From contig NC_092568.1 in assembly GCF_037975245.1 (NCBI RefSeq), positions 3,689,001 through 3,753,000 on the forward strand: a DNA stretch of 64,000 nt. The letters are read 5' to 3'. The translations under genes and the position numbers were made by a program. Source of the stretch: Apostichopus japonicus. Taxonomy: Eukaryota > Echinodermata > Holothuroidea > Aspidochirotida > Stichopodidae. This document shows positions 1-64,000 of the stretch, in pieces. Position 1 is the first letter of the stretch, and each line of letters opens with the position of its first letter. The notes under the pieces are model-generated. The model made no database searches. It saw only the letters and a program-made list of their open reading frames with translations, and was not told the DNA's origin.

Positions 1-273
1 GATTCAGAAGTGGGAAAGAGTTGGAAACGAGGCAATATCGGCCTGTTTTATTTTCCTTTGCAGCATTGTCCCAACAGAGGCAAGACTTCTAAGAAGAGGC
101 TATCCCTTCCTTACTAGTGATGTTACTTGTAAGGAGCTTCAACAGTAGATTGCCCTTCAGAGGTGCCCCTTTTCTATTTTGACATGTTAGTACAGTATGC
201 CCCAATAATTGAGGTTGGTATGAAGTCATTGAATTGGCTCTTTATTATTTGAACTGGTTTGTATTGTTTACAG
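1..273. other. Non-coding lead-in
   Basis: No convincing coding segment is seen. A pyrimidine-rich tract with a consensus-like acceptor lies near 50-61, and another acceptor (ending at 273) directly precedes the P2X7-like exon, so this is probably intron or upstream sequence of that decayed gene. Confidence 0.4.
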
Positions 274-1205
274 GTGTCATTGTGGCCAATGTGCTGTGAT
301 GCCTACAGCAAGGGAGTGTAGATGCTGCAGCGAAATAGATAAGGACTGTGATGGATGAAGAAGGTGCTGCATGCATCACCTGACACCCAGGTTTTGAAGC
401 TATGTGCCTGAACACATTGTTTCTTCAGACAGCCTACTACATGTACCGTCAACAGTATGGTGGACGTGCACAGGAAAACAGGATCCAAGAGTAAGTATAG
501 AATACATTATTTTTGTTGTATACCTTTATTCATTGCTCTGACCTGCTGTTGAAAGATGTAACAATACAGAGGGTGTATTCATAGTTTAGTTTTGTTTCGT
601 TGTGAAAGGAATAACATTAAGATATAGATTTGATCAAGAAAATTTGTGCACCATAGTTCAAAACCTGCTTCTGATTAGGTCATTTTGACCAAAAACTGGT
701 GTAATGTCCTTGAGGTTAACCCTTATCATGCTGACTGACATAGTAATCATTAACACTGAGCCATGGAACCAAATGCCACAAAAAAAATGTCCACCATGCT
801 TGTGCACGATCCATTTACAAATTTTAGTCCCCGAGATGATGACAATGATCAGTTTGTATAAATGGCATAGCTAGGCTTACTTTAGGGGAGGCAGATTTAG
901 GGGCCAAGCAAATTCTGGAAATCATATAGAAATTTATTTTAAAATTGACGTCCCCAGATGGCTACCAAGCTTTTGTGTGTCTTCATCTTTTATAGCTGGT
1001 TTTAATATGATTATTTTACAGGAAATACAGACACACAGCATACAGACAACTTGCACGGATGAGCTAGCAGTTTTTAGGGAAGGAGTTTTGTGTTGTTCTC
1101 CCATCCTATGCAGTAAGGAGGATTAGAGAAGCTTTACCATCTGAACAGTATGAAGGATTTAAATTATCAAGACTGAGAATGTGGACTGTTTATGCCAAGT
1201 CATAG
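274..1205 (+). pseudogene. Decayed gene with P2X7 C-terminal-like (ballast-type) domain
   Basis: Two exons, 274-490 and 1022-1205, joined by a GTAAGT donor and a TTTTACAG acceptor in matching phase, encode the cysteine-rich intracellular domain known from P2X7 receptors and many invertebrate proteins. Exon 1 reads CHCGQCAVMPTARECRCC, then after a frame change HPGFEAMCLN and LQTAYYMYRQQYGG. Exon 2 reads KYRHTAYRQLARMS and VVLPSYAVRRIREALPSEQY, ending at TAG 1203. A frameshift separates the two parts of exon 1, and in-frame stops occur at 381 (TGA) and 1065 (TAG, where the family usually has a large residue). AATAAA follows at 1369. In the family this domain binds zinc and guanine nucleotide in P2X7, and in invertebrates it is often fused to other domains. 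Here it is probably non-functional unless these are sequencing errors. The family call is strong; the missing N-terminal exons are not identified. Confidence 0.72.
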
Positions 1206-2942
1206 TATCATTTCTGCAAAGTTTTATGGAAACAGGGTTCAGTGCTGTCTGTTTTGTGGCTGAATGGTGAACATTTTGGAATTCCAGCTTACATTTTTCT
1301 GGTTCATGGTATTAACTACAATCTTGGATGAAATTTTACATTTTCAAGTTTGGGAAGTACATAACAGTAATAAATAATAAAAACTCAAGTTAATTTTTTG
1401 TATGTATTCTCTCTTGTAAGCAAAGCTGTCACTTCTAGTAGCCTGCCAACAAAATCTGGATGATTGAAATCTCAAATATACTAGATTAAAATAGAAGAAT
1501 AGTTTGAATTAAGTACCCTAAACCACTATGTCAATGGGATCTGGAGAGCTTAGGCTTTCATTTTAATAAAATTGTAATGAGAATCAATCTGAAATTGTTC
1601 ATTAATCCATGGAATATCAAGGTTACTTGATCATAAATGAGATAAAAAAAATCATATTTTATCCCATGCGGGGAACAAACAGCAAATTTCTGTCAATTCT
1701 TTTCGAGAAAAACAAAAAATTGGCAACATGTTTGAAACACCAAAGTTGCATACAAATAGTAAGTCAGCATGAACTTTACATTTATGAAGTCTAAGCTCTC
1801 TAGAAAGGAATACTTGTCATTGGAACTTTTTTTTAAATATAATGTTATCATTACTAATAGTTAGTTACAATGGAAACCAGATGTAAGTAAAACTTGAATG
1901 TAAAACTTTAGCAACTTCCCTAAAGGCTGGTAGCGACCTGTTAATTAACACTGCTCTGCAGCTGTGCCATACACCATGTGAACAGACGATTCACAGAGTC
2001 GATTGCTCCCCACTACAATGAAACAAAATTAGAACTTGGGAGGCCATCAACTACAGTACTTCAGCAAAGCTTTTGAAATCTGCTTCGGTGTTGTTTTATG
2101 GCATCCTCATTGTTCGGATGAACATAGGAGCTTGCAAGGGGTGGGGGCTCTTTTCTGACAGGAACAGGAAACTCCTCTCCCAGAGTTCCACTTCTGCAGA
2201 AGCTGTTGCAAGCAGTCAAGAAGTTCCCATACATAATCTGTAGAATAGTAAAGATATGAAGAATAATATAATAATAGTTCATAAAAACATACCATTTAGA
2301 TAGAGGCATTCCAATCACTCCACTTCGGTCAATAGGCATGGCACAGTTGTCGGTCAAGTCTTTGGATGCCCAACTAAGGCGACAGCTGAGTACACCTCAA
2401 TTCGTGTGGATACATGGGTCAGGTTTTACCTGACAACTTGTGCCTGAACAATTCCAATATATTTTTTACTGATTACAACAAAAACCCTACACCTGTTTGT
2501 GCACCTAATATTATGGATTATGTAATCTTCAGCAGGATGTGTGGTCATTGTCTCAGTAGCTTAACCACTGTTTATGTAGTAAAGTAAACATGTGGACAGA
2601 GTAACATCCTGTCCCATCCCCTTGTAATCCATGGTAAAAGAGTGTATAAGATGCAACTTTCACCATTTGTATTCAGTAGCAGATATCCAGCCAAGTTAAG
2701 ATATAATATACTCTGTAAAATCCAACTACTTGTTTGTGCCTTTATTTCTTGTTCACATACAGCTGTGACAACTCTACCAGATACAGTATGTATATGCTAA
2801 TTGAAGTAAAGACTGATGGCCTCACCACACATTCCAGACTGCCCCACAGTGTTGGTGTCAAAATTAATAATGATCCTCTTCCCAGAAAGTTATGGCACCA
2901 ATTGATTTTCCAGACTAATCTACTATCAATCTTGAAAATTAC
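1206..2942. other. Mostly non-coding, weak minus-strand coding candidates
   Basis: Up to about 2000 only AT-rich sequence and the AATAAA at 1369 are seen. On the minus strand, 2361-2061 has two open stretches (reading MTDNCAMPIDRSGVIGMPL, then after a GTATGT donor and a TCTACAG acceptor, PVRKEPPPLASSYVHP), which could be terminal exons of the minus-strand gene whose exons lie at 2943-3180 and 4421-4583. The phases across this putative intron do not agree, so I do not annotate them as coding. Confidence 0.25.
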
Positions 2943-3180
2943 CTTGAAGGGTCATCTTTGTCATGTTCAGATGAGTTAACTGATGGAGTGTAGTCCGGAC
3001 TACCTGGCGGTTTTTCGGTGTATCCTGATGTGGATGCCACAGCAGCAGACGGACTATCATCGCCACTGTGAGATGGCCCTGGTTGCTTTGATGGTGTTCT
3101 TGTCTCTGTTGGTCCAGTCAGCAACTTCAATGGTGGTAGGGGGACCAGTGAACACTGGACTTCTACATGTGTTACATTCA
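2943..3180 (-). CDS. Candidate internal exon, Ser/Pro-rich, unrecognised protein
   Basis: A 238-bp minus-strand stretch lies between a good acceptor (TAATTTTCAG) and a good donor (CAAG then GTAATT) and is open throughout. It encodes about 79 residues, starting NVTHVEVQCSLVPLPPLK, then a low-complexity Ser/Pro/Thr-rich linker (TETRTPSKQPGPSHSGDD and onward) ending in charged SSEHDKDDPS. Such linkers are usual between a DNA-binding head and later domains. The neighbouring minus-strand exon at 4421-4583 resembles a THAP-domain end, so both may belong to one THAP-type gene. No catalytic motif is seen. The exon call rests on splice signals and openness only. Confidence 0.4.
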
Positions 3181-4420
3181 CTGAAAATTAGAATAAACGC
3201 TTATTATACCACACACATACAGTATAGGCTGCTCTTGGACAGGGGTCAGCTGCCTAGATGGTTCACTTATCTTTTCTGAAGGAGAGCATATCCTCCTGCT
3301 TTATGTGGCTGCAAAAATATGGGCCACTCACACCATGAGCATTGCAATTGACTTCAGCTTGGTTTCATATAGTATAACTACAATGTAATCTCCCTTCTCT
3401 CAGTAACTATAGCTGTAGCCTTTATATTTTCCTGTGAAGCCATCAGGTATAGCCTCCTCAACCACTCTCGTCAGGCAGGCGGATATGATGGATAAAATAC
3501 AATGTATATTATCCCCTAGTCAGCCTGCCCGATGTGCAGTTTTGATTGCTATTTTGCTTTCAACGAGTACTGTTTCTAAAATTTTGGCCCCTGTACTCAC
3601 TTCTGCTATAGAATACTCTATAGATGTATGAAAGTTTTCCATTCTTGCTTGTATTACCCTAGCTTACACTTCTCTACCACATTTTCTCCCCCAACCCCCC
3701 TGCCTCCTTTTTGTCTGGTAGCTTACCCCCCCCCCCCCCCCATATACATGCCTCAATGTTTTACTGGTGGAGATTCCTTGTATCCCGTTCAAAACTGACT
3801 ACTTAAATCTTTGCCTGTCACCACCCTCCCCTCCCCCATTTCCCAACTGTTTTTCGGTAATATCAAGCACATGTCTATAAGATCATGCTACCTTTAGATG
3901 GAGATGTACATTCTGCAGAATCCTGCCTTTATTTTCACTGCAGTTGGTTGGGGAACAGCTTCTAGATTAATCTAAGTATTGAAAATTGGGAAAAAAATAA
4001 CAAGGAAGTTATGAAAGTTCATTTAAGAAAGCAGTTTGATATGTTTGAAAGTACCTGTCACAAGCGTTTTCTCTTGCAACAAAAATTGCAGCCCTACCAA
4101 CAAAAATGGCAAAATATAAGGATGTCATTTACTGTGAAACATATGAGCTATGACTCTTGAGTATATAGATAGGTGGGGGCACATTATAATATTGGGCAAA
4201 ATGACATGTAAACATCTTATGCTTGTTATTCTGGATTTTTTCATGATGTACCACAAATGAAAGTTAATATAGCCCTAGCCTACGCCTAACTTCATCGTCG
4301 CCGTACCTAATTTAGGGCCTAACTAACTGAACGAAATTATAAGAATCTGGCTACTGTAAGATAGTAATAATACCAAGTTAGTCATTGTTGTAGTAGGCCT
4401 AGGCCAGAAAATACACTTAC
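3181..4420. other. Probable intron; poly-C tract
   Basis: No supported coding sequence. A run of about 15 C at 3727-3742 lies in a pyrimidine-rich stretch (3660-3850). The interval would be the intron between the two minus-strand candidate exons. Confidence 0.35.
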
Positions 4421-4583
4421 TCTTTTCCGATCCAGCTTCGCAATAACTGGTCTACTTGTTTCTATATCTCCTCGAGATTTGAAGATACTTTCTCCAAATA
4501 GAGAAGGAACGGCATTGTCTTGTAGACGGCGAGCTGTTGGTGTTCCAAGTCCAAGTTGCGCGGATAGGCGATAGGAATCGAAA
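4421..4583 (-). CDS. Candidate exon ending a THAP-type zinc-finger domain
   Basis: On the minus strand 4583 to 4421 is open and ends at a consensus donor (AAAAGA then GTAAGT). It reads FDSYRLSAQLGLGTPTAR, then RLQDNAVPSLFGESIFKS and a basic tail ending LDRKR. The pattern R-x-L-x-x-x-A-V-P-S-L-F is the characteristic end (AVPTIF box) of THAP domains, C2CH zinc modules that bind DNA and occur in P-element transposases and many echinoderm proteins. The zinc-binding C-x(2-4)-C half would lie in upstream exons that I cannot find; the region beyond is occupied by the tandem duplication at 4772-6905. The acceptor (GTTAAAG) is weak. This is motif resemblance, not a proven gene. Confidence 0.4.
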
Positions 4584-4771
4584 CTTTAACTGGTGAAGGG
4601 GGCACTGCACACATAAGATTCGCTCGAAGTTCCAAGCCAATCTTTACTTATAGGCAGCTAGGCTGGCTGAGTGCACTGGTACTAAGCTATCGCTGTATAC
4701 AGTGTTGACGAACACGAAACTTTCTTGTACTGTTGTGAACCCATTCTCATCTGATATTTTGTTTACTGTTC

Positions 4772-6905
4772 GTGACGTTTTGTTTACGGCTTTGATCTCG
4801 GTTAGCATATTAGGCATACTTAGTTTTGGTAACATTGGCGGTTCCCCCGTGACGTCATTATCTTTCGGAATTAGCTTGGTTATTAACTTAATTAAAACAG
4901 CAAAGAAACAATTGTGGAACTCCAAATTTGGAATATAGGGTTTTGATATGTAGCTTTTCAATTTGTGTAAGTTTGAAGGAAATCTGTTACGTGTCACTTG
5001 ACCTTTAATCACGAATATAATGTGTAAGGAATTCATATAGGCCTTCTCATTGCATAGACATTTAAAGCCAACATGTAGCTCGCGAGAGTCACCAATTAAT
5101 ATCACGATTTTCCCCGATCGATCAGACGATATCAATTTACAAACTTAACTTTTTCTTTTGAACCAAGCATACGACTTTTTGGTAATTCAAATGTTATCAG
5201 CATTTATGTATTCTTACGTTAGATAATATTAAGTTCATACGAAAATTCTGTACCTTCCTAACAAAAAAGAAGGAAAGAAAGAGGGAAATTGAGGGCCACT
5301 TTAAATTTGGTATGGGTTTAGTTACAGCCGAACAGGAAATATGGTCCTAGCCCTATAACTATAGTATAGGTCTATGTAGGCCTAGTATATTATTTATGTG
5401 TTAGGTTAGCCTACACCGACGTCTATGCCCCCTTGATCATTGATGTTTAAGCCTAGATGCAAATATAAATGTCCCTGTTTCTAAAAACCTCAATTATCAT
5501 ATCATTTAAGTTACTGAAAATATAAAATATACATTCGAATATGTCTGTCAGTGATGACCAATTCCATTTCTGGAGTTTTTCCGTCACAAAATCGTCCATT
5601 TTAGCCTATATATAGTTGTCGAAAAAGGCCGGAGCTAGCCCAACTTGCTCATGTAAGAACCTGACGCTATGAGCCGCGCTTTGACGTTGGCCAATCAGAG
5701 CTGTCAGATCACGTCTCCCGAGCTCTGATGTAATGTTAAACCAATGCGGAAACAATACACAATCACGTGTATACAGTAACCATTGTGACCATGTTGACCA
5801 GGGCTTTCCTTTCAGGATCGTGTTTATTTCAACCCTCGTGACGTTTTGTTTACGGCTTTGATCTCGGTTAGCATATTAGGCATACTTAGTTTTGGTAACA
5901 TTGGCGGTTCCCCCCGTGACGTCATTATCTTTCGGAATTAGCTTGGTTATTAACTTAATTAAAACAGCAAAGAAACAATTGTGGAACTCCAAATTTGGAA
6001 TATAGGGTTTTGATATGTAGCTTTTCAATTTGTGTAAGTTTGAAGGAAATCTGTTACGTGTCACTTGACCTTTAATCACGAATATAATGTGTAAGGAATT
6101 CATATAGGCCTTCTCATTGCATAGACATTTAAAGCCAACATGTAGCTCGCGAGAGTCACCAATTAATATCACGATTTTCCCCGATCGATCATACGATATC
6201 AATTTACAAACTTAACTTTTTCTTTTGAACCAAGCATACGACTTTTTGGTAATTCAAATGTTATCAGCATTTATGTATTCTTACGTTAGATAATATTAAG
6301 TTCATACGAAAATTCCGTACCTTCCTAACAAAAAAGAAGGAAAGAAAGAGGGAAATTGAGGGCCACTTTAAATTTGGTATGGGTTTAGTTACAGCCGAAC
6401 AGGAAATATGGTCCTAGCCCTATAACTATAGTATAGGTCTATGTAGGCCTAGTATATTATTTATGTGTTAGGTTAGCCTACACCGACGTCTATGCCCCCT
6501 TGATCATTGATGTTTAAGCCTAGATGCAAATATAAATGTCCCTGTTTCTAAAAACCTCAATTATCATATCATTTAAGTTACTGAAAATATAAAATATACA
6601 TTCGAATATGTCTGTCAGTGATGACCAATTCCATTTCTGGAGTTTTTCCGTCACAAAATCGTCCATTTTAGCCTATATATAGTTGTCGAAAAAGGCCGGA
6701 GCTAGCCCAACTTGCTCATGTAAGAACCTGACGCTATGAGCCGCGCTTTGACGTTGGCCAATCAGAGCTGTCAGATCACGTCTCCCGAGCTCTGATGTAA
6801 TGTTAAACCAATGCGGAAACAATACACAATCACGTGTATACAGTAACCATTGTGACCATGTTGACCAGGGCTTTCCTTTCAGGATCGTGTTTATTTCAAC
6901 CCTCG
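4772..6905. repeat. Head-to-tail tandem duplication, 1,067-bp unit, two copies
   Basis: Copy 1 spans about 4772-5838 and copy 2 about 5839-6905, with an offset of 1,066-1,067 bp and only a handful of differences (a C-run of 5 versus 6, and single changes near 5124/6191 and 5252/6318). The unit holds a CRE palindrome TGACGTCA (4850, 5917), an inverted-CCAAT-type TTGGCCAATCAG (about 5687, 6754) and a CACGTG-like word, and it ends 168 bp before the GPCR start codon. Open stretches inside (minus strand 4644-5135 and 5876-6202) lack family features and are not annotated as genes. Confidence 0.93.
6754..6765 (+). promoter_or_regulatory. CCAAT-box candidate upstream of GPCR 1
   Basis: TTGGCCAATCAG lies about 310 bp before the ATG at 7074, in the second copy of the tandem duplication, with its twin one unit upstream. 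CCAAT boxes bind NF-Y-type factors. No TATA box was identified at a convincing distance, so the transcription start is not known. Confidence 0.35.
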
Positions 6906-7073
6906 GCATGTGTAAACATAACCCTGATAGCAGTATATCAACAAGGTAATTTTAACCATTGTGGTTTTAGAGTTTAACTACAACCGTTGAAAAATCTATT
7001 CCGTTATATTGCTCGTTACAAGTAACAAGTAACAAAAAGTTTAAAACGTTAAGGAGTCATTAAGGTAAACAAG

Positions 7074-8087
7074 ATGGATACGAACGGAGTTGAAGTTATG
7101 AATTTACCCACCGATTCGCCTGGTTATGTTTTGGAAGATCTGACAGTAAGAAAACTTTGGTCCGTTATGGCGATACTTGTGGCGGCTGTTGGCATTCCTG
7201 GGAATATATTGGTTATGATCGCTGTGACTTTCTCGAAACGATTGCAAACCAAGACCAATGCATTTGTCGTGAATTTGGCGTGTTCTGATCTTGCAGCGTG
7301 CCTCGTCCTTCCGTTCCAAGTTGTCGCTTTGTTGAACGATAGTTGGCCATTGCCAGACCCGTTGTGCACCTTTGTTGCTGTTGTTGTCTGGGTTGGTCTT
7401 GGTAGCAGCGTAGTCAATCTCGCCTTAATCGCATTTAACCGTTTCACGTTAATAACTAAATCTCGTACTCACTACGACCAACTATATTCAAAGAGAAATC
7501 TTGTCCTCATGTTAGCTTCAGCATGGATCATTCCAATCTTCCTGGTTACGGTCCCACCTTTGTGTGACGTTGGAAAAATCGGCTACTCAGAGCGGTATAA
7601 GTTATGTTCAGCTGACTCAGCTCATCGCTTATCGAATGTTTACTCATTCATCAGCAGTGCTTTCGTTGGAGTTCCATGTTTGATCATTATCATTACATGT
7701 TACGTCAAAATTTATCGCTTCATTCGAGCTAAAACTCGCGAACTGTTTTCGAACAACGAATCTAGAGGGGAAAACAAGGGCAACGCCCAATCAGCGGCCT
7801 TCAAAAGACAAGTGAAAGTGACAAGGAACTTGTTTTTGGTGGTGTGTTCGTACATCATATGTATAATGCCCTATGCTATCGCCTGTTTGATACCACCCAG
7901 CTACCCTGCCATTCCTTGGGTGTCGTTATTTCTTATCGCTAACTGTTGTGTGAATCCAATTATTTATGGACTAAAACATCCTCAGTTTAGAGATGTATTT
8001 CGACATATCCTATCGTGCAAGTTTAGACTTATTCCAGAGCCATCGAAGCTATTGCAGACTCTCACAACCAGTTCTAACGACGCATAG
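7074..8087 (+). CDS. Rhodopsin-class orphan GPCR, copy 1 (intronless)
   Basis: A single-exon, 337-residue seven-transmembrane receptor. Visible marks: TM1 GIPGNILVMIAV (N44), TM2 NLACSDLAACLVLPF (D72), TM3 starting at C98 and ending NRF at 122-124 in place of DRY, TM4 W151, an ECL2 cysteine C178 that can bridge to C98, TM5 P201, TM6 with CIMP at 263-266 where most family members have CWxP, TM7 NPIIY at 294-298, helix 8 HPQFRDVF, and C315 as a possible lipidation site. ICL3 is basic (KRQVKVTRN). The NR[Y/F] motif resembles the Tre1/Moody/GPR84/melatonin-like branch; the ligand is unknown. The start is chosen because it gives a full-length receptor, has AAGATGG context, and is shared with copy 2. 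AATAAA occurs at 8716. The two paralogs share about 100 bp of 5' flank. Confidence 0.93.
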   Translation: MDTNGVEVMNLPTDSPGYVLEDLTVRKLWSVMAILVAAVGIPGNILVMIAVTFSKRLQTKTNAFVVNLACSDLAACLVLPFQVVALLNDSWPLPDPLCTFVAVVVWVGLGSSVVNLALIAFNRFTLITKSRTHYDQLYSKRNLVLMLASAWIIPIFLVTVPPLCDVGKIGYSERYKLCSADSAHRLSNVYSFISSAFVGVPCLIIIITCYVKIYRFIRAKTRELFSNNESRGENKGNAQSAAFKRQVKVTRNLFLVVCSYIICIMPYAIACLIPPSYPAIPWVSLFLIANCCVNPIIYGLKHPQFRDVFRHILSCKFRLIPEPSKLLQTLTTSSNDA

Positions 8088-8877
8088 AAGGCTAATTGGG
8101 TACCGTATTTCGAAATAGTAACAATTAATCGATTAATCTTCACAGAAGGCCTGGTTTAGACATGTTCCTTTGAGGAAAGGAAAACGACAACATGATTTAA
8201 TAACTCTTTTGACAATATATTGCGTTAACTGTGTTCCTAGTGATTCACTTGTCTATTCTTGTCTTAGCATTTCTTAGAAAATGAAGTAACACTGTAAACC
8301 TAATTATGGATTAATATTTAGACAAAGCATTTTAGTGTTGATTTCAAATGTTTGGTGGCATTTTTTACTAATCTTTCGAATTTTAGAATATTCAATACCA
8401 TTCAAAATATTAATTAATATTAAATATGTTGAACAAACGAATGTAACCCAATATATTTGCTATATATGCACTGCACATTCAACTCTCAATATGAATATCC
8501 GTTCAATTTAACCTTTTGCGATATGTTAAATGGATGTATAATAAGGGAAAAAATAAGAAAAGACGGTGTTCGGTTTACTTCGGAATCCTACAAAAACAAC
8601 CTTGATGAAACTAATATGCTGAGCATTCTTTGATCATTCTTTGATTTATACATGAACGTGGATACTGGCTCAAAGTATACTGAAATTTCAGTTGTTAAGG
8701 GATACTCTTCTTGCAAATAAATATTGAAAAACAAAAGGTTTTTTAGTATGAAAAATAATAACTGTGTCTGCTTTGCTACTGTATCTGGTTTACCAATTTA
8801 ACTTCATCCTAAATGAGTGTTCGGTACTGTTGATGTTAGTGAGAAGATATTCATATAATTACAGTATATTATAATAT
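8088..8877. other. 3' flank of GPCR 1
   Basis: AT-rich non-coding sequence with a polyadenylation signal candidate AATAAA at 8716-8721. No further structure is seen. Confidence 0.5.
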
Positions 8878-9350
8878 TGTGCCCATTTCTTCTCGAATCT
8901 CCGAAAGGAATATAATGTGGAATACGGGGATGATGCACGAGGCAAACTCAGACAATAACGGAGCGAGAATTCAGTAGAATTAAGACACACTTATTCACCT
9001 ATATATACATATACAGCTTTACAACCTTTCTGAGGCTTAAGGCAAAAGACAACAAAATGTAACAAGCCAAGTCTCTCTAACTCTTAGACGAATTATCTTT
9101 GACTGACTAACATAACTAGTATTATTGGGATTTACCTACGCTTATGTTGCTCATAATCGTTTCCGGAAGATAGAGTAGACTATCCGGAAACAACTCACAG
9201 TCTTGGAAAGTCACATAATATACTTCCGAAACGAGAGACGCTTACTTATATGGCCATTGTTGGCTTTCGGGAGAATCGCAAAGACGTGTAGCGTACTTAT
9301 AGAGACCCTCCCGGAAACGACAACCGGAGATGCTTATTGTACCCGTAACA
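8878..9350 (-). mobile_element. Probable solo LTR (Gypsy-like fossil)
   Basis: Read on the minus strand the 473-bp segment begins TGTTACGGGTACAATAAG and ends ATGGGCACA, the TG...CA layout of an LTR, with a TATA-like CTATAAGTA inside. The flanking pentamers AATAT and AATAA differ at one position, compatible with an aged 5-bp target duplication. No internal retroelement genes are adjacent, so this is a solo fossil. Confidence 0.5.
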
Positions 9351-9577
9351 AATAACAATATTTAGTCGAACGTTTAACGTACAATACGATTTTCATTGCT
9401 GTTTGTTTTTGAAAGTAAATGTATTTACTCAATGTGTTATCCTCACGTCAACATTTATCTGAATTGTCGGTTATTAAAGCTTAATTAATTCAACTGGAAC
9501 ATGAGAGTTTTTTATTATTAATAACAGAATTCATGTTTCAAATTGTAATGAGTTGGAAAAGCCAGAACAGTGAAAGA
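9351..9577. other. Nothing recognised
   Basis: AT-rich interval between the LTR and the SINE-like segment. Confidence 0.4.
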
Positions 9578-9800
9578 GTTCCAGCCTACACCGTGATTCG
9601 AATTCTGACCTCCCGCTTTATATGCGCGCACCCTAACCAACTAGGCCATGGACGCTGATTGTATGTCCAGAGGTTCGAATCCAGTAAGGAGGGTCGTTAT
9701 CCCACTGTAGGATTTTGCCACCTGTATCGAACAATGGCTATAGTTCTGTTTTGGTGACATATTTTGCCCTAGTCTAGAGATCTCTGAATCCTAAGGTCGG
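9578..9800 (-). mobile_element. SINE-like segment with tRNA-type promoter head
   Basis: On the minus strand 9660-9590 carries an A-box-like TGGCCTAGTTGGTTAGGGTG and, about 30 bp later, a B-box-like GGTCAGAATTCGAATCACG, the spacing of RNA polymerase III tRNA-type promoters. A second GGTTCGAATCC lies on the plus strand at 9672-9682, so two heads may abut. No complete cloverleaf can be formed, so this is a tRNA-derived SINE piece, not a tRNA gene. Boundaries are approximate. Confidence 0.5.
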
Positions 9801-10454
9801 ATCTCGAAAGACAAGACTGTTAAATGAAATGGAAATAAACTACCAAGGCAAATATATATGTATATAGCAAGACTAGAAGTACACATTATTAGAACCATAC
9901 ATGGAGACAATGAATAGTTCGTACATCTGTATAACGGGTACTACTAGTTTGCTCCTTCTAGTTAAGGATTATGTTTATATCAATGTAGTGAAAAATCTAG
10001 TACTCTATGATTACCTTCAGAAAGCTATGAAAAATACTTTCAACTTTGTTACAACTAACAGAACTATCGTGGCATCAACAACTGATCTAAGACGTAATAC
10101 TTTAATGTCTACTTAAATATATAGGAGTCAATAGTGAACCACACATTGTTTTATTACTGTAATCCGTTATGCTGTACTACTTTAGTGATCTCAACTCATC
10201 CTTAGTTCTTATGATTTGTTCACATATTTTTCGTTCTATTACAACTCAATTATACAATATCATTAAACGTGTTGTAAGTTAAAACTATAGCATTCTTTTG
10301 TTATTTGTCTGAATGTCATTTGTTCAAATTTTTAATAATCTACGTTATTCTACAACAAGAGCTATACTGCCGCGTAAGCAAAATGACATTGTTGAGATAC
10401 ACTTTGTTGATATATGAGAGGTTCCTGTTTCTATACAACACTACCTATTAATAT
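9801..10454. other. Nothing recognised
   Basis: AT-rich sequence. Open stretches here are short and featureless. Confidence 0.4.
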
Positions 10455-10580
10455 ACAGATACCTTGCATCAATATACGAAAGGAGAATGTTTTTGTACAA
10501 AAGGATTTGTAAATATACAGATATCTTGCATCAATATACAAAAGGAGAATGTTTCTGTACAAAAGGTTTGTTTATATACA
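10455..10580. repeat. Diverged tandem duplication, about 60-bp unit
   Basis: The words CTTGCATCAATATAC and AAAGGAGAATGTTT recur about 60 bp apart with few changes (10463 and 10527 onward), giving two direct copies. Confidence 0.6.
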
Positions 10581-10721
10581 CCAGCCGTCCATCAAATAAT
10601 AAAAGGTATATGTTGCTCTACATTAAAAACTGTGACATTACAGAACCTTTCTGTACAAATGGTACTGTCATTTTTACGAGATTGATCGTAGGAGAAAGGA
10701 CACATTATGTAGGTAAACAAA

Positions 10722-10848
<127 letters not shown>

Positions 10849-10884
10849 TATGTTAAAATATATGTTAAAATACTTTAATAAATA

Positions 10885-11030
10885 TTTAAATTGCCACGAA
10901 CTTCAAATCAGCTAGTGAACGTAAACGTAAAGAAATCGATTGGATCTTTAATATAAAGTCTCACATCACCGGCCTCAACAAAGACTTGGGACCCCTTAAC
11001 AACTATCATGCAGTTCTACAAACATATGTT
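10885..11030 (+). mobile_element. Penelope-like retroelement remnant (GIY-YIG C-terminal piece)
   Basis: The plus strand encodes [20 protein letters not shown] followed by [16 protein letters not shown] before a stop. The pattern basic-RKE-x-x-WI-x-x-I/L...GLN-x-D-L-G is the tail of the GIY-YIG endonuclease domain in Penelope-like elements. No reverse transcriptase is present nearby, so this is a broken 3' fragment. A hammerhead-like motif follows about 140 bp downstream, as such elements often carry. Confidence 0.6.
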
Positions 11031-11170
11031 ATCCGTTCTGTGCTCCTTAATCCGCTTCCTGTATAGTCATTGTTTATTTGGTTCTAATTCCATCATTGCA
11101 ACTTACACTTATCTAGCGTTATACTTTCATTGTGTTACATTTTTACTTTTCATTCGACTGCCAAGTATTG

Positions 11171-11196
11171 CTGACGAAGGTCCCAGGGGACCGAAA
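11171..11196 (+). ncRNA. Hammerhead-ribozyme-like motif of the Penelope-like remnant
   Basis: CTGACGA, then a perfect 6-bp stem GGTCCC/GGGACC closed by a 2-nt loop, then GAAA. This matches the CUGANGA-stem II-GAAA order of hammerhead cores known in Penelope-like elements. One extra A precedes stem II, and stems I and III are not obvious, so catalytic activity is unproven. Confidence 0.45.
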
Positions 11197-11286
11197 ATTC
11201 CAATATATTTTCTAAAACTTTACTCCTTATTTGTCAATTATGAGTCATATCTTATTTCTCTGGTTTTCTCTAATGATAATAATAAT

Positions 11287-11521
<235 letters not shown>

Positions 11522-11790
11522 AGTGATTGGAGGTAAAACAGCCAATGTTTGGTTTTTGCAGAGCTTTCGAGCAAACTAGCTCTTCTTCAGTGCATGATCA
11601 CCGAAAATGACAAGGAGTAGCTGGAATTTACACTATTTTATAGAGAAGAGTGTCGGCAAAACTGCAAAACGTGCGACTTAGATGAGTGATTACGCCACTG
11701 CGGTGGCCAGACATTAAAACAATTAATGTGGTGAGAATATTTCTCATACTGGCCACCCGTGACCACTCAACCTAGTTGGGAGTGTTCTGT
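11522..11790 (-). mobile_element. Second Penelope-like terminal fragment, opposite orientation
   Basis: The minus strand carries the terminal motif CTGAAGA, stem GAGC/GCTC, GAAA (11590 to 11565), followed by GCAAAAACC and then the TA tract. This is the same motif layout as the plus-strand copy at 11171 but inverted. The left limit is a guess. Confidence 0.4.
11565..11590 (-). ncRNA. Hammerhead-like motif (minus strand)
   Basis: The minus strand reads CTGAAGA, A, GAGC, loop TAGTTT, GCTC, GAAA. Like the motif at 11171 it has one extra A before the stem, which suggests the extra base is a family trait. Confidence 0.4.
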
Positions 11791-12650
11791 AATGCACCTG
11801 AAAGAAAAGTGCAATAACTTTTTACAAGATGCAAGTATTTTACCTGTGTGCATTTAATGTGTTTTCTGTTTTATCCCGTGGAATTTGACACAAAGGAACC
11901 TACTTCATGGTGTAAGTATGTATAGGATACGCCTTGGTTTTGTAACAATATATCTAGTTACAAAGGATACGGTGGGGAACGTAATTTTTGTTATGTGGAT
12001 ACACCTTTAATATTGATGTCAACAACCCTATTGTTTTACATTGACATCAAAGGTAATTTGATGCCAACAAAGGTTAATAACTGGAAAAAGCACTTATTAG
12101 CCGAAGAACTCGATATTTCTACTTGGATAAACTTCACCCTTGGTATGTTGATCAAGTTTATCAAGTGCTGTAGATCTATTATTTTATGCCAAAGATTCCC
12201 ATCCAATAAGTAAAATGGTGGCCCTGCTGGTGACCCCTAGGCAGTTTGCCTCCTCTCTGTTCGCAATTAAGAAACTTGCAAAGCTTGTTTAAAAGAAAAA
12301 AGGTAGCTTGTAATGGTTTTATGCTTTTTACCTTCTTTCTGTAAATGTTCCACATTTCTGAAACAAAAGAGAAAAAGATTCATCAGTTATTGTGGGCTTA
12401 CGTAGTGTTGATTGTCTTAGTGATAGTCGTGTTGTGAACATGTATTAAATAATATATATAAACAAGTGCTTTCAGATCAGAAAACCACCCACTTTGTTCA
12501 CTTTGCAGATGTAACCATCAAACTTAACATGGAAGGTTTTGTCAATGTCAACTTAGGAAGCATGGATACTTTCCATACTTGGCATATGGATGCACAGCTC
12601 AATTGTTGTTGGTGTAGGTGAAGGTCATCTGCGTCACCAGCAATCAATTA
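11791..12650. other. Nothing recognised
   Basis: AT-rich non-coding sequence. A 72-residue open stretch at 11995-12213 has no family features. Confidence 0.4.
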
Positions 12651-12758
12651 TGTGAAAACCTTTTAAACATGATATCTCATGGTAGAAATCATGGATATAC
12701 TCCTCGCATGTGGGATATGGATTTTTCATATTGAGTACATGGATCATGTAGTTGTGGT

Positions 12759-14713
12759 CATAGGCGTACGGGACCATTTCAGTTTGGGGGGGGGCAGAAA
12801 CTTTTGTGCCCGAAAGTTCCCGTGACACTATCTAAGCGGAGCGCCACCATCGGTTGACGCGTGAAGTACAAGAAATTTTTGGCAAAAAATGCCTCTCAGA
12901 TTGCCGGAAATGGCACTTCTGAGGCCTTGCAAGTTGCATCTAAACATTCTTTACTTTATAATCTCACGTTTTAGAAATTAACACTTGCCCAAAAATTTGG
13001 TAAATTAGAAGAAGAAAAAATGGTAACATCACTTTGAAGGGGAAAAATATGACAGTATATTTTTTAAGCTCCTATTTAGTTACCGTATTTATTATTTTAA
13101 CTCAGTACTCAGCTACCTCCAGAAAAACATACATTGATCAGCGACACGTATGCGGGATAATGTCGCTGTGTCGGGTGAGACTGCAATTTGTCTCACAAAA
13201 AAAGTAGAAAAAAATAACAAAGAATATGATAAACCTGTACTTCTAGCCTTATAGGCACCCCCCCCCCCCCCCACCATCCATGAAAAGAAAATGTTTCTTA
13301 TATGCAGTCATGTCGGGGATGTAAAGGTATACAGTTGACTAGTTAGATCACATGATGTCACCACGATTGTGAGCGACGTTCCCTGTTAATAATTGTGGGC
13401 GATAGTGCAAAAAGCGTGGTAGCCCAGATGACCTGCGCTTGCGGTGGTGTTACACAGAAATATTCGGGCATCATGATGCTAAATAAAGAAAATCATTAGG
13501 CCTATATTAATATTAATGTCACAAAACATATTGCACAAAACGCTCTCCATAGAGTTGTCGGGCAAAAATTATAAGATTCGGGCAAGCTACTGCATATTTA
13601 TATATATTTTTTTCTCCTCTTAGGCTTCCCGAATTTTTCAGAACTTTTGCCCGAATTTCTTGTCTTCTGGAAAAAAATTTGGGGGGGGGGGCCGCCTGCG
13701 ATTTTTTTTTATCCCAAACAGGTTGGCAAGTGTGCGTAAATAGTCGTTCATGATTGGTCGGAAAAGTTACGTCATCACCATAGAAACCTTCACTTCGAGG
13801 TTCTGCATCCATTTGTTGCAACGAAGATATACCCGTTCAAAATTACCCGTAGCTTTTCGTACATATATTTAGATATGTTTGGAATTGGTTTAGACATATT
13901 TAGCACACTATAGTATTGTATGATCTACTTTGATCGAATTTTTCTGTGAAGGCAGCATCGCACAGTGAAAGTTTCGTACAGGGTACATTCACACATGCGC
14001 TGTAGGCCTATATGTATTATAACTCTGTACACGGTGCAGTGACGGAAATATATCATACTATACACTACACTGTTTTGCGTATATTCACTCAAGACTCGTG
14101 AACTCACGTCGTGAAGTTGGTTTTAGTGTAGGCCTACCCATTCCAAGAATCGACTTCTGATTTCAATAGAACGGCTCGCGAATCGTGGATAACGTAAACA
14201 CGAACCAAATAAAATGTAGCGTATGTATCATAAGTGAGGTCAACATGTAATCCAAACATTAAACTCTGTACACAGTGCAGTGACGGAAATATATCACACT
14301 ATACACTATACTGTTTTGCGTATATTCACTCAAGACTCGTGAACTCGCGTCGTGAAGTTGCTTTTAGTGTAGGCCTACCCATTCCACGAAACGAATTCTG
14401 ATTTCAATAGAACGGCTCACGAATCGTGGATAACGTAAACACGAACCAAATAGAATGTAGCGTATGTATAATATATAAGTGAGGTCAACATGTAATCCAA
14501 GCATTTAGAGTAAAGTTAGGGCGTTTGAATGGAAACCCCTTAACTAGACTCAATCAAGTGTCAGTGTGTAACTCAGTATATGTCTTCGAACTTCCAAGCG
14601 ATGGTTATTATTTATGCTGACGTCATGAGCAATATGATTGGCTGAAAACTCCGTAATTGCAAACCTGTTTGGGAAAAAAATTCGCCCCCCCCCCCCCGCC
14701 TCGTACGCCTATG
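12759..14713. mobile_element. Non-autonomous hAT element (1,955 bp)
   Basis: Perfect terminal inverted repeats CATAGGCGTACG / CGTACGCCTATG are flanked by identical 8-bp direct repeats GTTGTGGT (12751-12758 and 14714-14721). Eight-bp duplications and CA...GGCG-type ends are hallmarks of the hAT superfamily. No transposase domain is visible inside; a 100-residue minus-strand open stretch (13519-13821) is featureless. G/C runs occur near both ends. The block CTATCTAAGCGGAGCGCC lies 69 bp inside the left end. Confidence 0.9.
14022..14503. repeat. Tandem duplication, about 240-bp unit, inside the hAT element
   Basis: Two head-to-tail copies (about 14022-14262 and 14263-14503) share long identical blocks such as GCAGTGACGGAAATATATCA and GTGTAGGCCTACCCATTCCA, with scattered substitutions. 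Confidence 0.85.
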
Positions 14714-14721
14714 GTTGTGGT

Positions 14722-14894
14722 TGGAGCTTAAATATCATTTGAGGTCACTAGAGGTCAAACTCTGAAAACTTTTAAACATGATAGCTCAAGGTAGGAATGA
14801 TGGATCTTCTCATACTTAGTGTGTGGATGTAACACATTGAGAACAAGATCCCTATTGTCATTAGTGGAGGTGTGCATTGCCGCGTACAGTAGAC
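14722..14894. repeat. Older dispersed repeat split by the hAT insertion
   Basis: AAACTTTTAAACATGATAGCTCA at about 14764 echoes AAACCTTTTAAACATGATATCTCA at about 12656, followed on both sides by similar GGTAG(A)AATGATGGAT text. The hAT at 12759 therefore sits between two diverged copies of a tandem repeat. Confidence 0.5.
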
Positions 14895-15090
14895 TGACCC
14901 GTGATTCACGTCATAGTGTAATGGTACATCAAAATAGTGGTTCAGGACATTTATATTGGTGAACAAGCAGAAGTCTAGATCTATGGGTTCATTGACCCGT
15001 GATTCACGTCATAGTGTAATGGTACATCAAAATAGTGGTTCAGGACATTTATATTGGTGAACAACCAGAAGTCTAGATCTATGGAGTCAT
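14895..15090. repeat. Tandem duplication, 98-bp unit
   Basis: Copies 14895-14992 and 14993-15090 are almost identical (each starts TGACCCGTGATTCACGTCAT), with one or two changes, so the duplication is recent. Confidence 0.9.
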
Positions 15091-16575
15091 TGACTCCTCA
15101 ATGCATTTTGCATTCTGGTTTTGACTTAAGGCCAAGGAGTTGATAGTAATTACATATTTCTTTGAGAACATGTCATGAATTCAACATATGAGATGTTGAA
15201 TTTCCTAACCTCTGTTGATTGCAAAGTTCTTGAATTAATAGCATTGAAAGTTGTTAGTACCTCACAGGTGTATTTGGCACAATCATATGTCTAGTGGTCT
15301 CGCTGAGACGTTTCAGCGGGTCCTCCACCTGCCTTCGATGCTGCTGTTTCCATATTTATCTCATTTAACATTACCATGGCACGGCACGGCATGGTTGATA
15401 TTGATATGTTAAATTAAATGTAAGACAGGAAAACAATTTAGCGTTCCGTATATATTGCCATCATATACGTGCTTAAGTGTGTGCACGCCATATTCTCTCC
15501 TTTTAATGCTGACTCTGATCGTTAACTGATATAGTTTACAATCGATGAGTTAGGAGGTCAGCATTAAAGTCAAAGCTTTATATTATTTAAGTTTCTATAC
15601 ACAATTTATTCGTCAGGGTACTGAAGTGATAAGTAAGTGTTATGGTACCTACCTGTCTATTTACTATCATATTTATCATCTTCATTATTTATAACTTTGG
15701 TATATTACATTTTATGATATTCCAAAGTAAAGTTTCGATTTGAGGCCTCGTTCTTATTGGTCGGTATTGTCATGTGACCTTCTTTGTAGGTGTCTGGAAT
15801 TTTAACTTTGCTAACAAACTTGTTTGTTCGATATTGGGGGAAACCAGCAGTATCTGGTACAAACGCAGTTTGTATTTTAAGAAATTTAACGCAGCTGTAC
15901 CTGCATCAACACTTACTATACTATTTACGGTTGTATCCTACTAAAAAACAAGGATGAAAATAAAGTACATGTGTACATTGTAGGCAGTTAATCCGAGAAA
16001 ATCACCAGCTGAAGAATGTAGCTATAATTAGCTGAACAAAGCTGGTCATCATCACTATCCTTTAATTAAAAGAACATTACTATCCTTACTATGGCGAAAT
16101 TACTTTATACCAGTTGTCACGCTTTTATTTTTAGTGGGTGGTGGGGGGGGGGGTATTGCGATGAAGGGCGGGGGTCAGACGAGGAGTGGGGAGTTTGTCA
16201 GGTGCCAAGTACCAAGGTACCAAGATGAAAGGACCACATTTCTTCTCTTAAAACTATATATGTCATGCATTTCAGTGGGCACAATTTTGCATATGTCATC
16301 ACCCAATGTTATCATCATACCAACTTCAGTTGATACAATATGACACTCTCATAAATTTCTCATAAATATGCATTCGGTCAAGTACAATATGAGTAACTCC
16401 AATAGAAAAGTTAATGTTAGCACAATAGCTAAATGGAACTATCCAAAACTGAGTCCAGAAAAATGTAGGCTTGAAAAGATTCTGGCCCCAAAACGTCCAA
16501 ACCAAAATTTGGGGTCCACATGGGCCTAAAATAATAGCTGTGAACCAACAGTCAGGAACAATAGGGCACACCTCA
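15091..16575. other. Nothing recognised; one G-run
   Basis: No supported gene. A G-rich stretch lies at 16134-16190 (13 G in a row). Possible upstream region of the SAM-type exon at 16883. Confidence 0.4.
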
Positions 16576-16690
16576 CTACACTCTTAAAACACCTGGGTCA
16601 TATTCATGACCCAAACGCAGGGTCGATGGTCTTATAACCCAATTTGGGTTGTACCATACACTAAGCTGACCCAATGCTAAGTCCGAAACT
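16576..16690. mobile_element. MITE-like fragment with internal palindromes
   Basis: CACTCTTAAAACACCTGGGTCA begins a segment rich in short inverted words (GGGTCATATTCATGACCC, ACCCAATTTGGGTT). It resembles the start of the palindromic element at 18312. Only one end is clear. Confidence 0.4.
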
Positions 16691-16882
16691 GACTTTCATC
16701 AACGAGTCAAAATAATATTGGACTAAGATTGGTCAACATTATAGGAATATGAGTGCATCATGTCAGATCAGCCAATTAACGAACACACATTGACCGTCTG
16801 ATAATATTGGCCCTTCGCGCGCCATAGACAAATTGGCTGTAGGACAAGTTTGCTGACAGAGCGAACATGATCAGAAGCACAG

Positions 16883-16949
16883 ATGGATTCGTTTGTGAAA
16901 GGTAAATTAGAAGAATGGGGCTTGATGGAATGGGCTAATTCATTTCAAG
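16883..16949 (+). CDS. First coding exon of a possible SAM-domain protein
   Basis: ATG in good context (CAGATGG) opens MDSFVKGKLEEWGLMEWANS plus FQ and a phase-1 donor (CAAG then GTATGG). The pattern F-x(4)-L-x-E-W-x-L-x-x-W/Y-x-x-x-F is the first two helices of sterile alpha motif domains, as in N-terminal SAM (SAMD3-like) proteins of fish and invertebrates. SAM domains mediate protein-protein oligomerisation. The next exon is not identified: the downstream candidate at 21451 is in phase 0, so an exon must be missing or lost. The hAT at 17728-19948 would lie in intron 1. The call rests on one short exon. Confidence 0.45.
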
Positions 16950-17727
16950 GTATGGTATCATGTGCAAATATCTTTCTTATATGTAATTAAATTTCAAGAA
17001 ATGCTGACGTAGCATACGAAGACATAACGTAAGGCTAAGTCGGTGACTGAATTCGTAGTCGTACTAGCCTATGGGCTAACGCTAAGCCATAACATAGGCT
17101 AGGCCTAACGTAGACTAGGCCTGTAAACATTACACTATTGCAGTGTGCTATCTTGTTAGGCAATGTAGTTTCTTTAAAATATTGTGATGATGTATACATG
17201 TACGGAACCTCTACTAGGCTCTAGTATCTGATATACAAATCCACAATCCTGATATGAATATTGGGCCCCTAATGGTTGAAATTGTAAAATATGGAGCTAA
17301 TTAATGTTCAGAAAGTTCTGTCCAAGTTGTTAAACGGACCCGTTTAGCCTAGTCACTGCCAGTTAGCTTACGTACAAAAAATGCAAAGTTTTTAAATAGG
17401 CCTAAGAAGTAAGATGTCAATATATCCTATAGGGCCTAGGCCTATTAATAACGTTAGGATCGCCCGTGGATAGACCCATGGACTTGCACGAAGACCAAAC
17501 ATTATACCATATTTTTACATTTGCCGAACTGTATATTTAAAATAAATATGACGATGCACAATTGCATTCAGTAAGCATTGTTGACGATGCATAATTAAGC
17601 ATTGTTGTGCCAAGTTTGGTAAGTAAATATGATTAGGCCCCTAGGCTAGGCCTACTTGCGATCATGAGGATGACGGCTAGATTTGGACAGGCCAATGGTT
17701 TTTTTTTTTTTTTTTTGTACACACAGG
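16950..17727. other. Probable intron, no other feature
   Basis: AT-rich with many TAGGCCTA-type words. A T-run of 16 precedes the hAT element. Confidence 0.4.
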
Positions 17728-19948
17728 CAGTGGCGTAGCTAGGATTTTTTGAGTGGGGGGCCATGGGGGGGCTGTTCTTTCTTGTGGGGGGGGGGGGGGC
17801 CGGAGGTTACTATCTAAGCGGAGCGCCACCTTGGTTGGCGCGGAGCGTACAGAGAAAATTTGAGATTTCAGCACCCCCCAGATCGCAGGAGATGGCACCT
17901 GTGAGGCAAAATAGCAACCAAAAAGATGTGCAACTTTGGTGACAGAAATGCAAAAAAAGTTTTTTCTCTTTCATGCTGACTGGCCTTGCCAACTCAGCCA
18001 GACTTTAACTTGAGGGAAGTTGGCATCATTTGTCGTTTCAAGGTGTCAAGGCCTTTCTCCCAACTCAAACCCCTGTGGGCTACCGGTAGTAGGTTTGCAG
18101 GATATGCCCACATGTGGACTTAAATAGCATTAGAGGAAGGGGATGGAAATCTATCGATGTTTCGGTAATGGTCCACATTGGTGGCTCGGTGCTAATTAGG
18201 CCATTTATTGGGTTTCTTGAGGCAGCTGTCATCAGAATCTGGGTTTTTGTGCCAATCGATGACCGATAACATGTATTGGTATGTAAATTTCTTCTTCATA
18301 CATCTATAGCAACACTCTAAAAACAAATGAGTGGATTTCATTCCATTGGAGTGATCGCTCGGCGCACTTCAAATTAAGAGTGAAATTTAACTCTATTGGA
18401 GTTAACCCTCACTCCTAATATGAGTGAATATAACTCTATTAGGAGTTAAGATTTACTCCAATGGAGTGGAAATTCACTCTTATACCGGAAGGTGCTCAGT
18501 GATCACTCCCATGGAGTGAAATTCACCTATGTTTTTATCAGTGCAGTACAGTGCATATCATCATAGACGTACGTACGTACTACGTACGTTCGTATATCAG
18601 ACGCACTCGATACCCACACGATACGATACGGTCCTGGAGAAACAATTTCCACTCATCATATTTTAAGGCGATACAGTAGTGAGTAGTGAACAGGCACAGC
18701 CACATGTTTGCAGGAATTTCAGAATTCCCAATTTTTATATCTCTACCAGTAGTGGAAAATCATGTTTCGACAGTTTCGTGGGCATAAAAAAAGTTGTTTT
18801 GTGGAATATTCAATGACATATCAGGGGCGGATGCAGGATTTGTGACAGGGGGGGGGGTCTGACTGGTCCAGCCGCGCCTGAACGTAAGACTATCTAAGAG
18901 GAGCGCCATCATCGGTTGGCGCGGAGCGTACAAGCAAATTTTTGGCTTTACAAACCCCCCAGATGGCCGGAAACGGCACTTCCCGAGTATTCTAAGTTGC
19001 ATGTACCTAGCCTGAAAATATGGATCTCATGTCTGCAATTTCTCAATTGATGAGAAAAAACAATCTATGAAATATGGTATTACATATCAGATGAGTTGAG
19101 ATGATACAAAAATCATAATGCCTTTAGCCCCCAATCCCCTCCCGTTCCGTCACCACTGTTTGATGCAGGGCCGGATCCAGGATTCTGGAAGGGTGAGGGG
19201 TTTGCTCATGAAAAATTCGTTAGCGCATCCTAGCAGCCTACCGCTCTGTAACCTCACCGCCCAAAAAAATTCAAACACCACCGTCTGAAAATTGAGATTG
19301 TTAGGCATTTTTGGCACGTGTAGCACGCGTGCACACTATAGTTCATTTGACGGAAAAGACACACCTGGATAACTTGTGAGGATAACCGCTTTTCTGACGT
19401 CCTACATGTTTAAAATTGGCGTTTAATTTAATTATTTTTTTCTCTCTCTTTTTTTTTTCTCTTTTTTTTTGGTCAAGAGCAGGGGGGTCCGGACCCCCTG
19501 GACCCCCCTGGATCCGCGCCTGTATATATTCATTTGACTCGAGGCAATATATGAATACCTGATACCTCGGCCCAGTACAAACGGAGCCAATCTTTTGATA
19601 GATTGTTGCGCTAGGTGGAAGCACTGAACATATTGTCAGCAGCTATCGATATCGCGCAGCACAACAAGGTTCGTGGTGTATGGTCGCAATCGTCGCATCG
19701 ACCATTGCCATGCCATGCTGTGTGACCATTCTCATGATTACTACAGATATTGTATTATTCTTCTTCTGCCAGATGCAGACGGGAAAATTGTGTAACTCTA
19801 TTTCCCAAATTATTGAAGAAAAAAAAAAATTATTTTTTTATTTTTTATTTTTTTACAACATTTTTTTTTACAACATTCCCAGTGGGGGGGCCAGCCGATT
19901 TCATGGGGGGGCCTCGGCCCCCCAGGCCCCCCCGTAGCTACGCCACTG
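17728..19948. mobile_element. Non-autonomous hAT element (2,221 bp) with nested pieces
   Basis: Ends CAGTGGCGTAGCTA and TAGCTACGCCACTG form a perfect inverted repeat, flanked by the 8-bp direct repeat CACACAGG (17720-17727 and 19949-19956). The block TATCTAAGCGGAGCGCC lies about 80 bp inside the left end. Other hAT-like ends sit inside (CAGGGGCGGATGCAGG at 18822, CAGGGCCGGATCCAGG at 19166, GGATCCGCGCCTG ending at 19522), so it has received later insertions whose exact pairing I cannot settle. No transposase is seen. Confidence 0.9.
18312..18544. mobile_element. Palindromic MITE nested in the hAT element
   Basis: The left end ACACTCTAAAAACAAATGAG and the right end reading inward GCACTGATAAAAACATAGGTG are imperfect inverted repeats. 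The interior is filled with ACTCCAATGGAGT-type palindromes repeated about five times. About 230 bp, no coding capacity; superfamily not assigned. Confidence 0.65.
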
Positions 19949-19956
19949 CACACAGG

Positions 19957-20620
19957 GCAGCTACTGTAGTGTGAAGCATTTGCAATATGCGTAATGTACG
20001 TAGGCCTACAGTAGCGTTCAGCTACTAGTTTAGCCTAACGTTAGGCCTGGGCCCTACTGCGTATAGTGTTATAGGCCTAACGTTAGATATGGAACAAGCG
20101 CCTGTAAACAAAAAAATCATCAGAGTTTTTACCAGAATTTTAGGGTTAGTCCTAAATAACAAAAATAGCTTAGTTAAATAGCTAATGTTACATCTGATTA
20201 AGCAGTAAGTGCACTAACATACACTAGCTTATCAGACTACCGAACGAAAGGCAAAGAAGATCAAAAAAGAGGCAGAACTTGGAATAAATTTACAACAATT
20301 TCATTTGAAAATTTCTTGGCAATGAAAATTTTGAATAATCATACAAAATTAACATTTAGGCCTAGCCTAGAATGTTAGGCCTATGCTAGGTCTATTTGAT
20401 CAAGATGTGAAAAAACAGCCTGTTTTGCATATATTAAGGTTGAAAATAAGTAGGCCTAGCAGATCTTATTTGTTCATAGCGTGAGCACGTTGCTATATGG
20501 TAATATTGGAACGTATTGTTAGGTAGCCTACAGTAGGTTTATATGCATTATTTGGGCCCCCGCAGTATTCGGGCACTTTGATACCCTACAATAAATACTT
20601 GTATATTAATTCTACAAATT
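19957..20620. other. Probable intron, nothing recognised
   Basis: AT-rich with TAGGCCTA words. No open frame of interest. Confidence 0.4.
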
Positions 20621-21290
20621 AAGTACGTACAGTTAAGCGGGGGGGGGGGGGTGTTGTTGTAACAAGTAAGTAGCACAGGGTACCTGTATACTGTGCACTT
20701 TTCAGCTCAATTGCTTCAACATTCATTGAAAATATTCAGATTATGATGCCAGCACCAGACAAACCTCAATCTATATAGGCCCTGGCATAATCGTCAGGGT
20801 TCGAAATACGTGGTAGTTCAGTAGGTAGCCCTAGACAACCAAATATACGTTGGACTACCAGAACTGTCAGAACACTGAATAGCAGTAGTCCGATTGGCTA
20901 CCAAAATTTCCCAACATGAAAGCTATTATCTGTGATAAATTATTTTCACCCACACAAGTACGTACAGTTAAGCGGGGGGGGGGGGGTGTTGTTGTAACAA
21001 GTAAGTAGCACAGGGTACCTGTATACTGTGCACTTTTCAGCTCAATTGCTTCAACATTCATTGAAAATATTCAGATTATGATGCCAGCACCAGACAAACC
21101 TCAATCTATATAGGCCCTGGCATAATCGTCAGGGTTCGAAATACGTGGTAGTTCAGTAGGTAGCCCTAGACAACCAAATATACGTTGGACTACCAGAACT
21201 GTCAGAACACTGAATAGCAGTAGTCCGATTGGCTACCAAAATTTCCCAACATGAAAGCTATTATCTGTGATAAATTATTTTCACCCACAC
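20621..21290. repeat. Near-perfect tandem duplication, 335-bp unit
   Basis: Copies 20621-20955 and 20956-21290 are identical as far as I can read except for the length of a G-run. Each begins AAGTACGTACAGTTAAGCGG and ends TTATTTTCACCCACAC. Confidence 0.95.
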
Positions 21291-21450
21291 TCATAATGTG
21301 TAAATCTTTTCCATAGAAATATTGTATATTGTATATATCATGAATCATCATTGTGTAAAAAAATTATAGGAAAAAAATGTTCACAGTCCAAGTCTGGGCA
21401 CAAAAAAATGCTTTCTGTGCAGACTTGTCACATATTTCATCCTTTTTCAG

Positions 21451-21607
21451 ATTAATCTGGACTTTGAAGTCATCAAGCCAAAGTGTGGGGACAAATTGTT
21501 CCTGTTATGGACACCTGCACTCGCTAGGAACCTACTGCATTATGCTGACAAGCAAAATGGTTGGTCTCGACACCTGGGGATTGTTCAAGACAGCAGTCAA
21601 CTATCAG
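21451..21607 (+). CDS. Candidate exon of the SAM-type or an unknown gene
   Basis: A strong acceptor (TTTTTCAG) and a good donor (TATCAG then GTAACT) bound a 157-bp open frame encoding INLDFEVIKPKCGDKLFLLW, TPALARNLLHYADKQNGWSR and HLGIVQDSSQLS, phase 0 in and phase 1 out. The composition is that of a normal globular protein. The start could be the end of a SAM domain (I-x-x-L...I-x-x-x-G-x-x-x-x-x-L), fitting the exon at 16883, but the phases of those two do not join directly. It does join in phase with the segment at 23209. No firm family recognised. Confidence 0.4.
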
Positions 21608-22129
21608 GTAACTAAGTTGCAATAACTTAACCCAGGTAAAATGCATGTGAACTGTTTTCATGTGACACTGCCAGTGATGTGTTAGTGGGCCCCTGGTTGA
21701 GCTTCACCTCAGTCAGGGGAAATAATGAAAATGGTGTGTATTTGGAGGAGGGGTCAGTCAGGGGATTAAGGTGGCAGTCAGATAACAGAATAGTGTCAAG
21801 TATTATGCCTGATTGCCATGTGTCAGTACACAGTGCCTCAGGTCTGGCATGGGCACAACCCTGCACAGTCAACATAGATGACATCGGATTTGTTATAACA
21901 AATGTTTTCTATTCTCGCATCAGAATTCTGGTAATATTGTCTTGCTTCTTGGACGAACATTCATTGGCCTGGCATCCACCCAACTTTGGATCACAATCAG
22001 AAATGCTGCTGAAAAATTAGTGGATTTGTAGAGCCGTCAGAGATCCTATCCACACTATATAATGCATATTGTTCCACTGAAAGACATTTTTTTAACTGAT
22101 ATATCATCATATATTACAACAAATGTGTT
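21608..22129. other. Probable intron, nothing recognised
   Basis: No splice-bounded open frame is supported. The sequence runs up to the target duplication of the solo LTR. Confidence 0.4.
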
Positions 22130-23117
22130 TGTCACGAACGACTTTATTCATTGTACGTGTATTCAGTATATGCTGGTCAGGGTGATAAGTAGGTCACTCG
22201 TCGTGACTGACAACTTGTGCGTTTTTTTCTGGAAGCGTCGAGAAATGATGGCGCTATTCGGTATTAACGAGTGCAAATTTCCAGAACATACGGGAAGTAA
22301 TTTTTAGCAGGTGACCGGATATCGTCGACCAATGAACGATGCACTATCTGTCGTATCTTCGAGACATGGATGATTCTCGATGTTTTTCCGTCAGGATTCC
22401 TGGAAGAGAATTTTCGGGAGATTAAACCCGGCTATATAAGAAGAGATATTTTCGGTGATGAGGAGTTTAGTTCAGAGTTTTCCGATCTATTGTAAAAAGA
22501 AATTCATCTGAGATAAAAGAATAATCGAGAGGACGGACGGAGGAACCGGTGGACTGTTTGTTTATTAGATTGGTGCGTCGTTTAACCGGGACAGGCGTGA
22601 CTTCGGCAGAGTTTTTCGGAGTTCACCCAGGAGGAAGCCATCCTTGGGATACAAACGTTGAGTCGAATTGGACCAGCGGGGAACGGTTTTGCTCCTGACC
22701 AAGTCACGGGATACCAGCCTACGAGGGAGCCTAATCCCGACATCGTTGTTGGTGACGCAAGGAGGTCAGAACAGCTACGAAAGGAACCGAGAGCCGGCAC
22801 GCGCCGCGTAAGATAAGTTAAGTAATCTTTCAAAAATTTAACGGCCGTATAATATTGTAAAATCTGTCTGTAATATTCCAAATTTCTAGTACCAATAATC
22901 CTTGTACAAATCAGTAGAGATCGTATCATTGTAAATATATCGTTTTTGTTAACTTTCAGAAACCTCTCAGTAGTCTTTTGGTCCTTTGAGTTTACTTCCC
23001 TGAATCTATCTAAAATTTTATTTTTATCGGCTTTGAAGGCCAAAGGAAAAACCCGGGGTCGCAACAGAGGGGGCGCTAGAGGGTGCCATTTTGTATTATC
23101 CCACGGAAGTTGTGACA
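22130..23117 (+). mobile_element. Solo LTR (Gypsy-like fossil), 988 bp
   Basis: Begins TGTCACGAACG and ends GAAGTTGTGACA, so the tips form the inverted repeat TGTCAC/GTGACA. It is flanked by a perfect 5-bp target duplication GTGTT (22125-22129 and 23118-23122). A TATA box (CTATATAAGAAG) lies near 22432. No internal region remains, as expected after LTR-LTR recombination. The intact duplication suggests modest age. The open stretch on its minus strand (22582-23064) is not a gene. Confidence 0.88.
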
Positions 23118-23208
23118 GTGTTAGCTTATAACACGGGCATAATCAGTGCCTCCATGAGTGTTAAGTCTGTGAATCTTTCCCCAAGGTTCTTATTTTCCCT
23201 CTTTACAG

Positions 23209-23580
23209 ATGATGAGGTATGCAACATTGCACTGCAGTGCATTCCATGCATTCTACCTGTTGGGTCACAGAAGGTGAAGGGCAAAGGAAAACAGGCTACA
23301 ATTGAAGGAACCGTAACTTCATTTGTGGATTTGCAAAAGGTGAGCTGAAAGCTAAATTTGAAGTAGAAAAATTCCTGTTATTAGATCATCGTCGGTTACA
23401 GGTTCATCTAGGAAAATTGACAGATGATACAATTATGGATGAAACAGGCAAAGAGCTTGCCTTCTCTTCTCGAGCAGTGTACATCGATTGGTGAGACAAG
23501 ACATTCATCAATTACAATCCCACCCTGCTCCTAGAACCACCATTTTATGTTCCCATCTGAAAGATATGAATGATGCATTC
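23209..23580 (+). pseudogene. Candidate decayed exon(s) of the same unknown gene
   Basis: After the acceptor CTTTACAG the plus strand reads DEVCNIALQCIPCILPVGSQ, KVKGKGKQATIEGTVTSFVD and LQK, phase-compatible with the exon at 21451-21607. It then either splices at AAG-GTGAGC (intron only 62 bp) or shifts frame, because the adjoining frame continues GELKAKFEVEKFLLLDHRRL, QVHLGKLTDDTIMDETGKEL and AFSSRAVYIDW to a TGA at 23491, with DKTFINYNPTLLLEPPFYVP beyond it. The segment LQCIPCILPVG...SFVDLQ resembles my memory of an uncharacterised SAM-containing invertebrate family, but I cannot prove it. Frame changes suggest decay. Confidence 0.4.
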
Positions 23581-25100
23581 AGCCACTTTCCCAAGGGGAA
23601 TGGTGGAAGGGGACTATCAAAGCATCGGTCACTAATGCTCTGCAGCTGTGCCAATCAAATTCCCGAAGAACCTCACCAGCCCCAGAAATTGTGAAAACAT
23701 TACCCACTAGCAAGTTCTCACGCAGACCACTGCACCAGGTTGCATTGTACAAACCCTAAACCAAATTTATTACAGGTAAAGTTGTAACAATGATTTCTTC
23801 ATTGCAGTATACACATGATATATGAATACATATATGTATATAAATGTGAATGCAGAATATGTTGAGTGTGCAGTGGAAGAGTGTACAATCTAATTCACAC
23901 CAATCGGATAGGACATTGTGGTATTCCAGGCAGTATGGTGGGATATTATAATTGTCTTGTTAACTTTTGAACACTGTTCATCCATAATCAATTGTCCAGG
24001 GTTCCTACAAAAAACCTTGTTCTCAGTACAATGCATAAAATACCTGGCACCTCTATAACCCTCTATGAAATTGTGGCACTATTCATCACTGAAGTTGTGA
24101 AATGCTAAATATTGCACATCCTTAATCAAGGATATTGCCTGACACTTAAACAAAATAATGCATATATAATTTGTACAATTATTTACATGATCACTTTTTC
24201 ATTTTCATCATTTGCGGTCCTATCTGCGTGTCACCTATTTACACGTCTTCGAGTTACTTCAGAAGATCATTTGTTTCACTAATTCTAATATCCGAAATCT
24301 TCACATTTGCATGTATTACCCACAGTGCCGACGACTCAATACATATAGGCTAAGGGAAGAAATGTTGTTAATTTCGGTGACAATATTCAAAGTGTAACGG
24401 CATATTGCTCTACATACGTAATTCGACAGCACTTATAGGTACAAGATTCATGAAGCGATATTGTTTATCTCATTTTATCTTTATTTTTGCTTGGCAACCA
24501 TCTTAACTTTCAAAATTAAAATCCCGTTAACAAAAAACATCAAATGCTTTCCATAAATTTAATATTAAATGAAATACAAACGTTATTAAATTAATCATTC
24601 AAGTCCAATAAATGATACTATGGTAGCCTGTACCTTTCCGAAATAATTACCTTGATATTTTCCTTAAAACTATATTCGTTAATGTTAAAATAATCTTTAA
24701 AATACTTACGCAAACTAAACACATATGGAATGGCTTTAAATTGCTAGCATTTAAATATATGTTCCTTTACTAAAATTATTCAACGTTAGCTACCTGGTCA
24801 CACCCCCACAAAAAAATAGGTTTATTTTAATGTTTGCGCAGATACACAAACGCTGTGAATATAATTACAAAGTACAAATATAAACTTGCAATAAAATGAA
24901 AATGTGTTAGATTTTCTCGATGTCATTGTGGCAAAATGTACAGTTCACTGTAAGGCGTTTATAAAACAAATATAGGATAAATTATATGGAGAATAATATA
25001 CTGAAACCATTTAATTTGAACGTTGGTAGAACAACGGAAAGGAATGGAGTATAATATCTAGCCCACGATGATTGCGATATATCCAGAGATTTTCCAGAGA
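23581..25100. other. Nothing recognised
   Basis: AT-rich non-coding sequence. Short open stretches are featureless. Confidence 0.4.
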
Positions 25101-25639
25101 TTTTCTTTTGAACTCGGATTGCTATAAGAGTTTACTGTAAACAGATTTACACGTTAAATAATTACGGTGTAACATCATACTGCTTAACCTATATACCGGG
25201 GTTTGGAATGCTATGGTGTAGATTATTAAAAAAGTTACTCCATGCCGTCGTAATATAGTGAATAAGCCAATGGTATTCAAGAAAATGATTACTAATGCCC
25301 AAAATACTAACCATATGGCATTAGACGTAGAAAGTACCCTTTTCTTATCAATCTTATACAAAGTAGATGCCCTTTCTGAACCGATGAGAGTAAGAACGGG
25401 TTGATTGATTACTAAAATTATTATTCCACGACTGACTCAGAGTTAATGTGTCATTTTTCCTTTTCCCCCAGTGAAATCCCCTGTTTACAAAAATATTGGG
25501 CTGAGGCTAACACATCTTTCCAAAATTCATTCTACTCAAGTTAATTTGCATTCCTGTTAACATCATTCCCATACTTAAATATTCAATGTATCTTGATAAA
25601 TAACAAGAAACATGTCCCTGACAACCGCTTTTTAACATA

Positions 25640-26290
25640 CGTGCAAAACATGCAACAATAAGTGCAACGAACACAGTGTATGGATACGTCAACCATTCTT
25701 AATACCACCTTCAGAGTAATCTTGAATAATATAGATTCGACTTTACACGATCTGGTTTCTGTAAACACAAATAATTAAAACAAAATATATACCTTTAAGT
25801 GCAACGCAATGTATGGCTATGTCAATCATTTTTAATACCACCTTCCAGAATACTCTTGAATAATATAGTTTCGACTCAAACGATCTGTTTTTTTTACCGT
25901 CATACTTCAGTATCGATGTCAATGTTGAAGGTAATGCCAAGGATGTAAAATCCTCTCCAAAAACCCAATAAATATCGTTCAAAAACATTTGAAAACCAGT
26001 CAATGTTCCTGCTCCCACTAACATGGACTTACTAATATTCATTTTTAAACCTGAAAATTCCACGAAAAAGTGATTGAGTAAATTGCGAAAACATCGTTCG
26101 TTCGCTTCGACAAAGAACCTGGTGTCATCAGCATAAGGAGTCATTTTATATTCTTTTCCACCGATATCAATACCTCGAATGGAATCATCATTGCTTATTA
26201 AAACATTCAATAGCTGAGTACATAATTTAAAAATATATGGGGATAGTGGGTCTCCTTGCCGGCATCCTCTTTCAACAGGAAACTATTGTG
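25640..26290 (-). mobile_element. LINE reverse-transcriptase fragment
   Basis: On the minus strand, from 26270 downward, the text GCRQGDPLSPYIFKLCTQLL is reverse-transcriptase motif 4, followed by GIDIGGKEYKMTPYADDTRF containing the catalytic YADD (26134-26123) and GLKMNISKSMLVGAG. This identifies a non-LTR retrotransposon of the L2/CR1/L1-like range. Downstream the piece VLKMIDIAIHCVALK (the K-M-x-D-I thumb region) occurs twice as diverged direct copies (about 25895-25805 and 25760-25670). The fragment is truncated at both ends and has several frame breaks. Confidence 0.85.
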
Positions 26291-26406
26291 ATGGAAACCA
26301 TTGATGAGGACAAAAGAGGAAGCACAGTTATAAAATGTTTCAAAACACTTGAAGATATGTGTTTTTCATTCGTTTTTAAAGTATGTTTTCATGTCTATAT
26401 TTCTAG

Positions 26407-26522
26407 TGCTGACGACATTCGTCACGTCATGAAGACGTATGGTGATACTCTTCCCACCGAGGATGTTGAAGAAATGCTGAGAGTTGCTGGGGTAGATAAC
26501 GATGGAAATATTGATTACATGG
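26407..26522 (+). CDS. Orphan EF-hand exon (calmodulin/myosin light chain type)
   Basis: A 116-bp segment between acceptor TATTTCTAG and donor ATGG-GTAATT encodes ADDIRHVMKTYGDTLPTEDV followed by EEMLRVAGVDNDGNIDYMG. The helix-loop-helix with loop D-x-N-D-G-x-I-D-Y matches the EF-hand pattern, closest in style to calmodulin and myosin light chains (IRHVM...LGE.L..EEV.EM...D.DG.I.Y). Loop position 12, normally Glu, falls beyond the exon end. No companion EF-hand exons are found within several kb, so it is either one exon of a gene with very long introns or a stranded duplicate. Confidence 0.55.
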
Positions 26523-27292
26523 GTAATTAATTGATTTTTCTCAATACAAATTAAAATGACTAAAAGGAATATATAGTAGCTAACGTCATATAAATTATTT
26601 GTAAGTCAACTTGGAGATTGCAATCGGCATCGAAGGTCTACCATCAAGTTGTGAAATCTCTCAAAATAAGGATGAACGAATATCTATATAGTTAACCCAA
26701 GTATACACTATCCGGTATATAGCTCCCGAATGTTTTCTTTACTTGAGTGTATTAATATTACCCTTAAAAGTACAAGTACTGTGAATTATTAAAAAGAAGG
26801 ACTAAATGTGCCTTATAGTTGCGAGTAAGAACCACGCTACATTTGTACATGGTAAAATACTGAATGACATAAGATGAAGAACGAAAGATTTAGACTATTA
26901 AAAAGTGTCTAATTCCACCCCTTTTTCTATTGAAGTTACGTCATGAAACTAGAATATATTATTCTTTGTCAAATTTCTCATGGAGCCCGTGTTCATTTAC
27001 CACAGTTTCTTTCAAGTTCTTTCAAGTCAACAGATCAAACAACATCTTTATATAAAATCGCAATCAGCTTGCAGTCTGAAACTAAAGACAATCCAAGATT
27101 AACTTCCATTAGATCTCGTAATAACTAACAACCGTCCACACCACATTATTGCTTATTCATGGCCAACGTTTAAAAAAAATATACGAATATCAGGAAGTGA
27201 TTCATGTAACTGATTTATATTTCACAATGCAAACGATACACTGCGTGGTATTGAACTAACGAACTTGGAAGTTCGTACATGCGCCATATAAC
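26523..27292. other. Nothing recognised
   Basis: AT-rich. No gene features. Confidence 0.4.
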
Positions 27293-27738
27293 CGCAATAT
27301 AATGACGGATTTGATTTCCAAGTATTATATAGCAAATGAACTCAGAGGTCAGGTTTATAACACACAGAATATGGGACAAGTACCGGATATTTCGAGTACA
27401 TCATCATTGAGTATTGCCTCCGAAGTTAACAGCCTTCCCAGTTCACTGTGTCAAATAGCACCAGTTACATGTCATACGTAAATTACGACTTTAGACATTG
27501 CCTACATGTGTTAAATATCCGCAATATAATGACAATTTGATCTCCAAGTATTATATACCCAGCTAATATACTCAGGTTTATAACACACTGCATAGAGGAA
27601 CCGAATGTGGGACAGACCCGACTCGGCTGGGGGCCAAACCGGATATTTGGTATACATCATCGTTGAGTATTGCGTCCGAAGTTAACAGCCTTCTCAGTTC
27701 ACTGTGGCATATAGTACCAGTTACATATCATACGTAAG
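27293..27738. repeat. Diverged tandem duplication upstream of GPCR 2
   Basis: Two copies (about 27293-27482 and 27523-27738) share blocks CGCAATATAATGAC, CCAAGTATTATATA, CAGGTTTATAACACAC, GAAGTTAACAGCCTTC and CAGTTACAT-TCATACGTAA, with insertions and substitutions. The second copy ends about 140 bp before the receptor start. Confidence 0.75.
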
Positions 27739-27879
27739 GAATAACTACAACCGTTCAACCAATCTATACCGTTAAATTGCTCGTTACAAGTAACAAGACT
27801 GCCGTTTTCGTTGAGGAGTACAAAATCCAAAGAAGGAACAAAACCTTAAAAACGTTAAGGAGTCTTAAATGTAAACAAG
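27739..27879 (+). promoter_or_regulatory. 5' leader shared with GPCR 1
   Basis: Blocks AACTACAACCGTT, TGCTCGTTACAAGTAACAAG and AAACGTTAAGGAGTC recur in the same order before the start codon of GPCR 1 (6974-7073). The duplication that made the pair therefore included the leader. No TATA box is obvious. Confidence 0.5.
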
Positions 27880-28893
27880 ATGGATACGAACGGAGTTGAA
27901 GTTACGATTTTACCCACCGATTCGCCTGGTTACGTTTTTGAAGATCCGACACAAAGAACACTTTTGTCCGTTATAGTGATACTTGTGGCGGCTGTTGGCA
28001 TTCCTGGGAATATATTGGTTATGATTGCTGTGACTTTTTCGAAAAGATTGCAAACCAAGACCAATTCATTTGTCGTGAATTTGGCGTGTTCTGATCTTGC
28101 TACGTGTCTCATCCTTCCGTTCCAAGTTGTCGCTTTGTTGAACGATAGTTGGCCGTTGCCAGACCCGTTGTGCACGTTGGTTGCTGGTGTTTTCTGGGTT
28201 GGTCTTGGTAGCAGCGTTGTCAACCTCGCCTTAATCGCCTTTAACCGTTTCACATTAATAACTAAATCTCGTACTCGCTACGACCATGTATATTCAAAGA
28301 GAAATCTTGTCCTTATGTTAGTTTCAGCATGGATCATTCCGATCGTCCTGGTTACGGTCCCACCCTTGTGTGGCCTTGGAGGAATCGGCTACGCGGAGAG
28401 ATATAAGATGTGTTCAGCTGACTCAACCCATCCTTTATCGGATGTTTACGCATTCATCAGCAGTGTTCTCGTTGAAGTTCCTTGTTTGATCATTATCATT
28501 ACATGTTACGTCAAAATTTATCGATTCATTCGAGCTAAAAACCGAGAGCTATTTCCAAACAACGCGTCTAGAGGGGAAAGCAAGGGCAACGCCCAATCAG
28601 CGGCCTTCAAAAGACAAGTGAAAGTGACAAAGAACTTGTTTTTGGTGGTATGTTCGTATATCATATGTATAATGCCCTTTGCTATTGCCTGTTTGATACC
28701 ACCCAGCTACCCTTCCATTCCTTGGGTGATGATGTTTCTTATTGCTAACTGTTGTGTGAATCCAATCATTTATGGACTATACCATCCTCAGTTTAGAGAT
28801 GTATTTCGACGTATACTTTCGTGCAAGTTTAGACTTATTCCAGAGCCGTCGAATATTTTACAGTCTCTTACAACTGCATCGACAAGCGCTTGA
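27880..28893 (+). CDS. Rhodopsin-class orphan GPCR, copy 2 (intronless)
   Basis: 337 residues, the same length as the receptor at 7074-8087, with about 49 substitutions (about 85% identity) and no gaps. The pattern repeats: N44, D72, C98, NRF at 122-124, W151, C178, P201, CIMP at 263-266, NPIIY at 294-298. Differences concentrate in the N-terminus (residues 9-33), the TM3 start (FAVVV to LAGVF), ECL2 (DVGK to GLGG), the outer part of TM5 (AFVG to VLVE) and the C-tail, that is, at extracellular and ligand-facing positions. ICL2, ICL3 and TM7 are nearly unchanged, suggesting the same G-protein coupling with altered ligand contact. Frame integrity of both copies argues that both are functional. 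Family placement is Tre1/Moody/GPR84/melatonin-like, moderately sure. Confidence 0.93.
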   Translation: MDTNGVEVTILPTDSPGYVFEDPTQRTLLSVIVILVAAVGIPGNILVMIAVTFSKRLQTKTNSFVVNLACSDLATCLILPFQVVALLNDSWPLPDPLCTLVAGVFWVGLGSSVVNLALIAFNRFTLITKSRTRYDHVYSKRNLVLMLVSAWIIPIVLVTVPPLCGLGGIGYAERYKMCSADSTHPLSDVYAFISSVLVEVPCLIIIITCYVKIYRFIRAKNRELFPNNASRGESKGNAQSAAFKRQVKVTKNLFLVVCSYIICIMPFAIACLIPPSYPSIPWVMMFLIANCCVNPIIYGLYHPQFRDVFRRILSCKFRLIPEPSNILQSLTTASTSA

Positions 28894-30275
28894 GGAAGTA
28901 ATGTGCCTTTTGGCTCTATAATTCAATCCGCAAATTAAAGGGATATTCTATACTGTGGTATTGGTAATGTGGCAAACATGGAATATCATATTCTCTATTC
29001 ATTTGAGTACCGACAGACACTTTCATAACTGCAACTAAGTAATCATCGTGTAAAAGGTGCTCAATGAAGTTTTAAATTTTCTTGGAAATATTCGAGGGAT
29101 TTTTTTACTGTTAGAAATACTTTTCACAGATTTTCTGTGTTTCGTTTGGAAGAAACAAGCGACAGTCATTTGGCCTTAGAAATATTATGTGACAATACGT
29201 TCAGTATTTTTCTACTTACTGATTATGTAGCGCCTGATCACGATACTGGGGAGGGGTTGTAGCAACACCTTCCCACAGAAATTATTTTCTGCCTGGCCAA
29301 AGCGACGGTGGTCAGGAAAATGTTGCGTTTTGTGAGGAAAATCAGCGGAAAAATTGTTGGGGGAACTTCTAAGATCTCAGTAGGGAGAAACGTGATGTCA
29401 CAATGGGTGCGTGCTGGTGTGCTGAGGGGACTGGGGGGGGGGGTGTGCTTCTAAAATATATGGGCGTCAGGCCAATGCCGATGTCGGAAAATTTTTGAAC
29501 CTTGTCATGACGATCATGACGATTATCGGGCAATAGTAATTGGGAACAAGTTCTAACATCTAACCAGGTCATTGATCCAGCCAGGATATCGTGTAGAAAG
29601 ATGGTCACCAGTTTTGTCTGAAAGGTAGTTATGTCTGAGTATATTCAAAATGATTTACGATCATGAAAATAATAACAATTTTACGATTTAAGACAGATAG
29701 ATATAGATTGATCGGTAGATATATTGATCGATAGTATATTCAACTTTATGATATCCCTAAAAGGGTAAAAAAAATCCCAATGATAAATATATTAATATAG
29801 TGTACATGAAAAAATAAACTGAGTTCCAAATAAAATAAGAAGGTGGTAAATCGTGGGTCTAAACATAACATTTCCATGATCTCAGATTATCATCGGATCA
29901 TCATATGTCGTTTCCATGCAGGAATTTTGCATGTTACTTGGATATTTACTGTTTTTGCTATACTTGAGCTGCATATTTTCGTCACGGCTCACTACCAGTT
30001 TTTCCACACAATAATTCTGGGCCTGTTGCTCTTTATTTGTTTATTAGTGACATGAGTCAAAGTGTTAATAATTGCTCGGCGGACATTTATGCATAATGAT
30101 ACAACATTTCATATGAAGGGCAAGTCTATAGATTATTTAAATTAAACTTAATGAGGATATGGTTAATGTTTGTTAGTGGTGCAAGAAAAAGTAATTGGTT
30201 ATAAATAGTTATAAAACTATAAGCAAGTTGATTGGGTACAAGACAACGACTGCAATCTGTTCCAAATAACAAATA
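28894..30275. other. 3' flank of GPCR 2, nothing further recognised
   Basis: AT-rich; an 11-G run lies near 29430-29442. AATAAA words occur near 29814 and 29832, too far to assign to the receptor with confidence. Confidence 0.4.
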
Positions 30276-31220
30276 AATGTTGCAGTCGAAGATTCTTTAA
30301 TTGAAAGTGTATGCTGCGTAAAGATTTTGGGCGTAAAAATCGACGATGAATTATCTTGGAATGAACAAAGTCGATTCTGTTTGCAAGCTCGTTTCCAGTA
30401 GATTGGCAATACGTAGACGTATAAAATTAAACCAATAATTGTATTCTATTTTACAATGGATATATTTTACCGATGTTTGAGTGTTGTAGTATAGGGTGTT
30501 TAGTATGGGGTATGAGTAATGCCAGAAATGTTCCCTAGACTTAGTCATCTACAGTCTACAGAAAGCTCTTATTCCAATGCAACATTTGATGATAGATCTG
30601 AAGACCTTTTTTAAAGCTTATTTGAACTAGTCCTCACCCGAAAAACATTTAAAAAGATCGACAATGGTGCATGTCTTCAAATGGTCTGGCTCCCTAAGAT
30701 CCACCATACTACAACATTTATTCTGAGAGTGTGGTTAATAAATAATAACCAGCATCATCAGAAAAATTTTCCTTTGATTCTGCTAAGGAGTGGAACGAGT
30801 TATCAAATAAGTGTAAGGATACCAGTTCAGTTCAGTTCAGTCAATATATTTCGCATATACATAGACATACAAAAGCAGTGCAGTAATGGTATATACAGGA
30901 TACTAGAAAAACATAAAATGCTCCAACTCCTTATAAATACCATTACACGTTTTATCCAGAACTTTATCTATCTTTTTTGCTCTTATCACTTCATCGTTTG
31001 TTCCATGGTGTATTGGGTTTTATGCAATTGTCAATTTTGTATATATTTTTTGTCTTTTTCATTTTCGTTTTATTGTTTACGTTTGATTCTATATTAGCTT
31101 TTATTATATATGATTACTATTTGTATTCTATTACAGTTTTTATATTTCAGGGCCTCGGGAGATTAGCTTTACCCTAACCGAGCCGGGCAGCCTTTAATGT
31201 GTAATAAAAAAAAAATTTAT
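30276..31220 (+). mobile_element. LINE 3' end, degenerate
   Basis: Read over several frames the plus strand shows a reverse-transcriptase thumb and tail: KILGVKIDDELSWNEQ near 30322, then YNGYILPMFECCS and VWG near 30460-30510, MVHVFKWSGS near 30664, and FDSAKEWNELS near 30775. This is the order seen at the C-terminus of CR1/Jockey/RTE-like ORF2 proteins (LGV-ID-LSW, P-F-YC-VWG, K-LNGLAP, A-LWN-LP). It ends in a LINE-like 3' UTR (GGGCCTCGGGAGATTAGC, CCGAGCCGGGCAGCC) and AATAAAAAAAAAA at about 31202. It has many breaks and is 5'-truncated. Confidence 0.75.
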
Positions 31221-31975
31221 AAATAAAAGTATCCTACGTTGTACCGAGAAATATTGATATTGTATCTAAAAATGTCGAGGTCACGGGCTGTATTTCCAGT
31301 TTTCGACGTTTTTTCTCGACAATATGATGCTTTATCACCGTATTTGCGTTCGACAAGTTTTTGCAATAGCTTTTTGTTATATGACATAATAATTCGAAAC
31401 TTCGACGGATTATGAGAGTAAAAATGGATCATTTGATCATTCATGTGTTCGTAAAGCGGTGTCAGCATCCACTGACGATAAATCAGGGAATATGATGCGT
31501 TATTTGAAATCAAGACAGGCTTCGTGTTGGGGCAAATTAAACGCGGCCAATACCCCCCCCCCCCCCCAACGCTATGCAGGCCTCGATCCTGAGTGATGCC
31601 CCAGCTCCTATATAGGCTATACCCATGGGCGTCAATCCGGGGGGGGGGGGGGACGGGGGGACACGTCCCCCACATTTCGATGGGTGGGGACACACTATCA
31701 AATGTCCCCCCCCCCCCCTCAGACATTTGGAAAAACAGTAGTGTCGTGGCTCTATTTGGTTAGGGCTTACACATCTCAGGATTCATATCATCGAATATCA
31801 ATCAATGTTTCTGAATGGGGAATTCCACCCAGATAAGATCTCGTGAGTTGGTTCCCTGAGCTTTCCGACAATCTTAAGCTTAGTCTGCCTTTCATTCGAG
31901 GCCAGTTCCAGTCGTCGTCGGTTGAAGGGTATAGACAAACATTCAAGTCGATGAATTCAGCGGTACGGGCTATAT

Positions 31976-32311
31976 ATGTTTGGTGAAGTCGAAGCTCTCT
32001 GGCGGTTGCTGCTCGTGCCCCCCGCCAGTTCGACGGAAGTCGAGAGATCATTTAGTGATGTTAGCCGTTTGAAGACATGGCTACGGAGCACCATGACTCA
32101 ACAGAGGCTGAACCATGTGATGGTGTGCCATATTCACCGCGAACGTCTAGCACAGTTGAAGCCTGAGGAGTTAGTAGAGAAGTTCTTTGGTTCCTCGGAT
32201 TACAGACGCCGCATCTTCGGCGATTCCAATAGAAAACTAGTGCGCTCTGTCATTATTATAAGAGACATCACTTCATATCTAGAGCCAAAGCCTGTGCGTA
32301 TTTGTTGTTAA
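31976..32311 (+). pseudogene. hAT transposase, C-terminal dimerisation region
   Basis: The frame encodes EALWRLLLVPPASSTEVERS, FSDVSRLKTWLRSTMTQQRL and NHVMVCHIHRERLAQLKPEE, then SSDYRRRIFG. The LLLVxPASS-x-E-R-S-F-S-x-x-x-R-L-K-T-W-L-R-S-T-M core is the hAT family dimerisation motif, best known from ZMYM/TTF-type hAT transposases. Only about 110 residues remain of a family usually 600-800 long, and the glutamate of the catalytic triad lies just upstream of this part. The plus strand upstream has no long open frame. It belongs to the enclosing element at 31624-34255. Confidence 0.85.
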
Positions 32312-32457
32312 GTTGTAGATGGTGTTTCAAAGACGGTGCCCGACCCCTAATATTGGGGAAATGAAATAGGGAGCATATTCCGTGGCAGCGCATCCCATGT
32401 TACCTTGTTGTTGAGTGATACCGGACTTTACTCCACAGTGAGACCACTAGGTACACA

Positions 32458-33175
32458 CAGGGACGTCGCTAGAGGGTTGGGGGGGGGGTGTCTTACCCCC
32501 AAACTTGGTAAAACTGACGATAGTTGGAAAATTGGAGTGCGACAGTCATATTTACCACGTTTTCCTTGCCACTTTGAGAAATTGTATCTCGCGATTCTTA
32601 TACTCCACCGTTCAAATCTTCGTATGATTTTGAATACCCCCCCCCAAAAAAAAAATGCCTAATAGAACTACCGTCAAATACCGAAAAATATAACCAACAA
32701 TTTTCGCGCGCTTCCCGCGCGTTCCGCATGTTAATGTGCATATCATATAAGCATGCATCGGTTTTTACATCGCATGCCAATAACATACAATCATGTTCCG
32801 TGTTATTACCGTTCCATATTGGTTACAAATATTGGGGAAGTCGTTACAATATTAATGGTACTAATAATATAAGTTTAACGACTGAAAACACATTGCAAAT
32901 TATCTTTCTTTCAGTAGGTGCCCAAAAAGTTATCAGCATATTGCCCGAATTTTCACAAAAAAATATTTGGTTGGGGTACAAATGTATCGAACAAAGTTCG
33001 CAACAAAAGTGCAGTCGCGAAAGATTTGGTGTATCGTTGACGGGTAGCGCGAGGGTGTGGGGGGGGGCGCACAAGACAGCAGTCGGAATTTTCTGGCTTC
33101 AAAACCCATCCAGTTGGATTTACAGCCACTACACCCCCCCCCCCCTCCAATCATCAGGCCTTAGCTCCGTCCCTG
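32458..33175. mobile_element. Nested non-autonomous hAT (718 bp)
   Basis: Ends CAGGGACGTCGCTA and TTAGCTCCGTCCCTG are imperfect inverted repeats, flanked by GGTACACA (32450-32457) and GGTACACG (33176-33183), an 8-bp duplication with one change. G- and C-runs occur near each end. It sits inside the larger hAT, downstream of its transposase remnant. Confidence 0.8.
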
Positions 33176-34263
33176 GGTACACGGTGGTTACATAGTACGC
33201 TCCGACCAGAATTTATCCGATTACCAGATGCAGATCCACCTAGCAACCGAGGTAACTTGGGTGAGGACTCCAACGAACAACCACTGATTTATTTTGATGC
33301 CTTCATCACTTTAGCCACCACTCACATGGGACCTATTTTAAGTCTGACAATGCATGCGCATGTGTGAGGTCCTGAAATATAATTAAAGTGGTTTGTCTTG
33401 CCATCCTTGTTTCAAATTTCACAGAAATGTATTCTCGTAGACCTAGCAATTAATTTAAACTGACACAGTCCCATTGGAATTGTGTCACGGGTGGCATTAC
33501 AAGTCATTGGTGGTTTAACATGCTGGCGTATAACGACCTTTGGCCAAATTTGCGCTAAGCTCACTATACGAACTCGGATCTGGACTGTGCCTAATTAGTT
33601 AGTTATTTAAATTATTAATAATGGCGTATGAGGAAATGCACCATTTTGTGGTATGACTCCCAGGAGGGCAAGTCGAGAAACTCACATGTAGTCGCGGCTG
33701 TTAGCTTCCTTCGCCTATATGTCCGGGGACATTTTGGGACATCGTTCCTATAGGCCTATATCTGAGGCCCTGAGGTCATTCCTTGACCGACTTGGTGCAA
33801 TACAATGTGCCCATTTCGAAATAAATTTATTCACAGATTGTTAGTTGTCATGGGTTCGAACAAATGAGGGGTTTTCTGTCCTGTTATAGTGGGCAAAATG
33901 GGGCTGGGGTTCCAGTTCGCAGCATCATTTGTCAACTTGCACTGGGTTCTAATGTTCATGTCAATTGGAATCACTAATAAAAGAAATAATCCACCAAAAA
34001 TTAAGGTCGCATGAACTTTATTGCAGATTTACTGAGTGACGAATTTGTAATTTTCTCCCGAAATTACGCCACTAGATGGCTACTATCCAGCCTGGCAAGT
34101 GCCATCTCCAGCGATCTGGCAGGTATTGAAATCTGAAGTTTTCTTGTTACGCTGCGCGCCAACCGATGGTGGCGCTCCGCTTAGATAGTATACTTACGGC
34201 CGGAATACTCGAATCGATTACGCCCCCCACGTTTCAAATCGGATTGACGCCCCTGGCTATACC

Positions 34264-34851
34264 CATAGGCCTACTCACCCCCAACCCTTGCCTCAACTGT
34301 TATTCCTGCATTAGGAAGTTGGTACAGCCCAGTGCCCACTGTTTTGTTGTAGACTATACATACCCTGCTTTATAACCTGGTGGTTGCGATAACGATAACC
34401 AAAATGTTTTGGAGGGTCGCTAAAATACGGAAGAAAAACTATATAGTCGATATTTGTGGATAAAAGGTGGAAAATCTTGCACATAAATTACTTCAAAAGT
34501 TGCAACATAAAGCACCATTTTGCAAGTATCGCACTCTTAGTCTTAATTTACTGGAAATGTCTCAGCTGTGAGTGGGAGGGGGGATACCTCTTCCCCGTGG
34601 GCCCCTTTCGCAGGACGCACAATTACATTCGGCACTGGAGGGTCGCGCCAAGATGATCAAGATGAAAATTAAGAGGATGAAGCAACAATATTGAATGCTA
34701 GGGTTACATGCATTAGCCGCTGGTTTCAACATAGTAGAAAATCATCCACTTACTACGGTTTCACTTGCACATGTTATTGTTGTGAGGAAGTTGTGATGAT
34801 GATCGGGAGTTGATTCCCTAATCCAGTCAGCTGATCTTGTCACGTCAAGCA
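34264..34851. other. Nothing recognised
   Basis: Spacer between the hAT transposon and the foldback-like element. No gene. Confidence 0.4.
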
Positions 34852-34859
34852 GTGCACAG

Positions 34860-34960
34860 CATCGGGCTGAAGTTGGCGAACAATAACAGCGACCATTACC
34901 AGCGAACAATAAGAGCGAACACTAAGGGGAAAATGATACTACGGAGAAGTTTAAGGGCAA
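34860..34960 (+). repeat. Left terminal inverted repeat of the foldback-like element
   Basis: Starts CATCGGGCTGAAGTTGGCG, then GCGAACAATAAGAGCGAAC-type words and AATGATACTACGGAG. It pairs with 49480-49616 read on the other strand; the right end carries one extra 32-bp copy of the tip sequence. Confidence 0.8.
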
Positions 34961-35059
34961 TTCCAATGTTACAAGGGGAAAAGTAAAGTTTTAAAAACTA
35001 AACTAATTGACACACTTATTTAACAGAGTCATGGGTGTGTTATCAGACAATAAAAGTTT

Positions 35060-38000
35060 TCAAATTGTGCAAGTAATAGCTGGCAACCCTCTCTATCACC
35101 CAATCAAAACCACCTTGAGAAAAGATGCCATCAGAGAGGGCGTTAATAACGCCCAAACTCGACGCGAAGTCGCATCTACCGTTTATATACGGGTTTTCAA
35201 CACGATTTTTGGCTAACAAATCAAATCTGTAACTCAGTATCATTGGGGTCCCCAAAGTAGCTGACGTTACCCACTATCACCCCATGCCAACAAACCTCGG
35301 GGGACGGTATCATTTAGGGTGTTATTAACACCCAAACTCGACGCAAAGTCGCATTAACAGTTTATATACGGTTTTTCAACACGATTTTTGGCTAACAAAT
35401 CAAATCTGTAACTCAGTATCATTGGGGTCCCCATGGTAGCTGACGCCACCCTCTATCACCCCGTACCAACAAACCTCGGTGGACGGTATCATTTATGGTG
35501 TTATTAACACCCAAACTCGACGCAAAGTCGCATTTACAGTTTATATACGGTTTTTCAACACGATTTTTGGCTAACAAATCAAATCTGTAACTCAGTATCA
35601 TTGGGGTCCCCAAAGTAGCTGACGTCACCAGCTATCACCCCATGCCAACAAACCTCGGGGGACGGTATCATTTAAGGTGTTATTAACACCCAAACTCGAC
35701 GAAAATTCTCATTTACAGTTTATATACGGTTTTTCAACACGATTTTTGGCTAACAAATCAAATCTGTAACTCAGTATCATTGGGGTCCCCAAAGTAGCTG
35801 ACGTCACCAGCTATCATCCCATACCAACAAACTCGGGGGACGGTATCATTTAGGGTGTTATTAACACCCAAACTCGACGAAAAGTATCATCTACACTTTA
35901 AATGAGGTTTTTCAACACGATTTTTGGCTACCAAATCAAACAAATAAAATCTGTAACTCAGTATCATTGGGGTCCCCAAAGTAGCTGACGTCACAAGCTA
36001 TCACCCCATACCAACAAACCTCGGGGACGGTATCATTTAGGGTATTATTAACACCCAAACTCGACGCAAAGTCGCATTTACAGTTTTTATACGGTTTTTC
36101 AACATGATTTTTGGCTAACAAATCAATCTGTAACTCAGTATCATTGGGGTCCCCAAAGTAGCTGACGTCACTAGCGATCACCCCATACCAACAAACCTCG
36201 GGGGACGGTATCATTTAAGGTGTTATTAACACCCAAACTCGACGCAAAGTCGCATTTACAGTTCATATACGGTTTTTCAACACGATTTTTGGCTAACAAA
36301 TCAAATCTGTAACTAAGTATCATTGGGGTCCCTATGGTAGCTGACGTCACCCTCTATCGCCCTATACCAACAAACCTCGGGGGACGGCATCATTTAGGGT
36401 GTTATTAACACCCAAACTCGACGAAAAGTATCATCTACAGTTTAAATACGGTTTTTCAACATGATTTTTGGCTAACAAATCAAATCTGTAACTCAGTATC
36501 ATTGGGGTCCCCATGGTAGCTGACGCCACCCTCTATCACCCCGTACCAACAAACCTCGGTGGACGGTATCATTTATGGTGTTATTAACACCCAAACTCGA
36601 CGCAAAGTCGCATTTACAGTTTATATACGGTTTTTCAACATGATTTTTGGCTAACAAATCAATTCTGTAACTCAGTATCATTGGGGTCCCCATGGTAGCT
36701 GACGTCACCCTCTATCACCCCATACCAACAAACCTCGGGGGACGGTATTGTTTATGGTGTTATTAACACCCAAACTCGACGAAAAGTCGCATTTACAGTT
36801 TATATACGGTTTTTCAACACGATTTTTGGCTAACAAATCAAATCTGTAACTCAGTATCATTGGGGTCCTCAAAGTAGCTGACATCACCAGCTATCACCCC
36901 ATGCCAACAAACCTCGGGGGACGGTATCACTTAAGGTGTTATTAACACCCAAACTTGACGCAAAGTCGCATTTACAATTTATATACGGTTTTTCAACACG
37001 ATTTTTGGCTAACAAATCAAATCTGTAACTCAGTATCATTGGGGTCCCCAAAGTAGCCGACGTCGCCATCTATCACCCCATACCAACAAACCTCGGGGGA
37101 CGGTATCATTAAAGGTGTTATTTAACACCCAAACTCGACGAAAAGTATCATCTACAGTTTAAATGAGGTTTTTTCAACATGATTTTTGGCTAACAAATCA
37201 AATCTGTAACTCAGTATCATTGGGGTCCCCAAAGTAGCCGACGTCGCCATCTATCACCCCATACCAACAAACCTCGGTGGACGGTATCATTAAAGGTGTT
37301 ATTAACACCCAAACTCGACGAAAAGTATCATCTACAGTTTAAATACGGTCTTTCAACACGATTTTTGGCCATCAAATCAAATCTGTAACTCAGTATCATT
37401 GGGGTCCCCAAAGTAGCTGACGTCACCCTCTATCACCCCATACCAACAAACCTCGGGGGACGGTATCATTTAGGGTGTTATTAACACCCAAACTCGACGC
37501 AAAGTCGCATTTACAGTTTATATACGGTTTTTCAACACGATTTTTGGCTAACAAATCAAATCTGTAACTAAGTATCATTGGGGTCCCCAAAGTAGCTGAC
37601 ATCACCAGCTATCACCTCATGCCAACAAACCTCGGGGGACGGTATCATTTAAGGTGTTTTTAACACCCAAACTTGACGCAAAGTCGCATTTACAGTTTAT
37701 ATACGGTTTTTCAACACGATTTTTGGCTAACAAATCAAATCTGTAACTCAGTATCATTGGGGTCCCAAAAGTAGCCGACATCGCCATCTATCACCCCATA
37801 CCAACAAACCTCGGTGGACGGTATCATTTAAGGTGTTATTAACACCCAAACTCGACGCAAAGTCGCATTTACAGTTTATATACGGTTTTTCAACACGATT
37901 TTTGGCTAACAAATCAAATCTGTAACTCAGTATCATTGGGGTCCCCATGGTAGCTGACGTCACCCTCTATCACCCCATTTCAACAAACCTCGGGGACGGT

Positions 38001-38575
38001 ATCATTTAAGGTGTTATTAACACCCAAACTCGACGCAAAGTCGCATTTACAGTTTATATACGGTTTTTCAACACGATTTTTGGCTAACAAATCAAATCTG
38101 TAACTCAGTATCATTGGGGTCCCCATGGTAGCTGACGCCACCCTCTATCACCCCGTACCAACAAACCTCGGTGGACGGTATCATTTATGGTGTTATTAAC
38201 ACCCAAACTCGACGCAAAGTCGCATTTACAGTTTATATACGGTTTTTCAACACGATTTTTGGCTAACAAATCAAATCTGTAACTCAGTATCATTGGGGTC
38301 CCCATGGTAGCTGACGCCACCCTCTATCACCCCGTACCAACAAACCTCGGTGGACGGTATCATTTAAGGTGTTATTAACACCCAAACTCGACGCAAAGTC
38401 GCATTTACAGTTTATATACGGTTTTTCAACACGATTTTTGGCTAACAAATCAAATCTGTAACTCAGTATCATTGGGGTCCCCAAAGTAGCTGACGTCACC
38501 CTCTACCACCCCTTACCAACAAACCTCGGGGGACGGTATCATTTAGGGTGTTATTAACACCTAAACTCGACGCAA
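35060..38575 (-). repeat. Left tandem array, about 19 units of 179 bp
   Basis: The anchor word CTCAGTATCATTGGGGTC (one unit has CTAAG) recurs every 178-180 bp from 35232 to 38461, giving 19 units. One unit near 35940 is longer by about 10 bp. Read on the minus strand each unit contains a CRE palindrome TGACGTCA (some copies changed), GGGGACCCC, a TATA-like GTATATAAACTG and the inverted repeat GGTGTTAATAACACC. The first 65 bp (35060-35124) are a degraded unit. Open frames of about 60 codons in many units follow from sequence conservation, and 179 is not a multiple of three. Confidence 0.95.
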
Positions 38576-40109
38576 GCTATCCGATTTATATTTAGTGTAG
38601 AGAGAATGTGTCTCACATTATAGAAAGAAGAGAAATTAATTGAGAAAGCCGTAAATTAAAATGAAGCTATTAGGAAAGCTATGATTTTTTACGGAATACC
38701 TTTTATTATATACAAAGATACATAAGTAAGCTTAAAATGACCCTACTCATATAGTATCGTTGAAATGAAATAACAAGAAACTTCCCCGATCAGTATATCC
38801 GGACCAATTCGGAATAGATATTAGTGTCAGTGTACAGTCACATTTCACCGTATTACAAGAGTTAGTCAAAATATAGTTAATATGTCTCCAAACTTCTTTT
38901 AGTATGTGTGTAGAAGTTTATCGATATGCAACCGCAATGGAGAATAGAAGGCTTAGCGATGTTGTATTCCTTTTAAATACCAAAGGAATTAATCCCCGTG
39001 AACTAAAGATGGATTTATTTGACAGACAACAAAATCATGTCGACAGTATAAGCAAATTGTGAAAGTTCAGGCCCGATTTTCCTAAAATGGGATCCAATAG
39101 AACCAATTTGAGATAACATGTGATGGGTAGTCTAATGACAATGATCCAACTGTAAATTTGGTTTAGACAAAACATATCATATAAATTGGTTAGCGATAAA
39201 TGTTATCATGGCATTTTTCTCAAATTGTCTTCAATCAACCACCTAATTGCATATAAGCATGTGAATTGTTTTAAGACGTTGGACCACCGAGTTGCAAACA
39301 CGATGATCAAATCCATGGTTTTTGGTTATTTCTCTCAAATACGTTTGCGTTAAAGCATCAATTCCGTCACAGGATATAACGTATCTGACCTCCTTGTTCA
39401 AATTGTGCCGAAAAAAACTTATTTTATAAATGACTGGTTAAAGTGAATAAAAAAGAATAAACGGCTCATGATTCGAAATACATAAATTAGCCTAATATAT
39501 TGACTCGATATCTGGCATTTAACATTGACAGCACATATACAATATGTTTCTTGTATATAATAAGGGGAATGTATATATCAAGTATGGCTTTCAATCAAGG
39601 TTTACTTACTGAAGTAGTTGAGATATTTTCATATTTTCAACAATGTTAAGATGATGATTTGATTGTGTACCAGTTTTTGCAATCAAACGCATAACGGCCA
39701 AAACTACGTGAAAAGCAGCTGGGCTGATATCTTTTCAAGTTATACGTACATTTCATGAAGTTTTAAGTTGCATTGACTTTTTTAGTTACACATACACAAC
39801 AAACAAACAACAAACAAACTTAGACAAACTCCACATGAATCTTCATAGATCTTCCGGCATTCAGCAGTAAGCTGATAAGAACCTAATTCTTCAATAGACA
39901 TGCAACAAACGACAAGTAATGAAATTAATATCTAAGTAGAAGAGAAGAGAAAAGACCATGACTTTTTAAGCAAATTACAGGGTATACTAATTATGGATTA
40001 CCTTTTGAAAGTTTATTGAAAAATTTAGTGATATTTCTTTTAAAAAAAAACTTTTATTGCTGAAGAAAATCACAGTGTTGTACACAAAATCGCAAATTTG
40101 AGGGGACAA
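38576..40109. other. Central region of the foldback-like element, left part
   Basis: AT-rich, with a CAAA/CAAACAAA microsatellite near 39796-39820. No open frame or domain is recognised. Confidence 0.5.
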
Positions 40110-40561
40110 ACTAAAACGAATGACAGCGAATGACCGAATGACAATTGACTTTGTACAGGGTTAATTATCATTTGCGAATGACAGCGAATGACAGCGAATG
40201 ATAACGAATGACAACGAATGACAACGAAGGACACTGTTGAGTGGAGATAGAATGATTAACGGAGTGGAGTAAATGCGGTTATTGGTTTTCTACGCAAAAA
40301 TGATTTGAGGAAAATCGCATGTTACGTGGTTGCAGGGTTTTGGTGTAATTTACGGATAGAAACCACAGGGATAGTTTTTGTGTGAGAATGCGCTTGAGTG
40401 CTGTGCTTTTTACCTCTATAGATTTATAGAGAAAGATAACTGAAGCCGTTTCAAGATTATAGTATTGTTAGTTTCTAACAATTAATATCGGAAAAATGAC
40501 GTTAAATTTACTTTTTAAAATCAGACTTACAATTTCGCTTACTATAAGGTGCGTTTTTTAA

Positions 40562-41651
40562 CAGTGGCGGCGGAACAGGGGGGCTTGGGGGGGGGGGGCT
40601 CAGCCCCCAATGAAAAAGTTGAGGGGGCAAATGCATGATATGCCCCCCCCCCAATATTTACCAAGGCTCCGAAACGTGCATCTGCCCATTTTTCAATGCA
40701 TACTTGTCGATCTGTCCGATGCACAGGTACACTATATAGGTGTAATAATTTAAGTAATTGCTGGGGGACCCTCGGCCCGTCCCATAGCTATAGACCACAT
40801 TGTCACCCCAACCGCGTCTTCACGCCCCGTGAAAAGTGGAAGCCGCGAGTGTGAGTACCGGTAAGCGTAACACAACTTCGTCTTAGGCCAATGCCTTGCC
40901 TCATTTCAGCCAGTTCTCCAACATCCCCTTACTTAGTGGCGGAGCGTCCATATATACAGTCAGGGGGCGGATGCCCCCCCCCCCCATGAAGGACTCAAAT
41001 GGACTGCTGGCGCCCTTTTCAGCTTTTCACTACTTTTTACTTATTCGCGATTATTGACTATTTTATTGCGCTCTCATATACCTATTGACATTTGTCATAT
41101 TCTGTTGGTGTAATTTTCCGACAAAATGGCGACGACACCTATTTATTCTCCGTTTATCTGCAAATTAGCAAGGCCCGGAAAGGGTCATTTCCTGCAATCT
41201 AGGGAGTATCTTTACTCAAAAATTTTCTGTAAGCTCCGCGCCAACCTGTGGTGGCGCTCTGCTTAGATAGTGTCGAAAGCGCCCCTATAGACCATTCTTG
41301 CCCCCCCTGACCAATACCCCTAGCTCCGCCACTGCCCTTACTACACTCAAAAACGCCTTTGCGAGTACACTACGAGTAATAGCAACTCTCTTAAAACACC
41401 ATCGAATATACAAATTACAATGTTTTTTACAGACTTTAACGTGCAATCTGAGAAATTGCAGGCTTGAGACCCATATTTTAGGGCTAGGTATTCGCAGCAT
41501 AAAACACTCGGGAAGTGCCGTTTCCGGCCATCTGGGGGTTTGAAAAAACCCAAAATTTTCTTGTACGCTCCGCGCCGACTGATGGTGGCGCTCCGCTTAG
41601 ATAGTCTCCACACATTAGCCCCCCAATAATTTTTCCGTTCCGCCGCGCCTG
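40562..41651. mobile_element. Non-autonomous hAT (1,090 bp), host of another hAT
   Basis: Ends CAGTGGCGGCGGAACAGG and CCGTTCCGCCGCGCCTG are inverted repeats with a few mismatches. Flanks CGTTTTTTAA and CGTTTTTA resemble an 8-bp duplication altered by T-run slippage. The subterminal block GGTGGCGCTCCGCTTAGATAG lies about 45-70 bp inside the right end. Confidence 0.75.
40934..41334. mobile_element. Nested non-autonomous hAT (401 bp)
   Basis: Ends TAGTGGCGGAGC and TAGCTCCGCCACTG are inverted repeats (first base changed), flanked by the perfect 8-bp duplication CCCTTACT (40926-40933 and 41335-41342). It carries its own copy of the GGTGGCGCTCTGCTTAGATAG block about 60 bp from the right end. Confidence 0.88.
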
Positions 41652-41831
41652 CGTTTTTATCTTGTCCGTACTTTACTAGATCTAGATACCCACGAAGTCT
41701 GAACTGTGATATCCGGTTGAAGCAAATTTCTGTGCTGTCATTACTGTCATTCGTTTTAGTCAAAGCATTTTTTTAGTGTGTACAACATATTGTCATTCGT
41801 TATGTGTAACGCAATTGTCATTCGTTTTAGT

Positions 41832-42066
41832 AACACCCAATTTGAGCCCCGGATGACCTTTGGCCCCAAATTCTTACCACTACTGTTCAAGTAACACTAT
41901 GACCAACATTCTTCATAATCCAATGCAAACTGCACGAAAAGAACCTTCGGTATTACATACAACTTACTGCAAAAGATAAGTAGATGATCTTTGACATCCA
42001 TATTTTGAACTCACCATAATTATGTCTCCATATTAAGTGAACACTATGACCCAGCATGGTGATCAC
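41832..42066. other. Central region of the foldback-like element, middle part
   Basis: Text such as GATGACCTTTGGCCCCAAATT and AGTAACACTATGACC recurs in altered form after 43413 (GATGACCTCTGTATAACCTTTGG, GGACACTATGATC), so this area is an older short repeat split by the hAT at 42067. Confidence 0.45.
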
Positions 42067-43404
42067 CAGGGTTGTCACCACGCCGGACTGCGCCGGGCGG
42101 TGCTACCCAGCTCTCAAAATTTCCGCCCGGTACTCAAGGTCAATTTCAGCGTTACCGCCCGGCACAAATTAGCCTACAGTACCGCCAATAAGTAACTTGG
42201 TAAAGATTAGCGCGATTCAGTGCAAAACGCAGCTTATCTGTAATTAACCCCGCTCCAAATAAAGGAACGCTACTTTCCCCGCACTCCAAATAAAGGAACG
42301 CAAATTCCCCTCGCTAGCTATTCACCACCGACACAATGGGAGTGAACCGATCGATAGAACCCTATTCATAGCGTGGAGGTAGCGTAAACCAGGGAGTTCA
42401 TAACAACTCCCTGCGTAAACCGATCGCTTGTAACCAACACACGTTATATGCAATTGTTTATTGTAAACATCCAGAGTAGGCCTACGAGCACGAGTACGAA
42501 GTTTACGAACTTTGACTGAAAGAAAGTTTTAAACGAGAATAGTTTCATGTTGAAGGGCAAAACCTTTTTATACATGTTTATTTTATTCCCCGATATGTTC
42601 TGGTTACCAGAAGTAATAAAAAGCAAGAAGGAAACTTCGTGCCTTATCCTGCTTGCGGGAAGTTCCTGCTTGCGGGAAGTTCCTGCTTGCGGGAAGATCA
42701 CTATACATACATACATACATACATACATCCTTTCGGGATTACATATCATTTTTAGTAGTAACATTAGGCCTCGCGTTTGTGTGGACTTTAGGCACATTAG
42801 GCTAGGAAACGTTGCACTGAGTACTGTTCGAAAAACATGTCGAGACAAGACTCGGTGCATTGGATACTGTTCGCTGTTTAGTTATGCATGTAGAGACGTT
42901 CCACTGCCAATCGTTTCTTGGCGATTTGCCAAGTTTAACTAAGAACAAGTGTTTCACGCACATTGTAAGAATGTTGTACAGTACTGTAGCATGCAAATCA
43001 TCAGACGACAGCCTGCTGTACCAATGATTTCCCGCGTACACTGCCGTACAGGTAAAATGTGAATTCCTTTTTGGGGGGATTTAATGGTCATGCATACTAA
43101 ATGAGAACAATGTGCATTTGGAACAATAACACTGGGGTGAGTGATGAGGGGCTCTAAATACAAAAAAATACCAAAAAAGATCCCAGGAAAATTCAGTGAT
43201 CCACATGAAAAACAAAGGTATCTCAGAAGAATTTTGAGGATCAAAACCCTTTCTAAATGCCACCATTTTGCATGTAGGCACCATCAGGATTTGAAAATTT
43301 TTCAAAAGGGGAGGGGGACACCCCCTCCCTTTATACCCCTCCCCCAGGGCGCGGATCACTGTCACAGATTACCCGGCTCTAAAAATGGTCTGGTGACAAC
43401 CCTG
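42067..43404. mobile_element. Non-autonomous hAT (1,338 bp)
   Basis: Ends CAGGGTTGTCACCA and TGGTGACAACCCTG are perfect inverted repeats, flanked by the perfect 8-bp duplication GTGATCAC (42059-42066 and 43405-43412). Inside are three tandem GCGGGAAGTTCCTGCTT units (about 42654-42696), a (CATA)n microsatellite (42703-42728) and two AAATAAAGGAACGC repeats (42261, 42291). Open frames on both strands are featureless. Confidence 0.92.
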
Positions 43405-43412
43405 GTGATCAC

Positions 43413-44194
43413 CCATATAGGAGAAGCATTTTGAGTGTGTTCACACAATTAACCCAGATGACCTCTGTATAACCTTTGGCATAAACTTACTAAACACCCA
43501 TATGACCCACTACTCAAGGACACTATGATCAAGTTTGGTCATCTTTCATTGATGTGTACACATGCTCTAACTTCACTGGAATGAAAATTTAAAAAATAGC
43601 TCTTTCGACTTTTAACTATTGGTGTATCATTTAGAGAGACCTGAATCCAGGTCAACAAAACGTACCTACACAAGTCTGTGTAATCAACAACCGATGAAAC
43701 CTCAAGTTTTTTGTTTCAGTCACTATCGGTTTAATCCGTACTATACCGTTAACCAACTCAGGGCATAATCAACAGGCATGCAGTTACCTAAATCTTATTT
43801 TCTATCGTCGGCTAAATTCTTCAATCTCCTTTTATGTTCCAACAAAGGTACCCTCGTGATGTTTCAGAAGACATATATTGGATATGGAGGGATCAACTTG
43901 TATTTTATAAGTTACAAACGTCATATAATGAACAAAGGGTGTATGCGTGTTCCCTTTAAAGTGCACTCAACCAATGATAATGTTTCTCTACCACAGATCT
44001 AACAACTGCTGAATACAGATCTGATAAGATACACTCACCATCAAAAATACAAAAGCAGGAGCACTAATTCAATTAGTACATTTGTATCCATGCATGATAA
44101 GGTTATTTATCCCAGGTTGTGATGATCACTCTTGTTCCATGTTCTGAAGTTGCCCTTCATGAATTTTGAATATGTATTAACCAGGTAATAACGC
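43413..44194. other. Central region of the foldback-like element, right part
   Basis: AT-rich; a featureless 74-codon open stretch lies at 43778-44002. No domain recognised. Confidence 0.45.
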
Positions 44195-45169
44195 CAGGGT
44201 TCTCGCCAGTCCGATTTAACCGGGCGGGGCTCCAGGTTTGAATTTGATTTTGGCTCTCGCCGATCGGTTCGAAAGTTGTGCGCCCTAGCTGTTTGAAAGT
44301 TGGGTGCCTGGTTTTATAGCTGTTATAAATAATCAACGTTAGCAAGTACTACTGAAACATTTTGACATTTTTAATGTGAATAAAACCATCGACTAAATAT
44401 TCACACTTTTCAGTTCACTCTTCCTATTCCCAACTGCAACCACGGCAAATAACACATTCCAGGTATCACGTAAGCGCTTCAGTATAGTGATATCGCGACA
44501 CAAACGATCCCTGCTTTTACACAGCAAAAGGTTGCGAACGAAGTTTGTGTTTTCTGGGTACTGAGAGATGCCAGAATGTTTGTATTTAAACATCGTATAA
44601 CCTAAACCAGGGCAGGAAAAAAATGAAGTCACAACTGAATCACCGTGACACACACACACAAAAAAAATAGTCATTCAGTTTATGTAGCAGTTTATGTAAT
44701 GTTGACTCTAGTCAATGGTCAGCTGACTATTTTTCTTTATACTGTAGAGTATAACTAACAGCAATGTCCAGGTTATTGCCATACATTTGAAAATTTAAGA
44801 AATCATAGCTTTGTAAAGTAGCGCGAATTTCAAGTGGCTTGGCTGTTGGAAGAATCACCAAGACCAGTTTATTTTGTCTTTATTACTCGGCAGTCATGTA
44901 TAACTCTAAGTTATTGAAAAATATTTGAGCATTTATAAATCATAGCTCGAGAAAGTCAATTTCAAGCAGTTTGCCTACTTAGAAAAGACGAAAATCGCGG
45001 AGCTTCCGGGGGCTTAGCCCCTTGGACCCACACAACGAACTTTGCCCCTTGACCGCACGCCGAGAGTGCGATCGCTACGCTACGCGATCGCGCGGATACC
45101 CTTGGCATCCGAATTGATCATCGGCACTTGAGACCACCCGGTTTGACAAAAAAGCGGGCGAGAACCCTG
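44195..45169. mobile_element. hAT-like element (975 bp)
   Basis: Ends CAGGGTTCTCGCC and GGCGAGAACCCTG are perfect 13-bp inverted repeats, related in style to the element at 42067. A clear 8-bp flanking duplication is not found, so one flank may have been altered. No transposase. Confidence 0.65.
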
Positions 45170-45182
45170 CAGGTTTTAATTT

Positions 45183-48100
45183 TAATGACAAATTCCAAAA
45201 GTAAGATTGATTTGTAAGCCAAAAACTGTGTTGAAAAACCGTATACTAACGGTAGATGAGACTCTGCCTCGAGTTTGGGTGTTAACACCCTAAATGATAC
45301 CGTCCCCCGATTTTTGTTGGCATGGGGTAATAGAGGGTAACGCTAGCTTCTTTGGGGACCCCAATGATACTGAGTTACAGATTTGATTTGTTAGCCAAAA
45401 ATCGTGTTGAAAAACCGTATATAAACTGTAAATGCGACTTTGCGTCAAGTTTGGGTGTTAATAACACCTTAAATGATACCGTCCCCCGAGGTTTGTTGGC
45501 ATGGGGTAATAGCTGGTGATGTCAGCTACTTTGGGGACCCCAATGATACTGAGTTACAGATTTGATTTGTTAGCCAAAAATCGTGTTGAAAAACCGTATA
45601 TAAACTGTAAATGCGACTTTGCGTCAAGTTTGGGTGTTAATAACACCTTAAATGATACCGTCCCCCGAGGTTTGTTGGCATGGGGTAATAGCTGGTGATG
45701 TCAGCTACTTTGGGGACCCCAATGATACTGAGTTACAGATTTGATTTGTTAGCCAAAAATCGTGTTGAAAAACCGTATATAAACTGTAAATGCGACTTTG
45801 CGTCAAGTTTGGGTGTTAATAACACCTTAAATGATACCGTCCCCCGAGGTTTGTTGGCATGGGGTAATAGCTGGTGATGTCAGCTACTTTGGGGACCCCA
45901 ATGATACTGAGTTACAGATTTGATTTGTTAGCCAAAAATCGTGTTGAAAAACCGTATATAAACTGTAAATGCGACTTTGCGTCGAGTTTGGGTGTTAATA
46001 ACACCTTAAATGATACCGTCCCCCGAGGTTTGTTGGCATGGGGTAATAGCTGGTGATGTCAGCTACTTTGGGGACCCCAATGATACTGAGTTACAGATTT
46101 GATTTGTTAGCCAAAAATCGTGTTGAAAAACCTCATTTAAACTGTAAATGCGACTTTGCGTCGAGTTTGGGTGTTAATAACACCATAAATGATACCGTCC
46201 CCCGAGGTTTGTTGGTATGGGGTGATAGAGGGTGACGTCAGCTACCATGGGGACCCCAATGATACTGAGTTACAGATTTGATTTGTTAGCCAAAAATCGT
46301 GTTGAAAAACCGTATTTAAACTGTAGATGATACTTTTCGTCGAGTTTGGGTGTTAATAACACCATAAATGATACCGTCCCCCGAGGTTTGTTGGTATGGG
46401 GTGATAGCTGGTGATGTCAGCTACTTTGGGGACCCCAATGATACTGAGTTACAGATTTGATTTGTTAGCCAAAAATCGTGTTTGAAAACCGTATATAAAC
46501 TGTAAATGCGACTTTGCGTCGAGTTTGGGTGTTAATAACACCATAAATGATACCGTCCCCCGAGGTTTGTTGGTATGGGGTGATAGAGGGTGACGTCAGC
46601 TACTTTGGGGACCCCAATGATACTGAGTTACAGATTTGATTTGTTAGCCAAAAATCGTGTTGAAAAACCGTATATAAACTGTAGATGATACTTTTCGTCG
46701 AGTTTGGGTGTTAATAACACCCTAAATGATACCGTCCCCCGAGGTTTGTTGGTATGGGGTGATAGAGGGTGACGTCAGCTACCATGGGGACCCCAATGAT
46801 ACTGAGTTACAGATTTGATTTGTTAGCCAAAAATCGTGTTGAAAAACCGTATATAAACTGTAGATGATACTTTTCGTCGAATTTGGGTGTTAATAACACC
46901 TTAAATGATACCGTCCCCCGAGGTTTGTTGGCATGGGGTGATAGAGGGTGACGTCAGCTACCATGGGGACTCCAATGATACTGAGTTACAGATTTGATTT
47001 GTTGGCCAAAAATCGTGTTGAAAAACCGTATATAAACTGTAAATGAGACTTTGCGTCGAGTTTGGGTGTTAATAACACCCTAAATGATACCGTCCCCCGA
47101 GGTTTGTTGGCATGGGGTGATAGCTGGTAACGTCAGCTACGTTTTTGCTCCCAGATGATACTGTGTTACAGATTTGATTTGTTAGCCAAAAATCGTGTTG
47201 AATGACCGTATATAAACTGTAGATGATACTTTTCGTCGAGTTTGGGTGTTAATAACACCCTAAATGATACCGTCCCCCGAGGTTTGTTGGTATGGGATGA
47301 TAGCTGGTGACGTCAGCTACCATGGGGACCCCAATGATACTGAGTTACAGATTTGATTTGTTAGCCAAAAATCGTGTTGAAAAACCGTATATAAACTGTA
47401 AATGAGACTTTGCGTTGACTTTGGGTGTTAATAACACCTTAAATGATACCGTCCCCCGAGGTTTGTTGGTATGGGGTGATAGAGGGTGACGTCAGCTACT
47501 TTGGGGACCCCAATGATACTGAGTTACAGATTTGATTTGTTAGCCAGAAATCGTGTTGAAAAAACGTATATAAACGGTAAATGCGACTTTGCGTCGAGTT
47601 TGGGTGTTAATAACACCTTAAATGATACCGTCCCCCGAGGTTTGTTGGTATGGGGTTATAGCTGGTGACGTCAGCTACCATGGGGACCCCAATGATACTG
47701 AGTTACAGATTTGATTTGTTAGCCAAAAATCGTGTTGAAAAACCGTATATAAACTGTAAATGCGACTTTGCGTCGAGTTTGGGTGTTAATAACACCATAA
47801 ATGATACCGTCCCCCGAGGTTTGATGGCATGGGGTGATAGAGGGTGATGTAAGCTACTTTGGGGACCCCAATGATACTGAGTTACAGATTTGATTTGTTA
47901 GCCAAAAATCGTGTTGAAAAACCGTATATAAACTGTAAATGCGACTTTGCGTCGAGTTTGGGTGTTAATAACACCATAAATGATACCGTCCTCCGAGGTT
48001 TGTTGGTATGGGGTGATAGAAGGTGACGTCAGCTACCATGGGGACCCCAATGATACTGAGTTACAGATTTGATTTGTTAGCCAAAAATCGTGTTGAAAAA

Positions 48101-49120
48101 CCGTATATAAACTGTAAATGCGACTTTGCGTCGAGTTTGGGTGTTAATAACACCATAAATGATACCGTCCCCCGAGGTTTGTTGGTATGGGGTGATAGAG
48201 GGTGACGTCAGCTACCATGGGGACTCCAATGATACTGAGTTACAGATTTGATTTGTTAGCCAAAAATCGTGTTGAAAAACCGTATATAAACTGTAGATGA
48301 TACTTTGCGTCGAGTTTGGGTGTTAATAACACCTTAAATGATACCGTCCCCCGAGGTTTGTTGGTATGGGGTGATAGAGTGTGATGTCAGCTACTTTGGG
48401 GACCCCAATGATACTGAGTTACAGATTTGATTTGTTAGCCAAAAATCGTGTTGAAAAACCTCATTTAAACTGTAGATGATACTTTGCGTCGAGTTTGGGT
48501 GTTAATAACACCCTAAATGATACCGTCCTCCGAGGTTTGTTGGCATGGGGTGATAGCTTGTGACGTCAGCTACCATGGGGACCCCAATGATACTGAGTTA
48601 CAGATTTGATTTGTTAGCCAAAAATCGTGTTGAAAAACCGTATATAAACGGTAAATGAGTCTTTGCGTCGAGTTTGGGTGTTAATAACACCCTAAATGAT
48701 ACCGGCCCCCGAGGTTTCTTGGTATAGGGTGATAGCTGGTGACGTCAGCTACTTTGGGGACCCCAATGATACTGAGTTACAGATTTGATTTGTTAGCCAA
48801 AAATCGTGTTGAAAAACCGTATTTAAACTGTAAATGCGACTTTGCGTCGAGTTTGGGTGTTAATAACACCCTAAATGATACCGTCCCCCGAGGTTTGTTG
48901 GTATGGGGTGATAGCTGGTGACGTCAGCTACGTTTTTGCTCCCCAATGATACTGAGTTACATATTTTATTTGTTTGCCAGATGCGGTTTTGAATAACAGT
49001 ATATATATGCTACGTTTTACTTTCAGTTGCTGAGTTAATTGTTAATAACCCCCTGCCCGACATCGTCCCTCACGGTTGTTGACATACTTCGGTAGAGTGT
49101 AATGTCAGCTTTAACGTTCG
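45183..49120 (+). repeat. Right tandem array, about 21 units of 179 bp
   Basis: The anchor word GATACTGAGTTACAG (one unit has GATACTGTG) recurs every 178-182 bp from 45368 to 48946, preceded by one partial and followed by one strongly diverged unit. The orientation is opposite to the left array. The first four or five units are practically identical to each other, while the later ones are mosaics of a few variants (GCGACTTTGCG or GATACTTTTCG; CCGTATATAAAC or CCTCATTTAAAC; ACCATGGGG or ACTTTGGGG), which indicates local homogenisation. Confidence 0.95.
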
Positions 49121-49479
49121 CCCCACCCTTCTTCATGTTTCCCATTAAGCTTTGTTTGCAAATATATTATCTTTTACCCTAAACTTACGCTTTTCGCTGA
49201 TATTCGGGGCAGGTCTGATATTTTAAGAGCTATAATTTTGCTTTACTACGATAATGAGTTAGGCCATACCCTGACTTTGGGGATATTTTATACCCAGTTC
49301 CATAATTACGAGTTTGTCGGGTGTGAATCTCTTATAATAAATTATTTAATGCATGGAACGTCCAAAAGCCTGTCTTTCCCTCCTGATTGCAATCGATTGA
49401 AAGCATTCGATCATTCAATTTGCTTTAAACACATCATTTTTGCCACATGGCTCATTACAAAGGCCACTACACAACTCCG

Positions 49480-49616
49480 TAGTATCATTTGCACTTTCTA
49501 GCATTTTTTGGTCGCCCTTATTGGTCGCTCTTATTGTTCGCTACTATTGGTCGCTCTTATTGTTCGCCAACTTCAGCCCGATGTCGCTCTTATTGTTCGC
49601 CAACTTCAGCCAGATG
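49480..49616 (-). repeat. Right terminal inverted repeat of the foldback-like element
   Basis: Reads inward CATCTGGCTGAAGTTGGCG, GCGAACAATAAGAGCGAC, then a second tip copy ATCGGGCTGAAGTTGGCG, more GCGAC/GCGAAC words and AATGATACTACGGAG. It matches the left end at 34860-34960. Confidence 0.8.
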
Positions 49617-49623
49617 TGCACAG

Positions 49624-50920
49624 CTGAGTAATACCGGTCTGAGTAATTCGGTCGCAACTAAAGAGCTGGGTAGCACTATATGGCTAGCCTGGCCTAACAT
49701 GACCGAGGTTTCTAAACTCACGATGCAGAATTCGTGCACAAGAAACGGGGTGTACAGAGTTTCACACCGCATTGCCTTTCATTTGTAGACAAGTTGGTAT
49801 TATGTGCCTAACGTTAGGCCTGCAATTTAACATAAGAGAGTAGTGATATGTAGGCTAGGCCTAGAATAAATACCGCTATTGTTGTAGCCTATGCCCAACG
49901 TAAAGCTAGGCCTAGCCTTGCTCTTTTACGTAGGACACGGAATGTAGTGACAGGTGCGTCGACTGCTAGCCTAATTTAGGCAGTCCTAGCCTTTTCAGTA
50001 TTATTTTATAACATCAACAGAATGTGTCAGACCACTGCAACATTTCCTGACAATCGTGTGTGTGGTAAGTGTAAACAACCTTTACATGTTAGAAAATTCA
50101 ACCAAGGCCTAGTCTAGTGAACTAGAAACTATAAAGTGGAAAAGGATAGCACAAATCCACTCCCATTCATAATTTAGGGGAGTTTGTGTTGCAGATTAGG
50201 GCTAAAGGGTTAACTAGGGGTAATGTTGCACTTGTTGGGCACTTGACGAATCCATAGCCTCTTAACCTAATGTACTAGGCCCAACCCTAATCCCCAAGGC
50301 TAACATACCAAAAGAGCCAGCTCAGGATGGATAGGATCAAATAGCATCAGTGATTGTTCTAGTTGATTCATCAGTGATTGTTCTTGATTGACCCTAGGCC
50401 TATACGGTATAGCTCTATTGCATTCCTATAACTGTACATTGTTAAAGTCCAGGGCACTAAAACAATCACAGTGGAAGGAAGAAACAAGAAGTACATGGCA
50501 ATTGATTTTTGTATGAGCACTTTAATTAGAAACATGTGAGGAAAAAACTTCTCAGTGAAGTTAGTGCACATTATCAATTATGATTTCCTGAAGGTGCTTG
50601 TGCAGTGTAAAGCACCTTTAGTATGTGATTTGAATACAGCCTACCCTGAAACCATAATGATCTGGCCTCTTCTCAGGAATATGCATGTATACATGAAGGA
50701 CAGCCGAGCAAACTCTTATAACGTTTTTTTCAGGCCTATATGATGTAGCATGATGTCTGCCCCATGACCTATAGGTTCCTGCTTCTCTTGATCTACATAA
50801 CAAACTTGCTGCATTAATCAGTGTTGTAAATGGCATCTTCTTTGGATTTGGTGTAAATTTCTAGTTTCATAATAGGAAATGGGGCTCCAAAACAACTTCA
50901 TACACAATAGCTGCACAGCA
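49624..50920. other. Upstream region of ZFYVE26
   Basis: Contains TAGGCCTA words. A consensus donor (GTAAGT) at 50065 after TGTGTGTG could end a non-coding first exon. No CDS supported. Confidence 0.35.
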
Positions 50921-50929
50921 GTGATGATA

Positions 50930-51162
50930 ACTGAGGTGCCAAGTAACCTACCTGACTTTTCGAGAGAGTGGTCAGATACTTTACACTCTGGTCCGTCAGA
51001 TGGTGACATAAAATGGCCCCGAGAGCAGGAATGGTTGCAAAAATTACATGCCTGCCTTTTAAACCTCTGCAAACTTATGGAAAAGAGGTTTGACCACTAT
51101 GAGCTGGTGTTCAACCATAATCATCACACAGATAGGGTTTTGAACACAGTTCTGTTGGCTCA
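50930..51162 (+). CDS. Unrecognised candidate exon
   Basis: An open segment reading TEVPSNLPDFSREWSDTLHS, GPSDGDIKWPREQEWLQKLH and ACLLNLCKLMEKRFDHYELV, ending NTVLLAQ at a GTAACC donor. It has the residue mix of a genuine helical protein segment and is much better than the other open stretches around it. The 5' limit is uncertain: an in-frame ATG lies at 50879, and there is a CTGCACAG acceptor candidate near 50920. It may be an exon of a separate gene or an upstream alternative exon of ZFYVE26. No family recognised. Confidence 0.35.
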
Positions 51163-51831
51163 GGTAACCTTTGGATTTACTAAAGCAAAAACTAAAACAC
51201 AAGTGTCCAACTATCCATTTCCTTGAAAACATCTCAAAACTTTGTAGTTCTTCAGAACATGAAACCTATTGGAAGATTTTCAAATTTTGAAAAAAACCTC
51301 TAGTATTCCTAGTCCATGGTACCAACATAAGCTACTCCCAGTGAACATTTTGAGATTTTGATGACACAGCAAGCTTTCAGCACCCAAAATTTTAGAAGGA
51401 ATGTCAGTTTTGTGTCATCAGCAAGCTTTCTCTTCTCAAGAAAAAGGTATTAATAACATAAAGGTCATAATTACTAGCAACTCTCAGTGCCAACAAGTAA
51501 CAATTGATATGCATTCCATTTAAGCTTCAGCTTCTAGAACCATTAATGTGGGTGCATTGTGTCTAATGATCACATCGGCAAGCTATCAAAAAGATATCAA
51601 TAAAACTTGTGTAATATTTTACATTATGTTATTTCGCATGTATGCTGCAGTTCATTGCTATTTCTCTAGATTACTTTCATTCACACAATACTCAGGCCTT
51701 TGTAGTATATTTTTCATTACGTCTTTATTACCTGCCTTTTGAATTTACAGTATGCCTACTCTGTTCCTCATGCATGATTGTACATCTATTTCATTTACTT
51801 GTTAATATGCATTGTTCTTGTGTTTCTACAG

Positions 51832-51897
51832 GGCTACCAGCAGTAAAGTGGTAACAGAGATATTTTATTTAACAAAGTCTCTGTGAGAACACACAAT
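51832..51897 (+). other. 5' UTR part of the first coding exon of ZFYVE26
   Basis: A strong acceptor (TGTTTCTACAG, ending at 51831) precedes the start codon by 66 bp, so the ATG exon is probably the second exon and an upstream non-coding exon exists. Confidence 0.5.
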
Positions 51898-54800
51898 ATG
51901 GATCTGCCATCCCATCATCCATTTGGACAAGAGGCTTCAATATCTCTGAAACAGCTGTTCGTAGCCTTCTGCAATAACCTTAAGCTCGGCCAGTGGGAAC
52001 TGGCCAGGGCCTGCTTAATCTCATTGCATGCACAAAATGAGACTGATAGTGGTGTACCCCAAGCTGTCGATCTCCTACAGGCCTTGGCAAAGAATCCTCA
52101 CAACACTTGGTAAGGTTGTAAAGTAGTTTAGTTTTTATAGTCTCCTATAGATGCTGCATATTTAAGCAGCTCTTTTAACATTCATGTTTTTATCTCAATA
52201 CATTACATGTATAGAGATATTGTAACAGTAAGTGGGACTCTCTCTTCTCTTAAAAAATTTTCAGCGTCTTCATACGAAGTTCTTTTTCTCTGAAATTTCC
52301 AGAGCAAGCATATATCATATAGGCCAACAAAAGTTACTATTTTTTATTCCAGAATTGTATCTCATTCCATGACTTTTTCACCGATTTATGTCAAAATTTG
52401 GCCAAATCCCCTGAAAAACTGTTGAACCAAGGCTTTTTTGCACACGCTACAAAACTTGTTTGTTTCCTTGTTTTTGATAATTAAGCCCCGCCTCCAAGTT
52501 TGGTTTGTAGCAGATTGGCAATGACTCAAGCCCCGCCTCCAAGTCTGGTTTGTAGCAGATTGGCAATGACTCAAGCCCCGCCTCCAATTCTGGTTTGTAG
52601 CAGATTGGTTAGGACCCATGGCAGCTACATGTTAGATATACGAAAATGGCCACCCTCGCGACTAATTTTCTGTACTGTTGTGAGATATGCTGCTGGTACT
52701 GGTAGTGCATTGCACACTAATTTCATACACATTGTCGTACTACATTTAGTTTATATTAGGACTTCGTCTGTTTATAGCTCCATGGTTTTAGTAATATCAA
52801 TTTAAGGATTGTACTGTTGTTCAGGTAGTTTTTCAGAGCAAGAGTCATGATAAGTTTGTTTGATTGCCCATCAGGTATTTTTGTATAATTACGTATACAC
52901 ATTGTTGTGTTTACAAGTTTAGGCTAGGCCTACAGTAGTGCATCCTATATTAGACCTTCATTTAGTAATGGCCACATTAGCATTGTACTGGTGGTGTTCA
53001 GGCAGTTTTGGGCCAGGGTGCAGTAAGTTTGTTTGATTGCCTTACAGTGTGTTTTAATTTTAACTTAAGTTTCCAACTTATATTTTAACTGTGACTCCAT
53101 AAATTTAACAAAATGTGAATGGTATAATACAACAACTATTAATTTGGAATAGAGTGTATATTGTGCATTTCTAGAATGAAGCATCATTATGAATTAACAG
53201 CTTGTTTGGTATATTTCTTTAACCCCCCCCCCCAAAAAAAAAAAAAAGAATTAAGAACAAAAATTATAATCTATCACATTTTATTTTCACTGGAGTATGT
53301 ATAAAAGAGGAGCCAGCCATAGCATCACAACTTTTATAAGACTATAAAAATTGGATAAGTTTATGTTTTATTTATAAGGATATAAGATGTATAACTATAA
53401 GGTTATAAGAAGTATGTTTAGCGTTCTTTTGAACCTGTGATGTTTGACATCAAATATTCAAAGAATTAAAAGAAAATATTAAAATGGAGAGGAACTGGGG
53501 TGGCTATAAGGAGAGGAGGAGGCCACCCATCACTTTCAATTAAAAACTTGTAATCTACTTGTACATTATTTTTTCCAAGTCATAAATCCACGAAATCTTC
53601 ATGTCAAAATTATTGAGAAGGAAAAACGTGGGTTGTTTTGATACTTGGAAGTGTACACAGTTTTGATGGTAGTCACCACTACAGTCTACAGTAACGTACA
53701 GTAGGTCGATAGGCCTAGCTTTCTCAAGGTGGGCATCAAGAATATGGTCGAGTTGTTCGCCTCTTCTTATTTGACTGTTGTCATTGACGTCAAACTATAT
53801 GACCAAAAATATTATATATATTGATATTGATAATTGTAGAGACAGAGCAAAGATATGAAACTAGGAATCGAAATTAGAACTTCCAGTATTGAGATACTGC
53901 ATCATTGATGCTCTTGTTATTAATTTATTTGATACTGTTGGATAATAACATCACATGGAAGAAATAGCTTGCAATAGTGAAAGATTTATTTCAAATACCC
54001 ATTGGAGTAAAGGTTAAAACTGTGACTATGTTTGTGAAAACTAATTTGTAAAGGTCTCCAAGGACAAAATTTGTAGAATTATTTGGATTAATTAATTACT
54101 CCCATAGTTAATATTCATTTGGTGAATGAGTCGAGAATGGCATATTAGTACCTTTTAACCTTTAGTAATATTATTTGTATGATGTTTGAGTAAAATTGCC
54201 AAATTAGTAACTTGGTGACTAAATGCAAAAAAGGATTTTGAGCTAAAAGACTGCTTTCTGTCTTGAGTTGTACTTGAATGTATTTAATGAGCTATAAACT
54301 TTCATGTGATCAGGATTCTTGATCAAGGTACACCATACAGTTGTAACCAAGAAAAAATTGAATGTAACATCTGTGGTTGTTTGAGCTAAACAGTACAAAT
54401 GTGTAAAGGTTCACTAACAGATCTGTAGCATCCAAGTGTATTAGAAATTATTTACCTCATTCCTGTTTTTGGATCAGTGAGAAAAGTGGTATGGATATAA
54501 TTGTGAGGTATGTTTGATCTCCTGCACAATGAACATACTCTATGAGCTGGTGTTTATAGAATATTGTTTTTAAATAAGAAAACCAGTCCAGAGATTGTGC
54601 CAGTGAATGAACCTTCCGTATTGCTGCACAATAATTACAGAATAAATACAGAATACTTGTAACAGAAATGTGTCATTGTTAGTGATTAAAACTTGAAAGG
54701 CAGCTCATTAATTATATGTGTCTTGTTATGTATGCAAAGTCAAAAGGATGAGTACTTGTCAAATAAGTTCAAGACATCTAAATGTGGTGGTAAATTACTC

Positions 54801-57800
54801 TTGTAATTTCATACTTCAGTAAATGTCAATTTTTTTTTAAACTTTTTTCAAGCTTTGGATCTGACAGTCTGCCTTCTCCTGTACATCTCTCCTGGCATTG
54901 TTCCCAGCTTCTGAAGACTTTAACTACAACAGCCGAGGTAAAAATCTGACTAATTTATTAAAAAGCTTCCCACATGATGTAGAAAATGCTGACCTGATTC
55001 CAACTTTAATACTGTAAATTCACCATAATAGACAGCTTGTAAGGATAAATATTTTATCCTAACCATGTGCTCCACAGCGACTTTCTTTCTTCGTAGGTCT
55101 GGGCAGGGATATGATGGAAGCAATGCATAGATGAAAGATTTGTAGATTAGTGTAGCATATTCTTCATGGAATGATATTTGTAGGCAGAAACAAATATAAT
55201 CAAGAGACTTAATATAGTTTGGTGTTTAAAATGGTGTCAGATCTTATGATCATGCTAGAAAGCTAGGCAGATACGAAACATGGCAGTACAAATCCAGTTT
55301 TGCTATCAGGATTTGGTTAATTGCTTGAAACCGTTTTGTGCTTTGTCAAAGTAAATATCATTAACAAGGTGCAGAATACTAAACATGCTTAATTTAAAAT
55401 AGAAAGAAAGTCGTTATTGAAAATTTTCTCACATAAGACTGACTTTCTTTCTGCAACAAGCCCTCTTTTTATACATCTGTTCTGCAGTTTTTCGAAAGTC
55501 TTTAAAAAAAAAAGGAATACAAAAATGTATCATGAGGTATACAGTCATTTGTTTCCATATTACACTGTGCATTACAAATTACATACTGCCTTGTTATACT
55601 GTCACATAAATAGATCGTTACACAGTGTGAATCTGTGTCGTCATGATTATTTGTAACAGTTTGGGTGATATCCAAATGGCACAATTTCTTCCAAACCTCA
55701 AAAACGAAATAGTCTTGTTTTTTAGTTCCTTGAAAATGTAAATGTAAAAGAAAATGAAAATACTATAGAATTTCCCAGAAATTGAACAATCTTCAGTTAC
55801 AAACATTTCAGTGAAGGTGAATGGTTGTGAATGGAAACTCTTAGTTAATGGATGTACAATATAAATCATTCCATAAAATAACTGCTAATTTTCACTAATC
55901 ACTATAAGCAATTCTCTGAAAAGTTTATTTTTTATTTCATATTTTGAAGGACTATTGACCTCTGCAAAATTTGTAGTATGATCAAAGCAATTGTGACTTC
56001 ACTGAATGTAACAGCCATGCAAGTGAGTTTCAGAGTTACTTCTTCTGATTATGGTTGTACTCCTTGGTAGATAGCTGAAAACAGTTATTACAAAATATTA
56101 AATTGCAAACCATGAGATGCGATTGCTTGTCAATTTATCGTAATAGACCATGAAAGGAAAATGAGCACTTTCTTGAAAGATCTAGCAATGCTACATCGTC
56201 AAACTCAATAAATCTTGTCATTTTTTATCCTCTTAACTTTAATTCATGATATCTGTTGGTGTGTTAATGGAAACATCGTTCTCTTTTCCCAGAATGCCTT
56301 GCCTCCTGAGTTTGAACTGAAAGTAGAGTTTCTCATGTTACTGATGAAAGTTCACGCAGAGTCTTCACCTCCAGTTTTCCAGGTAAAGCGATCCTACAAA
56401 CTCCCTTGTATATGCTGGAATTTACTCTGGTTACTGTTTATCAATTATGGATTTCTGGTTTAAAGGCTATTTGGGAATATGGGTCAATTTAAGCTGTAAA
56501 AAGTGCATTAAGTGATATCATTATATTTCCTGAATGGCTTACACATTTGGGAAGGGGAAGTAGATGGTGGTGGGGGGGGTGGGGGTGGAGATAGAGGTCA
56601 TAAGGATAGGAGAGGAGACAGAAGATTGAGGGTTCTTGGTGAGGGAGGCTGATGGAATAGGTGTTTTATAAGTGATGCCACTCCCCCTCCCTGTCCATAG
56701 CTACTCTACCATCTCAGTATCACATTAATGTATCAACATAACGTATTTCCGAAAGAAATGCATTTCAATGAACAATCGAGTACATTACCTTTGCATATAT
56801 CTGTCACAAACAAGAACAATTCCTGTGGATATATATGCTATTGAGGTTGTGGATGATTTGCTGATTCTACTCATTGTCTGAATTACAAACATTGTGGACA
56901 TTACATTGTGGACATTACATTGTGGACATTACCCTGTGTGGACAACTGTGACAAAGTCATTACCTTATTTAATTCAACAGATGCTTTGGTAGTGTTCATT
57001 ACAGGCAGGATCAAATATATTTAAATTTCCATTGGAATGAAATTTAAAAATGTTTTAATTTGCTGTATAGAATGAATCATCAATTTTGAAGTAATCAATT
57101 TTCCATGAAAGGGAGAATCGAAATATTATAAACGTTTGTTCCTTTTTTTTTTTAAACAGGAGTTATATTCTTTTTACCTTGAACTTTTGACTGAGAAGGA
57201 AGAACCAGGGAGACTTCACCACAAGCCCTCTTTATCACGGCAAGCCCTTCAGTTCCTTCAAAAGACCCTCTTGCATAGTTCTTCTTTAGGTCACTCCCTC
57301 ATCAGTCAGTTACTCCTGCCTGGGCACGTGTCGTACCAAACGAGCAATCAATCGCTCCAGAAGGTTTACGCCACCTGTATCAGAGATTTACTGGCAGAGA
57401 TACGTAAAGACATCGCCAACAGCAAGGAGGACACGCCAGAGTTTGATGACCGGGTAGAAAACTTCATAACACTCTTAGCAAGGTGGGATCCACCATCGCA
57501 AACAGGGGACAATCAAATCGAGAGATTGTTTGAGGATATTTTGGACGTGTTGTCCAAAGTAAGCAATAAAAGCTTGACTCTGAGTGTCAGGTCTTCCCTT
57601 TTGGCTAGAGAGACGTCGCATTTGGCCCATTTGTACAGCAAAGTGCAGCAGAGGAAGTTATTTCAGAACTTAGAAGACTCTGTGGTACTCGAGAGGAGTA
57701 AATTAAAGGATTGCTCTCAAGATACGATACTATTGGTTGGGCTTGCATTAGAATATGATAGAGCAAAGGCATGGGAAACCTACAGTGCTCTGGTTCAAGA

Positions 57801-60800
57801 AAAGCAGATACACTTACTCGGTGAAATTGTTGTAAGTATCTTAATCTACAAGTGTTTAAAATAGTGGTATGTGTTTTAAATTGAGGTTTCAGTTGTTTAA
57901 AAGTAAAATTTTCTATGCTAATAGATGATTTTACCAAAAAAAGGTGGAGTTTGGGAGTAACTTGTGCATGTGTTTACAATTTTCTCCAGCCAAACTATTG
58001 TAAATCTCATGGGATGACAGTGTTGAACAGCTAACAAGCAGTATTTCTGTACTACTGCAGTACTTAGTATATGACAAGAGTGTTGAAAATGCTTCTAAGC
58101 TGTTTCACCACACTCTCATGGGATAGCAGAATTGAAAAAGCTTACCAAAATCAGACCAATTTTCTTTCACATAGTCTGCCACAAAAGTTGAAGACACAAA
58201 GTTAAATTAATATTGGTTTTTCTCTTTTACTGTAACTTGCTGGTCACTTGTTCCTTCCCAAAGAGATTCTTCTATGAATTTTTATCTCAATACATTACAT
58301 GTATAGAGATATTGTAACAGTAAGTGGGACTCTCTCTTCTCTTAAAAAAATTTTCAGCGTCTTCATACAAAGTTCTTTTTCTCTGAAATTTCCAGAGCAA
58401 GCATATATCATATAGGCCAACAAAAGTTACTATTTTTTATTCCAGAATTGTATCTCATTCCATGACTTTTTCACCGATTTATGTCCAAATTTGGCCAAAT
58501 CCCTCTGAAAAACCGTTGAACCAAGGCTTTTTTGCACACGCTACAAAACTTGTTTGTTTCCTTGTTTTTGATAATTGAGCCCCGCCTCCAAGTTTGGTTT
58601 GTAGCAGATTGGCAATGACTCAAGCCCCGCCTCCAAGTCTGGTTTGTAGCAGATTGGCAATGACTCAAGCCCCGCCTCCAATTCTGGTTTGTAGCAGATT
58701 GGTTAGGACTCATGGCAGCTACATGTTAGATATACGAAAATGGCCACCCTCGCGACCAATTTCTATACTGTTGTGAGATATGCTGCTGGTACTGGTAGTG
58801 TATTGCACACTAATTTCATACACATTGTCATACTACATTTAATTAATATTATGACTTCGTCTGTTTATAGCTCCATGGTTTTAGTAATATGTGTTTACAA
58901 GTTTAGGCTAGGCCTACAGTAGTGCATCCTATATTAGACTTTCATTTAGTAATGGCCACATTAGCATTGTACTGGTGGTGTTCAGGCAGTTTTGGGCCAG
59001 GGTGCAGTAAGTTTGTTCGATTGCCTTCTTAAGTTTCCAACTTATATTTTAACTGTGACTCCATAAATTTAACATAATGTGAATGGTATAATACAACAAC
59101 TATTAACTTGGAATAGAGTGTATATTGTGCATTTCTAGAATGAAGCATCATTATGAATTAACAGCTTGTTTGATATATTTCTTTAACCCCCCCCCCAAAA
59201 AAAAAAAAAGAATTAAGAACAAAAATTATAATCTATCACATTTTATTTTCACTGGAGTATGTATAAAAGAGGAGCCAGCCATAGCATCACAACTTTTATA
59301 AGACTATAAAAATTGGATAAGGTTATGTTTTATTTATAAGGATGTAAGATGTATAACTATAAGGTTATAAGAAGTATGTTTAGCTTTCTTTTGAACCTGT
59401 GATGTTTGACATCAAATATTCAAAGAATTAAAAGAAAATACTAAAATGGAGAGGAACTGGGGTGGCTATAAGGAGAGGAGGAGGCCACCCATCACTTTCA
59501 ATTAAAAACTTGCAATCTACTTGTACATTATTTTTTCCAAGTCATAAATCCACGAAATCTTTATGTCAAAATTATTGAGAAGGAAAAACGTGGGTTGTTT
59601 TGATACTTGGAAGTGTACACAGTTTTGATGGTAGTCACCACTACAGTAACGTACAGTAGGTCGATAGGCCTAGCTTTCTCAAGGTGGGCATCAAGAATAT
59701 GGTCGAGTTGTTCACCTCTTCTTATTTGACTGTTGTCATTGACATCAAACTATATGACCAAAAATATTATATATATTGATATTAATAATTGTAGAGACAG
59801 AGCAAAGATATGAAACTAAGAATCGAAATTAGAACTTCCAGTATTGAGATACTGCATCATTGATGCTCTTGTTTATTTTTGGTTTTACAATTTTGGGGTT
59901 GGGGAGGGGGGCATGGGGGTAGCATGAGGGGGATGTGGTGAGGATTGTAACTTTCAGGTTCAGAATTTAAGAATGCATTTGTGGACTCCTTTGAGAATGA
60001 TGTGTATTTTGCTTGCTTTTACTAAATATCATTAAATCCACATTCCTGTGACCTGCGAGAGTAAAGATGACATTTTTGGTTTTGACAAGTTGTTTTAAAG
60101 TTATTACCACCGTACTATGTACCACTGCACGTACCACTGCACAAAAGGGTATCAAGTTACATAACATTCCTAGAACTGCATGTCCAAAAGTACTTTTTTC
60201 TGGGGTCACCCAATTTTACAACCTTACATGATCATAATTCACATCTTTTTTAAATGTTTCCTCTAACTCTCGCAGAGTACTTGTCTAAAGTTTATCCAAG
60301 ACGGACTATTTGAGGAACTCACTATTCTACTTCAGCCGGTCGAATTTCAATGCCTTAAACCTCTAGTTCTTCTCATCGGATGGAATTATGTCACCAGCAG
60401 TTCATCAGCAGAAGATCTCATCCAGGCCCTTTGCCTGAATCAGGTATACAAATGAATCAAGGATATTTCAGACGTTGGTAACATTTTAGGACTGTGCCGA
60501 CCCCCGGCCTTCTTCAAGGTCAACACCCTCTTCCTCAAACTTCTTTCTGAATCTTCAATTCTCAGATTTAAAACTATAATTCTAGGGTAATTTGCAATCT
60601 TATGTAATCGTCTTCACTTTTAAAGTTTTGGTGAAAGCTTCTGAAGTCAGCCAGAAACTGATTTTGACAGACTGTTTTTTTTTTCACCAATAGATGGGAA
60701 AGACCAAAGTGGAAAGAAATTTCTTGTTTGGACTGATAATATTGTTTTATTAGAGTATGAGGTGCACTTGTGTGAATCAATCATGATTGAGCTTGCATCA

Positions 60801-62730
60801 CAAAGTTCAAGGATCTTGCAAAGTGTAGTATAAGAGATGTGAAAACATGTGTAGCAGTATACAATTCATGATTCTATTGCACTGCAGAACCCATGACACA
60901 CAGACTAACGATGAATTTATGCCTGTGTACTTGCATGGTGGGCAGTTGTCTAAGAACACCATGCTAGAGAAATTAGGAGCCAATAAAAGTTGTGAAAAAT
61001 TGCCTTCTAACTATTCTTTCATATCAACAGATGTTCTGTAAGGACCCGTTACTTAATGAAGCTTGTGACAAGTTAAGAGAGCAAGTAGCTGGTATGAGAT
61101 GGTGTCTAGAGACAGTGAGGTAATTTAACAATTTGAATTGGAAGAGGTCAATGCTTTTTGTTTTATTCACATGCTAAGTTACCATATCAAGAATTGATCA
61201 TTAGTCTGTGAAATTTCAGTTGGAAGATGTCAATGTATCTCATTACATTCACATACTAAGTTACTTTATCAAGAATTGATCATTGGTCTGTGAAATTTCA
61301 GTTGGAATATGTCAATGCATCTAATTACATTCACAAACTTCTATATCAAGAATTGACCATTGGTCTGTGAATTTCCTTTTCACATTTTCACAAATTATAA
61401 AAGGGCATTAAATCCAGTGATGCTTTTTGATAACAAAGATACAAAGATTTGTCATTTTAATATTTAATTATGTACCTGGCAACAACCCAGTGAGACAGAG
61501 TTTTGACATATGAGGGAAAGTTTAATTCTTGCTTGGACAAAATAAATCATCAAAATATATCAGCTTTGGAATACCATGCAGCTGCTGTGAAGACATTGCA
61601 TATCCAATCTTGAGGTCTGTCTGCATGTTTGAGTAAACTGGAGGAGTTTGTATCACAGATTGTCTAACCCTATAATAAGCTCCTCTTCAGTCAAAATATG
61701 ATGGGGTACTTGTTTACACACAGCACTGTTTACATATAGTCTGTTCCTTTTTCGGCCACTCGCCTATTCTGTTAGTGAAATTTGAGGTAAATTTTCTTGC
61801 GGGAGTTGTTGAAATTTTGGAGCACTTTGTACTTAGTTGTGTGTCACATTTAGAGGTACAGTAAGGATTTTATTCACTGACTTAGAGTGGACTTTGCTCA
61901 TACGTTGGCCATATAATTTCTCCAGAAATTTCTCACTACTCAGCATATACTTAGAGCAGCTTTTTTATAATTGAAATTGATAAATATTTCACTGCTAGTT
62001 CATTATAAAATACCATTACAAAATTAAGTCAATTTTCATTTCAAGGAGTGAAACAAAAGTACATTTTTTGTTTAAACTTGTGAAAATGAATATACTGCGA
62101 TGAAAAATGTCTGGTAGACAAAAATTGTTGAGGATTGAATCAAATTAATTAATTAACCACTCAATTACAGTCATTTGATGAAAACAATACAGGAGGATAC
62201 ATATCCTAGTTTGGTTAATTGCAATATATTTAAAGAAATATTTCAAAAAGCTGCTTTGTCAGGAAGATCTATTAAGGGGGATTGTCTTCTAAACCAAACT
62301 TGAGTGAAAATTCAAAATGAGAAACCAAAGTTGAACTGCAAAAACACCACATAATATCAACTTAAAAGGTTAGCTTACATAAGAACATTGGAAGTTATGG
62401 CTCAATGAAAATATCAAAGCAATCATGGAGGTTTGATGGACATTGGAGGGCTGTTTTTTGGGAAATGATATTATTTAGTGCTTACCCTCATCTGAAATGA
62501 TAGACAATTTTCAGCAAGTTTGTTTTCCATTAAATGATTTAAAGCTCTTAATCTTTGCAGACCGCTTTTGCCATCCCCCGGTCAACAAGTGCTGTTGAAA
62601 TCTCGAGCCAGTAGGATGTTTCAGGACCTTGATTCACATTCCATACTTAGCATGTTGCATCGCCTTACGGGATTGGGACAATTGGATCAAGATGTGGTGT
62701 TAAAGTTGTTGAAACAAAGACCAGAAATCA
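51898..62730 (+). CDS. ZFYVE26: ZFYVE26 (spastizin/SPG15), N-terminal seven exons; gene continues past the window
   Basis: Exons 51898-52109, 54853-54937, 56293-56382, 57160-57831, 60276-60443, 61031-61119 and 62561-62730 (495 codons) join in phase with GT/AG sites. The product matches vertebrate ZFYVE26 in order: HPFG-x(8)-KQLF at the start, GQWELARACL, QALAKNP, then C(F)GSD across the first junction, EFELKVEFLML, the LLSKVSNKSL region, LKPLVLLIGWNYV, NEACDKLREQVAGMRWCLE, and DSHSILSMLHRLTGLGQLDQ followed by DVVLKLLKQ. Spastizin (about 2,500 residues) binds spatacsin and AP-5 at late endosomes and lysosomes and acts in lysosome reformation, autophagy and cytokinesis; its FYVE finger lies far downstream. 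The start is the ATG at 51898, which aligns with the vertebrate N-terminus; an upstream in-frame GTG at 51883 is not used. The exon-7 donor (ATCA then GTAAAT) is the least certain junction. Confidence 0.92.
52188..53921. repeat. Dispersed repeat, copy 1, in ZFYVE26 intron 1
   Basis: The segment from TTTTTATCTCAATACATTAC to CATTGATGCTCTTG recurs at 58279-59870 in the same orientation with high identity. It holds three 45-bp tandem units and a C/A-rich tract near 53222. The family is not recognised; no coding domain. Confidence 0.93.
52483..52611. repeat. Three 45-bp tandem units with GC boxes
   Basis: AAGCCCCGCCTCCAA recurs at 52483, 52528 and 52573. Each unit contains CCCCGCC, the complement of a GC box. 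Because 45 is a multiple of three, a repeating 15-residue open frame appears on the minus strand. Confidence 0.9.
53922..54852. other. Rest of ZFYVE26 intron 1
   Basis: AT-rich; ends in the polypyrimidine tract and TTTTTTCAAG acceptor of exon 2. Nothing else recognised. Confidence 0.6.
54938..56292. other. ZFYVE26 intron 2
   Basis: AT-rich intron with no recognised repeat. Open stretches are featureless. Confidence 0.6.
56383..57159. other. ZFYVE26 intron 3
   Basis: Holds a G-rich stretch (about 56555-56650) and three CATTGTGGACATTA units (about 56890-56932). Ends with a long T tract and AAACAG. Confidence 0.6.
58279..59870. repeat. Dispersed repeat, copy 2, in ZFYVE26 intron 4
   Basis: A direct-orientation copy of 52188-53921 with few substitutions and a deletion of about 110 bp relative to it (after GTTTTAGTAATAT at 58890). 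The three 45-bp GC-box units are at about 58577-58711. Confidence 0.93.
59871..60275. other. End of ZFYVE26 intron 4
   Basis: Contains a G-rich tract (59893-59945) and the TCTCGCAG acceptor of exon 5. Confidence 0.6.
60444..61030. other. ZFYVE26 intron 5
   Basis: AT-rich, nothing recognised besides splice sites. Confidence 0.6.
61120..62560. other. ZFYVE26 intron 6, with short tandem repeats
   Basis: Three diverged copies of an about 70-80-bp unit (ATCAAGAATTGA(T/C)CATT(A/G)GTCTGTGAA) lie at about 61185-61375. Otherwise AT-rich. Confidence 0.6.
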
Positions 62731-62918
62731 GTAAATATCACCAGCAATTTCCAAAAAATATGTTTAAATATTTTCATGTTTTTTTCTGTCTGTCGATGAG
62801 TGTAGCAACATTTTTTTTCCTGTTTTTGTCTCAACCTGTTCGGATTCAACCATTAGGACCTCGTAAGGTTATCATTTATTGTATAAAATAATTTTGTTAC
62901 ACTTTTTTTTATTTCAGT

Positions 62919-63056
62919 TAGACTCTGTAGAAGATCCTGCTATGATCGAAATGTCATGCCATCTAACTTTTACATACAAGAATTGTTACTGTTTTTCTAT
63001 TGCTTTTTTTTTTACTCTCTTGGAAAACTGTATAATGAATGCCAAATAAATTTCTT
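62919..63056 (+). other. Possible alternative 3'-terminal exon of ZFYVE26
   Basis: A strong acceptor (TTTTTTTTATTTCAG, ending 62918) is followed by an open stretch and AATAAA at 63045. A transcript using it would end the protein after about 500 residues with a short unrelated tail. No homology supports the tail, so this is a signal-only candidate. Confidence 0.3.
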
Positions 63057-64000
63057 AATCATAATTAAGTTGCTCTACATTGTTTCTGCTGCCATTTAGC
63101 GTTGTGCGGTAGTCGGATTTACCACAACCGGTAGTGTTGCAACATGAATACCGGTATCGTAACTACAACCGGTATTTTCCTCAACTTTCATCTACGGTTC
63201 AAAGCACTTAGTTACGAGACTGTCAATGTCATACATTCAATATGCATAGCCTAGGCTATGTACATACTCTTACACGCACGTTTGTAAAAAAAAAATTAAA
63301 AAAATAACACGCTATATTAGGGCCTTTGTTTTTTAACATACACTTCCAAAAAGAAAAGCACAAACCTTGGAAAAAAGCAACCCACACCATCCTTCATTCA
63401 TACTCGACGTACGATATTAGATTAACACGTTCGCAAGTGGATTAAACTTGTAATCCGTACACAAACATAAATTGGGAGTTCCCCACTATTCCATGATATT
63501 GGAATAGGGCAACCCCTTCAAGTTCAAAAGTTCACAATGAAAAGTTTTCAACTATCAACAAGTCACCACGTGTTTGGAACTTCAGACAATTAGAATATAA
63601 CATAGGGGCTACCGAAATACGGGATTACAAACTACATACATAAAAATAGTACAGATTTATTTATATCGTTAATGGGCTGTTGTTTACTCCAGGAAATATA
63701 CTTTGAATACGTGCAATATCAATCTTTCGTACAAAAGTTCTTAAAAATTAAAAAAGTAGCGAAAGATAAATATAAATGACATCGTGGAACCCCCCCGCAT
63801 TAATAAACGAATCCATTTCATTACAGCAGCAAAATCTCAAGTACTGCACTTCTGTGTACCAGTACCGTATCCTAGGCTATAAAAATATACAGTCCTGTGC
63901 GAAGATGGATTTAAACTGGATATACTCCCTGCGGTTTTGGCTCAAAATTTATAAAATCGTTAAAATTATTATAACAAAATGAGGTGAAATGCATAAGGGT
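63057..64000. other. Intron or repeat sequence to the window end
   Basis: ACCGGTA/TACCGGT words recur at about 63115-63180 (GCGTTGTGCGGTAGTCGG start), resembling the end of another small transposon whose partner is not seen. No further ZFYVE26 exon is recognised. Confidence 0.4.

Follow-up and report, generated by a model that had tools for sequence, protein, structure and literature searches.

A satellite-armed foldback transposon family in Apostichopus japonicus, probably belonging to the Mutator superfamily

In the window analysed here, that is, the whole stretch of 64,000 nucleotides of Apostichopus japonicus DNA, an element of 14,755 bp (34861-49615) carries two arrays of the same 179-bp satellite unit facing each other in opposite orientation. 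Comparison with other copies in the genome indicates that it is very probably a non-autonomous cut-and-paste foldback DNA transposon, most likely of the Mutator superfamily, whose arms are arrays that expand and shrink in each copy and between which the core apparently flips. The arrays, put at about 19 and about 21 units in an earlier note on this DNA, were recovered by Tandem Repeats Finder (TRF) at the same size and in opposite senses (Table 1), and the two arms align with each other at about 92-93%.

Table 1. Parts of the element and its target site duplication (window coordinates)
Feature	Position	Strand	Details
Target site duplication, left copy	34852..34860	.	GTGCACAGC, 9 bp; identical to 49616-49624
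Left tip, subterminal repeats and unique stretch	34861..35141	+	Tip ATCGGGCTGAAGTTGGCG; 13-bp-type subterminal repeats (TRF 34876-34925), then unique stretch reaching the array
Left arm	35142..38575	+	179-bp unit array, about 19 copies (TRF: period 179, 19.1 copies, 92% matches between copies)
Core	38576..45206	.	6.6 kb without a recognised gene; homologous to other copies' cores
Right arm	45207..48979	-	Inverted array of the left arm's 179-bp unit, about 21 copies (TRF: period 179, 21.1 copies, 94% matches)
Right unique stretch and right tip	48980..49615	-	Tip ATCTGGCTGAAGTTGGCG on the - strand; subterminal repeats; one extra 33-bp tip repeat (TRF 49550-49617)
Target site duplication, right copy	49616..49624	.	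GTGCACAGC

The flanking repeats had been described as an octamer. The duplication is genuine; its length, however, is 9 bp and not 8, because a C follows both octamer copies and the tips pair, as ATC[G/T]GGCTGAAGTTGGCG, only after this shared C. Five perfect matches to the octamer GTGCACAG occur in the window, where 1.17 are expected; 2 of 100 shuffles reach five, and the count taken alone is poor evidence, but two of the five sites fall exactly at the two ends of the element. Subterminal words had also been noticed on both sides, and this observation holds: the word GCGAACAATAAGAGCGAC, allowing up to three mismatches, has six window sites against 0.01 expected, all at the ends. Two lie at the left end on the + strand, with one mismatch each, and four at the right end on the - strand, three of them exact and one with two mismatches. 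Measurement in copy C9 shows that the right unique stretch has a decayed unit adjoining the array.

Searching the A. japonicus genome for the tips, with the hits grouped by hand and recounted, placed them at about 25 loci; the hand-grouped hits include 22 places with an end like the left tip. Fifteen loci are tip pairs, and every one of them (15/15) is bounded by a perfect 9-bp duplication, so that the element is mobile, as had been proposed; tips with distinct duplications were indeed found elsewhere, their length being 9 bp rather than the 7-8 bp foreseen. Twelve copies, of 8.2-35.3 kb, were followed from tip to tip and share one layout: a tip with short subterminal repeats, an array, the core, the inverted array and a tip. 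All 12 thus end in long inverted repeats composed of tandem units, the mark of a foldback element, and the unusually large foldback design with satellite arms suggested for the window copy is common to them all. Since satellite arrays form the arms of each whole copy, transposition does disperse the satellite, which bears out the link between the two suggested from the window. A recent amplification of the family is the best explanation of these observations. An insertion hotspot was also observed for the family; neither the window nor four hotspot loci contained a structured RNA at the gathering threshold.

Open frames of at least 110 aa in 11 copies, and of at least 150 aa in C7, disclosed no recognisable transposase; C7, the 35-kb copy at C7:5640202-5675485, owes its length to a 143-unit arm. 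Six of the 13 window core frames of at least 90 aa were compared with Pfam, none scoring above the curated cut-off. The 128-aa open frame at 49115-49501 was considered as a gene and rejected: its variable sites are spread 26/26/21 over the codon positions in 12 copies, it is broken in C14 and C15, and Pfam gives no match for it. We also searched for an autonomous partner among 38 MULE matches and identified none; 0 of the 38 lie between paired tips, and the tip word, allowing up to two mismatches, is absent at the 20 MULE loci read, 1.5-kb flanks included. A MULE gene missing between the tips is expected of a non-autonomous element and does not decide Mutator membership.

The assignment to a superfamily rests on likeness, because no transposase was recognised in the copies and none of the MULE loci could be tied to the tips. 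Membership of the Mutator superfamily is probable on this comparison: the 9 bp of all 15 tip pairs fall in the Mutator range of 8-11 bp, at its typical value, and animal Mutator elements are described with duplications of 8-11 bp and with 9-15 bp tandem repeats in a subterminal position (PMC6446971, PMC5225508, PMC3169594). Tm1 of root-knot nematodes, of the Mutator/Foldback family, likewise makes 9-bp duplications, has composite terminal repeats and a tandem motif of about 14 bp, and counts gene-less members; unlike our element, some of its members carry a MULE transposase, and satellite arms do not figure in its description (PMC3169594). Muta1 of Aedes aegypti, classed by its authors as Foldback type, resembles our element in having short subterminal tandem repeats next to a terminal motif, in its 8- or 9-bp duplications and in its many gene-less derivatives, but as described it measures about 3.2 kb, with 145-bp terminal repeats and a transposase of its own, and without satellite arms (PMC5225508). 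The same structure might instead be moved by a transposase from some other group that makes 9-bp duplications, such as the Mutator-related Rehavkus or an undescribed one, which we judge unlikely. Rehavkus does make 9-bp duplications and has a minisatellite adjoining its 3' terminal repeat, and the failure to tie any MULE locus to the tips would suit this reading; on the other hand, the account reports it from arthropods and annelids only. As described, its transposase carries a PHD finger and its minisatellite is on a single side (PMC6446971).

On the Mutator interpretation, the tip and the short subterminal repeats would serve as recognition sites for a transposase supplied from elsewhere, which would insert the entire element with its arms and leave the 9-bp duplication that is observed. 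The outer array junctions are common to most copies, the first full unit starting at element position 315-317 and the last unit match covering unit positions 43-179 at 82-84% identity, each in 9 of 11 copies, which suggests that an ancestor already had arms with the 179-bp unit before the family spread. The arrays have been lengthened and shortened since, copy by copy. Arms of the 12 whole copies hold from 4.1 to 143.2 units, differing from copy to copy and reaching 25.6 kb, and of 600 units compared, 60% have their closest relative within their own array, against 8% when labels are permuted. Such local turnover is probably caused by unequal exchange. Unit order is mostly not collinear between copies: only 1 of 253 array pairs, the right arms of C11b and C7 (16 units), scores higher than all of 2,530 shuffles. 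As array order is hardly kept between copies, the long arrays are not demonstrated to have moved as such. A search for higher-order repeats gave mostly flat unit lag profiles; TRF reported dimer periods of 357-359 bp in copies C8b, C11a and C7.

At least 382 of 420 unit junctions bear the dyad GGTGTT-ATT-AACACC at the unit boundary, whereas a longer dyad of 17 bp is perfect in just 118 of the 420. With a dyad at nearly every boundary, a long arm would offer many putative binding sites. It is conceivable, though rather unlikely, that the satellite has a function in the transposon instead of being a passenger, the dyads on the arm being a putative binding platform for transposase or a host factor, and the arms serving as transposition enhancer, as substrate of the core flip and as a nursery from which the 179-bp satellite family spreads over the genome.

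The core lies one way in six copies and is reversed in the other six. The unit on the core side follows the core end (p 0.0075) and not the arm (p 0.33), while the unit on the tip side follows the arm (p 0.001) and not the core end (p 0.62); an unexpected p of 0.0045, for the fourth unit from the tip by core end, is 1 of 24 tests. With the arms inverted, crossing-over between them would reverse the core while the tips stay put, and would yield just this contrast of core-side and tip-side units. The middle segment has apparently been flipped by recombination between the arms. Repeated flipping, looked for in a tree of 11 cores, was not significant, shuffled labels doing equally well in 154 and 146 of 500. 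The two orientations could also have come from exchange of tips between copies, without inversion of the core. The locus C3:22135725-22145425 bears two right-type tips, so that tip exchange or conversion does occur, and exchanges inside both arrays are also expected to give the unit pattern; however, two events per copy would be necessary to swap both tips and still keep left and right types, against one for an inversion, and we consider this origin quite improbable.

The earlier note had proposed the P or hAT superfamily, which does not agree with the exact 9 bp of the 15 tip pairs. Duplications of the hAT superfamily are 8 bp long. Galileo of Drosophila is in several respects alike, being a foldback whose terminal inverted repeats contain tandem units of about 210 bp, in numbers unequal between the ends, but it has 7-bp bounding sequences and a P-type transposase, and in the species described its repeats number two or three and its terminal repeats reach about 1.25 kb at most (PMC3573991). 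By the length of the duplication, both a P-superfamily foldback akin to Galileo and a hAT element are very unlikely; the 9-bp duplication and the tip followed by short subterminal tandem repeats appear to fit Mutator better. Finally, satellite arrays are difficult to assemble, but that they were misassembled into false inverted arms is hardly credible at 12 loci that differ in arm length yet agree in how their parts are ordered, each with a perfect 9-bp duplication spanning both arms, over elements of up to 35 kb.

It should be said that a link between foldback elements and satellites is not new, as it has been published for Tetris of Drosophila virilis, a foldback element shown able to give rise to satellite DNA (PMC4079207). 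Like our element, Tetris is described without a conserved gene, was assigned to the Mutator superfamily by evidence of a like kind, and has the same ground plan at a far smaller size: an outer flanking domain, tandem repeats of about 220 bp, an inner domain and a variable middle (PMC4079207). Its repeats grew within the element to arrays of up to 66 copies (PMC4079207), and the A. japonicus arrays have likewise expanded inside theirs, to judge from the 4.1-143.2 units per arm and the 60% of own-array relatives against 8%. Tetris duplications measure 8-10 bp, not always 9; its complete copies, just three against our 12, have terminal repeats of at most 1,735 bp against arms of up to 25.6 kb. 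Arm size, a core in both orientations and the insertion hotspot go beyond Tetris as described (PMC4079207).

How satellites arise, and how a single one comes to occupy many chromosomes, has long been asked. In A. japonicus a recently amplified family has carried arrays of 4-143 units of the 179-bp satellite onto many chromosomes, always inside a clean target duplication, and the units themselves testify to turnover within each copy and to exchange between opposite arms. The finding bears on the suggestion of the Tetris authors that large arrays may have disrupted transposition (PMC4079207): in contrast to it, the complete A. japonicus copies have large arrays, although growth after insertion can account for part of this. 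The family offers many independent loci at which array growth can be measured against how far the core and tips have diverged.

The inverted tips, subterminal words and opposed arrays of a 179-bp unit described in the earlier note are all present in the window (G000:C8:3689001-3753000), while the target duplication proved to be 9 bp (GTGCACAGC) and not 8 bp, bounding the element at 34861-49615. The assembly (671.6 Mb, 35 contigs) was searched with a 201-bp query from the left end, which gave at least 76 matches (40 of the 48 candidates scored); grouped by hand and then recounted, they comprise at least 22 left-type and at least 18 right-type tips from about 25 loci, of which 15 have paired tips and 10 a single tip. 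We first read whole 11 pairs, namely the window and 10 others picked because both tips were found, with C7 as a twelfth (copies are named by contig); the ends alone were read for C22b, C12 and C3. The 9-bp duplication is perfect in 15 of 15 tip pairs (the 11 whole copies, C7, and C22b, C12 and C3 by their ends), although these pairs are not fully independent, because C22b has the flanks of C22a, most plausibly as a segmental duplicate of it, and the duplications of C8b and C16a are identical in reverse complement. The proposal of a mobile element is borne out by the tips at about 25 loci and these duplications, and that of a foldback design by inverted arrays in 12 of the 12 copies read whole; it is nearly certain that the structure is real and mobile. 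One further locus (L006, G000:C12:23123403-23126582, tip at C12:23124850) is a truncated element with a left tip and one unit, followed by unrelated sequence that reads as a candidate exon of an immunoglobulin-like domain.

All 12 copies share one order of parts: tip, unique stretch, array, core, inverted array, unique stretch and tip. Their length ranges from 8,238 to 35,284 bp, with 4.1 to 143.2 units per arm and arrays making up 29-75% of each copy (116,401 of 202,478 bp in total); the right array of C22a (L010) is interrupted by an LTR retroelement with 653-bp direct repeats, 97.9% alike. Since 9 of 11 copies have the array junction in common at the left end, and 9 of 11 at the right, the ancestor would already have had arms built of the 179-bp unit. 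Satellite arrays usually have diverged edges and a more uniform middle. In C9 the left and right ends have about 184 bp in common at 71%. On the right, the unique stretch adjoining the array is a decayed copy of the unit, matching it at 61.6% across 198 aligned positions when scored loosely; on the left, a 56-bp piece resembles the unit at 68%. The edges of the arrays are thus old and divergent here too, with greater uniformity in the middle.

Measured against the element's two ends, left and right, the core is oriented as in the window in six copies (the window, C14, C9, C16a, C8c and C16b) and reversed in six (C22a, C8b, C15, C11a, C11b and, by reading its sequence, C7). Crossing-over inside the arms would turn the core, so that core-side units would travel with it and tip-side units would stay. 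The unit adjoining the core, compared in 23 arms (the left arm of C7, which has 2 full units, being dropped), groups by core end (distance 0.078 within vs 0.100 between, p 0.0075) and not by arm (0.089 vs 0.089, p 0.33). The unit adjoining the tip groups by arm (0.055 within vs 0.104 between, p 0.001) and shows no dependence on core end (p 0.62). At deeper positions there is little signal, 2 of the 20 remaining tests falling below 0.05: the fourth unit from the tip, tested by core end (0.0045, unexpected), and the fifth, tested by arm (0.043). On a tree of 11 cores the orientation label needs three changes, at least two of them forced by strong branches, and shuffled labels equal the observed fit in 154 and 146 of 500 trials, so the core tree alone says little on flipping. 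Both tips of the C3 element are right-type, so exchange or conversion takes place at element ends as well.

For 60% of the 600 full units compared across the 12 copies, the closest relative lies in the same array, against 8% with permuted labels; for 3% it lies in the other arm of the same copy. Over the first 463 units, from 11 copies, the mean distance is 5.4% for units of one array, 6.2% for opposite arms of one copy and 6.5-6.6% between copies. Unit order is seldom kept, with 1 of 253 array pairs above the shuffled maximum. Cores diverge by 0.8-5.3% among 10 copies and by 7.5-9.7% for C11b, and most inner branches of their tree have no support. The local kinship of units, the rarity of conserved order and the low core divergence together indicate that array turnover outpaces substitution in the core, much of it after insertion.

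According to published accounts (PMC6446971, PMC5225508, PMC3169594), the duplications made by Mutator elements are 8-11 bp long, and in several animal families short subterminal tandem repeats follow a motif at the terminus. This element is like them in its 9-bp duplication and its tip followed by subterminal tandem repeats, and it probably belongs to the same superfamily. The assignment is one by likeness, since no transposase was recognised in the copies, where a gene split into short exons could escape notice, and none of the Mutator-superfamily (MULE) loci was linked to the tips. The best explanation, in which we have considerable confidence, tempered by a superfamily assigned from likeness, is a non-autonomous foldback transposon, most likely of the Mutator superfamily. 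MULE domain matches number 38, and C17 carries 13 of these (2.1 expected by length). Short-period tandem repeats lie inside 5 of 20 MULE loci read (L047, L051, L052, L060, L063), and one more of the 20, L065, contains two copies of a 379-bp repeat. At L060 with L071 (G000:C9:36347650-36354910), and also at L063, a MULE-domain frame adjoins an array (about 1.9 kb at L060) in which periods of 38, 98 and 136 bp are nested; the GTGTT-GTCGA-AACAC dyad within its units resembles, by eye, the dyad of the 179-bp unit.

Five of the roughly 25 loci (C8b, C16a, C16b, C11a and the single tip C3:31269570) fall within about 30 bp of one another in copies of one dispersed repeat, which has no open frame of note and carries insertions in both orientations. 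C8b and C16a occupy the identical 9 bp of this repeat with the element reversed, and duplication of an already filled site may lie behind some pairs of hotspot loci. Inspection by eye of the other insertion sites revealed no common motif. C16 holds 9 of the roughly 25 loci against 1.7 expected (Poisson p 8e-5), events that are not all independent because at least two loci (L041, L046) share flanks. These two left ends (G000:C16:31705494 and 32431614) have an identical 22-bp flank and differing subterminal repeats, as would be left either by segmental duplication followed by exchange or by recurrent insertion at one site.

The window also holds two paralogous single-exon receptor genes, and the protein of one has a full-length match of 96% to an Apostichopus japonicus protein, other sea cucumbers coming next among the matches listed; the host is therefore most likely A. 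japonicus or a species closely related to it. A short dispersed repeat is present in the element core and several further times outside the element.

Other sequence features of the window
Feature	Position	Strand	Remarks
Rhodopsin-class receptor genes	7053-8087; 27859-28893		about 90% alike across 1 kb at the DNA level
Tandem duplication	4770-6905		1,070 bp, 99.7% identity
Perfect tandem duplication	20621-21290		335 bp
Duplicated block	52187-53921; 58279-59877		95-98% alike, about 6 kb apart, 45-bp minisatellite in each
Reverse transcriptase fragment	25743-26282	-	Pfam RVT_1, E 1e-7
Short dispersed repeat	18887-19049; 41444-41607; near 12821, 17798, 34094		77-88% alike

Sea-urchin TU and Drosophila FB are known foldback elements, and for TU the open-access literature turned up the Tetris paper alone. 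Neither a description of this element nor a two-way core with unit-level arm exchange was found in the open-access literature (without Repbase), which is weak evidence of absence. Tetris is the closest known system: according to its description (PMC4079207), it has the same domains, no conserved gene and 8-10 bp duplications, its repeats of about 220 bp have multiplied to as many as 66 copies per array, and it was assigned to Mutator on a like kind of evidence. Because the Tetris repeats had already grown into arrays, the ability of foldback arms to seed a satellite is a known principle, and the present element is a larger, more dynamic version of the known foldback kind.
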